This document shows positions 1 through 44,101 of a stretch of 44,101 nt of DNA, piece by piece. This DNA comes from a virus. The notes under the pieces were generated by a model. It made no database searches, was not told where the DNA came from, and saw only the letters and a list, made by a program, of their open reading frames with translations. Position 1 is the stretch's first letter. The number at the start of each line of letters is the position of its first letter. The position numbers and the translations under genes are program-made. Location: positions 1 through 44,101 of IMG/VR virus record IMGVR_UViG_3300031578_000105. One strand, given 5' to 3'.

Positions 1-858
1 TAATTTTTCTAGATCACCAGTGCTAGGGTTATAGCCCCACTTACCTGTATTAATCTGTTGACTTATCCAATTATCCCTCTTACTATCTCCAGTAAAAGAC
101 ATCCTATTGCCTGCTCCCATTTCTTTTATAGTAATAAGAGAATTCTTTTTAGGAGGATCTATCTCCTCTCTTTTTTTATTTTCTAACTCATAACTAGAAT
201 TGTTTCCTGTTCTATCAGACTGCTGAGTATTATTTGTATTATTGTAAAAATCTTGATCAAACATAAGTTGACCTTTAGTTTCTTCACTCTCTTGAGCTTT
301 TGGTAGTGATCCACCATCTCTCTTTTTTAGAGTTTTCCAACTACCTTTAGCAAATTCATCTGCTTTTGCTTCTGAATCAAAATAATATACTTCACCTCTT
401 TGTTCAGCAAACTCAAAAGCCTGCATTTCATTACCTTTTGGAAACTCAATCCATGATGTTGGATCAGATGTTTCTTGTCCCTCAATTAAAGGATGTAACA
501 TTGGAATTACTATATATATAGGCTTACCATCATCATCTGTAAATTGCATAGTAGTCATAATGTGTGATGATACATCCCCCATTTCTTTTGTATAGTTTGG
601 TAATAGTTTATTATCTCTATCTACTTTTCTTTGTTTAACTACATTCTTTGATTTATCTTGTGCAGGTTCTTCAAATACCATGTCACCAGGAAATTCATAA
701 TCAAATCCAGGCTGCATAAGTTGTTGATTACCAAGATTGTCTGTACCCATAACTGGAAAGTCAACACCTTTCATAGTAATGTTACCTGATGGTATTACAT
801 TGTATGGATTATTTACATCCTTACTATTTCTTTTATATCCGTCTCTACTTAATTTCAT
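1..858 (-). CDS. Virion-associated protein, C-terminus cut by window edge
   Basis: An open frame of 286 codons runs leftward from an ATG at 858 and leaves the window still open. It begins MKLSRDGYKRNSKDVNNPYN and has the phrase MKGVDFPV near residue 30. I recognise this type of N-terminus from crAss-like phages, where the gene directly follows the large tail gene. The visible part is hydrophilic, without signal peptide or membrane segment, and has a low-complexity Asn/Gln/Ser stretch around residues 205-225. The start codon overlaps the stop of the 2292-aa tail gene as TAATG, so translation is probably coupled. No enzymatic motif can be seen in this part, and any catalytic domain would lie beyond the window. 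A virion role is inferred from position only. Confidence 0.75.
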   Translation of the reverse strand, partial: MKLSRDGYKRNSKDVNNPYNVIPSGNITMKGVDFPVMGTDNLGNQQLMQPGFDYEFPGDMVFEEPAQDKSKNVVKQRKVDRDNKLLPNYTKEMGDVSSHIMTTMQFTDDDGKPIYIVIPMLHPLIEGQETSDPTSWIEFPKGNEMQAFEFAEQRGEVYYFDSEAKADEFAKGSWKTLKKRDGGSLPKAQESEETKGQLMFDQDFYNNTNNTQQSDRTGNNSSYELENKKREEIDPPKKNSLITIKEMGAGNRMSFTGDSKRDNWISQQINTGKWGYNPSTGDLEKL

Positions 859-3800
859 TATCTAAATGATACGTTCATTTTACTATTATTTAATTTTAAT
901 AACATTTTTCTATCTCCTGAGTAATTTTTTCTTAGTAAAAGCATATTATAATAATGTCTAAATTTCTTATGTTGCATTTCAGCTTTTATATAATTAAGAT
1001 TTGCTTGATTTAAATCTTTAATATACCCATTTAATGTTGTTATCCATATTGGTCTTTCTATTCCTGTAAATTCTCCTCTATCATCTGTAATATCCCAGAA
1101 CTGATTAAATCTATATTTTTGTTCTTCTTTAGAATACAAAATTTGTATATTTGTAGGATTATTAATTATAGGGTATTGATTTAACAACACAACATTATTC
1201 TTAGGACTAAGATCAAGTGTAAGTAAACCTGATACTTGTTCTGAGTTATATATGATAGCTTCATCAAAATTCCAATCTAGATCATGCCATCTATCTACAC
1301 CTATCATTTGTTGTGGTCTTGGAAGATTAAAGTTTTTAAAAACATAAGCTTCCATTTGATATTCAATACTTCTTAAAGTATTAACAACTTGACCTGAATT
1401 TTCTATTAGCGTTATTTCCCATGGATAATCTTGTCCATAATAATTTGCAAATAAATCATTTCTAACATTATGTTTCCATATACCACCCACAGTATAATTT
1501 GCAGGTACACATTGTTCATATTCCCAATGACAAATTTGAGGATCAGTATTTACATGACCAGGAGTATCATATGTAATAAGATTATCACAGCTTCCTGTTA
1601 ACCATGTTGTTGCTAAAGATGGATCTACTACAGGTATTGGTGGACATTCACACCATACTTTTTTACATATTGGAGGATTCATTGAATTACATGGTTGAGC
1701 TGCAGGTACTTCTATATAACCATCAGGACATTCACATGATAAATCTGGATCCAAAGTTACTTTTGCAGGTAAATAATCAACAAATACATTTGCAAGATCT
1801 GAACCTGATACAGTAATACAACATTCTCCATCTAAAAATGAATATCCTGGAGGGCATTGAGGGATAGTAGTAGTTGTTGTTTTAGATGTCATAAAATGAT
1901 TGATACTATTAAATGACAATTCAGGGTGCCAATCATGGAATGAAATCCAAGCTTTTGCTTTTGGATCATAACTAACTGTCCAAGAAACATCTTGGAAGTA
2001 TGTTGGATTTTCTAATTGATAAGGTATATATGTTAATACATCTTCATAAATAGGATCTACTGATTGCATACAATCACATATTTCGTCTACGGCATTATAT
2101 GTACAATCAGCTGGACATTGTGGTAAAATACCTGGGCATATCTTTTCTACAAGATCATTAACAATACCTGGTACATTTGCATCTTGAAAATCACCAGCCA
2201 TATATGGATTTGGATCATTAGTAAAATAATCTGATCCAGCAACAGACTGTGCATAATCTAATTCTGCAAGTGTTGGTGGAATGTTATTTTTTAACCAACC
2301 TGGTATTATTTCATATTGACCTCTAAAGTTAGAATTTAATGGATCTTGATATTGAGGATTATTATGAATATTAACATTTATCCATTTAATTATATTATCA
2401 GGTTGTGCTACACCAATTCCACCTACAACCCCAGTATCAGGTACTGTTGGTACCATAGGAGGTGTTACAGGGTTTGCAACAAATGTTGCTGATGTACTTG
2501 AATTAGTATAAACAGGACGTGTAACAGAACGATCAACACAAGGAACTGCATAGGCAGGAGGACAAAGAGCAATATAATTAGTACCTCCAAAACCAGTTGT
2601 AGTTGCATCCCATCCATCATTTAATATTACTAATTTCTTAGGAGTCATAGGTCTACTACCTGCTCCAAATAAAGCATTTGTACCTGACCATACTGCATCT
2701 GCATACCCAGTACCTGAAGTAACATTACAAGGAGTAGGGTACGTAATACATGTATAAGCATTTATCCATCCTCCTGTAATATTATTACTGACATCTACTT
2801 GAGCAATTAAATTATCATTAAAAGTTAATCCTATAGGACCCAATAAAGGATTACCAGCAATTTGTCCTGCACTATATTCACCAAGTGCAAAAGCTCTAGT
2901 ACCCCATCCCATAACACCTATTTGTGTATTACCTAATGCCATAGAATCTCTAAATACATTAACAAAACCTTTTACAAGATCTTGCATTGCTTGAACATTA
3001 TTATTACCAACAATTGAACCAGAACAATCTATAGCAAGCATAATATCAAGTTCACAAAGTGGTGGAGGTGGGCCAAATGGTATATCAGTCCAAATCCTTT
3101 CACACATAAGTGTAACAGGATTATATGTAAATCCATCAGGACATGTTATTATTTGATCAACATTATTACATGCTGTTTCATTATAATAAAATCCTTCACA
3201 AGGTATATATTCAATACATGGTGAATTTGTATAAGTATCTGATACATTAAAATCTCTTTTTGAAAAATATACTATATCATTATTAGTATCATATACTGTT
3301 TGGCATCCTGCAGCAAGTACAGGATTATCAATCATTTGAGGACATGGTTCTATTTCAGGAAAAGTTGCTAATAATTGAGATGGTAAATATTTATTAAACC
3401 ACCACTTCATCCCTTGATTTGTAATATTAAGTAACCCATTTGCATCTGTTTGAAATATTTTTCCTTGTTCTTGAGATATATAAAATAAACCCATTGGTGT
3501 ATTTAAAACAGCTCTGGAACTTTCAGAAGAACCATATTCATGAGAAACATCAGAGTTTACTATTTCTTTCCAGTTTCTATCTACAAATAAACCTCCGTCA
3601 CCTAAAGTTACTTTAGTACCAGCATCAGTTGTTAATACATCATTACCTGTAAAGTATTGTGGAGATAATTTTGGGAATAATACTATAGCTCCAGTTTGAC
3701 TAATAGGCTTAATAGTATTTATACTATCTTTAAATTCTTTATAATTTAAGGGAAGGAATACTCTCCAAAAATCTTTCTTTGCTTCTTTTTTAGCTTGTAA

Positions 3801-6800
3801 TGAATATATAAGTCTTTTGTGCCATGTTGTGTAACATGTCTCTGCTACTAATGGATCATACCATCTAGGTTGTATATCACCCCATGATATTGTTCTATTC
3901 CATTGTTGATCTATACTAAGTGATTTATCATATTTATAGTAATTTCCTTTTTTAATTATATCTACATGAAATAATTCTGTTAATGGTGTATACGTTAATC
4001 TATCATAGTGTCTTTTATTACTATCTTCTCCCCAATCTCTTTGAGCTAAATTTAATTCTGATTCTACAAAGAAATCATTAATACCATTACAATGTAAATA
4101 CATATATCCTTCATGTATGGTAAATAAAGAACCTGTACCACCAATTCCTTGAAATAAACTCACCCCACCAACCCCCCAACCACCAATTGTACAAGCCAAT
4201 GGATCTCTGTCTAAATAATAATAATCATTTGGTAAAGCATCAGCAAAAGTAGTGCCTATACCTGTAATCCAGTTAAGACCTCCAAAAGCTGTACATAATT
4301 CATCAAGTCTATACTTCTCTGTATTCATCCAATATGTTGGGAAAGGTACATTAGCATATAATCTATAATCATAAGTAAAACCATCTCTTTCATTTTCATG
4401 TAAATAATCCCAGAAAAATGGCATAATAGATTTTTCTGTATATCTATTTATATAGCAATCTCCACCAAATAAAGGTTGTGAATTAAATCTTGTGAGAGTG
4501 CTTATTATAGGATTATTTGATGCATCAACAGGAATTTGTGATTCAAATAATTCAACACATCCTCTAATAGGTATTTGTCTTATATCTTCTAGTTGTCCAT
4601 ATTGATTATCTTTATTAAATTTTAAAGCACAATAATGTGCTGAAATATTTGACCTTCTTGTACTCTGAGGTGTTGTCCAAGGACTACTACCTCCTCCAGG
4701 AGCTGTACCAATAGTAAACTTAGAATTATCTCCTGGTAGACCAAATGTTCCAGGCAATGGTAAATTACCATTAGGATTAGAAATTTGTAAAGCAACTGTT
4801 GTAGGTCTATTTAAATTATTTATTCTGACATTAGCATTTAACTGTGATATAGCACCATTTAAATAAGCTCCGTCATCTACATTATGTCTATGGATTGAAC
4901 CAGGAGGTAACTGTGTCATATTTCTATACCAACCATGACTATTATATTTATATACATAATCTTTCCAACTTGATAAATTGTATATAAGATCAATAATTTC
5001 TTGACCACCTGTAGCAATATAATTTAAGAATGATTGTATACCTCCAAAAAGTCCTATTCCTAAAGGTATACTACTATGTCTTGTTCCTTCATATTCTAAT
5101 GTTTGTCCTGCACCTATTGTACCTGGAGTAGCTACAAACGCTGCTGCTTGAGTTGTATTCCATGTATTTACACCAAATCCATTTGCAACAGAACCTAAAG
5201 CACCACCAGAAACTAAAAATAGACTATTAGCTGCTGTTTCCGTTGCAAAATAAGCACCATTAGAAGCTGTTTGTGCAGCAGGATGTAATCCAACAGCAGC
5301 AAACCCACCTGGGGCTCTATTAGTACTAGGAGCTCCACCCATAGTAGCTGGATTAGGTACAGGTGTATTTGCTCCTGTAACGGTATTAAGATTACTTGTT
5401 GTTCCAATATCAGCTCCAACTGATGCAGTTAAAAGAGGAGGTGGAACAACAACGGAAGTAGTTTCTCCATAAGTACTACCATAAGCACCTACTTCAGTAT
5501 GTAAATGACTAACTGTTTCTGATGCTAATATAGGTCCTGGTTCTATAGCTAGATCAAGAGTTTTTGGTGCTTCAAACTTTCTATTTTTTTGACCCCTCAT
5601 TTCATATATAGCATATCCAATACCAATAAATAATGCTAGTAAAGCAGTAGAGTTTCTTAATAGTTTTTCTCCTGGATGTTTTTCAGAAGGCTTAAAAGAT
5701 CCTGTAGCACCACCAGATATAACACCATATGATTTTAATTCATAAGCATTTAGATAAGGTCTATTAAACATTAAATCTGGAGAATGAAATGTAAGATGAT
5801 TATTAGAAAATGTATTATATTGAAGCGCCATTCCAGCTCCACCCGATGATGGTCCATTATCACAACCTTGATACCAATCTAAATAACCTTGGTTAGTCCA
5901 AGCCTGTGAAGGACCTGCTGAAGTACCCGCACTACTTGGTCCTTTTATATAAGGATCAGCAGTAAGATCATTATATGGGTAATTTGGAATATAAAATAGT
6001 GTTGCACCATCATCACTACCTACAGAATCTGTAGGGATATATTGCATCATATTCTTTATTATACCTTTTCCTAAGATAGATTTATTTCCTTCACGTGATC
6101 CTACTAAAAATTCATAACCAACTATATTTGGTATAAGGCTTCCATCATTATATCTAGGCCATGCAATATTTGTAAATTCTACACCTAATATATATATACC
6201 ATTTCCTCCTGCTGTTGATCTATTAGTAGTTCCATCTACAGCTGTATTATCATCTGGAAATTTATGATGTCTAATAGGCATTCCACAATTACCACCATAT
6301 CTACTTACATCTTGTGGATAAAGTTCTGTAGACTCCCAGTAAGCCATTGCACCTCTAGTTCTAATAATTCCACCATCAGGTTGTATTACATTAATATTTG
6401 AATTTGTAGTCCATGCAGTATTAGTTACTTTCCAAACTGTATCTGTAGGATCTAATGCATTAGGATCTCCAGGTACTGATAAAGTTTCTAATATAGGCAA
6501 ACCAAGATAATTAACATTTGTAGCTAATCTTCCTGGTATGTGATATGATGATGAACGTTCTCCTGTATTATAAATAAATCTTATAAAGAACGCATATGTT
6601 TCATCTCTAAGAAATGTAGGTTTATTTCCTCCGTCGTAATAGTAATCTGCTGGGTATTCTACAGATACCCAATTACTACTAATCATATTTGCTAAAGGTT
6701 GATAATTAAAATCAAATTGATTTGTTGGTTGCGTTCTAACTAAATAATCATTAACAACAAACATTCCTTTAGATTTTTCATATGCTGATCTTCTTATAGG

Positions 6801-7736
6801 AATATATGAAAGAGGAACTGATTTTAATTTTTGATCAATAGAATCTATTTTAATTGTTCTTTGTTCTGTACTATATGTTCCAATTTCTTTTGCTTGTGGT
6901 TCTTGTTGTGTATTAGAATACATAACAAGTTGATATGCATCAAACTCTGTATCAAGATTAGATATTGTTAATATCAATGATCCTGATGAGTCGTCATGCT
7001 CAAATAAAGATTGACTATTTGATATACCTATATAATCTCCGTATACTTGATCATTTACTGTATATGCAATAAATGCTTGGTATGTACCATTTCTTAAAGA
7101 TCCTCCTTCAGGAGCTTTTTGTAGATCAAGACAAGGGGTATCAATTAATGGAGCTAATCTAATTCTTTCACAATCTAATGTTAATGGTAGTACATTTTGA
7201 TAAACAGCACATGCAACACCATCTATATTTGGCCCTGATGTTTGTATCTGTAAGTATGGAGGCTCATCTAATATAAGTGTTCTTGAAGGATTTAAATTAT
7301 CATCCCAATACACTTGATACTTGCATTCAAAATTTTCTTTTGCTGCACCTATAATTAAATTCTGTCTATTAAAATTTAAACAAGGATCATTTATTAATCT
7401 AGTATATTCACATTTACTATCATCAAATGTTCCTATTTCAGAAGATACATCATCTGTTGAAAAAATTGCCCAATGATCTCCATATATATGTATTGATCCT
7501 ATTATTGTATATGGAATTTCAGCACATTCAAAATTAGCTGGTTCATTTCCTATAACTCCTGTATCACCATCTATAGAATTATTTATTGTATTAATAGCAT
7601 GTTCCCAAACTTCTTTACTTGATATGGAAGAAAATGTATCCTTTATCATACCCTTCATAAACAAATTTGTTTCTGTTGAAGAAGTTTCTTGTGGTAATGT
7701 AAGGTTTTTTTGTTTTTCTTTGTTTTTCTTTGCCAT
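858..7736 (-). CDS. Giant tail protein (crAss-like muzzle type) with inserted von Willebrand A domain
   Basis: This 2292-aa protein sits next to the tail ring genes, where crAss-like phages encode their large tail muzzle protein. The N-terminal part (about 1-600) is beta-rich and contains phrases familiar from that family, such as IPNYPYNDLTADPYIKG. Residues about 690-710 form a hydrophobic segment (LLALFIGIGYAIY), possibly membrane-inserting or buried in the tail. Around 1560-1790 there is a von Willebrand A-like domain: LDIMLAIDCSGS gives the DxSxS metal site, and VILNDGWD supplies a later acidic residue. Cys-containing phrases of the CPDGFTYNPVTLMCE kind follow the vWA region and recur downstream. 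The last 300 residues return to family-like sequence. It is unusually long for a muzzle, and the vWA and Cys-rich parts look like insertions. Muzzle identity is inferred from context; the vWA call is from sequence. Confidence 0.7.
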   Translation of the reverse strand: MAKKNKEKQKNLTLPQETSSTETNLFMKGMIKDTFSSISSKEVWEHAINTINNSIDGDTGVIGNEPANFECAEIPYTIIGSIHIYGDHWAIFSTDDVSSEIGTFDDSKCEYTRLINDPCLNFNRQNLIIGAAKENFECKYQVYWDDNLNPSRTLILDEPPYLQIQTSGPNIDGVACAVYQNVLPLTLDCERIRLAPLIDTPCLDLQKAPEGGSLRNGTYQAFIAYTVNDQVYGDYIGISNSQSLFEHDDSSGSLILTISNLDTEFDAYQLVMYSNTQQEPQAKEIGTYSTEQRTIKIDSIDQKLKSVPLSYIPIRRSAYEKSKGMFVVNDYLVRTQPTNQFDFNYQPLANMISSNWVSVEYPADYYYDGGNKPTFLRDETYAFFIRFIYNTGERSSSYHIPGRLATNVNYLGLPILETLSVPGDPNALDPTDTVWKVTNTAWTTNSNINVIQPDGGIIRTRGAMAYWESTELYPQDVSRYGGNCGMPIRHHKFPDDNTAVDGTTNRSTAGGNGIYILGVEFTNIAWPRYNDGSLIPNIVGYEFLVGSREGNKSILGKGIIKNMMQYIPTDSVGSDDGATLFYIPNYPYNDLTADPYIKGPSSAGTSAGPSQAWTNQGYLDWYQGCDNGPSSGGAGMALQYNTFSNNHLTFHSPDLMFNRPYLNAYELKSYGVISGGATGSFKPSEKHPGEKLLRNSTALLALFIGIGYAIYEMRGQKNRKFEAPKTLDLAIEPGPILASETVSHLHTEVGAYGSTYGETTSVVVPPPLLTASVGADIGTTSNLNTVTGANTPVPNPATMGGAPSTNRAPGGFAAVGLHPAAQTASNGAYFATETAANSLFLVSGGALGSVANGFGVNTWNTTQAAAFVATPGTIGAGQTLEYEGTRHSSIPLGIGLFGGIQSFLNYIATGGQEIIDLIYNLSSWKDYVYKYNSHGWYRNMTQLPPGSIHRHNVDDGAYLNGAISQLNANVRINNLNRPTTVALQISNPNGNLPLPGTFGLPGDNSKFTIGTAPGGGSSPWTTPQSTRRSNISAHYCALKFNKDNQYGQLEDIRQIPIRGCVELFESQIPVDASNNPIISTLTRFNSQPLFGGDCYINRYTEKSIMPFFWDYLHENERDGFTYDYRLYANVPFPTYWMNTEKYRLDELCTAFGGLNWITGIGTTFADALPNDYYYLDRDPLACTIGGWGVGGVSLFQGIGGTGSLFTIHEGYMYLHCNGINDFFVESELNLAQRDWGEDSNKRHYDRLTYTPLTELFHVDIIKKGNYYKYDKSLSIDQQWNRTISWGDIQPRWYDPLVAETCYTTWHKRLIYSLQAKKEAKKDFWRVFLPLNYKEFKDSINTIKPISQTGAIVLFPKLSPQYFTGNDVLTTDAGTKVTLGDGGLFVDRNWKEIVNSDVSHEYGSSESSRAVLNTPMGLFYISQEQGKIFQTDANGLLNITNQGMKWWFNKYLPSQLLATFPEIEPCPQMIDNPVLAAGCQTVYDTNNDIVYFSKRDFNVSDTYTNSPCIEYIPCEGFYYNETACNNVDQIITCPDGFTYNPVTLMCERIWTDIPFGPPPPLCELDIMLAIDCSGSIVGNNNVQAMQDLVKGFVNVFRDSMALGNTQIGVMGWGTRAFALGEYSAGQIAGNPLLGPIGLTFNDNLIAQVDVSNNITGGWINAYTCITYPTPCNVTSGTGYADAVWSGTNALFGAGSRPMTPKKLVILNDGWDATTTGFGGTNYIALCPPAYAVPCVDRSVTRPVYTNSSTSATFVANPVTPPMVPTVPDTGVVGGIGVAQPDNIIKWINVNIHNNPQYQDPLNSNFRGQYEIIPGWLKNNIPPTLAELDYAQSVAGSDYFTNDPNPYMAGDFQDANVPGIVNDLVEKICPGILPQCPADCTYNAVDEICDCMQSVDPIYEDVLTYIPYQLENPTYFQDVSWTVSYDPKAKAWISFHDWHPELSFNSINHFMTSKTTTTTIPQCPPGYSFLDGECCITVSGSDLANVFVDYLPAKVTLDPDLSCECPDGYIEVPAAQPCNSMNPPICKKVWCECPPIPVVDPSLATTWLTGSCDNLITYDTPGHVNTDPQICHWEYEQCVPANYTVGGIWKHNVRNDLFANYYGQDYPWEITLIENSGQVVNTLRSIEYQMEAYVFKNFNLPRPQQMIGVDRWHDLDWNFDEAIIYNSEQVSGLLTLDLSPKNNVVLLNQYPIINNPTNIQILYSKEEQKYRFNQFWDITDDRGEFTGIERPIWITTLNGYIKDLNQANLNYIKAEMQHKKFRHYYNMLLLRKNYSGDRKMLLKLNNSKMNVSFR

Positions 7737-7750
7737 TTCTCAATTAATTA

Positions 7751-8638
7751 TCATCTTCGGTTTGGAAAATCACTTCTGAACATATCATAATAATTATGAT
7801 ATTGAGCTTTTCTATTAACTTCCCATATTTTTCTCACTTCTTCAAAATCCGGAGTGTTAACAAAACTAAGAGCATTATTTCTTGCCATTTTTAATTTAGC
7901 TTGTATTAAACCTAATTGTTGTGAAACATTTTCACCATCAAATATCATATTTTCTAAAATTCTTTCTTTAAGAGCATATTCATAATACTCATTACAATAA
8001 GGATGATCAAAGACTAATAGTTCTCCATCATTGTTTTCTAATGTTCCTTGATAACTAATATATACTTTACCTGTTGTAAATGTAGTAAGTAAATATCCGT
8101 CTTGTATTTCTGCTAAATTATTAGATTGTGTATTTAAATTAGGACAATCACAACTTACATTACTTGTACTAGTAATACGTAATGGAAAAAAACTTGAAAA
8201 TTCTCTATATGATGCAGTTCCTAATTTCTGTATTACTGTGTATCCTTCACTATCAGGACATGTTTGAACAATACATACGTTTGCACAATCTTTAGGTATT
8301 GTACAAACATTTGGTTGTCCTGGATCAGGAACCCATTTTGGTTGTGTAGTATCAACATGTGTACCTGAAGGATTTGTATTTACAACTTTATAATCAGAAC
8401 AAACAAATGCGTAATTAAGACTTTTAAAATCAGAAGGTAATTGTGCTTTATTATGTTCTACATCAATTATAACTTCTTTACTTTGATGTATTCTTAAACC
8501 TAAATCATAATTAACACGTGTAGCAACTTTAATTAATTGTTCAGTTTTTATCATTCCTTCTAAATCATAACTAGCAAAATCTATTTTTACATCTTCTAGT
8601 AACTGATTGAATGTTCTGTATTTATGGGATAAACTCAT
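7751..8638 (-). CDS. Tail ring/stabilisation protein (P22 gp4-like, crAss-like Tstab)
   Basis: A 295-aa protein whose N-terminus (MSLSHKYRTFNQLLEDVKID) is a helical bundle of the type seen in podovirus connector proteins, followed by a beta-rich middle and a long helical C-terminus (about 220-290) rich in Lys/Glu/Arg. It lies between another ring-type gene and the giant tail gene. In the crAss-like gene order this is the slot of the P22 gp4-like tail stabilisation protein. Its ATG overlaps the stop of the upstream 223-aa gene as TAATG. It probably forms one of the dodecameric rings below the portal. Two CxC/CxxC clusters in the middle (CDCPN around residue 160) are not typical of the family. 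Assignment rests on order, size and helix pattern. Confidence 0.65.
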   Translation of the reverse strand: MSLSHKYRTFNQLLEDVKIDFASYDLEGMIKTEQLIKVATRVNYDLGLRIHQSKEVIIDVEHNKAQLPSDFKSLNYAFVCSDYKVVNTNPSGTHVDTTQPKWVPDPGQPNVCTIPKDCANVCIVQTCPDSEGYTVIQKLGTASYREFSSFFPLRITSTSNVSCDCPNLNTQSNNLAEIQDGYLLTTFTTGKVYISYQGTLENNDGELLVFDHPYCNEYYEYALKERILENMIFDGENVSQQLGLIQAKLKMARNNALSFVNTPDFEEVRKIWEVNRKAQYHNYYDMFRSDFPNRR

Positions 8639-9309
8639 TATCTATTAGGATTTTTTTTATTATCTGAATCATCTTGTGGAATACTAATTCTTTGTAATAA
8701 AACTGTTAATACTTGTTGTTCTATTTCTGCATAAAGAAATTCAGGAATATTAATTTGTTGTTTATATCTTGGTAAACAATTGTCTTTATCATCACATGTA
8801 AACTTTGATACATCTTCTTGAAAAACACCTTCTAATTTAATTGCATCCCAATAAACATTTGGTAAATATATATAATCATTTAAAAACCAAAAATACTTTG
8901 TATTATTATATTTAAAAGATGTAGTCTTGCTTATAGATGTAAATGTGCCAGGTTGTGTTGGTTGACATTCTATTGAACCATCAATTGAAGATATTGTTCT
9001 AATAAGAGGTCCCCAATATCCTTCAAAGAACGTTGGAAGTTTATCTTTAGTTCTTTTTATAGTTACACCACTTTGAATACCACTACATTCAGCTTCTACT
9101 TTATCAACATCTATTAATTCTAATAGGGGTAATGTTTGCCAAACACTATTAAACTTCATTAATTTATTTGCATGATCTTGTCTTCTCATTAACAATTGAG
9201 CATATTTAATGACCATGCTGTATATAAATCTATCAGTCATAAAAGCATCTTGCATTTCTCCTTTGACTTGATTCCTAACTCTTGATATAATATCTCCTAT
9301 AGTTGTCAT
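8638..9309 (-). CDS. Tail ring / tubular protein (crAss-like Ttub type)
   Basis: A 223-aa protein starting MTTIGDIISRVRNQVKGEMQ, a helical N-terminus typical of head-tail adaptor and tail tubular proteins (T7 gp11-like in the crAss-like family). The middle is beta-rich with aromatic residues (KYFWFLNDYIYLP), and the C-terminal helix (EFLYAEIEQQVLTVLLQRI) resembles the ring-forming helix of adaptors. It ends in an Asp/Lys/Asn-rich tail. The stop overlaps the start of the next gene, so the two rings are probably made together. The function, a ring between portal and tail, is inferred from neighbours and predicted fold pattern. Confidence 0.6.
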   Translation of the reverse strand: MTTIGDIISRVRNQVKGEMQDAFMTDRFIYSMVIKYAQLLMRRQDHANKLMKFNSVWQTLPLLELIDVDKVEAECSGIQSGVTIKRTKDKLPTFFEGYWGPLIRTISSIDGSIECQPTQPGTFTSISKTTSFKYNNTKYFWFLNDYIYLPNVYWDAIKLEGVFQEDVSKFTCDDKDNCLPRYKQQINIPEFLYAEIEQQVLTVLLQRISIPQDDSDNKKNPNR

Positions 9310-9310
9310 T

Positions 9311-9829
9311 TTATTCTTTTTTATACATATCTGCTACTCTTTTTTTATTACCCATTACAATGTATTTTCTCCATTCTTTAGGGTATATCTTTGCAACAGC
9401 TCTTTTAAATTGTCTTATGGCTTTAAATTGCCAAAGTTCTCTATTTCTAAAACGGTACTTAGTAGAATAATTAGTGTAGAATATTTTTGCAATGTTACCA
9501 TTTGTTTCCCAGTTTTTATTTTGTATTACTTTTCCATATTTTTTAGATACTGAATAATCAGTATTTACATTCTTTGGTGATGGACAAGTTCCTATAAATA
9601 AGTACCCTAAGCTATCTGGTAGTTCTACACCGTTTCTATTTTTTATTACACTATCCCATATTTTTCCATTAAAGCATTTTACAATCTTTTTGAGTTTATC
9701 ATTATCTATATCTGCATATATTGGATATTTTTCTTTAAAATCATTTAACGTTTTAAAGTTTAATAATCCATATACTTTTTCTCTATACCTGGATTTTTTT
9801 AAATCAGGCTTTTTAAAATTGTTTAACAT
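9311..9829 (-). CDS. Basic conserved protein of unknown function in the tail region
   Basis: A 172-aa, strongly basic protein. Its recognisable core is the phrase NGVELPDSLGYLFIGTC (about residues 66-82), which I associate with proteins found repeatedly in crAss-like and other Bacteroidetes phages, although I know no assigned function. The C-terminal third is rich in Arg/Lys with aromatic residues (YRFRNRELWQFKAIRQFKRA) and could bind nucleic acid or contact packaged DNA. There are no membrane segments. It lies one base upstream of the ring-protein gene and behind a promoter-like element at 9843-9859. Start chosen at the ATG at 9829. Confidence 0.65.
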   Translation of the reverse strand: MLNNFKKPDLKKSRYREKVYGLLNFKTLNDFKEKYPIYADIDNDKLKKIVKCFNGKIWDSVIKNRNGVELPDSLGYLFIGTCPSPKNVNTDYSVSKKYGKVIQNKNWETNGNIAKIFYTNYSTKYRFRNRELWQFKAIRQFKRAVAKIYPKEWRKYIVMGNKKRVADMYKKE

Positions 9830-9842
9830 ACATTATACATTT

Positions 9843-9859
9843 ATAATTTACAAAAAATA
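9843..9859 (-). promoter_or_regulatory. Candidate leftward promoter (TATTTTTTG TAAATTAT type)
   Basis: On the minus strand this reads TATTTTTTGTAAATTAT, close to the element seen upstream of several other leftward genes here (consensus about TAnnTTTGTATATTA). It lies about 14-30 bases before the ATG at 9829. The TAnnTTTG core resembles the Bacteroidetes -7 box, with one extra base here. No TTG at the usual -33 distance is visible. Confidence 0.4.
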
Positions 9860-9886
9860 ACTCAGTTATAAAAGTTTAATACTGGA

Positions 9887-11065
9887 TTATTCTGGTGAAT
9901 ATGTTAATTCACAAATTTCTCCTTTATTTGGACTATGTAAAGATAATACACCAGATCTTTTAGAACCAACAAATTTGTTATGATAATGCCAATAGTCTGT
10001 ACGTGAAAGACTTGGTAATATTTTTAACATAAATCCTGTATTCTCATGTTCAGTAATATATTCTATTTTCTTTTTGTGATGAAGATGTCCTGTAAATAAT
10101 GTTCTATGGAATGTTTTACCCCACTCTCTAGGGTACTCCATGGAATATAACATTAATGAATTTTTAGTATTAACATCACCATGTTCAAAAGCAAAGAAAT
10201 TATTTTCATATACATATACTTTTCTTTCTAAATATACTACATCCCAAAGTATTTTATTATTGTCAAAACATTTAGACAAAGCATGCGCTAAATGAAATGA
10301 TGATAATCTATCATGATTACCTGGTATATATACAATTTGTAATTCATCACAAAATTGTTTTAAATAATTGATACTCCATTGTAATGCATCAAATGCTTGC
10401 ATATAAGCTTCTGTAGCTGTCTTACAGTTATCCAATGGTGTTCCACTAGTGGTACTACCACTCCATGTATCCATATTAATTACATCTCCTCCTACAACGT
10501 AATACAATTTTTCTAAGTGATGTGATGAAGATGCTCTTTGAATTAAATCTTTAATTGTTTCCTCAAAACATTTATCAATAGTATCATTACCTTCTTTACC
10601 AAAATGTATATCCTGTAATGACAAAACTCCAGCTGTTTTAATTTTACCTGGAGTTTCTATTCTTTTTACTTCTTTGTATGGTTTTGGTTTAAAACTTCTT
10701 AATAACTCATCAACATTTTCTATTTCATTGTCTTTTAATCTGGTCACCATTGCAGAAACTCTCCAATGATCTCCCATTTGTTTATTCCAATAACTAGATA
10801 ATTTCCATTGCGTAATATCAATGTTTAATATATCAATTATTTCTTCTGGTGATTTAGGTTCTGAAGAAGATATAGTTTCTAATCTTGCTTCTCCTTTTTC
10901 TAAGTTACATTCATATGACGTCTCTGATCCCATGAGTTGTTCAGCTTTTATAATATCTTTAAGCCTATCATAATCTTCTACTGTTAAATTTAACTTTTCT
11001 GCACAGTAATCAGAACTTTTTTTCCATCTAAGTGATACTTTAATTTTTTCAAATAGTGAATCCAT
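9887..11065 (-). CDS. Metallophosphoesterase (calcineurin-like)
   Basis: A 392-aa protein with the full set of calcineurin-like metallophosphoesterase motifs: QDIHFG near residue 153 (D-x-H), GGDVIN near 192, PGNHDR near 248, HGD near 297 and GHLHH near 324. These ligands hold a two-metal centre that hydrolyses phosphate esters, and all expected residues are present. The first 110 residues form a helical, charged domain before the catalytic part and may bind DNA or a partner protein. A metallophosphatase is one of the recurrent genes of crAss-like phages. Its substrate is unknown. Here it sits between adhesin genes and tail-ring genes, so it could be virion-packaged. A terminator and then a promoter-like element precede it, so it begins a transcription unit. 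Confidence 0.88.
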   Translation of the reverse strand: MDSLFEKIKVSLRWKKSSDYCAEKLNLTVEDYDRLKDIIKAEQLMGSETSYECNLEKGEARLETISSSEPKSPEEIIDILNIDITQWKLSSYWNKQMGDHWRVSAMVTRLKDNEIENVDELLRSFKPKPYKEVKRIETPGKIKTAGVLSLQDIHFGKEGNDTIDKCFEETIKDLIQRASSSHHLEKLYYVVGGDVINMDTWSGSTTSGTPLDNCKTATEAYMQAFDALQWSINYLKQFCDELQIVYIPGNHDRLSSFHLAHALSKCFDNNKILWDVVYLERKVYVYENNFFAFEHGDVNTKNSLMLYSMEYPREWGKTFHRTLFTGHLHHKKKIEYITEHENTGFMLKILPSLSRTDYWHYHNKFVGSKRSGVLSLHSPNKGEICELTYSPE

Positions 11066-11085
11066 TTATAATAATTTTTGATTAA

Positions 11086-11100
11086 TATATTACAAAGATA
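11086..11100 (-). promoter_or_regulatory. Candidate leftward promoter (TATCTTTG TAATATA)
   Basis: The minus strand reads TATCTTTGTAATATA, an exact match to the Bacteroidetes -7 box pattern TAnnTTTG. The same 15 bases recur at 41998-42012. It lies between the terminator hairpin at 11126-11145 and the metallophosphoesterase ATG at 11065, exactly where a new leftward transcript should start. Confidence 0.55.
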
Positions 11101-11111
11101 TAATATTTTTT

Positions 11112-11145
11112 AATATAAAAGAAAAGATCCTGTTTTCACAGGATC
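11112..11145 (-). terminator. Rho-independent terminator for the leftward 184-aa/1220-aa gene unit
   Basis: An 8-bp perfect stem (11126-11133 pairs with 11138-11145, loop 11134-11137) is followed on the minus strand by a T-rich tract (TTTTCTTTT, 11117-11125). It lies about 45 bases past the stop of the 184-aa gene. Confidence 0.85.
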
Positions 11146-11189
11146 CCCTCAGCAAACAAGCAATGAAACCAAGAAACATTACTCTTTCG

Positions 11190-11744
11190 CTATATAGTTG
11201 TTGTACAATATGTTTCTACAGATCCGTATAGTGTTCCACCTACATTAGAATCTACTTGAAATTTATAAGATGTATTAGGTATTAAACCTGTTACAGTAAA
11301 TGTTACTGTTGTACTAGCAATACCTGTACCACCTGGTGCTGCAGTATAAGCTGCTGCTGTTGCTAATTTATATTTTACATTTAAAGTTGTTGCTGTTAAA
11401 GGTACGCCAGCCCATCCTAAAGTTACTGTTGTAGATGTCTTACTAATAATATATAAATATTGTACTGATTTAGTTGCAGCATCTGGATCTTTTAGAAATA
11501 GAGCTACTCTTTGCATTATTGCGGATAGTCTTTCTCCTTTAGCTATTGTAAAAATATTATTATTAGTATCTTTAACTTCAATAGTATCTTGACACCAAGT
11601 AATACATTCCATACATAAACATTCTGCACAATTTTCAACATTAACACCGGTACATTGTGAATATGCACAAGGTGTAGTTAGAGCTGTATCTTTACATGCA
11701 CAAGGTGTTGATTTACAATTACTAGAATTACAATTACATCCCAT
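11190..11744 (-). CDS. Cys-rich fibronectin III tail/head fibre protein
   Basis: A 184-aa protein with two parts. The first 60 residues are extremely Cys-rich (MGCNCNSSNCKSTPCACKD and onward), ending in a helical phrase GERLSAIMQRVALFL. That phrase resembles the GDTISDVIAKL helix of the neighbouring 1220-aa protein, suggesting a shared virion-docking region. Residues about 93-184 form one fibronectin type III domain, with TVTLGWAGVPL, ATAAAYTAAPGGT and the closing phrase TVTGLIPNTSYKFQVDSNVGG. FN3 domains on phage particles usually bind surface carbohydrate. The gene ends with TAG, evidence that TAG is a true stop here. A terminator follows, and only 18 bases separate it from the 1220-aa gene upstream. 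Confidence 0.7.
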   Translation of the reverse strand: MGCNCNSSNCKSTPCACKDTALTTPCAYSQCTGVNVENCAECLCMECITWCQDTIEVKDTNNNIFTIAKGERLSAIMQRVALFLKDPDAATKSVQYLYIISKTSTTVTLGWAGVPLTATTLNVKYKLATAAAYTAAPGGTGIASTTVTFTVTGLIPNTSYKFQVDSNVGGTLYGSVETYCTTTI

Positions 11745-11762
11745 TTTATTTTATTTTATTTA

Positions 11763-14700
11763 TTAACATATTGTTGCATTTTTCCAATAAGGATATGTTC
11801 TAGAATATTGAGCTACAGGTTGACCTACACTTCCAGTACTTCTAGCATACCATCTATTATGAATTAGTTCTAACCTATAGTCTTGATCTATTGCACCTTG
11901 AGAAGTTGTATAACATCTAACTAATCCATCAAATTGAATTCCTGTTGAGTTATATAAAGCTGTTGTTGTACTACCAGCATTAGTACATGCTCCTGTAGAA
12001 GTATTATCAAGAATATCTGCTACTCCATACACAACTAACTCTCCTCCCATTTGTGATGATGTTCCTACAACAGGGCATACATTTGCGTCAGCAGCTTGAT
12101 CTATACAAGTTAACTTTTTTAATTCACTTGTAAATGGATCATTCAAGTTACCAGCAAAAGGGAAATATTTATCCATATAAGGTACAACTTGAATATTTAA
12201 ATCTGATAGTGGTGCTATGTTATTAACATTATCAGTAATGACAGTTGCATTATAAGGGTTAGCATTTGTAATTAAATTATCTTTCCAATTAGTAATATTT
12301 TCTACATTTAAATAGTTGGCAGTAAATCTATAAGCATTATATTCATTTTCAACTAATGCTGCCGTTGTAGCATTATTTGTAGCATTTATAGCTAATATTA
12401 ATTGTCTTATTAAAGCTTTATCAGTTCCATCTGTACCATCATGATAACCAGCTGAAGCATCAGTTTCTTTTGCTATTACATAATGACCATCAAGTCTGAA
12501 TATTGCATTATTAAGAATTGGGTAAGTTGTGTTAAGTATTACCCTATCTAAACCTGCCCATGTAGATGGCCCCTTAAACGTTCCTGCATCCCCTGCAGTA
12601 TTTCTATTATTATCTACAAGAATATTCATACTATCATCATAATCAGCTTTAAATCTATTAGTTGGAGCATTTGGTGCATCTGATGCAGATGCTGTAGTAT
12701 ATAAACCTAAAGATTTATATTTTGATGATGTACAAGACTCTTGAAATGCTTGATTAGTAAATGAGAATATCATAACGTGTTTTGCAAGTGTAGATGGAAG
12801 ATTATTCCACCAACCAGTTGGTGAAGTAGAAGATGTATATATTTGTTGAACAGTTTCCCAACCAGCTGTTAATGTAGTACCATCTCCTCTTAGAGCTATT
12901 ATCTTATGATGAGATAAATATGCACTAGCACTTCCAGATGGTATTTTTGCAATATCAAAACCACAATTATTTACAGGAAGTATATATAATTTACCATTGT
13001 AACTACCACATCTTGTGTTAATATTACTATGAACTGCCGTCATTGCATTTTTAATTGCAACACCTTCAGCTAGAGTATAACTATCTGTATCTATAAATAC
13101 TACAATATCAGTATCCATATGTTCTGGATAAAATCCTCTTGTGAATGAATTTATATAATTACCACTATTTTTAGCTCCTATAGTTAATTTAGTAGATGCA
13201 GAATCTGTACTTGTAAATTGACCTGATGGTAAAGGAGAATAATTAAATTGTTGTGTCTGATTGAAGAGAATATTTGGTGTATATGTTACTATTCCGTATG
13301 ATGCAGAAGTATTTGTATATATTAAACTATTAGCAGAAACCGCATTACCATAAGCAATTTGATAATTGTAATTTGTAATAAATGAAGTTTCTGCAGTTGA
13401 TTTAGGACAGTATGTTGTCCATCCTTGTTGACTTATATTAATTTCGTCACCTACACAAGAAAAATATACTTGTGGAACAAGATTATTAAGAGTTCCATTA
13501 GTGTCAACTTCTGTATATACATAACTTGGTATACCTGTTGTATTAGTTATAGCATCAATATATCTCCATCCATCTCCAAGTGTTGTACTAGTATTTATAG
13601 GAGCGGTTGTTTTATTATTTGTTAGTAATGATTTTGCCGGATTATTATAATCAATTGAAACACCATTTGCATTTATTTTTCCTATAGCACATGGTGTTAA
13701 TGATTGTGACCATATAGTATTGTTTTTTAAAACTCCAGAAACTGTTCCATCTACAGTTGTATATCCAGCTATATAAATGTCTCCCATACTTACACCAGGA
13801 TTTAATACATTATCACAAAGAATTGTTGTAAATGATCCTGATGTAGAATATTGTAAATCAGTAGGTGTTGTTTTATATGCTGCATGTAATACTACATTAT
13901 CTACACAAGCTCCTGCTCCTTGTGTATAAAATGATTGTTGTGGACACACATGGTCAAAAATATTTTCTTGAGTTAATCCATAACTTATTTGAATTATATA
14001 TGAAGATCCTTGTAAAAGGTTTGTAAAACTTCCTGTCCATGCAGAACCTGGATTAGCTTTAATTTGACTTACAATTACAGATCCTTTAGCATTTAATAAT
14101 TGTATTTCTGCTGAATATTCTGCTGATAGATATTGAGCATTTACTGTCCATGATATAGATGTTAATCCAGGAGTTCCTAATATTAAAAGTGGACAAATAT
14201 TATTGCTTTTTACAGTTTTAACTATAGTATTAGCACATTCTGTTCCTTGACCATTTGTAAAGCAATATTGAACTTGAGTCTCAAAAAACTCACTTGCTGG
14301 ATTTAATGAAGATATTGCAAGTTGTGTACCTAATACACTATGTTGTAATTGATGTATTTGTTTGTAAAATATTTGTGAACTTCCATATGAGTCAGTTACT
14401 GTAATTTTAGATCCTTGTGATCTATCACAATCATAAAAAGTTGATGGAATAGTACATGAACTAAAATTAATATTTAGTGAAGCTGTATTTCCTGGCTCAC
14501 CAATTGCATTTACAAAAACCCCATAAACAATATCCTTACATGCGGTTGGTATAACATCAGCAATTAATGATTGAACTGCCGCTCTCATATCATTAATAAC
14601 TATCCATGCATTTGTAAATGATTGAGCTAAATTAGAAGGAGAATTCATAAAACCATTATATGTACTTAAAGTTCCAGGTCCATTTAATCTTTTTGAACTA

Positions 14701-15425
14701 GCCATTGATGCACCTTGATAACCTATTGAAGCTGCTAGATCAGCTTGGGGTCCTGTACTTGATTGTAATCCACAAAATGCTCTTTCAACTTGTGTTAGTG
14801 CTGTACTTAAATCTGTTAGTCGTCCTGGTGTTCCTACACATGTAGTTAATATTTGTTTTTCTGTAGGATTTATTTTTCTTCTTTTTTCTGTATTTTCTAA
14901 TGAAACAATTCTTCCTTCATGATTTCCTACTTGTCCTTGTAAAGTTGTTACAGCATTTATTGTCTCTACTAGTCTTGTTCCTAGTAATGTTCCATATTTT
15001 TGTAAAGGTAATGCTCTAACTATTGATGCTGTATTTGGATCTTGATATTGTAATACATCTGGTAATAAAACCGGTGTATTTAAAACATCTTCTGAACCAA
15101 ATGTAGATTGATTTAATTTACGTGCTTGAACTATATTCTCTATTATAAGATTAGTTAGATCTGTTTGATTATTTACACTACGTGCTGCTTGACCTTCACT
15201 ATTTTCAAGACCTTTTTGATCTACTCTAGCCATCATCATAGTATTATTATTTCCGCCTGGTGCACGAGAAAGTTCTGATAATTCTTCACATAGTTTAGCA
15301 ATTACATCACTTATTGTATCTCCTTTACATAGATCAATACAAGGAAGATCTGGACCTTGCCAAATCACACAATTGGATGAAATATTATCACACCCTCCTG
15401 TTTTATTAGAGTTCAAAGGAATCAT
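11763..15425 (-). CDS. Large virion adhesin/fibre with vWA-like region (1220 aa)
   Basis: The N-terminus carries the phrase SNCVIWQGPDLPCIDLCKGD followed by ISDVIAKLCEELSE, which I recognise as an attachment region of fibre proteins in crAss-like and other Bacteroidetes phages. Residues about 60-300 are helical, with a short coiled coil around LQGQVGNHEGRIVSLENTEK. From about 310 onward the protein is beta-rich, Ser/Thr/Asn-rich and adhesin-like, with Ig/FN3-type stretches. At about 770-1080 there is a vWA-like pattern: TDIVVFIDTDSYT resembles a DxSxS strand, and HVMIFSFTNQAF the later core strand. The C-terminus ends KNATIC. It is the first gene after the promoter-like element at 15451-15467 and shares a terminator with the 184-aa gene. 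Receptor binding is inferred from architecture, and the receptor is unknown. Confidence 0.7.
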   Translation of the reverse strand: MIPLNSNKTGGCDNISSNCVIWQGPDLPCIDLCKGDTISDVIAKLCEELSELSRAPGGNNNTMMMARVDQKGLENSEGQAARSVNNQTDLTNLIIENIVQARKLNQSTFGSEDVLNTPVLLPDVLQYQDPNTASIVRALPLQKYGTLLGTRLVETINAVTTLQGQVGNHEGRIVSLENTEKRRKINPTEKQILTTCVGTPGRLTDLSTALTQVERAFCGLQSSTGPQADLAASIGYQGASMASSKRLNGPGTLSTYNGFMNSPSNLAQSFTNAWIVINDMRAAVQSLIADVIPTACKDIVYGVFVNAIGEPGNTASLNINFSSCTIPSTFYDCDRSQGSKITVTDSYGSSQIFYKQIHQLQHSVLGTQLAISSLNPASEFFETQVQYCFTNGQGTECANTIVKTVKSNNICPLLILGTPGLTSISWTVNAQYLSAEYSAEIQLLNAKGSVIVSQIKANPGSAWTGSFTNLLQGSSYIIQISYGLTQENIFDHVCPQQSFYTQGAGACVDNVVLHAAYKTTPTDLQYSTSGSFTTILCDNVLNPGVSMGDIYIAGYTTVDGTVSGVLKNNTIWSQSLTPCAIGKINANGVSIDYNNPAKSLLTNNKTTAPINTSTTLGDGWRYIDAITNTTGIPSYVYTEVDTNGTLNNLVPQVYFSCVGDEINISQQGWTTYCPKSTAETSFITNYNYQIAYGNAVSANSLIYTNTSASYGIVTYTPNILFNQTQQFNYSPLPSGQFTSTDSASTKLTIGAKNSGNYINSFTRGFYPEHMDTDIVVFIDTDSYTLAEGVAIKNAMTAVHSNINTRCGSYNGKLYILPVNNCGFDIAKIPSGSASAYLSHHKIIALRGDGTTLTAGWETVQQIYTSSTSPTGWWNNLPSTLAKHVMIFSFTNQAFQESCTSSKYKSLGLYTTASASDAPNAPTNRFKADYDDSMNILVDNNRNTAGDAGTFKGPSTWAGLDRVILNTTYPILNNAIFRLDGHYVIAKETDASAGYHDGTDGTDKALIRQLILAINATNNATTAALVENEYNAYRFTANYLNVENITNWKDNLITNANPYNATVITDNVNNIAPLSDLNIQVVPYMDKYFPFAGNLNDPFTSELKKLTCIDQAADANVCPVVGTSSQMGGELVVYGVADILDNTSTGACTNAGSTTTALYNSTGIQFDGLVRCYTTSQGAIDQDYRLELIHNRWYARSTGSVGQPVAQYSRTYPYWKNATIC

Positions 15426-15450
15426 AGTTTATATTTATTATTGCTATACA

Positions 15451-15467
15451 TTATAATATACAAAGTA
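15451..15467 (-). promoter_or_regulatory. Candidate leftward promoter (TACTTTG TATATTATAA)
   Basis: The minus strand reads TACTTTGTATATTATAA, sharing CTTTGTA and the TATATTA extension with the other leftward elements but lacking one base of the TAnnTTTG box. It lies about 26-42 bases before the ATG at 15425, in the only gap of notable size between the protease and the 1220-aa adhesin. Confidence 0.45.
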
Positions 15468-15512
15468 TTTATTGTTTTTACAATTATTTTTTAATTAAAT
15501 TTATTATATTTT

Positions 15513-16784
15513 TTAAGGTATACAAGGATCACTCAATGTGGTTAGTCCAACCTGCCAGTATGTATCACTATTACAATTTAACGTTTTATTTGGACTACCA
15601 TTTGATGTAGTTTTATATTCTATTGAGTTAGGATCAACATAATCTGTAGTACCAAGGATACCATCCCAAGCCTCTATGCCAATCTGAGATGCAACGTCAT
15701 CTATCCTATTTGCATGCGCATTAAAATAAGGCCCACCAATAACTTGTTTTAAACTACCGGCAAATACCAATCCAATTATTTTTCTAACACCACCATAATC
15801 AGCTATTAATGCTGATCCAGAATCACCTCCCATTACAGGGTCTTGACATATGGCGAATGTAGGAATAGGATATGAAGAACCACCAAAAGTGCCTGCTACT
15901 TTCACGTAAGTAATTTGATTTTGCATCTCAACTGTAGTGGGAACACCTTGTTTCATATAATCAATATAAAAAGTAGCTCCAATAGCCCACACTCTCAAGT
16001 CACAATTATCCAATCCACCTTTTGGACCTGAGGTTCTACCAGAACTATATAACACTGGGTTAGTAGTCAGTAAATTATCCAAGTCTGCTGTCGTTGCAAA
16101 AGGTAAGGGATCTGTGTATGCCTCTCCAATTTGCTCCACAGATGTAGCGTCAACATCACTTTGGTTTATTGAAAATATTGAACAATCAACTTGATTAGGA
16201 GAAGATGCTGTTATAGGTACATATCTTAGTACTTTACCTATAATATCCCCACTAACAACTGGAATCTCCCCATTCTGATATACACTATCTATTGGAGTAT
16301 ACTCATTTTTTATAGGTGGGGCTAAATTTCTTTCATCTGTATAAAACGCATCCTGAATCAAAACGTGGTTATTTGATACACCAACTATAGCCCCACTGTC
16401 AGTGTGTTTAGCTATAAATCCAAATGTGCCCACCATACCAATCATATTAGTTGAAGTAACTGATAATCCACCTTTCAGTGGTCTTACCACACCTCTATTT
16501 CCAACTCCATTACTACTACTAGAAGTGCAATCACACGCTATTAGTTCGGCTTTACCCATAACAAATACATCTGTTTTTATATCTGTACTATCAATAGTTA
16601 TTATATTTGGAATAATTTCTTCAGTGGATAATTCTGATAATGGTTTTTTCTCTTCAACTCCATAAATTATAGCTAGTTCGCCAGTTGGAGTGCCATTAGT
16701 AGTTTTACGCCCATAAGCTATGTAGTTTACACCAGCACCAGCCTCTTTAAACAGTTCTTTTATTTTTATTTTTATATCTTCCAT
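15513..16784 (-). CDS. Trypsin-like serine protease (PA clan, NAL1-like bacterial type)
   Basis: A 423-aa protein with a full chymotrypsin-type triad: His in SNNHVL (about residue 140), Asp in QVDCSIF (about 200) and Ser in GGDSGSAL (about 322). The first 90 residues contain TGELAIIYGVEEKKPLSEL and then EEIIPNIITI, a prodomain-like region I recognise from stand-alone bacterial trypsin-like proteases related to plant NAL1. There is no signal peptide. It lies 2 bases downstream of the 3043-aa adhesin and just upstream of the 1220-aa adhesin, so it is probably made with virion adhesins and could process them or cut host surface proteins. Base composition looks richer in G+C than its neighbours (about 34-42% in two stretches counted by eye), consistent with transfer from a bacterium. 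The peptidase call is firm; the role is inferred. Confidence 0.88.
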   Translation of the reverse strand: MEDIKIKIKELFKEAGAGVNYIAYGRKTTNGTPTGELAIIYGVEEKKPLSELSTEEIIPNIITIDSTDIKTDVFVMGKAELIACDCTSSSSNGVGNRGVVRPLKGGLSVTSTNMIGMVGTFGFIAKHTDSGAIVGVSNNHVLIQDAFYTDERNLAPPIKNEYTPIDSVYQNGEIPVVSGDIIGKVLRYVPITASSPNQVDCSIFSINQSDVDATSVEQIGEAYTDPLPFATTADLDNLLTTNPVLYSSGRTSGPKGGLDNCDLRVWAIGATFYIDYMKQGVPTTVEMQNQITYVKVAGTFGGSSYPIPTFAICQDPVMGGDSGSALIADYGGVRKIIGLVFAGSLKQVIGGPYFNAHANRIDDVASQIGIEAWDGILGTTDYVDPNSIEYKTTSNGSPNKTLNCNSDTYWQVGLTTLSDPCIP

Positions 16785-16786
16785 AA

Positions 16787-19700
16787 TTATAGTTTGTTAA
16801 ATTTAGTCCATATTGTATTTACAATATAAGTACAAGAACCATCATCACAACATGCTAAGGGATCCTGATTAGTTGCAGTAGGATCTGTACATCCCCAAGT
16901 ATAACAACAACTTCCGTCATCAGTAATAGCTGTCACATCATAGTTACAAGCAGTTGGATCCGTACAGCCAACACCACAGTTATTACTAAAGTATTGTTGT
17001 GAGTTTATTTGGCCATTAGCTACTGTCCAATTAGCAGTAGAGTAAGCAACATCATCTACATGTATACAAGTTAGATTAGGGTTATTGGTACTTTTAAAGG
17101 GTATTCCTGACCAATACGCTTGAGGAACAAAGTTGTAGTTATTGCCATTTCTTACATCCAAGTATGTGAGTTGATTATTTTTACAAATCAATTGAGTCAT
17201 AGAAGTACAATAACTTACATCCAAGCTGGTGATTTGATTATCATTACACACCAAATAAAGTATACCAGTATTATACTGTACATCAAGGCTGGTGAGTTGA
17301 TTCTCACTACAAATAAAAAGCGCTAAAGCAGTATTTTGACTTAAATCTAGGCTTTGGAGTTGATTAACATGACACCAGAAAACAAATAAAGCAGTATTTT
17401 GACTTACATTAAGACTTGTGAGTTGATTAAAAGAACAAATGAATTCAGTTAAAGCAGTATTAGTGCTTACATCAAGGCTTTGGAGTTGATTATTATCACA
17501 CCAAAACTTAGTTAAAGCAGTAAGACCACTTAGATTAAGGCTGGTGAGTTGATTACCATTTAACAACACCCGAATTAAAGCAGTATTTTGACTTAGATCT
17601 ACGCTGGTGATTTGATTATCATAACAATCCAAATATTTTAAAGCAGTGAAACACTCTATACCTTGCAAACTGCTAATATTTTTAGAAAATAAATCAGTTA
17701 GATACGTAATAGTGTTAACTTTACATATCTCAATTTGATCAAAGTTACCATCATTGTTCGCATCCACAAAATCACCTGCAGTAATGTTACATGTTGATAT
17801 AGGTGTACCTCCCATATACCAACAAGAGTGGTTTATTAAAGCATTTCTAAAGTTTATATCTGGGATAGTGCAATATGCAATTCCACTGCATAAATTAATA
17901 TCATGTATTATAGTCGGAGAAGGATCATAATTCGCGTAGCAAGGATCACCACACCCATATGTAAAAGAAATAGGATCATAAGTACATGAGCCATCATCAC
18001 AAGTTGCTGATGAGTTATAATTGTTTGCTGTAACATTTGTACAACCTAAAAGACCAGAACAAGATCCATCATCACAAGTAGCTAATGGGTTATAATTACA
18101 TGCTGTAACATCTGTACAACCATCTGGATAAGTACAAGATCCATCATCACATGTTGCTGCTACTACATAGTTACATGCTGTAGCATCTGTACAACCATAA
18201 ACTGTATTACAAGATCCATCATCATAAGTAGCTAAAGGATCATAATTACAAGCTGCAGGATCCATACAACCACAGAGTGGATTACAGTTATTACTAAAGA
18301 AGTGTTGTGAGTCAAAAGCAAAATAATTAGGGTCTGTCCAATTAGCAGTTGACCAAGTGGCATCATCTACACTTATACAAGTTAGATTAGGGTTGCCATA
18401 AGCATAAAAATTTGAAAAGTTGGTATTATTGCCATTTCTTACATCAAGGCTAGTGAGTTGATTATAACCACAATGCAAAGTAGTTAAAGCAGTATTTTGA
18501 CTTACATCTAAGCTGGTGAGTTGATTATCCCAACAATACAAAGTAGTTAAAGCAGTATTTTGACTTAGATTAAGGCTGGTGAGTTGATTTTGATAACAAA
18601 TCAAATAAGTTAAAGCAGTAAAAGCTTCTATTCCTGTTAAATCAGCAATATTTTGACTATTTACATCTAAAGAAGTTACAGTATTAAGAACTGTAGTAAG
18701 AACATATTCACCACTAGTGCTTGATGCTCCATTATAATCTACCCAGTCATTAGTAGTAATCGTTGTAGTGGCTACAAGTGCTGCTCTAAAGTTTGCGTCT
18801 GGGATATAAGTTAAACCTGAAAGAGGTATATAACAACTACCATCATCAGTATTGGCAGCAAAACTATAATTAGGTGATAAAGGATCTGTACAACCGCCAA
18901 CAATATTTATTAATACAAATGCTGAGTCAGTAACTGTACAACCATTACAGTCAGTAACAGTTACAGCAATAGGTCCTAAAGATAAACCTGTTGCAGGATT
19001 AGTTGTTTGTGCAAGAGCATCTGACCATACATAAGTATAAGGAGCCGTTCCTCCAGTAACTGTTGCAAGTACTGCACCATTGGCGTTTCCTGGGGTAGCG
19101 TCTCTAACTTCTAATGATATTGATAGTTGAGTAGGTTGAATAATTGTTACGGATCCAGTCGTAGTACAAACAGAAGTTGTAGGGTCTCCAACAGTGCCTG
19201 GGTTACTGTAAATTGTATAAGTATAAGTTCCAGCAGCTAAACCAACAGCTGTAGAAGAAGTTTGCCCATCTGACCATAACCAGTAGTCATTACCAAATGA
19301 ACTTACAACGTAAGCAGTTGCAGAACCATCAAAAGCACCAAAACAACTTACATGATTATTTACTTGAACTGTTGATCCATAACAACTATTTGATCCATCA
19401 CAAGGCAATATAGTAATTGTTGAAGTTTGAGTAGTTGCACACTGCCCTGCATCAGGAGTAAATGTGTAAGTAGTACTTGTACCAGGTAATGCTGTATTAT
19501 TATAAGCAGGTGACCAAGTTCCTGTAATTCCATTGTTACTTGTAGTTGGAAGTGATAGAGGATATTGGTAGCATACATCAGTATAGAAAGTAAAGTCTGG
19601 AGTAATAACTAGAGTAACTGTTATTGTTACTGTTGTTATACAATTGTTGCTATTCATATAGGTAATAACACTTGTACCAGCACTAACTCCTGTTACTACA

Positions 19701-22700
19701 CCTGCATTAGTTACTGTTGCTACTGTTGGTGTTGCTGAAGACCAAGGTGTTGTTGGATGAGCTGTTGCCGAACCTGTTAATGTTGTTGTTAAACCAATAC
19801 AAACTATTGCTGTGCCTGTAATAGTTGGAAGTGGATTTACAGTTAGATTTAAAGTTGCAGTATTACAACCCACAATATTAGTAACATTAGTTTGAGCAGT
19901 AGTATATGTTAAACCAGTACCTAAAGGTAAAGGCCAAATATAAGAATCTCCATCACAAATAGAAGTAGTTACATCTCCATTAGTTGTTGGAGGATCTATA
20001 CTAATATTCATTGTTGTCGTTAGCCCACATAACCCTGAATTTGCTGTAAAGGTATAAGGTGTTGTTCCTAAAATTGCGGTTGATATTGTTGTTGGGTTCC
20101 ATGTTCCTGGAATACCATTGGTGGAAGTTGCAGGTAATGCTGGTGCTACACTATTTTGACACAATGGCCCAATAGGTATAAATGGAGGTAGATCTGGTGC
20201 AATTCCTGTATTATCCCAAACACAAGTAGTGTTATTAAAGACAAAAGTATCCCAACAATTAACTACTGGTGGCTGTACCGGTTGAGTCCCTGTTACATCA
20301 TAAACACAAGATGTTGCATTCCAAGTAGCTATTTCATAGCAAGCTATTATTGGAGGAGGACCTTGTACAATACAAGAACCATCATCAAATGTAGCTGCAG
20401 GGTCAAAGTTACAAGCAGTAGGATCAATACAACCAGGTATACCGTAAATACAAGAACGATCATCACAAGTTGCAGCAGGATCATAGTTAGTAGCAGCAGG
20501 ATCAGTACAACCATCAATACAACAAGTACCATCATCACAAGTTGCAAATGGATTATAATTAGATGCCAATGGATTTTGACAACAACCAGCTGTTATAGGA
20601 AAAGGAGGGCCACTACAAGGATTACAGGTATAAGTACAAGAACCATCATCACAAGTTGCAGCAGGATTATAATTAGATGCTGTAGGATCAGTACAGCCGT
20701 CAATACAACAAGAACCATCATCTACAATACTGGTGCCATTATAAGGAGGAAGATAAGCTTCTGGTGGAAAAGGTACGTAATTAGATGCAGTAGGATCAGT
20801 ACAACCTAACCAAGTACAAGAGTTATCACCACACATTATTGAAGGATTGTAGTTAGATGCAGTTGGTTCCATACATCCATATGAAAGTGGAATAGTATAA
20901 GTTGTTGCAATGCAACCTGTTATATTATCTACAACCGTAATTATTGGTGGATATACACAATTAATAAATATAATTACGTCTCCTTCATTATATGTATTAC
21001 CATTATATGATGCAGTTACTGTTACTTGACTAACTGGTAAAGGTATACTATTATATATCATACTATAAGTACCTATAGTATAATATCCTCCATTTACTAT
21101 ACCAAGGGTAGGATCAGTTGCTGTTAAAGTAGTTGATGTTAGTTGTTGAACATAAGCACTATCACAGTAATCACAAGAACCATCATCCGTATTAGCTGCA
21201 GGATTGTAGTTACTAGCTAGTGGATCAGTACAACCTAGTATTTCAGGTACACAACAAGCTAGACAAGGACATGTTGCAGCAGGATCATAGTTAGTTGCTG
21301 AAGCATCCATACAACCGTATACACATACAATTAGTTCAACAGTAATTACACTAGTACAACCTGCAGCATCTGTAACTGTTAATATATATGTACCATCAGC
21401 AAGATTACTTATAGATGCTGTAGTTGCTGTATATCCATTTGGTCCTGTCCAAGAGTAAATATAAGGTGGTGTTATAGGATTTGTTATAGTTACTGTAATA
21501 CTTCCATCATTTGCACCACTAGAAGTTACATTAATATGTGATTCAGTAATAATAGGATATATAATACAATAGTTACAAGTTCCATCATCTATATTTGCAA
21601 ATGCATTATAGTTAGTTGCAAGAGGATCAGTACATCCAGGAACAAGTGGACAATCACCTGTAGTAAATGAATCACAAATAGGAGAATATATAATATCATC
21701 TAAACATCCATTTATATCTGGATTAGGATTCATATAAGCTCTCCAGTAATATGTTGTAAATGGTGCTAAGTTTGTTGGTGTTTCTGTTATTACAGTATTA
21801 ACAACACCATTTCCAGGATATGAAGTTAATAATCCTGGTACCATTAGATTTGTTATTTGTCCACCAGTAGTTATATTACCTATTGTTAGATTAGAATTAG
21901 TTCCATATATAACACCCCAAGTACCTGTTGTTCCATTAGTTATTGATGTTTGTAAATTTCCTAATGAAGTATATGCATACTTTAGATTAAATTGACAACT
22001 ACTAATACATATAGCTGAAAAACATTCTATAATAGGGCATGCAGAAGGTGTAGTAAACATTTGTATTGCATTCCAACACGAAATTAATGTACCACAAGTA
22101 GCTCTTACTTGAAATTCATATTCTGTATCATAATTAAGACCTGTAATAATATAATATAAATTAGCAGTATTAACTGTTGTCCATGTAGTAGTACCCACAA
22201 TTCTATACCTTAACTCATATGTTACTGTTGTTTCTGTTGTATTTGTTTCTGACCAAGTAACATATGCCTTAAATGTATTTATACCTATATCAGTTTTTAT
22301 TGTAACATATGAATTACCTGGTGCATTACATGTACATTGTGGAGCTGGTGTTATACATACTGGATCTGGGCATAGTTCTGTAACTGTTATTAAAAGTCTT
22401 TGTTGAGCACAATTTCCTGATGTAGTAAAACATTCACATAGTTGTGCAGTATGTTCTGTATTAATTGATGCATTAGAAATTACATGAGTATATCGTCCAA
22501 TTTCATTTGTTTTACCAACATCTTTACCATCTAAATATATTTGATAATCTTTTATTGCTGTACCATTTTGATTTACTACATCAAAAATTAAACATTCATT
22601 ATCTTTACATTCATATAGAGATAATGAAAAAAATGAATTTAAATCAGAAGCAAAAGTACTTTCTGTAAAAGTATCAGATGTATAATTACCACTCCACCCA

Positions 22701-25700
22701 TAGTTATCTAAACCTCCATATCCAAAAGGATGTAGAGTTACAGTATTTACTTCATTCCAATATAGATTTGATCCTGGTAATTCAATAGCCGCTATTGATG
22801 TATTTGCCATTAAATTTATTGGTGCTGTACCTGTTAAAAATGTACCGTCTTTTGTAGGTCTGTTACCACTTGATATTGCACCAATTGCATGTAATGGGAA
22901 TGCTCTTTGAGGTTGGTATATGTTTACTGGTCTACTTGTGTATAAAAAACAATTTAAAGAATGATTACATGATTTAGAGATCCATGTATTATATGTATCT
23001 ATATATTTATTATAATCTGCTTTCCATGCTGGAGATATATTACCCCCAATAGTAGCAACATTCCAATCGTTAGCACTTCCATTTGTATTTCCTCTATTAT
23101 GATAGCATGCATAATTTATATCATTAGATACACTTGCAAAAGGTACTTCTGTTTCATCTGCAAAACAAATTATTAATACTTGTTCTGTTGTTGCAACTGG
23201 TGGAGGACCATTCCAAGTTACAGTAGTACCTTGTGGAACAAGACCATCAGGACCAATCCATGTTGTACATGTTGTACCATTTATATAATTATCATAAAAT
23301 GGATTGCTACAATCACTATTTTGAAACCAATCTTTTATTTTTAACGTATAACTCATGTCATAAGCAGTATTACCATGACACCCACATTCACCAGTTGCTC
23401 CATTTGATGGAGCATAACATCCACCATAACAACTATTAGGTGGATTACAAACAGGATCAGCATTATAAGGATCTGGAAGAGCAGTATTACAATTAGTTCC
23501 TGCATTATTAAATTGTCCTGTAATTGCAGTTGTTGCCCAATCTAACCATCTTTCACCTGCTACAATAGTATGGTAATGAGAACCAACAAAACCTTGAGTA
23601 GCAAGAGTTTGCATCCATAATTCTGTTGCAGTATATATATCTATAGTAGGATTTAATCCTAATGATGTTCCATCATAAAAGAAATATACTGTAAGATTGC
23701 CTTTTTCTATTAGTCCGCATAAAGGATCTACCCAGCTTGGATAGGTTCCTGCTTCAGGTAATATAGTTGGATCTATAGGTTTATATACTGTTCTGTCAAT
23801 TTTAAAACCTAAATATTCTTTTTCTTTTTTATCTTCCCAAAAACATAAATATTTTTTTGTAACTATTTTATCTAATGTAGTTTCACACGGACTAGTCATT
23901 CCAAATCTCATTGCTTGAAACTTTTTATAAACACTATCAGAAAATATTGCTTCTATTTCTATTCTTTTAATATCTGAGTCAGTAAGAAATTCAATAGGAT
24001 TATATTCTCCATAAGCTACATCACAAGGTGGTGGATATATACATGAACCATCATCACATGTTACACTTGAATTATAATTTATAGCTGTTGAGTCTGTACA
24101 ACCACATGGTAATTGACAATCTATTATTGGTGTATATTCACATTTACCTGCATATACTTGTACAAGATATTCTAAACAATTACCAGGAAATGTTAGTGTT
24201 GTACCTGCTATAATATAAGATATACTATTATTAACAGCTTGAAAATTAAGTTCTCCATTTGCATCTGTAGTTAATAAAGTTGAAGGTATATTAATTGGTA
24301 TACCATTTAAATCTGTAGATATTGGATAATTAGGTAATGGTAAACCAGTAGATATATCTATTACTTGAAGAGTAACACAATTTTCATTTTGACAAGGAAC
24401 AGTATTAGTAACTGCATTTGATAATTGATAATTTATAACATTATTAAACATACCTGGCCAGTCAGGTATAGTATTAGGAACAGATAAACCTGGTAAAGAA
24501 GTGGCTACTTGACTTGAAATTTGAAATTGTGTACCAGGAAAATTAAATGGATATGTTACATTAAATGCATCTAACTTACCATAATTAAGTGCATATGGGT
24601 TAGCCGTTTCTAATCTTCTTATATTAGGATTCATTCCAGGTGGTGCATTCCAAACAGGAATACATGTAGTAATATCATTACACCATAAAGAACTTGCAGG
24701 AGCCGAACCAGTAGTCCAATCAGAAAAATAATTTACTGCATTAACTGGGAACATACCAGTACCATCTGTACTATGTATAGCTGCTGATACATGTAATGCA
24801 TAACTATTATGTTGAGGTTGGTTGGATGAAGTATTATTAAACAAAGATGGCCATAAAACAACATCAACACCTCCTGATGCTATATGTGATGCAAGTAGTG
24901 CTGTTGCAGTAATATGGTCATTTTTCCAATTTTCTGTATTACCATCTATTATAGATGACTCAATACCTTCACATTGACCATTAAACTCTATACCATTAGG
25001 ATATGTAATTCCATTTACTGTAATATTTGCAACTGCCTGTTTTCCATGATAAGTACAAGCAGATTCATCATTAAATATTAAAATTAAAATTTTATCACTA
25101 GAATTAGGAATAGGTGGTAAACCTAATGATGTAATAGACGCACCTGTATTTGTAGTGCTAGTTGTTTGTCCTACAGGCATATGAGAATAAAAGTCATCTA
25201 CAGTACTATCATTATGTGACCATAAATGAATATCTCCAACAATACCAGTTGCACTATTACCCGTTCCCCAGTCTTCCCATGCAGTAGTATCAGCAGATCT
25301 ATTAGCTGTTATTGGACCACCACCATTTAGATTAACACCACCATTATTTATTATTCCGTTAAAGCAAGATGATACCCAATCTAACCATCTAGCACCACCA
25401 CCTCCAATTATTGTATGATAATCTTGTCCAGTAAATGTAAATGGAGCAAGCCATTGTTTAAATGCAGCGTATTGATTTTGAATATCAACTTGATCATAAT
25501 TATGTCCTTTATAATAAACATATATTTTATCAAAGTTTAATGTAGTAGGACTTTGACCATAACAACCTTGATACCAATCTGGTGGATCTTCAGATGTAGA
25601 AGCATCATACGTTTCTACTATACCAATATCACAAATCCAATGATATGTTTGAGTATTCCAAGTAGTTGGATTTGATCCTGTTGCGTTTATTGTATATGTA

Positions 25701-25918
25701 TAACTTAATCCATTATTAACATATGTATCATATAAAGCATAATTAGTTTGAAAAAGTCCATCAGCTACTATAATATGACTAACTTTATCTCCCCAAGCTA
25801 ATAAAATTTCTAATGAACCATCTGCTTGACATGTTATATCATGATTAAAATGGCATTTAGAACTTGTAGTATTCAAAGATGCATAATTAGGATAACAGAA
25901 TTCTGGAGATAGTGCCAT
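16787..25918 (-). CDS. Giant modular adhesin (3043 aa): vWA-like, FN3, SprB-type, BIG2, LRR and DDGSC repeats
   Basis: By far the largest gene in the window. Approximate modules: 125-480 and 735-1110, two homologous vWA-like blocks (shared YHTI...RWLDW phrase; strands DKILILIFNDES and EQVLIICFADET); 1196-1293, FN3; about 1455-1530, SprB-type repeat (GANDGSITVTI, LADGTYILTVTDAAGC); about 2030-2100, BIG2-type Ig domain (TVATVTNAGVVTGVSAGTS); about 2180-2340, two more SprB-type repeats; about 2366-2550 and 2683-2981, two leucine-rich-repeat cassettes. Seventeen Cys-rich units of the GCTDPTATNYNP...DDGSC type separate modules from residue 605 to the C-terminus. There is no signal peptide and no type IX secretion C-terminal domain, so it is presumably assembled on the virion. 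These repeats are typical of flavobacterial surface and gliding adhesins. It probably acts as a host-binding fibre; which module binds is unknown. Confidence 0.85.
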   Translation of the reverse strand: MALSPEFCYPNYASLNTTSSKCHFNHDITCQADGSLEILLAWGDKVSHIIVADGLFQTNYALYDTYVNNGLSYTYTINATGSNPTTWNTQTYHWICDIGIVETYDASTSEDPPDWYQGCYGQSPTTLNFDKIYVYYKGHNYDQVDIQNQYAAFKQWLAPFTFTGQDYHTIIGGGGARWLDWVSSCFNGIINNGGVNLNGGGPITANRSADTTAWEDWGTGNSATGIVGDIHLWSHNDSTVDDFYSHMPVGQTTSTTNTGASITSLGLPPIPNSSDKILILIFNDESACTYHGKQAVANITVNGITYPNGIEFNGQCEGIESSIIDGNTENWKNDHITATALLASHIASGGVDVVLWPSLFNNTSSNQPQHNSYALHVSAAIHSTDGTGMFPVNAVNYFSDWTTGSAPASSLWCNDITTCIPVWNAPPGMNPNIRRLETANPYALNYGKLDAFNVTYPFNFPGTQFQISSQVATSLPGLSVPNTIPDWPGMFNNVINYQLSNAVTNTVPCQNENCVTLQVIDISTGLPLPNYPISTDLNGIPINIPSTLLTTDANGELNFQAVNNSISYIIAGTTLTFPGNCLEYLVQVYAGKCEYTPIIDCQLPCGCTDSTAINYNSSVTCDDGSCIYPPPCDVAYGEYNPIEFLTDSDIKRIEIEAIFSDSVYKKFQAMRFGMTSPCETTLDKIVTKKYLCFWEDKKEKEYLGFKIDRTVYKPIDPTILPEAGTYPSWVDPLCGLIEKGNLTVYFFYDGTSLGLNPTIDIYTATELWMQTLATQGFVGSHYHTIVAGERWLDWATTAITGQFNNAGTNCNTALPDPYNADPVCNPPNSCYGGCYAPSNGATGECGCHGNTAYDMSYTLKIKDWFQNSDCSNPFYDNYINGTTCTTWIGPDGLVPQGTTVTWNGPPPVATTEQVLIICFADETEVPFASVSNDINYACYHNRGNTNGSANDWNVATIGGNISPAWKADYNKYIDTYNTWISKSCNHSLNCFLYTSRPVNIYQPQRAFPLHAIGAISSGNRPTKDGTFLTGTAPINLMANTSIAAIELPGSNLYWNEVNTVTLHPFGYGGLDNYGWSGNYTSDTFTESTFASDLNSFFSLSLYECKDNECLIFDVVNQNGTAIKDYQIYLDGKDVGKTNEIGRYTHVISNASINTEHTAQLCECFTTSGNCAQQRLLITVTELCPDPVCITPAPQCTCNAPGNSYVTIKTDIGINTFKAYVTWSETNTTETTVTYELRYRIVGTTTWTTVNTANLYYIITGLNYDTEYEFQVRATCGTLISCWNAIQMFTTPSACPIIECFSAICISSCQFNLKYAYTSLGNLQTSITNGTTGTWGVIYGTNSNLTIGNITTGGQITNLMVPGLLTSYPGNGVVNTVITETPTNLAPFTTYYWRAYMNPNPDINGCLDDIIYSPICDSFTTGDCPLVPGCTDPLATNYNAFANIDDGTCNYCIIYPIITESHINVTSSGANDGSITVTITNPITPPYIYSWTGPNGYTATTASISNLADGTYILTVTDAAGCTSVITVELIVCVYGCMDASATNYDPAATCPCLACCVPEILGCTDPLASNYNPAANTDDGSCDYCDSAYVQQLTSTTLTATDPTLGIVNGGYYTIGTYSMIYNSIPLPVSQVTVTASYNGNTYNEGDVIIFINCVYPPIITVVDNITGCIATTYTIPLSYGCMEPTASNYNPSIMCGDNSCTWLGCTDPTASNYVPFPPEAYLPPYNGTSIVDDGSCCIDGCTDPTASNYNPAATCDDGSCTYTCNPCSGPPFPITAGCCQNPLASNYNPFATCDDGTCCIDGCTDPAATNYDPAATCDDRSCIYGIPGCIDPTACNFDPAATFDDGSCIVQGPPPIIACYEIATWNATSCVYDVTGTQPVQPPVVNCWDTFVFNNTTCVWDNTGIAPDLPPFIPIGPLCQNSVAPALPATSTNGIPGTWNPTTISTAILGTTPYTFTANSGLCGLTTTMNISIDPPTTNGDVTTSICDGDSYIWPLPLGTGLTYTTAQTNVTNIVGCNTATLNLTVNPLPTITGTAIVCIGLTTTLTGSATAHPTTPWSSATPTVATVTNAGVVTGVSAGTSVITYMNSNNCITTVTITVTLVITPDFTFYTDVCYQYPLSLPTTSNNGITGTWSPAYNNTALPGTSTTYTFTPDAGQCATTQTSTITILPCDGSNSCYGSTVQVNNHVSCFGAFDGSATAYVVSSFGNDYWLWSDGQTSSTAVGLAAGTYTYTIYSNPGTVGDPTTSVCTTTGSVTIIQPTQLSISLEVRDATPGNANGAVLATVTGGTAPYTYVWSDALAQTTNPATGLSLGPIAVTVTDCNGCTVTDSAFVLINIVGGCTDPLSPNYSFAANTDDGSCYIPLSGLTYIPDANFRAALVATTTITTNDWVDYNGASSTSGEYVLTTVLNTVTSLDVNSQNIADLTGIEAFTALTYLICYQNQLTSLNLSQNTALTTLYCWDNQLTSLDVSQNTALTTLHCGYNQLTSLDVRNGNNTNFSNFYAYGNPNLTCISVDDATWSTANWTDPNYFAFDSQHFFSNNCNPLCGCMDPAACNYDPLATYDDGSCNTVYGCTDATACNYVVAATCDDGSCTYPDGCTDVTACNYNPLATCDDGSCSGLLGCTNVTANNYNSSATCDDGSCTYDPISFTYGCGDPCYANYDPSPTIIHDINLCSGIAYCTIPDINFRNALINHSCWYMGGTPISTCNITAGDFVDANNDGNFDQIEICKVNTITYLTDLFSKNISSLQGIECFTALKYLDCYDNQITSVDLSQNTALIRVLLNGNQLTSLNLSGLTALTKFWCDNNQLQSLDVSTNTALTEFICSFNQLTSLNVSQNTALFVFWCHVNQLQSLDLSQNTALALFICSENQLTSLDVQYNTGILYLVCNDNQITSLDVSYCTSMTQLICKNNQLTYLDVRNGNNYNFVPQAYWSGIPFKSTNNPNLTCIHVDDVAYSTANWTVANGQINSQQYFSNNCGVGCTDPTACNYDVTAITDDGSCCYTWGCTDPTATNQDPLACCDDGSCTYIVNTIWTKFNKL
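16975..17880 (-). repeat. Leucine-rich-repeat cassette 2 of the giant adhesin
   Basis: It encodes an N-cap (TIPDINFRNALINHSC), an EF-like phrase DANNDGNFD, then about ten LRR units of the LTSLDVSQNTAL kind with a C(N/D)x-NQ consensus turn. It closes with NPNLTCIHVDDVAYSTANWT and a FSNNC cap. The complete cap-to-cap form matches domains of secreted flavobacterial proteins, suggesting transfer of an intact domain. Confidence 0.9.
18270..18822 (-). repeat. Leucine-rich-repeat cassette 1 of the giant adhesin
   Basis: A shorter copy of the same cassette: N-cap YIPDANFRAALVAT, capping phrase NIADLTGIEAFTALTYL, three to four LRR units (LTSLNLSQNTALTTLYC type) and the closing phrase NPNLTCISVDDATWSTANWT with FSNNC. 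It differs from cassette 2 mainly in the number of LRR units, as expected from unit gain or loss between tandem repeats. Confidence 0.9.
18897..19370 (-). repeat. Two SprB-type repeats in the giant adhesin
   Basis: In translation order the first unit has VSCFGAFDGSATAYV, a WSDGQTSS turn and LAAGTYTYTI. The second has GNANGAVLATVTGGTAPYTYVW and then VTVTDCNGCTV. This is the consensus of SprB repeats, known from the flavobacterial gliding adhesin SprB. Confidence 0.8.
21315..21545 (-). repeat. Isolated SprB-type repeat in the giant adhesin
   Basis: It encodes INVTSSGANDGSITVTI, then YIYSWTGPNGYTATTAS and LADGTYILTVTDAAGC, a complete SprB-type unit, flanked on both sides by Cys-rich DDGSC-type units. 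Confidence 0.82.
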
Positions 25919-26116
25919 TTATCTTGCTGTTGTAGGAGGTATAGTTATTTGTCTAGAGTTATTTTGAACATCGTTAGATGTTGTTGTAGATGTTTGTTGA
26001 TGAATTAATTGTTGATTATATATATTAAGACATCCTTTACATACTACACTATTATTTTGTGCTACTGCTTTATTACATCCACATCCTATTGGTTTTTTAC
26101 AATATGTACAATTCAT
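25919..26116 (-). CDS. Small zinc-finger-like protein (65 aa)
   Basis: The first 30 residues hold two pairs of Cys (CTYCKKPIGCGC and then VCKGC), a pattern fitting a single zinc ribbon. The remaining 35 residues are Gln/Thr/Asn-rich and probably disordered. It lies directly before the giant adhesin, with its TAA stop touching the adhesin ATG. It may be a small virion or assembly factor. Function unknown. Confidence 0.6.
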   Translation of the reverse strand: MNCTYCKKPIGCGCNKAVAQNNSVVCKGCLNIYNQQLIHQQTSTTTSNDVQNNSRQITIPPTTAR

Positions 26117-26133
26117 TTGATTTTTATTTTATA

Positions 26134-26775
26134 TTAACAACACTCGTTTGAGCAAGTGATTTTTTCTAATTTCTTTTTTGCAAAATTATATAATTGCATT
26201 CCTTCTGCTGGACTTTGACAATATTCTACTTTTGCTTTTGCAGCATCAATCATAAGTTTTATAAAATTCATTTCTCTATATATACTTTGTTGTTTACTAT
26301 TTGGTTCACATGGAGTAACGTCAAGATCACAAAGTTTTTTGTAATAAGATTTCATTATTCCTGTTATTCTTAGATGATTATATTCTACATACACTCTATC
26401 AGTAGGAGCTACAGCGTATCTTATTATATATATTCCATCTGCTATTGCACTTCTACTACTAGATCCTGTTAATGCATTTACATTAGTTGTTGATATAGTA
26501 TTACCGCATACATCAGTATTAGTAGTTACTACTCCTGATAATGATGTTCCTGTACAACCTATGGTTTGTACACCAAGAGAACATGAGTTTATTGCTAAAT
26601 CAAATCCTGGTTGTACTTTTATTAAATTTCCTTGATTAAATCCAGGAGGTGTTATTAATAATTCACCACAATCAACATATAAACTATCTGTATATTGACT
26701 CGTATCTTTTATTCTAAAAATCTCACAATTTGCTACTGTAGGGATTTCTAAACTAAGTATATGTTTATTTGCCAT
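26134..26775 (-). CDS. Conserved structural-type protein of unknown function
   Basis: A 213-aa protein from the ATG at 26775 (MANKHILSLEIPTVANCEIF). An in-frame TTG at 26808 would add 11 residues but is less likely. The N-terminal two thirds are beta-rich (VDCGELLITPPGF, IIRYAVAPTDRVYVEYNHLRI). The last third is helical, with MNFIKLMIDAAKAKVEYC and a Cys-rich end (CSNECC). Position between a highly expressed structural gene and the adhesin suggests a virion or adhesin-assembly role. It is preceded by a terminator and a promoter-like element, so it starts the adhesin transcription unit. I do not recognise a characterised family. Confidence 0.65.
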   Translation of the reverse strand: MANKHILSLEIPTVANCEIFRIKDTSQYTDSLYVDCGELLITPPGFNQGNLIKVQPGFDLAINSCSLGVQTIGCTGTSLSGVVTTNTDVCGNTISTTNVNALTGSSSRSAIADGIYIIRYAVAPTDRVYVEYNHLRITGIMKSYYKKLCDLDVTPCEPNSKQQSIYREMNFIKLMIDAAKAKVEYCQSPAEGMQLYNFAKKKLEKITCSNECC

Positions 26776-26810
26776 GTTATATGTATTTAATATAAGAGTA
26801 CTCTTCAATA

Positions 26811-26830
26811 ATAATATACAAAAAAAAATA
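26811..26830 (-). promoter_or_regulatory. Candidate leftward promoter of the adhesin unit
   Basis: The minus strand reads TATTTTTTTTTGTATATTAT, sharing TTTGTATATTA with the other leftward elements. It lies just downstream of the terminator at 26837-26870 and about 36-55 bases before the ATG at 26775. Confidence 0.45.
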
Positions 26831-26870
26831 TAATAAAAAAAGAGTGAGACATTGAAATCTCACTCTTTTT
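26831..26870 (-). terminator. Strong terminator after the 427-aa structural gene
   Basis: A 13-bp perfect stem (26837-26849 with 26858-26870, loop 26850-26857) with A-rich and T-rich ends, giving a T tract on the minus strand. It begins 22 bases past the stop of the 427-aa gene. Its symmetry would also allow termination in the other direction. Confidence 0.88.
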
Positions 26871-26891
26871 AAATAATATAAATTATATTTA

Positions 26892-28175
26892 CTAGTTTCC
26901 TGTATATCCAGGTAAAAAACTTGTAGCCATATCAGTTATAACTCCACCTAACCCTGCTCCAGTAGATAATGCCGCTAATGTAGTTTCCCACGCTGCAACA
27001 ACACCGTTAGTATAAACTTTAATTAAATACTGATCATTATCAAAAGTTCCAGTTGGATTGTTAAAACGTGGTACAGTATGTAATATATAGTAACAAGTAT
27101 AACTTGCACTACGTGTAATATTTAAACCACCATCAGCCGGTCCAACTAATTCTATTTCTCTAATTCTAGTTGAATCTAGGTTTCCTTGATTAGTAGGATG
27201 TTGCATGTATCTTTGCATTAACATAACATCTCTAAGAACTAATTCACCTTTAGTTTCAGAATCTTTACCAGTTGTTGTAGTAATACCAAGACAAGCACCA
27301 GTACATGGATCTCCATCTTCATCTACTTCAGATGCTAATATTTGAAGTGGTTCTTCTTGATAGTAATCTCTAGTATCAAATGAACAGTTACCAAATACAG
27401 TTGAAGAACTAGTATCAGTAATAGTCATTCGACCAAGATTACCTGGAATAACTGTAGTATCTGCAGCATAAGCTTCTAATAGTACTATTGCAGCTTGTTG
27501 TTTAGCATATCTAGTATTACCGGCTGCGGTAGCAGAATCAGTAATAGTAGTATAGGAACCAGTACTTTGATCGTATTCAACTTTTACATCAATTAATTGA
27601 CTAAGAATTGGATCAGCTAATAATTGAATTGCCATATCAGCTAAAACTTTAGCAGGATCTTTATGAGTTTGTCCTGCACCTACAGGACAGCAATAACCAT
27701 CACCACCTAAAATTTTATAAGCATTTCTATTTAATGCTCTTAAAGCTGGAGCACCTTTTAAATCAATTCTAACCGATACATCCGTTGAACATGGAAAACA
27801 TGTATCATCTGCTACTATTACTACTTCAGCAGTTACAGCAGCTACTACTGGTTGTTTACCAATAAATCTAACATAATTAGGATTTATCATTTTTGATTTC
27901 CATGATTCTGCATATCCACCGTGAAATCTATTTCCACCTAAGATGTCATTTGCAGCACCAGCTACACCAGTAGCACTTCCAAGGGGAGACCCCATAGCAA
28001 AGATTACATTTGTAGTACCAGCAGTAAGAGCTGCGTCAGTTACAACATTGTAAGTTTGTGCGTTCAAGAATGCGCCCTGTAAAGCTGGTAATGCAGCAGA
28101 ATTTGTACCAGAACTTTCTACTGCAAAGGTTGCAGGGGCGTATGATTGTTGAAACGCGTGATTAAAATAACCCAT
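26892..28175 (-). CDS. Abundant virion structural protein (427 aa), exact role unknown
   Basis: An Ala/Thr-rich soluble protein without signal peptide or membrane segments, starting MGYFNHAFQQSYAPATFAVE. It has beta-rich segments (FIGKQPVVAAVTAEVVIVAD) and a helix-rich centre (KVLADMAIQLLADPILSQLI). The gene stands alone between its own upstream gap (28176-28314) and a strong terminator. This arrangement, like that of the MCP gene, suggests very high expression. Candidates are an auxiliary capsid protein, a head-fibre base or a tail-tube-like protein. Nothing in the sequence decides between them. It ends with TAG. Confidence 0.65.
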   Translation of the reverse strand: MGYFNHAFQQSYAPATFAVESSGTNSAALPALQGAFLNAQTYNVVTDAALTAGTTNVIFAMGSPLGSATGVAGAANDILGGNRFHGGYAESWKSKMINPNYVRFIGKQPVVAAVTAEVVIVADDTCFPCSTDVSVRIDLKGAPALRALNRNAYKILGGDGYCCPVGAGQTHKDPAKVLADMAIQLLADPILSQLIDVKVEYDQSTGSYTTITDSATAAGNTRYAKQQAAIVLLEAYAADTTVIPGNLGRMTITDTSSSTVFGNCSFDTRDYYQEEPLQILASEVDEDGDPCTGACLGITTTTGKDSETKGELVLRDVMLMQRYMQHPTNQGNLDSTRIREIELVGPADGGLNITRSASYTCYYILHTVPRFNNPTGTFDNDQYLIKVYTNGVVAAWETTLAALSTGAGLGGVITDMATSFLPGYTGN

Positions 28176-28240
28176 TTTTTTAATGCCCCTTTATGTATTC
28201 AGAGGACTTTTTTTAATTAATAAAAGTGTCCATTTTTTTA

Positions 28241-28292
28241 ATGTATTATCTGGACTTAGTATTTAATGATAATACATGTATAATATAAGAAT
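28241..28292 (-). other. Hairpin and promoter-like element in the gap before the 427-aa gene
   Basis: A perfect 10-bp inverted repeat (28241-28250 with 28268-28277, loop 17 bases) is not followed by a T tract on the minus strand, so it is not a simple leftward terminator. The minus strand at 28274-28292 contains TCTTATATTATACATG, a degenerate form of the leftward promoter element. The rest of the 139-base gap is AT-rich without an ORF of useful size. The hairpin would sit in the 5' leader of the structural gene and might stabilise its mRNA. Confidence 0.4.
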
Positions 28293-28314
28293 TTTATTTT
28301 TTATATCATAATTT

Positions 28315-29022
28315 TTAATTGTTTCTTTCTGCAGATTGCATTTCTCTACTATAATTATTTGCATCAGCAATATCTCCAGCAATAATTGCTGCAGCTTCAT
28401 CAATAAATAATTCTACAAGATCATCTTTAAATTCACATAATATATCTACTGCAGATGTTAGTCCTGTATATGGATCTATACAACCTTGAATCTGTATTAA
28501 TGTAGGTTGTCTATAATATATAAGAGTTGGATTAACAATAGTAAAATCTTCTTTATATATTTTTAATACATTATTTGCTATTGTACAAACTGTTTCACCC
28601 CATTCAAAATTAGGATTCTTTAATGGATTTCTTAATAAAAGATCAATATTTGCTTCTTCTGTTAAATAACATGTCATTGATCTAGGTTCAGGACAACATT
28701 CTGAAGTAGCTTCTAAACTAACTCTTTTATATTCTAAGTATTCTGTAACACCTGGAAAGTTAGTTGATGCAACATGATTACCATTATCTGTTGTAGTTAA
28801 AGGTAAATTAGTCAATAATACTTGTAAGTCATCAATACGCTTAGTAGAATTTTCATCACCTTCTTGAAACATATTATTACCATGTAAATTTCTTCTACAC
28901 CATTCAACTTGTGCTTTATTAAAAGCTTCTACCATTTGCCAGCATTCTATATTATCATAGTCATTACTAGCTATTTTGTTGAGTCTTTGTCTAAATTTTA
29001 TTTGAATAGTTTGATTTAACAT
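28315..29022 (-). CDS. Head-tail connector/ring-type protein
   Basis: A 235-aa protein. Its N-terminus (IKFRQRLNKIASNDYDNIECWQMVEAFNKA) is a helical bundle like those of connector rings, followed by a beta-rich middle (NNVLKIYKEDFTIVNPTLIYYRQ). The C-terminus is helical (LVELFIDEAAAIIAGDIADA), the usual adaptor layout. In the crAss-like gene order, genes just downstream of the MCP include ring proteins at the portal exit, which fits. The gene starts two bases after the 341-aa gene. The role is inferred from helix pattern and context. Confidence 0.55.
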   Translation of the reverse strand: MLNQTIQIKFRQRLNKIASNDYDNIECWQMVEAFNKAQVEWCRRNLHGNNMFQEGDENSTKRIDDLQVLLTNLPLTTTDNGNHVASTNFPGVTEYLEYKRVSLEATSECCPEPRSMTCYLTEEANIDLLLRNPLKNPNFEWGETVCTIANNVLKIYKEDFTIVNPTLIYYRQPTLIQIQGCIDPYTGLTSAVDILCEFKDDLVELFIDEAAAIIAGDIADANNYSREMQSAERNN

Positions 29023-29024
29023 AG

Positions 29025-30050
29025 TTACGACTGCCAGTAGTTTTTAACTTTATTAACTAATCTATCAATAATTTCTTCATTTAAAGGATTTTTAAAGTAT
29101 TCTAAAACTTCTTCAGTAGTTTTACCTAATTTAATTTTAGTATCAGACTCTATAATCCACCCTTTATTATCATTTGTAATAAATTGATAATATGATGCAT
29201 CTTTTATAACTGTTCTGAGAGTTAAGTTTTCCATACTTTCATTAGATATTGTTGTAAATATTATTGCAGCTTTAGTTTTTGATTTTTCATCTCCTTCACC
29301 ATTTATATATTTATCCATATCTTCATATAATATATCAATAGGTGTACTTTTAATATATTGGTAACTATTTGCATCTATTAATTTAGTTACATAAAATAAC
29401 TTATCTTGATTTTCATCATATAATTTTTGTAGCATTGATAATGCTGTATTTTTTAATTTAGAACTTTTAGTTTTTGTAACAACTGTTTTTTTAATTTGAT
29501 CCAAATAAAATCTACAGTTTGCTTTCATTTGTGCCGTTTCATAATCTTTTGCTACAATAGAAAAGCCTCCTGCTTTAATTGCATAAAGTTTTATAAGATC
29601 ATATGGATCTTTAGCAGGATCTAAAAAGTATGGATCATTTCCTACTTTGATATGTATTTTACTCCAAAAAATATGATTATCTGGTCTTAATACTTGAACC
29701 TTATTCCAAAATTCTGGATCATCTTCATCAATAACATTTGCTGCTAATTCTTTTTCAAGTTGAATTACAACCGTTCTAATTTCTTTAATTTTTGCTTTTT
29801 TTTCATTATCAGGTAATAGTTTTACATCAGGAGAAAATTCATTTAATCCTGTTATATATCTTTTAATACCATTTAATTCTAAACATGCAAGATCTTCCAT
29901 ATGATATACACCATCATGCAATGTCATGCCATATTTTTCTAAACCCATATTTTCTTTTCTATCATCAAAGAAAGGACGTATAGCTATTTTTTGATCTTTA
30001 CCTTTTTGGTACTTTTCATTAATTGTAAAATCTTTTGTTGTTGTACTCAT
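29025..30050 (-). CDS. Conserved head-region protein (341 aa), possibly internal or cargo
   Basis: A mixed alpha/beta, charged protein beginning MSTTTKDFTINEKYQKGKDQ, with Lys-rich helical stretches around residues 80-105 and 195-220 (KKTVVTKTKSSKLKNTALSML). No enzymatic motif or membrane segment. It lies directly after the MCP and its terminator and ends with TAA just before the ring-type gene. This placement is typical of conserved but uncharacterised head genes of crAss-like phages. The leader ACCAAAAAAAAATT before its ATG resembles those of the scaffold and MCP genes. Function unknown. Confidence 0.6.
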   Translation of the reverse strand: MSTTTKDFTINEKYQKGKDQKIAIRPFFDDRKENMGLEKYGMTLHDGVYHMEDLACLELNGIKRYITGLNEFSPDVKLLPDNEKKAKIKEIRTVVIQLEKELAANVIDEDDPEFWNKVQVLRPDNHIFWSKIHIKVGNDPYFLDPAKDPYDLIKLYAIKAGGFSIVAKDYETAQMKANCRFYLDQIKKTVVTKTKSSKLKNTALSMLQKLYDENQDKLFYVTKLIDANSYQYIKSTPIDILYEDMDKYINGEGDEKSKTKAAIIFTTISNESMENLTLRTVIKDASYYQFITNDNKGWIIESDTKIKLGKTTEEVLEYFKNPLNEEIIDRLVNKVKNYWQS

Positions 30051-30079
30051 AATTTTTTTTTGGTTTTTATTAATATTGG

Positions 30080-30114
30080 TTTTAAAGAAAGTGAGAGGAG
30101 CACTAGGCTCCTCT
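30080..30114 (-). terminator. Terminator after the major capsid gene
   Basis: An 8-bp G+C-rich stem (30094-30101 with 30107-30114, loop 30102-30106) is followed on the minus strand by CACTTTCTTTAAAA. It lies 23 bases beyond the MCP stop. Its T tract is imperfect, so partial readthrough into the next head genes is plausible; no clear promoter is visible after it. Confidence 0.75.
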
Positions 30115-30137
30115 TTCTTTCATATTGTTAATTAAGA

Positions 30138-31775
30138 TTAGAATGAACCTCCTGTTATAGGATTTTTCATAACAATCTTAAGAACTTTAGTAGGATCTTT
30201 CACCCAAATAGCTGGCATTGTTTGTGTCATCATTACACGGTATCCATTAAAGTTACCTGATGAAGCAAATCCTTGACTACGTCCCATATAATCCATAGTA
30301 CCATTTTGGTAGAACCATTTTAATTGATTATCCCAAGATAATTTTAATAAGAAGATATTATCTTGAACATTATCAGTTACATCAAATATAATGAAACTAT
30401 AAGAAGATAAAGGTCTTCCATCTACTAGTGGATTCTCAATGTCATTAGTATGTAAGTTATCAAACGCTGGGTTTAATACAAATTGTACATTAGCTAAAAA
30501 CGGAATAATGTACGAAGTAAATGCATATCCAAAACCTAAGTCCATTGGATTACCTTTAACAATTCCCATTTGATCAGCATTATAAACTGCACCACTTAAT
30601 CCAGAAGCTAATCCAGATGCTTCAGCTCTAATAGCTTCATTGATAAGTTTCATTCCACCAATTCCTGTTTGTACTACTAAAGTACGTCCTGGATCTGGTC
30701 CTTGTAATTCAACTTTTCCTTGATAGAAATTGTAAAGTTCATTTTTAAACATATCAAGATCAAAAGAAGCTTTGTTATATACTCTTTTGAATGAGTTATC
30801 TAATTGTTTCCAAAGACCAACAGAAAGTCTGATGTCATCTGGTCCGTCTTGTTTAACTCTACCACCGTGACCCCACATTAAGTAAGTCTCAATGTCATTT
30901 GCTACTTTAGTAAGGTGTGCAGCCTCCATAGAAGTTAAGAAAGTTTTAGAAAGCGTTCCATTATCAAATGCTCTCTTTACATAATCTTTACCCATTGCTG
31001 AAACCATACCTTCTAATGTAGAAACTGAAGGATCAAGGTTCTTATCAAAGTTTCTCCATATTTCAGTTACAGGTACAGTACCATCAGCATTCATTCCTCC
31101 TTTAAGCATTAAGTCTGCTCTAGAAGAAATAGAATAATGAACGTGTGCTTCTGCTCCTCCTACAAAGTTGTAGAATTCACGGAAACCTGCACTTGTTGCA
31201 ATGTCAGAAAATCTTTCTCCGTACTCACCTCTTGCAGAACCTTTTCTAAAGAATTTAGTTCCTGGTGCTAAGTATTCTACATCTAAACCTACATTACTTG
31301 CATTATTTACAAGTTGTACAGTATAGATATATCCGTTACCTGCTGGTAAAATATCATCAGCTGTGATGTATAATTCAAGTCCATTATACTTATCATAGGT
31401 AATAATATCCCCATGACCGAAGGCGCGTTTAGAAAGTTTAATTCTAAAGTTTTGACCATCCAATCCTAGTGGACTGTTTGCTTCAGCTCCTGTAATTTCA
31501 TCTGTAATAAAGGGTAAGTCAATTGCAATAGGTGTTTGCCATTTGTATTCTCCTCTTGCATTATCCACCATGATAGTATTTTTACCACCGAAAGATGCCA
31601 TTTGGTATAAAGGCATTTCTACCTTTTGCGTCATTGCCCACAAATCCACTGGACCCATGTCCATTGGTTCTGCATTACCAAGCATATTTGCTAAGTGATA
31701 TGAATCTACATGTGAACTCGCAGTATAGCTTGTATCTCTTAAGAACAAGCCATTGTTTAAAACTGGTGTTGCCAT
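30138..31775 (-). CDS. Major capsid protein (crAss-like, HK97 fold expected)
   Basis: A 545-aa protein in the MCP slot after portal and scaffold candidate. Phrases such as MPLYQMASFGGKNTIMVDN and GEYKWQTPIAIDLPF (residues about 54-90) match what I know of crAss-like MCPs, as does its size (about 500 aa). It is soluble, Gly/Asp/Asn-rich, without signal peptide. The HK97 fold is expected from the family; I do not derive it from sequence. Base composition is less AT-rich than its neighbours, in line with high expression. The leader has the A-rich AAACCAAAAACAA element shared with other head genes, with no Shine-Dalgarno site, as usual in Bacteroidetes. A terminator follows. Confidence 0.9.
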   Translation of the reverse strand: MATPVLNNGLFLRDTSYTASSHVDSYHLANMLGNAEPMDMGPVDLWAMTQKVEMPLYQMASFGGKNTIMVDNARGEYKWQTPIAIDLPFITDEITGAEANSPLGLDGQNFRIKLSKRAFGHGDIITYDKYNGLELYITADDILPAGNGYIYTVQLVNNASNVGLDVEYLAPGTKFFRKGSARGEYGERFSDIATSAGFREFYNFVGGAEAHVHYSISSRADLMLKGGMNADGTVPVTEIWRNFDKNLDPSVSTLEGMVSAMGKDYVKRAFDNGTLSKTFLTSMEAAHLTKVANDIETYLMWGHGGRVKQDGPDDIRLSVGLWKQLDNSFKRVYNKASFDLDMFKNELYNFYQGKVELQGPDPGRTLVVQTGIGGMKLINEAIRAEASGLASGLSGAVYNADQMGIVKGNPMDLGFGYAFTSYIIPFLANVQFVLNPAFDNLHTNDIENPLVDGRPLSSYSFIIFDVTDNVQDNIFLLKLSWDNQLKWFYQNGTMDYMGRSQGFASSGNFNGYRVMMTQTMPAIWVKDPTKVLKIVMKNPITGGSF

Positions 31776-31828
31776 TTCATTTTCATTTTTTAATTAATAA
31801 TTATTGTTGTTTTTGGTTTTATTTTTTA

Positions 31829-33100
31829 TTAAAATCTTTTAAATATATTTTCATTATTTCTTTGTATTTTTCTTTTTGTTGGTTCTGATGACATTTTTTC
31901 TTCTGTACTTGATGCACTCTTATCTAATTGAGTTGTTTTTAATTTTCTTACAGTTTTTTCTACAGCTATAGTTTCCCCTTTTTGCATTATTTGAGCTTTA
32001 TAGCTAGTAGGATCAGCAAGTAACCATAATGCTTCAGATACTAAGTCATAATTAGGTTCTACAAACTGATATTTTTCTAGTAAGTGACCTAATAAATTTG
32101 TGTTTTGACCACTAATTGATGGATAATTTGGTTGGACTAATCCGTTGTATAAAAGAGATTGAATCTTTCTATCTATTGTAAGATCTCCTATTTTACCACC
32201 TTTTAATGTATCATATACATTAGCCATATAATTTTGAGATGCTTGTTCTTGTTGTCTTCTTTTCATATCCTGTTCTTGAAGTTTTGAATTTACAATTTGT
32301 TCTTGCATCTTATCTAATTTTGGTTTGAACTTACTTGCCTGTTGCTCAAGTTTACCAAGATCTTTCCAAATTTCTATTTCTTCATCAATTTCTGAATCAG
32401 ATCCATATCCTGTTGCTCCAAGATATTCTCTAATAATGTGTACTTGATCATTCTCATTTTTAATATCACGTTGGTGTGATTCTTCTACATAAGCTAAAGC
32501 TCTAAATAATCCTTTCATATCTTGACCACCATCAGCAACATATTTTGCTGCTATTTGTAATTCTTGTGGTAAGCTATTAAAAAATTGTGCTGGAGTTTCT
32601 CTCCTTACTTCATTTGCTTTTTCTTCAAGATTTGCTTGTATTAAATCTTCAAAATCTTTTGTACTGTATTCTTCTAATGGTTTTTCATCATCAAAACCTA
32701 CTAGTTTATTTTCAGTAATTAATTTATTAACTACATCAGCCATTCCTGATATAGGTTTTCTACCTCTTTTCTTAGAAACATCTTCATTATTTTCTTCAGC
32801 TTCTAGATTTAAAAGTTCATCAATTTCCTCTTTAGATATATTTATGTCATCTTCTTTTAAACTAAGATCTGTTGTATTATCCTGTACTTCTGTAACAGAT
32901 TCATTATTTACATCAGCTAGTTTATTTGTGTCATTCTCATTAAGAAATGACATATCTACTTTTGCATCTCTTGAAAAAACATTTGGTTTTTTTTCTGGTA
33001 ATGTTATACTACCTGCATCTGGGGCTCCACTAAAAATTTCATCTAAGTTAATATCCACATCATGGACTATTGTTTCTACAGTTTTTTCTATTTCTGTCAT
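31829..33100 (-). CDS. Scaffold-like head assembly protein
   Basis: A 423-aa protein from the ATG at 33100. An in-frame TTG at 33145 would add 15 residues but lies inside the promoter-like element. The first 120 residues are acidic and low in complexity. There is then a KKRGRKP phrase (an AT-hook-like basic patch), a helical middle with a Gln/Lys coiled coil near 270-300 (LQEQDMKRRQQEQASQ), and a basic C-terminus (KRKIQRNNENIFKRF). Acidic, coiled-coil proteins encoded between portal and MCP are usually scaffolds, and the basic tail would contact the MCP shell. The AT-hook-like motif could instead mean DNA contact. Role inferred from order and composition. Confidence 0.65.
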   Translation of the reverse strand: MTEIEKTVETIVHDVDINLDEIFSGAPDAGSITLPEKKPNVFSRDAKVDMSFLNENDTNKLADVNNESVTEVQDNTTDLSLKEDDINISKEEIDELLNLEAEENNEDVSKKRGRKPISGMADVVNKLITENKLVGFDDEKPLEEYSTKDFEDLIQANLEEKANEVRRETPAQFFNSLPQELQIAAKYVADGGQDMKGLFRALAYVEESHQRDIKNENDQVHIIREYLGATGYGSDSEIDEEIEIWKDLGKLEQQASKFKPKLDKMQEQIVNSKLQEQDMKRRQQEQASQNYMANVYDTLKGGKIGDLTIDRKIQSLLYNGLVQPNYPSISGQNTNLLGHLLEKYQFVEPNYDLVSEALWLLADPTSYKAQIMQKGETIAVEKTVRKLKTTQLDKSASSTEEKMSSEPTKRKIQRNNENIFKRF

Positions 33101-33130
33101 AATTTTATTTTTTGGTTTTTTAATTATTAC

Positions 33131-33150
33131 ACTAATAATATACAACTTTT
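33131..33150 (-). promoter_or_regulatory. Candidate leftward promoter for scaffold and MCP
   Basis: The minus strand reads AAAAGTTGTATATTATTAGT, sharing TTGTATATTA with the other leftward elements, and TTATCTTTA lies just upstream. It is about 31-50 bases before the ATG at 33100, in the 66-111-base gap after the portal. Confidence 0.4.
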
Positions 33151-33211
33151 TTAAAGATAAACCTTAAAAATTTTGTATATATTTTTTTTTTCAGGAGTAT
33201 ATAGCTAAGTG

Positions 33212-35992
33212 TTATTTTTTCTTTTCTTTTCTATCTTTTTTATCCTTTTTCTTTTTAGTTTCTATATCATATTTATTCTTATTTTCACGTGCAATTTCAA
33301 GATTTGTAGTAGCAACATCACGTTGTGCAGTTATTTTTTCACGTTCTACTGCTAGTTTATCACGTGTTACAGCATTTTTATTTATTAAATCTTCTCTTTT
33401 AAAATCCATTTGCTCTCTATATTGGTCTCTTTTTTGCATATCATTCATAGCATCACGGAAATCACTTTCTTGATTTTGATTAACATCACTCTGTGCACCA
33501 AATCCAGCAGCTCTAATTTCAGCAACCATAAGATCTTTTCTTCTATCTGCTTCAGCTTCTTGTTGTTTAAAGTCACGTTCTGCTTGTTTTTCTGCAGCTT
33601 GAGCTTTAAGTTGTTGCTCTTGCATTTGTTGTTGAGTTTGCATTTCTTGTTTTTTAGCATTTTCTTGTTTAACTTCAGCATCTTTAAGTATGTCTGAAAC
33701 TTCTGCAATAGAGTCTGCTTTAACAATACTTCCAAGATCATATATAGATGCTCCTGATGTATTATTTTGAAGTGCTAATTGTTTTAACTGATCAAGAGTA
33801 GCTCTATGATTTGTTTTAGTTGTACAAAAAATATTAAAATCTCTCATTAATAATTTAGTTCCATTAATAACAAAATTAACTTTTTCTGCTTCAGAATTAA
33901 TATATGAAAGTCTTACACTTGGATTAGTACTATTATAATATTGTGCAAGATCTGTTCTCATTTGATGAACACGTGGCATAAGTTGATCTGAATGATTTAC
34001 AAAATAAATTTCAGTTTGTGCATATGATTGGTTCATTGCATTAATTACTCCTGTTGCTGTTTCTTGTGCAATAGGTGAACCTAATCTTTGTGGATTAACA
34101 CCAATTGCTTCAAAAGCTTGTTGTTTAAAGTGATTAGCTAATTGTATTCTAGACATTAATCTACTTGATTGTTCAAGGTTTAATGTTTGATAATGATTAA
34201 AGTTTGTAGCATTTTCTGTATTAGTAATAGATGTATCTAATGGCATCATACCAAAATCTTTCATTGCTACATATGCTTTAGCAAGATTATTCTTACCCCA
34301 ATCTTCACCCATTGAATGACGTGGTAAAGCATTTTGATCAAACATAATAATAGTACCTAATTCATCTACTAAAATATCTGCTATCTGGTTATTTACCATA
34401 TTGTATCCAACTTGATACGGTTTCATTAAATCAACTAAAGAAGTTGACCTTGTGTTTCTATCAGAAAATACTCGCCCTTCAACTGGAAGTTTACAACCAT
34501 ATAAGTTGTTATCTCCTTTAAATTGAAATGGAATTCTCCCTGGTCTCTTTCTATTTATACCTAAATATACTGGATTAAAACCATCAGTTTCATTTTGTTT
34601 CCAATACGAAGGGGCATTAGGACCTATTTTAATACCACCCCAAACTTCATTAATCCATATCCAATCTATATGTTCTCCTTGTACTAAATTATCTTTTGTT
34701 TTTTCTTTAAATAAATTTGTATTATAAATAGGCTTTTCAGTTACTGTATATATTTCATCAATTATTTCTTGTATTATATCACCTTCTTCTGTAATTCTCG
34801 TAAGATGTCCTACTTTTCTTTGTGTTTTCCAATATACAGTTGTAACTCTCATCATATCTCCATCACCCCAACTTGCTATATCTTCACTATCACCAAGTAT
34901 CCAGTTTACAATATCACCATTTGAAGAATGATCATTACCTTTTACACTCATGTATTGTCTATATTGTAATGAAGGAGATCCAACATTCCATTTATGTGAT
35001 TTACTAGCATCATAATAAGATCCATCATTTTGTTGACCTCCTATCATATATCTTGCTGAAATAGCTGGATATATATTTTGTAAAGATAACATTTGTTCCT
35101 CATTCATTAAGTAACCATACTTATCAATAACATCTGCTGGAGACATCATATCACATTTACCTACAAAATTAGAATCAGATATATATCTTGAATCAGGAGA
35201 TTTATGATAAAATGTTAATACAGGATTCCATAATTCTATATCATAATCATCTTCCATCATTTTAAAATGCCAAAACTCTCTATCTGCAACAAGCATATCT
35301 CTAAATCCTCTTTCTTCTAGTTCGTTCATTTTAAATCTTTCTTCATCAACTACTAACTGATGAGTTGCCCATTCTTCAACTAAACTTCTATAATCTTTTG
35401 AAAAAAAATCTTCTATTTCAGGTAATGATTTTATGTTATCTTGTGAAAGTTGTTCTTTTGCTTCATCTGAATTAGGATCTAGTCCTGCTTCTAACATTTT
35501 CATAAGAATCTTTGATTCAGCATCTGCTAATAAATTTTCTTCTATTTGTTTTCTTTTTTGTTCAAGCATTTCATTGTAGGAAAGATCATCTACTGCTCTA
35601 AATTGAACTTTATGAAATCTTTTTGTAAATTCTCCTGTTAGTACATTAATAACATTTGGGATAATAGGATAAAATTTTAGTTCTAGTGCAGAACTATCTT
35701 CTTTAGTTAAAATATCCATTATATCTTTATACTCATTATCTTCTTCAATGATATAATCAGTTTTATCTATAACACCTTTTGCAAGTTTATAATTCTTCAA
35801 TAATTTTCTTGCATTTTTTTGGAGGTACTCTATACCTCTCATTTCAATCCAGTCTAAATTCCATGCTGCCCATTCATCATCTTTTTCCTTAGCTTTAATA
35901 AATTGTAAAGGTTGTGTAAGATTGCTATTAGTTAATTCGTGATTTTTAATTTTAGCACCATTCTTTAATTGGTAAGCATTATATAATTGCAT
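33212..35992 (-). CDS. Portal protein
   Basis: A 926-aa protein in the portal slot between TerL and scaffold/MCP. The N-terminal 760 residues are mixed alpha/beta in the style of podovirus portals (FYPIIPNVINVLTGEFTKR near residue 110; MKPYQVGYNMVNNQIADIL near residue 520; QQAFEAIGVNPQRLG near residue 630). The last 160 residues (from about ILKDAEVKQENAKKQ) are a long Gln/Lys/Glu coiled coil ending in a Lys-rich tail, which could form the portal barrel inside the head and touch DNA. The portal ring is the DNA entry and exit pore. It starts about a dozen bases after the 45-aa ORF and ends in an A-rich gap without a convincing terminator. Confidence 0.85.
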   Translation of the reverse strand: MQLYNAYQLKNGAKIKNHELTNSNLTQPLQFIKAKEKDDEWAAWNLDWIEMRGIEYLQKNARKLLKNYKLAKGVIDKTDYIIEEDNEYKDIMDILTKEDSSALELKFYPIIPNVINVLTGEFTKRFHKVQFRAVDDLSYNEMLEQKRKQIEENLLADAESKILMKMLEAGLDPNSDEAKEQLSQDNIKSLPEIEDFFSKDYRSLVEEWATHQLVVDEERFKMNELEERGFRDMLVADREFWHFKMMEDDYDIELWNPVLTFYHKSPDSRYISDSNFVGKCDMMSPADVIDKYGYLMNEEQMLSLQNIYPAISARYMIGGQQNDGSYYDASKSHKWNVGSPSLQYRQYMSVKGNDHSSNGDIVNWILGDSEDIASWGDGDMMRVTTVYWKTQRKVGHLTRITEEGDIIQEIIDEIYTVTEKPIYNTNLFKEKTKDNLVQGEHIDWIWINEVWGGIKIGPNAPSYWKQNETDGFNPVYLGINRKRPGRIPFQFKGDNNLYGCKLPVEGRVFSDRNTRSTSLVDLMKPYQVGYNMVNNQIADILVDELGTIIMFDQNALPRHSMGEDWGKNNLAKAYVAMKDFGMMPLDTSITNTENATNFNHYQTLNLEQSSRLMSRIQLANHFKQQAFEAIGVNPQRLGSPIAQETATGVINAMNQSYAQTEIYFVNHSDQLMPRVHQMRTDLAQYYNSTNPSVRLSYINSEAEKVNFVINGTKLLMRDFNIFCTTKTNHRATLDQLKQLALQNNTSGASIYDLGSIVKADSIAEVSDILKDAEVKQENAKKQEMQTQQQMQEQQLKAQAAEKQAERDFKQQEAEADRRKDLMVAEIRAAGFGAQSDVNQNQESDFRDAMNDMQKRDQYREQMDFKREDLINKNAVTRDKLAVEREKITAQRDVATTNLEIARENKNKYDIETKKKKDKKDRKEKKK

Positions 35993-36004
35993 GTTATTTA
36001 GTAT

Positions 36005-36142
36005 TTAATTTTTTATAAAATATTCTGAGTCAACATAATCAACATAGTCAAGATATTCAATATATATATAATTAATATTATCCATGTCAAATATAGTATT
36101 TATATCAAATGTTGTATCTGTTGTCCAATAATTTTCTATCAT
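36005..36142 (-). CDS. Small acidic protein between TerL and portal (45 aa)
   Basis: An ATG overlapping the TerL stop (TAATG at 36142) opens a 45-codon frame ending in TAA at 36005-36007. The product begins MIENYWTTDTTFDINTIFD and is very acidic and Tyr-rich, with the near-repeats YLDYVDYVD toward the end and only two basic residues. It fills almost the whole gap between TerL and portal. The overlap matches other junctions in this operon, which supports translation. Function unknown; an acidic peptide here could be a DNA mimic or terminase/portal partner, but nothing proves this. Confidence 0.5.
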   Translation of the reverse strand: MIENYWTTDTTFDINTIFDMDNINYIYIEYLDYVDYVDSEYFIKN

Positions 36143-38331
36143 TATTTAAAATTTTTATATGGTGATTTTTTTATTTTACTTTTATATCTTGATTTTTTAT
36201 TTCCAATATTCCTAAATGGTCCCATATTTAATTTATACAAATTTTGGGACTTATCCAAGTTATTTGAATCTTGATTTTCTTTTCTTTTACTATATCCTCT
36301 GTTTGCTTGTTGTATTTTAACAAAAGCAACAAGTGCTGCAAACGCAACTAATCTATCCACATTAAGTCCAGGGTAATATTGTAACATTTCAGTAAGTAAC
36401 ATTTTGTCTGGTATTCTTTCTACACCAAATGTTTGTGATAACACTTCTCCATTTTTATCTACTTCTTCATCTATTGCTTCTCTAATATATTCAATTGCAT
36501 AAGAAATAAGATGACTCTTAAATAAATTACCAGTATTTTTCCATCCATATTCTTGAAATACATTGTTATTAGAACCTAACTCTTTAAGAAATAAAATTTG
36601 TTGTTTGGGAACTAAATATTTTTGCTTTCTCTTTGCAATCATATGTTGTATAAATAATGATATATTATTTTCTACTAGTGTCCATGCTTTATACCATTCA
36701 ATAATCAATTCTAATTGTTCATGTGTTTTATTTATATCATCATATCTACCACACCATGATGCAACTATTTTTTCTTTTTCAATAAATGTTTCTGTTTCTC
36801 CAGTTTTATCTGTTCTTGTAACTTCACATGCGTTTTTATATACAAATATACTACACAATGAATCTGATGTTGTTGTTTTGCCTTCTGACACGGGGTCAAT
36901 AGATGCATAGTATGTTCCAAATTCAAGATTTTTAATTGGTCTTTCCCATACTACTAGTACACCACTTTTATCTTCATCTTTCTTTTTTACTGGAAAATTT
37001 AATATAGGTAATTTTATACTCTTAGTTGCTGTAATACCTTCCTCATCTCTGTCAAGTTCTAAAAACTCATAACTATATTCTTTATTATCAATTCTTTTTA
37101 ATTGTTTAGATATTAATGCTTGTGGAAATACAGCAGCTTTTCTATATGCAAACGCCTCAGCAATATTTATAGGTTTTTGAGATATTCTTAATTGATATTG
37201 TTCAGCTGATAAATCTTTTTGCCATTGTATTCTTTCTTGATATACAGCTTTTAATGATTCTTTAACTTGTGAGTTTCCATAGTTATCAATAAATGGAGGC
37301 ATAGACCATTGTTCAGGAATAAATAATCCAGCTATACCAATAGTTCCTTTGTCATCCATTAGATCTGTTTCTACAGCATATATATCATTTCCTTGTGGAT
37401 TAAGTATAAATTCTTTTAAAGGATTACATTGTGTAAGATCACCTACAGATCCTGCTGCAATAAACATTCCTGTTGTAATTAGACCAGATGTCATTGCAGG
37501 TCTAATATATTCATATGTTTGATCCATTTTTGGAGCAATACCCGCTTCTTCATGAAAAAAGTAAGTACATGGTCCACCTACTCCAGTTGTTGCATTTTTT
37601 TCAAATGATGCACCTTGTATTTTTGACATTAGACCTCTATTAGTCTTCCTATTATTTATTCTAACTTCAATCTTTTGTTCCCATAATAAAACCTTTTCAG
37701 GATTACTTGGTCTATACCAAGCAGTATGTTCATTAAGAAATGTTTTATATTCATCTAAAAATTTCCATGAACCTTTATCATTTATATAATCTTTAAGGGA
37801 AGCACCTATTTTACATATAGAACCTTCTTCAAACCAGTAAGTGTTTATGATCTTACCCATGTGAAAATAAGAAGAAGCAATCTGCCTCTTTTTTAATATA
37901 ACTGCATGCTTATGGTTTAATTCTGCTAATATTTCGTATAGTGCCATATGATATTGAGCATCTCTGACTTTAGCAAATCCATACTTTTTTTCTTCTTTAT
38001 CAAATATAGGTAAGAAGTTTAACCACATGTAATAATCTCTAGTTAGATACCACGTGTTTTTTTTTCCTATATATATAACTCCTTCTCTACATTTTTCTTT
38101 TTGATTATTCCAGTATTCAATATAGTCTTTAGTTTGAAATGGTTTGTCACAATAAAATCCTTGTCTATTAAATGTAACTGCTTGTTCATTAAATAATAAT
38201 GCGGTCTCATCAAACTCATATTGACCAGGTTCTTTAAAGAGTATAGTAATATACTTTATAAAGTCTTCTTTTGTTTTAAACTCTTTATATTCCCATTTAC
38301 CATTATTGTATGTAGGTATAACCTTATACAC
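36142..38331 (-). CDS. terL: Terminase large subunit
   Basis: The 729-aa packaging motor. The ATPase half has a variant Walker A in VILKKRQIASSYFHMG (about residues 140-155), Arg-first as in many large terminases, and a Walker B/catalytic Glu in TYFFHEEAG (about 257). The nuclease half has the first metal-binding Asp in YYASIDPVSEG (about 477) and a later Asp in LNVDRLVAFAALVAF near residue 680. It cuts concatemers and pumps DNA through the portal. The start is GTG at 38331: the codon before it is TAA, so no upstream start is possible, and the next Met is far inside. It overlaps the GroES gene end by 8 bases. The C-terminus is Lys/Arg-rich. Confidence 0.92.
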   Translation of the reverse strand: MYKVIPTYNNGKWEYKEFKTKEDFIKYITILFKEPGQYEFDETALLFNEQAVTFNRQGFYCDKPFQTKDYIEYWNNQKEKCREGVIYIGKKNTWYLTRDYYMWLNFLPIFDKEEKKYGFAKVRDAQYHMALYEILAELNHKHAVILKKRQIASSYFHMGKIINTYWFEEGSICKIGASLKDYINDKGSWKFLDEYKTFLNEHTAWYRPSNPEKVLLWEQKIEVRINNRKTNRGLMSKIQGASFEKNATTGVGGPCTYFFHEEAGIAPKMDQTYEYIRPAMTSGLITTGMFIAAGSVGDLTQCNPLKEFILNPQGNDIYAVETDLMDDKGTIGIAGLFIPEQWSMPPFIDNYGNSQVKESLKAVYQERIQWQKDLSAEQYQLRISQKPINIAEAFAYRKAAVFPQALISKQLKRIDNKEYSYEFLELDRDEEGITATKSIKLPILNFPVKKKDEDKSGVLVVWERPIKNLEFGTYYASIDPVSEGKTTTSDSLCSIFVYKNACEVTRTDKTGETETFIEKEKIVASWCGRYDDINKTHEQLELIIEWYKAWTLVENNISLFIQHMIAKRKQKYLVPKQQILFLKELGSNNNVFQEYGWKNTGNLFKSHLISYAIEYIREAIDEEVDKNGEVLSQTFGVERIPDKMLLTEMLQYYPGLNVDRLVAFAALVAFVKIQQANRGYSKRKENQDSNNLDKSQNLYKLNMGPFRNIGNKKSRYKSKIKKSPYKNFK

Positions 38332-38602
38332 TTACTATAATTGCTAATATATCATGTTGATCTATAAGTAAATGAGTTTCACCATCATGTCTCATAGGAA
38401 CAGGTTTAGCATATTCACTATATTGTATATAATCTCCTTCTTGTATTCCTTCTACAACTTCCCCAACAGATACCACATAGGCTTTATTTTGTTGTGTCTG
38501 TTGATTTTCAGGAATATATATGCCTGAATCACCATATGTTTCTGATGCTTTTACTTGTTTAATTAAGACTCTGCGTCCAATTGGAATTACTCTTTCTGTC
38601 AT
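38324..38602 (-). CDS. Phage GroES-like co-chaperonin (Cpn10)
   Basis: A 92-aa protein with the whole Cpn10 layout: start IPIGRRVLIKQVKA, a mobile-loop phrase DSGIYIPEN (compare GGIVLT of bacterial GroES), AYVVSVGEV, EGDYIQYSEYA, and the closing strand LLIDQHDILAII. It would cap the host GroEL chamber, as T4 gp31 does for folding of the T4 capsid protein. Length is normal for GroES (about 95 aa). It sits between the putative small terminase gene and TerL, with its stop overlapping the TerL start, so it belongs to the late head operon. The client is unknown; the 545-aa MCP and TerL are the obvious candidates. Confidence 0.88.
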   Translation of the reverse strand: MTERVIPIGRRVLIKQVKASETYGDSGIYIPENQQTQQNKAYVVSVGEVVEGIQEGDYIQYSEYAKPVPMRHDGETHLLIDQHDILAIIVSV

Positions 38603-38621
38603 TTTTATTAATTTTTAATTT

Positions 38622-39140
38622 TTATAATTGGTCATATGCTAACCCTTGTCCACCACGTACTTGACTTTTTTGTTCATCTTTCATATCATTATAAGCTCCT
38701 TTAAATGATTGTCTTATTTGATCAAATTTTGCTGCAGCATTTACAAGAGAATTAATATTTCCATCTCTTCCGTGTTCAATAGTTGTAGTTTCCATATATC
38801 TTGCTAATCTATCTAACATTGCTTTAATTCCTTTATATGCTCTAAATGTTGGTGTTTGATATAAGTCCTCACATAATTTTAAAGCATTCTTTATACTTTC
38901 ATCTTCAGGAGATTCTTCCAAACTTATTTCTTCTATAATTACTTCTTCTTTTTCATGTTCTATCATATTAAAGAACGGATTCATATCAGGATCAGGACAT
39001 GTCATATAAAAAATATATAAGTATACTGACATATACGTATCTGGATAATTATCCATTATAGTCTTTAATGTTCTTATGGAGTAACAATGTTCAGATGGAA
39101 TAACTTTTTTATTCTGTATATCAAATAGTTTTACTAACAT
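38622..39140 (-). CDS. Packaging-region protein, candidate small terminase subunit
   Basis: A 172-aa protein, alpha-helical in its second half (SIKNALKLCEDLYQTPTFRAYKGIK), with an acidic middle (EEVIIEEISLEESPEDES). The conserved-looking tail is QVRGGQGLAYDQL. A gene of this kind lies near TerL in crAss-like phages. Small terminase subunits are often short helical proteins encoded just before TerL, so that role is possible, but I see no clear helix-turn-helix. The GroES gene has come between it and TerL here. Confidence 0.5.
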   Translation of the reverse strand: MLVKLFDIQNKKVIPSEHCYSIRTLKTIMDNYPDTYMSVYLYIFYMTCPDPDMNPFFNMIEHEKEEVIIEEISLEESPEDESIKNALKLCEDLYQTPTFRAYKGIKAMLDRLARYMETTTIEHGRDGNINSLVNAAAKFDQIRQSFKGAYNDMKDEQKSQVRGGQGLAYDQL

Positions 39141-39146
39141 ATTATT

Positions 39147-39983
39147 TTATTTTTTGTTGATGTTATCTTTCATCCATAGTATTAAACTATTTACTTCATC
39201 TTTTAGATATGGTAAATCATACATTTTAATTTCTTTTATTATTGGTTCATTTTGATTATTATACTTTGTTATTGGATAACCAAATTTGTCTTCTCCTTCT
39301 TTTTCAAATGAAACATGCTGTATTTGTAATTTACCTATTTTAAGTTTAGGATTATGTTTTTTTATTACATACGCATATAAACTTAATTGTAAATTGTAGT
39401 GATTTAGATTACAATCATCTAATGCACTGACAGGGTTGTACATTTTAGAAGTAATACCTTCCCAATTTGTAAATCCTTTTTCCTTTATTTCTTTATTTGT
39501 TTTATAATCAAGTATATTTATTTTACCATTTACAATAGATACAAAATCAGCTTGTCCACATAAACCTAATGATTTTAAATAAACAAAAAGTTCTGGATAT
39601 GCACCATTTTCTAATTTTTGATTTGGTGCAATTTTAATTCCTACTTTATCAACTATAGGTCTAATAATAGGTACCTCTATACCATCTCTTTCAATTGTAT
39701 TAAATTCTAATATGTTTTCTTCTCTTTGATTATGATACCAATTACCTAAATCAATTGCTCTTTCTGTTTCATTATCCCAAGCTTTTTTAATTTCAGAAGG
39801 TGTCATATTATACCATTTGGATTTTTTATTTTTAGATGATTTTATTGCTTGACCATTTTTATCAAATTTAGGTTTAAATTTACTAATAAAAGAAGTTACA
39901 CTTATCCACTTTGTTCCATCCTTTTCTAAATTATCATTTAGACTTTCATATACATGACCTTCTTCTTTAAATATTACTGTCAT
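39147..39983 (-). CDS. PD-(D/E)XK nuclease (RecB/Cas4-like)
   Basis: A 278-aa protein with the core of the RecB-like nuclease superfamily: an N-terminal GNWYHNQREE helix (about residue 80), the metal-binding Asp in GQADFV (about 142), ILDYKTNK (about 157) giving the (D/E)xK pair, and the QLSLYAYV helix (about 200). Such enzymes cut DNA using two metal ions. It is one of the nucleases recurrent in crAss-like genomes. Location beside packaging genes suggests a role in processing replicated DNA before packaging, or in host DNA breakdown. The catalytic residues are all present. Confidence 0.85.
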   Translation of the reverse strand: MTVIFKEEGHVYESLNDNLEKDGTKWISVTSFISKFKPKFDKNGQAIKSSKNKKSKWYNMTPSEIKKAWDNETERAIDLGNWYHNQREENILEFNTIERDGIEVPIIRPIVDKVGIKIAPNQKLENGAYPELFVYLKSLGLCGQADFVSIVNGKINILDYKTNKEIKEKGFTNWEGITSKMYNPVSALDDCNLNHYNLQLSLYAYVIKKHNPKLKIGKLQIQHVSFEKEGEDKFGYPITKYNNQNEPIIKEIKMYDLPYLKDEVNSLILWMKDNINKK

Positions 39984-39987
39984 ATTT

Positions 39988-40308
39988 TTATTCTTTATAT
40001 CCTGTTTGTTTTTTGAATTGTTCTTCTAGTTCATTAGAAAATATAGCGTTCCATTGTCCTAAAGGACAAGATGAAGATAATGCTCTAAGTTTAAATCCTA
40101 AACTACAACCACAATCAGCACAACAAGGTTGAGTTCCTGGTGCAGCACATTTTTTACCTGTTAAATCAAGTGAGATACACTGTTGACAAATTAACCATCT
40201 TTCATTAGCAACTTTTTCAACATCTTCAGATTTAAAGATTTTATTTTTAACACCTTCATATATTTGATCAATATTTTTTATTGCTGATAATAATTTAATT
40301 ATTTTCAT
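39988..40308 (-). CDS. Small Cys-rich zinc-ribbon protein
   Basis: A 106-aa protein. The centre has many Cys in ribbon-like spacing: ICQQC, a KKC step, then CCADCGC and a later CPLGQW, enough for two zinc sites. The helical N-terminus (IKNIDQIYEGVKNKIF) and charged C-terminus flank it. Small proteins with this arrangement occur in many large phages, but I know of no proven role. It overlaps the HU/IHF-like gene end by 14 bases and is followed closely by the nuclease gene, so the three are probably co-expressed. Confidence 0.65.
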   Translation of the reverse strand: MKIIKLLSAIKNIDQIYEGVKNKIFKSEDVEKVANERWLICQQCISLDLTGKKCAAPGTQPCCADCGCSLGFKLRALSSSCPLGQWNAIFSNELEEQFKKQTGYKE

Positions 40309-40654
40309 TTTTAAACTTTTTTTTATTTATTATTTCTTCATCTAATCTAATTAATACTTTTTCAAACATATTAATTTTTTCTTTCACAGGAATGTGTTTA
40401 TCATATCCTTTATAAGTATTCTTTTGGATATTACCTAAAATATCTTTATTTCTCTTAATACTTTTTTCTAATCTAGTTTTTCTTAATGAAAAAGTTCCTA
40501 AGTTGGGTAAGTATATTTTATTTGATTCAAGATTAGATAAAGCTTTCCTTACTTTATCATAATAAAAAGATATTAAGTTAGTTACTAATTCTGGATGAGC
40601 ATTACATTCTTTTGCAATGTCAGGATAAAAATCTTTATACTTCTTCGGTTTCAA
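40295..40654 (-). CDS. HU/IHF-family DNA-bending protein
   Basis: A 119-aa protein. Residues about 5-60 follow the HU/IHF fold: two helices (FYPDIAKECNAHPELVTNLI and the following DKVRKALSNLE) and the hallmark turn IYLPNLGTFSLRKTR, matching the L-x-x-F/L-G-x-F/L of the family. An extended basic C-terminus follows. IHF-like genes near packaging genes are characteristic of crAss-like phages. The start is a TTG at 40654: TAG lies 6 bases upstream in frame, no ATG occurs in the domain, and AGGAA lies just before it. It overlaps the previous gene by 20 bases. Likely role: DNA condensation or packaging. Confidence 0.85.
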   Translation of the reverse strand: MKPKKYKDFYPDIAKECNAHPELVTNLISFYYDKVRKALSNLESNKIYLPNLGTFSLRKTRLEKSIKRNKDILGNIQKNTYKGYDKHIPVKEKINMFEKVLIRLDEEIINKKKFKNENN

Positions 40655-41003
40655 TTCCTAATAGTTTGTAATCTAATAATATAGTACCTTTTGTTTGTAT
40701 TTCTATTTTTGGATTAAGTTTAATATTTTTTTTATTAACACCATTCTTTACTATCAATTCTTTCTTAGTTGCTTTAGTAATTGCATTTCTACATGACTGT
40801 GCACTTTTAAATATTTTTTTATCTGATATGATATAACAGAATCTAGTAAGTTCTACATTTTCTAATTTTGCAAGTTCAGCTAAACATAATAAATCTGATA
40901 AGCTTATTTGTATTTCATTAAGGAAACAATGAGTAAGGATCTGATATTTTATAATATCGTCCTTACTCATTTTTACCTTTTTTTCTACTTTCTTTACTAT
41001 CAT
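40635..41003 (-). CDS. Helical conserved protein, possible winged-helix regulator
   Basis: A 122-aa protein, helical and Lys-rich, with the phrase SLSDLLCLAELAKLENVELTRFC and then a segment SAQSCRNAITKATKKELIVKNG, which reads like a recognition helix followed by a wing. Proteins of this type precede the IHF-like gene in crAss-like phages. The ATG at 41003 forms a TAATG overlap with the stop of the lysin-like gene and is preferred over the TTG at 41012. A DNA-binding role is inferred from this pattern only. Confidence 0.55.
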   Translation of the reverse strand: MIVKKVEKKVKMSKDDIIKYQILTHCFLNEIQISLSDLLCLAELAKLENVELTRFCYIISDKKIFKSAQSCRNAITKATKKELIVKNGVNKKNIKLNPKIEIQTKGTILLDYKLLGIETEEV

Positions 41004-41626
41004 TATATCCAAGTTTTTGTTTTATTAGTTTCATTACTAGTAATTAATGTATATGTAAAATTATTACTCCATGTATCTTTTGCTTTTTTACATATTTTTA
41101 TAAACTTTGTCCAATCATCATTACTAGCAATTACTTGACATCCAGCTGACCATTTATCTATGTTTGTAGATTTATTACCAGCTTTTTTTGTAGCTCTATG
41201 AATATTAATACCAAATAAACCAGTATCAGTTTTTTCTGTATTAAGATTATATATATCATCTCTGTTATTATCTCTATACACTGTTACTGGGTTCTGTTGA
41301 CATAAAGCTTCATATTTACCTTGATGTTTACCAATTCTATAAGATTTTGGATACTGACCAGGTTTTAATATAGCAACACCTTTGTCATTCATTACATTTT
41401 TTACCCAATGCGTTCCAGGATCTGTAGTACAGTCAAACTCATGATATTGCCATTCACCATTTATTTTATATGATAGTGTAATAGTATCATCAAATCTATT
41501 TGTTACCATATTCTCTGTTTTAGAGTTTCTGATACCAATTATATTTAAGTTATAATCTCCATTTATAAAATACTTATATCCTTTTGATATTAGAGCTCTC
41601 TCTAATATCTCTCTTCCGTATTTCAT
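41003..41626 (-). CDS. L,D-transpeptidase-like cell wall enzyme, candidate lysin
   Basis: A 207-aa protein. The C-terminal half has FGINIHRA (about residue 140) and, after a spacer, KWSAGCQVI (about 160). The His...Ser-x-Gly-Cys pattern is that of YkuD-type L,D-transpeptidases, where Cys is the nucleophile. It lacks a signal peptide, so delivery would need a holin or the virion. It most probably acts on peptidoglycan as a lysin or an exolysin; no other lysin is visible in the window. The N-terminal half (STDP-like CTTDPGTHWVKN) is a less clear, beta-rich part of the same domain. TAATG overlaps on both sides tie it to its neighbours. Confidence 0.7.
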   Translation of the reverse strand: MKYGREILERALISKGYKYFINGDYNLNIIGIRNSKTENMVTNRFDDTITLSYKINGEWQYHEFDCTTDPGTHWVKNVMNDKGVAILKPGQYPKSYRIGKHQGKYEALCQQNPVTVYRDNNRDDIYNLNTEKTDTGLFGINIHRATKKAGNKSTNIDKWSAGCQVIASNDDWTKFIKICKKAKDTWSNNFTYTLITSNETNKTKTWI

Positions 41627-41967
41627 TAATCAGCACGTTTTAAAGTTCTTTTTGGAGGTGCAATATTTTGTTCAGCATTCCAGTCTTCTGCAGCTTGTTT
41701 AACTGCTTCATTTCTTGCATTATTAATTTCTTCTGGTGAACCTGCTTCAGGACCAGCCATTATTTGTGCAAGATACATTTGAGCCTGTACTCTTTCAGCA
41801 CGTGTTTTTTCAATATCTCTTAATAGTTCTTCATATTCTTTTTGAACTTTAAGATCTTTAATGTGATCTTGATAATAAGCTGTTATTTCAGCTCTTCTTT
41901 TACTTAATTCTTCTTTAGATAATTGTACATCTTCTTGAGAAGAATTTTCATTGGTTTCTTTTGTCAT
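41626..41967 (-). CDS. Coiled-coil protein of unknown function
   Basis: A 113-aa protein, nearly all helical and charged (LSKRRAEITAYYQDHIKDLK, EYEELLRDIEKTRAERVQAQ), reading as a coiled coil over residues about 18-75. It ends in a basic tail (PPKRTLKRAD). It is the first gene after the promoter-like element at 41998-42012 and overlaps the next gene as TAATG. It may be a small virion or cargo protein. No family recognised. Confidence 0.6.
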   Translation of the reverse strand: MTKETNENSSQEDVQLSKEELSKRRAEITAYYQDHIKDLKVQKEYEELLRDIEKTRAERVQAQMYLAQIMAGPEAGSPEEINNARNEAVKQAAEDWNAEQNIAPPKRTLKRAD

Positions 41968-41997
41968 CTTAATTGATTTTAAAATTAGTAATTAAAT

Positions 41998-42012
41998 TAT
42001 ATTACAAAGATA
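41998..42012 (-). promoter_or_regulatory. Candidate leftward promoter (TATCTTTG TAATATA)
   Basis: The minus strand reads TATCTTTGTAATATA, identical over 15 bases to the element at 11086-11100 and an exact match to the Bacteroidetes TAnnTTTG -7 box. It lies about 31-45 bases before the ATG at 41967 and would drive the head and packaging operon. Confidence 0.55.
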
Positions 42013-42060
42013 CAAAAAAAGTTTAAATAAAAAAGGTTTATGTGTTTTTTTTTATTACCT

Positions 42061-42110
42061 ACGTCATTAGTGACGTTTTATTAAAGATAACGATCTATTA
42101 GTATTAGATC
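42061..42110. other. Two short hairpins after the 120-aa gene
   Basis: One perfect stem is 42061-42066 with 42071-42076 (loop TTAG), the other 42092-42097 with 42105-42110 (7-base loop). Both lie just past the stop of the 120-aa gene on the minus strand and before the promoter at 41998-42012. Neither has a clean T tract on the minus strand, so termination is possible but not clear. Confidence 0.4.
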
Positions 42111-42124
42111 TATAATTATTTAAC

Positions 42125-42487
42125 TTAACGAATATTCCACTTCTTCTTTGGATAAAGATCTCTAATAATTGCACATTTCTCATACTCTTCTTCATCAGAA
42201 AAATATTGCATCATATTCTCTACTTCATATTCTGTAATACCAAGATGAGGATCATGTGCTAGTATTATACCATCTTTAGACTTCATTACTTGATTAAAAG
42301 TTTTCTTTTTACTTACGATTAAAAATGAATTTCTAAACGCTTTATCCATTATTAACTGTTCTGCTTCCCATTGTTGCACTTCAGTTAATTTATCATAATT
42401 CTCTAGTGGGTCATTTGCAGGCATGTGATCTATTTTTTTAGTTTCAAAATTAATAAAAAAAAATTTAAATATAGGAGATAACTTCAT
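42125..42487 (-). CDS. Small protein with UVR-like motif
   Basis: A 120-aa protein. The C-terminal segment MMQYFSDEEEYEKCAIIRDL resembles the UVR motif (the UvrB/C-interacting helix hairpin, consensus around EEYEKAAxIRD). The N-terminus is unusually hydrophobic and basic (MKLSPIFKFFFINFETKK); translation may instead begin at the ATG of MPANDPLENY (about residue 22). It is the first leftward gene after the divergent junction. UVR-like motifs are common in small phage proteins of unknown role. A repair or nuclease-partner function is only a guess. Confidence 0.6.
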   Translation of the reverse strand: MKLSPIFKFFFINFETKKIDHMPANDPLENYDKLTEVQQWEAEQLIMDKAFRNSFLIVSKKKTFNQVMKSKDGIILAHDPHLGITEYEVENMMQYFSDEEEYEKCAIIRDLYPKKKWNIR

Positions 42488-42696
42488 TAATTTATTTTTT
42501 AAGTTAGTATATCTTTCTTTTAGGAAGATGGCATTTTAACTCATCCCCCCTATACATTCAATATACAAAAATACCCCCACCCTACCAACTAAAAAATTAT
42601 ATATGTTACGTGTACGTTACCTCCTACTGTTCTGCTCCCCAGCTTAAAATTGGCACGGGGTGTTCCCGTACCATAACTAAATACATATTAAAAATT
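42488..42696. promoter_or_regulatory. Divergent intergenic region between leftward and rightward genes
   Basis: These 209 bases separate the leftward block from the rightward genes and should hold promoters for both. On the minus strand 42558-42573 reads TATTTTTGTATATTGA, matching TAnnTTTG plus the TATATT extension. Two C-runs flank it (42545-42550 and 42574-42578). A G+C-rich hairpin with one mismatch occupies 42652-42672, just ahead of the rightward ATG at 42697. TTTAACTCATCC at 42535-42546 recurs at 43050-43061. Confidence 0.45.
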
Positions 42697-43023
42697 ATGT
42701 CAGTATTTTTTCACAAACTCGTAGAGGGTTCAAACACTATCATCTGTAAAGATGCACCAGCAAACCTTGTAGAAGTAACCGTTGAGACTTCCAAAGGTCC
42801 AGTAACACACTTCATCAGAAAAGGCACCGTTCAATATGGTATATACTGCCCTGTTGACAGTGACGGTAAATCCATTGACGCGCGTTCTTGGGGTCTTAAA
42901 AAAGACCAAGAACTGCAAGGCTTGACAATGGGTAGCTTTTGCCTTGACCAAGAGGCTATGAAAACACAGCCTAAGGATGCAGAACCTATCTACACCACAT
43001 TAAGATGGGTGGTAGCATCTTAA
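42697..43023 (+). CDS. Rightward 108-aa protein of unknown function
   Basis: The first rightward gene. ATG at 42697 is chosen over the further upstream in-frame start at 42610 because the region before 42697 contains the G+C-rich hairpin and reads like a leader. The product begins MSVFFHKLVEGSNTIICKD, is mixed beta, and contains HFIRKGTVQYGIYCPV and the end TLRWVVAS. No membrane segment and no family recognised. Its G+C content is near 45% in the two lines I counted, well above the roughly 30% of the leftward genes, and codons such as GCC, ACC and GAC are frequent. This suggests strong expression or recent transfer. It stands alone between a divergent junction and a terminator, as an early gene might. 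Confidence 0.6.
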   Translation: MSVFFHKLVEGSNTIICKDAPANLVEVTVETSKGPVTHFIRKGTVQYGIYCPVDSDGKSIDARSWGLKKDQELQGLTMGSFCLDQEAMKTQPKDAEPIYTTLRWVVAS

Positions 43024-43031
43024 TAATGCAA

Positions 43032-43053
43032 TAAAGACACATTAGTGTCTTTA
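43032..43053 (+). terminator. Terminator hairpin after the 108-aa gene
   Basis: A 9-bp perfect stem (43032-43040 with 43045-43053, loop ATTA) lies 9 bases past the stop. The T-run is only TTT. A second small hairpin, CATCC-GTAA-GGATG at 43057-43070 with a GNRA-type loop, follows directly. Confidence 0.65.
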
Positions 43054-43153
43054 ACTCATCCGTAAGGATGTACGCAGTTTATCTTACTTAATGTAGCTCT
43101 CAGTTTTCACTTGATTGTGTTTAAACTCATCTACTCTCACTGTAAGACTATAT

Positions 43154-43200
43154 ATGGGCAATAACTATGCAATCTACTACAGATTATAGTTATTGTCCAT
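43154..43200 (+). other. Long hairpin, candidate structured RNA or origin element
   Basis: A 15-bp stem (43154-43168 with 43186-43200, one G-U pair) is topped, after a 2-base bulge, by a further perfect 5-bp stem (43171-43175 with 43181-43185, loop ACTAC). No T tract follows, so it is not a plain terminator. No ORF runs through it. Confidence 0.6.
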
Positions 43201-43208
43201 TATATCAC

Positions 43209-43239
43209 TAGGTTATTGTCTTTTGTACAAAAAAACCTA
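43209..43239. other. Hairpin around palindrome TTTTGTACAAAA
   Basis: A 12-base perfect palindrome (43221-43232) is flanked by arms TAGGTT (43209-43214) and AACCTA (43234-43239). This could be a dimeric-protein binding site or a cruciform. Confidence 0.5.
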
Positions 43240-43272
43240 AGAAATTATTTAATTGTAATTGAAATTAATTAA

Positions 43273-43295
43273 TTGTGTGTGTTAAGTTGTGTGTG
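43273..43295. repeat. Two TTGTGTGTG direct repeats
   Basis: Nine identical bases at 43273-43281 and 43287-43295, spaced 14 bases start to start, immediately before the CCACAT array. Confidence 0.65.
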
Positions 43296-43305
43296 AGTAG
43301 TCATT

Positions 43306-43344
43306 TACCCACATATTACCACATTTAACCACATTCTTGCACAA
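43306..43344. repeat. Iteron-like CCACAT array with 10-base period
   Basis: CCACAT occurs at 43309-43314, 43319-43324 and 43329-43334, exactly 10 bases apart, each preceded by an A/T-rich spacer. A degenerate GCACAA sits at 43339-43344. A period of about one helical turn places all copies on one DNA face, as for iterons or operators. Confidence 0.6.
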
Positions 43345-43350
43345 CTAATC

Positions 43351-43419
43351 ATAGTTATATAATATATAGCTATCATGAGTAGTTCAAGAGTAACTATAGC
43401 ACAATACTGCATTACTCTT
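43351..43419 (+). other. Two further hairpins before the small-gene pair
   Basis: Stem 43351-43359 with 43365-43373 (9 bp, one G-U), then stem 43386-43393 with 43412-43419 (8 bp perfect), whose loop holds a 3-bp inner stem. A 22-codon ORF at 43375-43443 overlaps the second stem and is probably not a gene. The rest of 43024-43519 is AT-rich with nothing else recognised. Confidence 0.5.
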
Positions 43420-43500
43420 ACTCTCTATGTTCTTTCTCTATAGGATGAGCATATTAGTAACCAGAATAGTGTAAAACTGCTCTTTTTATTTAACCTAAAC

Positions 43501-43519
43501 ATTAACCAAACAAAAACAA
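43501..43519 (+). promoter_or_regulatory. Conserved 19-base leader directly before the 69-aa gene
   Basis: ATTAACCAAACAAAAACAA abuts the ATG at 43520 and is repeated identically at 43857-43875. It lacks a Shine-Dalgarno site. Unstructured A-rich leaders are used for strong initiation in Bacteroidetes, so this is probably a translation signal. Confidence 0.6.
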
Positions 43520-43729
43520 ATGAATAAAATTATTGAAAAATACTACCTTAAACCAAACAGCAAATTAGTCAAATATAACATTAGAACTAAAGGTGTTGAC
43601 TGTTGGTTTCACGCTCCCTTAAAAGAAGCAAAAGGAAATATAGAACAACACAGATGTATAGACTTCCAGGATTACAACCAACACTTAATTCACGAAGACT
43701 TTAAATGTAAAGAAAATTACATATTCTAA
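43520..43729 (+). CDS. Small paralogous protein 1 (69 aa)
   Basis: It begins MNKIIEKYYLKPNSKLVKYN and has the motif GVDCWF near residue 25 and HRCIDFQDY near residue 44. The same two motifs, in the same order and following MDKIIEKY, occur in the partial gene at 43881, so the two form a tandem paralogous pair. Charged, soluble, two conserved Cys, no signal peptide. The identical 19-base leader supports real translation. Small rightward genes of this kind in phages are often early host-directed proteins, but that is inference; no family recognised. Confidence 0.65.
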   Translation: MNKIIEKYYLKPNSKLVKYNIRTKGVDCWFHAPLKEAKGNIEQHRCIDFQDYNQHLIHEDFKCKENYIF

Positions 43730-43740
43730 ATAAATGCACC

Positions 43741-43826
43741 ACAACTCACTTCCCAAGGGTGAGCAGTTGTACTATGTATCTCTTACATGAAAGGTAAGAA
43801 GCACCAAATCGGGTTTAGTACAACTG
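43741..43826 (+). other. Structured intergenic region with alternative hairpins
   Basis: A perfect 11-bp inverted repeat (43764-43774 with 43816-43826) encloses a smaller perfect stem (43781-43786 with 43794-43799). Its left arm also overlaps the right arm of another hairpin (43741-43749 with 43759-43770, with a bulge). The two folds cannot form together, so the region could switch between states in the leader of the second small gene. Confidence 0.5.
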
Positions 43827-43856
43827 AGTGCAGAGGGATAAGAATCAATTAAAATT

Positions 43857-43875
43857 ATTAACCAAACAAAAACAA
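43857..43875 (+). promoter_or_regulatory. Second copy of the 19-base leader
   Basis: ATTAACCAAACAAAAACAA again, here five bases before the ATG at 43881. Identity to 43501-43519 while the genes behind have diverged suggests the leader itself is under selection, or a recent duplication of the upstream end. Confidence 0.6.
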
Positions 43876-43880
43876 TTTAT

Positions 43881-44101
43881 ATGGATAAAATTATTGAAAA
43901 GTATTTTATATTTCCAGGTTCTGTATTAGTACACTATACCATTGGAACAAATGGTGTAGATTGTTGGTTTGATTCTGAACAATGGAGAAATCATAGATGT
44001 TTATCTTTTGAAGATTTTGAGTTAATCAAACCTTTAAAAAAAGTAGTTACATTTGACTCACCTTACAGTTTTCAACTTAATGGTGATATGGCTCAACAAT
44101 T
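43881..44101 (+). CDS. Small paralogous protein 2, cut by window edge
   Basis: The frame is open from ATG at 43881 to the window end (73 codons seen). It begins MDKIIEKYFIFPGSVLVHYT and contains GVDCWFDSEQWRNHRCLSFE, matching protein 1 in the MxKIIEKY, S-x-LV-x-Y, GVDCWF and HRC blocks. It is longer at the C-terminus than protein 1 and has not yet ended. Function unknown; a family of tandem copies may continue beyond the window. Confidence 0.65.
   Translation, partial: MDKIIEKYFIFPGSVLVHYTIGTNGVDCWFDSEQWRNHRCLSFEDFELIKPLKKVVTFDSPYSFQLNGDMAQQ

Follow-up and report, generated by a model that had tools for sequence, protein, structure and literature searches.

A conserved single-copy element at the head of the replication block of crAss-like phages that may join an operator array, a phage-specific promoter and an exchangeable structured leader

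Early phage promoters that are controlled by operators and have a structured 5′ leader stand first in an early operon and combine a box array and an A/T core with a hairpin at the presumed 5′ end. Replication origins such as lambda ori, plasmid iteron origins and bacterial oriC carry short direct repeats at helical-turn spacing and an A/T stretch, with genes for an initiator, DnaB and primase nearby. In coliphage N4, early promoters are used by an injected virion RNA polymerase, and the promoter hairpins near the presumed start are short and sequence-specific. According to a review (PMC10136315), the mode of replication of crAss-like phages is unknown, and an injected polymerase transcribes their early and replication modules in a programme likened to that of N4.

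Here, we describe an element at positions 43268–43464 of a viral sequence of 44,101 nucleotides (the window, meaning the whole stretch analyzed). It shares all the above features of the operator-controlled early promoters but differs from them in having no recognised −35/−10 or Bacteroidota TAnnTTTG signal and in having a leader hairpin that is swapped for unrelated sequence between phages. With the iteron and DnaA-box origins it shares the phased repeats, the A/T stretch and the neighbouring replication genes, and a protein with the fold of DnaA domain IV is found in relatives of the window; in contrast to these origins, its boxes are CCAC and TGTGTGTTA rather than TTATNCACA, its A/T stretch is unexceptional, and an origin role is putative. 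We know of no counterpart of its exchangeable hairpin and its conserved block B in such origins. Our preferred reading, to which we give an even chance, is that 43268–43464 is the cis-control locus of the rightward early/replication block, comprising an operator array, a phage-specific promoter and a structured leader RNA.

The window is positions 1–44,101 of IMG/VR record IMGVR_UViG_3300031578_000105, a viral fragment. Its terminase (36142–38331, minus strand), portal (33212–35992, minus strand) and head proteins matched PHROG families, and because a tblastn search with the terminase matched crAss-like phages of Bacteroides, Flavobacterium and Cellulophaga (approximately 24–26% identity), the virus is assigned to the crAss-like phages. 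The phage is probably marine, judging from its crAss-like relatives and the habitat of the cultured members rather than from the sample label. Two giant ORFs on the minus strand, 858–7736 (2292 aa) and 16787–25918 (3043 aa), may encode virion or transcription proteins that are injected together with the genome, which we presume from general knowledge of crAss-like phages. A stretch upstream of the leftward gene 41626–41967 (42000–42056, minus strand), containing TATCTTTG, is kept in many relatives (for example, 92% over 53 nt in L065) and resembles a host-type promoter that would serve the late block.

For comparison, 80 closer relatives of the window were taken from IMG/VR; the material consisted of metagenomic contigs and was analyzed as sequence only. 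Simple counts are inflated by kinship among the phages, and the tests took one representative per cluster; fold z-scores, obtained with 50–100 shuffles, are rough. Searches with the neighbouring small proteins and a DNA search of annotated phages found no relatives, and the first 50 kb of the record of the cultured relative phi14:2 had neither the CCAC array nor block B.

A preliminary description of the window had presented 43024–43519 as a noncoding region packed with hairpins and iteron-like repeats. No gene fills the region, and its main features are all present as described. The terminase block runs leftward, the strand switch lies at 42488–42696, and small rightward genes follow; the region, which had been placed beside the divergent switch, heads the replication block, and the switch itself lies further left. 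The relatives split the region into a fast-evolving, folded left part (43024–43268) and a right part that is conserved in sequence (43268–43464).

The left part follows a small plus-strand gene (42697–43023; 108 aa, SVFFHK.. family); in the window this gene stands ahead of the element, and a homologue occupies the same place in many relatives. Directly 3′ of its stop codon, a terminator-like hairpin was found on the plus strand (43033–43052; AAAGACAC-ATTA-GTGTCTTT, stem 43033–43040/43045–43052), but it lacks a T-run, and the terminator scan called no intrinsic terminator. The GTAA-loop hairpin of the GNRA type (CATCC-GTAA-GGATG; 43057–43070, plus strand) was present in the window and was not seen in the closest relatives, L004 and L006. 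The 47-base plus-strand hairpin with a nested stem (P0; 43154–43200) was also recovered, with 14 of 15 arm positions complementary; at its position, the stem is kept and the sequence changed in L134, L004 and L006, and the plus strand folded better than the minus strand in 12 P0 hairpins (composition-corrected mean zdiff −1.04 ± 0.28). The results showed that 43024–43245 folds to −58 kcal/mol compared with −35.4 ± 3.7 kcal/mol in shuffles (z −6.07; 0 of 200 as good), and that the stretch from the gene stop to block A has z < −2 in 36 of 40 non-redundant relatives (mean −3.66). Hairpins of unrelated sequence directly follow the preceding gene in most relatives, and several have a second hairpin in the left part, beginning with ACTCACTCA. 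The left part would be the 3′ end of the preceding gene's transcript, carrying the terminator-like hairpin and a second variable hairpin.

The right part, 43268–43464, is a conserved, single-copy element present in more than 70 viral contigs. On the plus strand, the upstream boxes of its block A are the paired repeats TTGTGTGTG (43273–43281 and 43287–43295, together 43273–43295; conserved core TGTGTGTTA), for which the chance expectation is 0.06. There follow three CCACAT boxes (43308–43334, plus strand) at 43309, 43319 and 43329, confirming the period of exactly 10 bases described for them; they form a conserved phased array of putative protein-binding sites. Block A also has an A/T-rich box on the plus strand (43358–43372; TATAATATATAGCTA) of the form TATA..ATATAGCTA, ending in TATAGCTA, which could be a promoter core or an unwinding element. 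The consensus from 42 non-redundant relatives is tT.TGTGtGTta-N17-gaggTC-N6-CCACAt.ttACCACtT..taCCACa ... ttaaCAC .. taAtaaa.aATATAGCTA, and block A was found at 15 or more loci with a constant orientation relative to the terminase. The box did not stand out in A/T content, 16–32% of windows of the genome being equally A/T-rich.

Within the window alone, the CCACAT pair is weak (two matches with up to two mismatches, 0.42 expected; 9 of 100 shuffles reach that), and the evidence for the array is decisive because it is conserved across relatives. The spacing from CCAC to CCAC is exactly 10 nt in 59 of 64 successive intervals. Two or more CCAC at 9–12 nt occurred in 34 of the 42 non-redundant relatives versus 0.01 in shuffles, and three in a row in 25 of 42 versus 0 in shuffles. 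The triple array has one occurrence, at the element, in the window and in the records G005 and G003; in G009, the third box is degenerate. Three conserved CCAC boxes at exactly 10 nt are the kind of arrangement that characterises iterons, in which several direct repeats recur roughly every one or two turns of the helix. The iteron idea is supported to the extent of a conserved, 10-nt-phased box array beside an A/T box; in relatives, DNA-binding proteins of the initiator type are encoded further downstream.

Between blocks A and B lies an exchangeable insert (43369–43435, plus strand), which is one long covarying hairpin (P1) in most relatives and is weakly folded in the window. Its 63 distinct copies fell into 30 unrelated sequence clusters, and most are a single long hairpin starting at GCTA, with arms such as GCTATAAC.AGAGT/ACTCT.GTTATAG, GCTATCATGAG/CTCATGTATAG and GCTATAAGTAC/GTACTTATAG. 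Because the insert cannot be aligned, an alignment-free arm-swap test was used in place of a covariance model, and each cluster's 5′ arm was paired either with the 3′ arm of the same cluster or with that of a different one. Across 25 unrelated clusters, the pairing was −21.7 kcal/mol with the own partner versus −15.7 kcal/mol with another (0 of 5000 permutations as good), and 2 of 20000 permutations were as good when the invariant first six bases were left out. Covariation had been suggested as a check, and the insert arms covaried across the 25 unrelated clusters tested; a lack of conserved stems or repeats in relatives, which was to have spoken against the initial proposal, was not observed. 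In 30 copies of the insert, the plus strand folded better than the minus strand (composition-corrected mean zdiff −0.74), and G-U pairs in the variable hairpins numbered 108 of 925 on the plus strand versus 55 of 857 on the minus strand, as expected of a rightward RNA. The window's own 43365–43480 folded no better than chance (z −0.26).

The insert is also mosaic. L109 and L143 have an identical insert between flanks that are 75% alike, and the same was seen in L004/L137, L018/L123 and L017/L121. In L156, the space between the two blocks holds a short ORF (MKTMFEAFKLNGIEYYYHKGK...) instead of the hairpin; in L062, L041 and L077, an ORF lies almost directly behind the TATAGCTA box. In lineages lacking the hairpin (L062, L009, L156, L041 and L077), a start codon follows 0 to approximately 20 nt past this box, putting it in the position expected of a promoter core.

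Block B (43427–43464, plus strand; TATGTTCTTTCTCTATAGGATGAGCATATTAGTAACC, core CTCTATAGGAT) follows the pattern CTCTCTATAGGATAAGAG..AGTAACC, also written CTCTCTATAGGATAAGAG..AGTAACCGCAAYATT, and contains a possible stem (43427–43433/43447–43453) with weak covariation support (p 0.024). An exact-pattern search returned 77 contigs, three of them clearly false. The core occurred exactly once in 16 of 20 related records of 77–122 kb and never in the reversed control. A presence of block B in bacterial or archaeal genomes was rejected, as one match in 257 billion bases was judged to be chance. In Rfam 15, nothing in the window reached a gathering score, and the matches in three relatives were sub-threshold by a wide margin. 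Block B CTCTCTATAGG resembles the core CTCACTATAGG of promoters of T7-type single-subunit RNA polymerases but has one copy per genome; a T7-type reading was set aside on this ground and because no polymerase was found, the search with PF00940 giving no match in 12 records, as did its control search, which was likewise silent.

The window reaches only 0.6 kb into the rightward block, and the candidate trans-acting factors come from relatives. Two of these, G005 (114,213 bases) and G003 (119,271 bases), have end repeats of approximately 130–150 bases and look complete; in both and in G009, the element sits at the junction of a leftward block of approximately 90 kb and a rightward block of approximately 25 kb. 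The rightward block of relatives encodes an SF2 helicase, a DnaB-like helicase, a primase, a DNA polymerase and other proteins. A small HTH_36 protein, which resembles initiation proteins of phage replication, was found in 15 of 20 records, and its gene lies 0.7–4.1 kb downstream of the element on the same strand wherever positions were compared. A DnaA-domain-IV protein of 181 aa was found in 12 of 20 records, in many of them 6–9.5 kb downstream. It matched Pfam PF08299 with values down to 2e-10, four past the cut-off, and the best structural matches of its AlphaFold model (pLDDT 72) were 1j1v and 3pvp (prob 0.99–1.00, E 0.09–0.2), with 1j1v, DnaA domain IV on a DnaA box, the best of all (prob 1.00, E 0.09). 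By its sequence, this protein is possibly a phage replication initiator or a competitor of host DnaA. Its gene overlaps the next gene by approximately 70 nt (L168:6163–6705, L160:8116–8658, L086:5155–5700 and L130:3082–3633), and a second conserved stretch 7 kb downstream in G005 and G009, taken to be noncoding, was actually this gene. It is absent from G003, the complete record nearest the window, and the window ends before its place. In the L006 lineage, of which G003 is the complete member, the two TGTG boxes are degenerate (CAGGTGTTACATGATGAGTGGG) and the CCAC array is intact, and a joint loss of the TGTG boxes and the DnaA-domain-IV gene is possible.

In the window, the first ORF of the rightward block (43520–43729, plus strand; 69 aa) is preceded by an A-rich 19-nt leader, ATTAACCAAACAAAAACAA (43501–43519, plus strand), of which an exact second copy lies at 43857–43875. 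The ORF is similar to the one starting at 43881, and from their sequences the two are a duplicated gene with its leader. A stretch of approximately 326 nt without a 70-aa ATG ORF is 68–75% conserved in relatives (G005 rotated −5846..−5520; G009 −8715..−8389; G003 −3707..−3372) and may be a gene that uses another start codon, as do the TTG-started ORFs 40295–40654 and 40635–41012 of the window.

In our preferred reading, one or more phage-encoded initiator-type helix-turn-helix proteins would bind one face of the DNA at the phased CCAC boxes and the inverted TGTGTGTTA boxes. The HTH_36 protein is the best candidate binder of block A, with the DnaA-domain-IV protein a further candidate where it is encoded. 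Binding would control the opening of the adjacent TATA..TATAGCTA box, a putative phage-specific promoter core without the TAnnTTTG signal, and the anatomy suggests that rightward transcription would start at or just before GCTA. The RNA would begin with a leader whose shape is kept and whose sequence is exchanged between phages, as the covariation, strand bias and mosaicism indicate, and would continue through the sequence-conserved block B into the replication block. Three observations favour a promoter, namely start codons that immediately follow the box, a hairpin that starts there, and the signal of a plus-strand RNA. No sigma-70 promoter was found on the plus strand of the element, nor was TAnnTTTG at −7 with an upstream TTTG on this strand in the window, G005, G003 or G009; full host-type promoters were hardly found anywhere, and hence this negative result says little. 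Counting against this reading, the left part also favours the plus strand, so that transcription begun further left could continue across block A, and both the weak fold of the window's own insert (z −0.26) and the weak covariation of block B (p 0.024) point the same way.

A replication origin, which we consider possible but on the unlikely side, would use the phased CCAC boxes as initiator sites (iterons or DnaA-like boxes); the TATA..TATAGCTA box would melt, DnaB would be loaded, and the hairpins would serve as primer RNA or structured single strands. The single-copy array and A/T box adjoining the replication block would suit such a role, as would the DnaA-domain-IV-fold protein and the initiator-like HTH_36 protein of relatives. 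The GC skew, proposed earlier as a means of locating the origin, does flip here, with a local minimum approximately 850 nt or less from block B (−839, +157 and −801 nt). However, skew tracks the direction of the genes: those on the minority strand retain a positive coding skew. The arms are also very unequal (25 versus approximately 90 kb), and the flip, though real, is explained by coding-strand skew and was rejected as origin evidence. Moreover, the A/T box is ordinary for the genome, and TTATNCACA boxes are not conserved: with up to one mismatch they were scattered without conserved positions, the window having two one-mismatch matches, TTACCCACA and TTAACCACA. The absence of the DnaA-domain-IV gene from the nearest complete relative also argues against an origin, and some lineages have a start codon immediately after the box, which suits a promoter better. 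Of the original suggestion of an origin or a cluster of regulatory RNAs, the RNA part is borne out by covarying, plus-strand-favoured hairpins in a single-copy conserved locus, and the origin as such is a candidate. Promoter and origin may coincide at one element.

A promoter for the injected crAss-like virion RNA polymerase, whose recognition would be aided by hairpins as in phage N4, has in our judgment a low probability. The element resembles the N4 early promoters in the reported injected polymerase (PMC10136315), the early block and the hairpins near the presumed start, and it is a single copy at the head of a block, lacks a host-type promoter and has shape-conserved hairpins on either side. 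However, N4 hairpins are short and sequence-conserved, whereas those of the element are long and variable, with a strand bias and G-U asymmetry that suggest RNA rather than DNA hairpins, and no such crAss-like promoter was found in a literature search of limited reach. A low probability applies also to the idea that the insert hairpin is an exchangeable RNA specificity module, expressed first from a virion polymerase start and acting, for example, in replication control or exclusion between co-infecting phages, by analogy with plasmid incompatibility RNAs; it draws on the 30 unrelated clusters in one frame and on the same insert occurring on different flanks. That the region amounts to no more than a terminator plus intergenic hairpins, typical of AT-rich phage DNA and not under selection, is barely credible: the left part is fast-evolving and L004 and L006 do not keep its GNRA hairpin, but the phased boxes are conserved, block B is single-copy in more than 70 contigs, and the arms covary. 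Conservation contradicts this explanation for 43268–43464; for individual stems of 43024–43150, it may hold.

A hairpin that is conserved in shape and swapped in sequence between constant flanks is unusual in itself, suggesting selection on RNA form together with frequent exchange. The locus concerns little-understood viruses, a large family of marine crAss-like phages, and as a single-copy locus with defined boxes across this large marine branch, it offers one precise place at which replication and early transcription can be tested.
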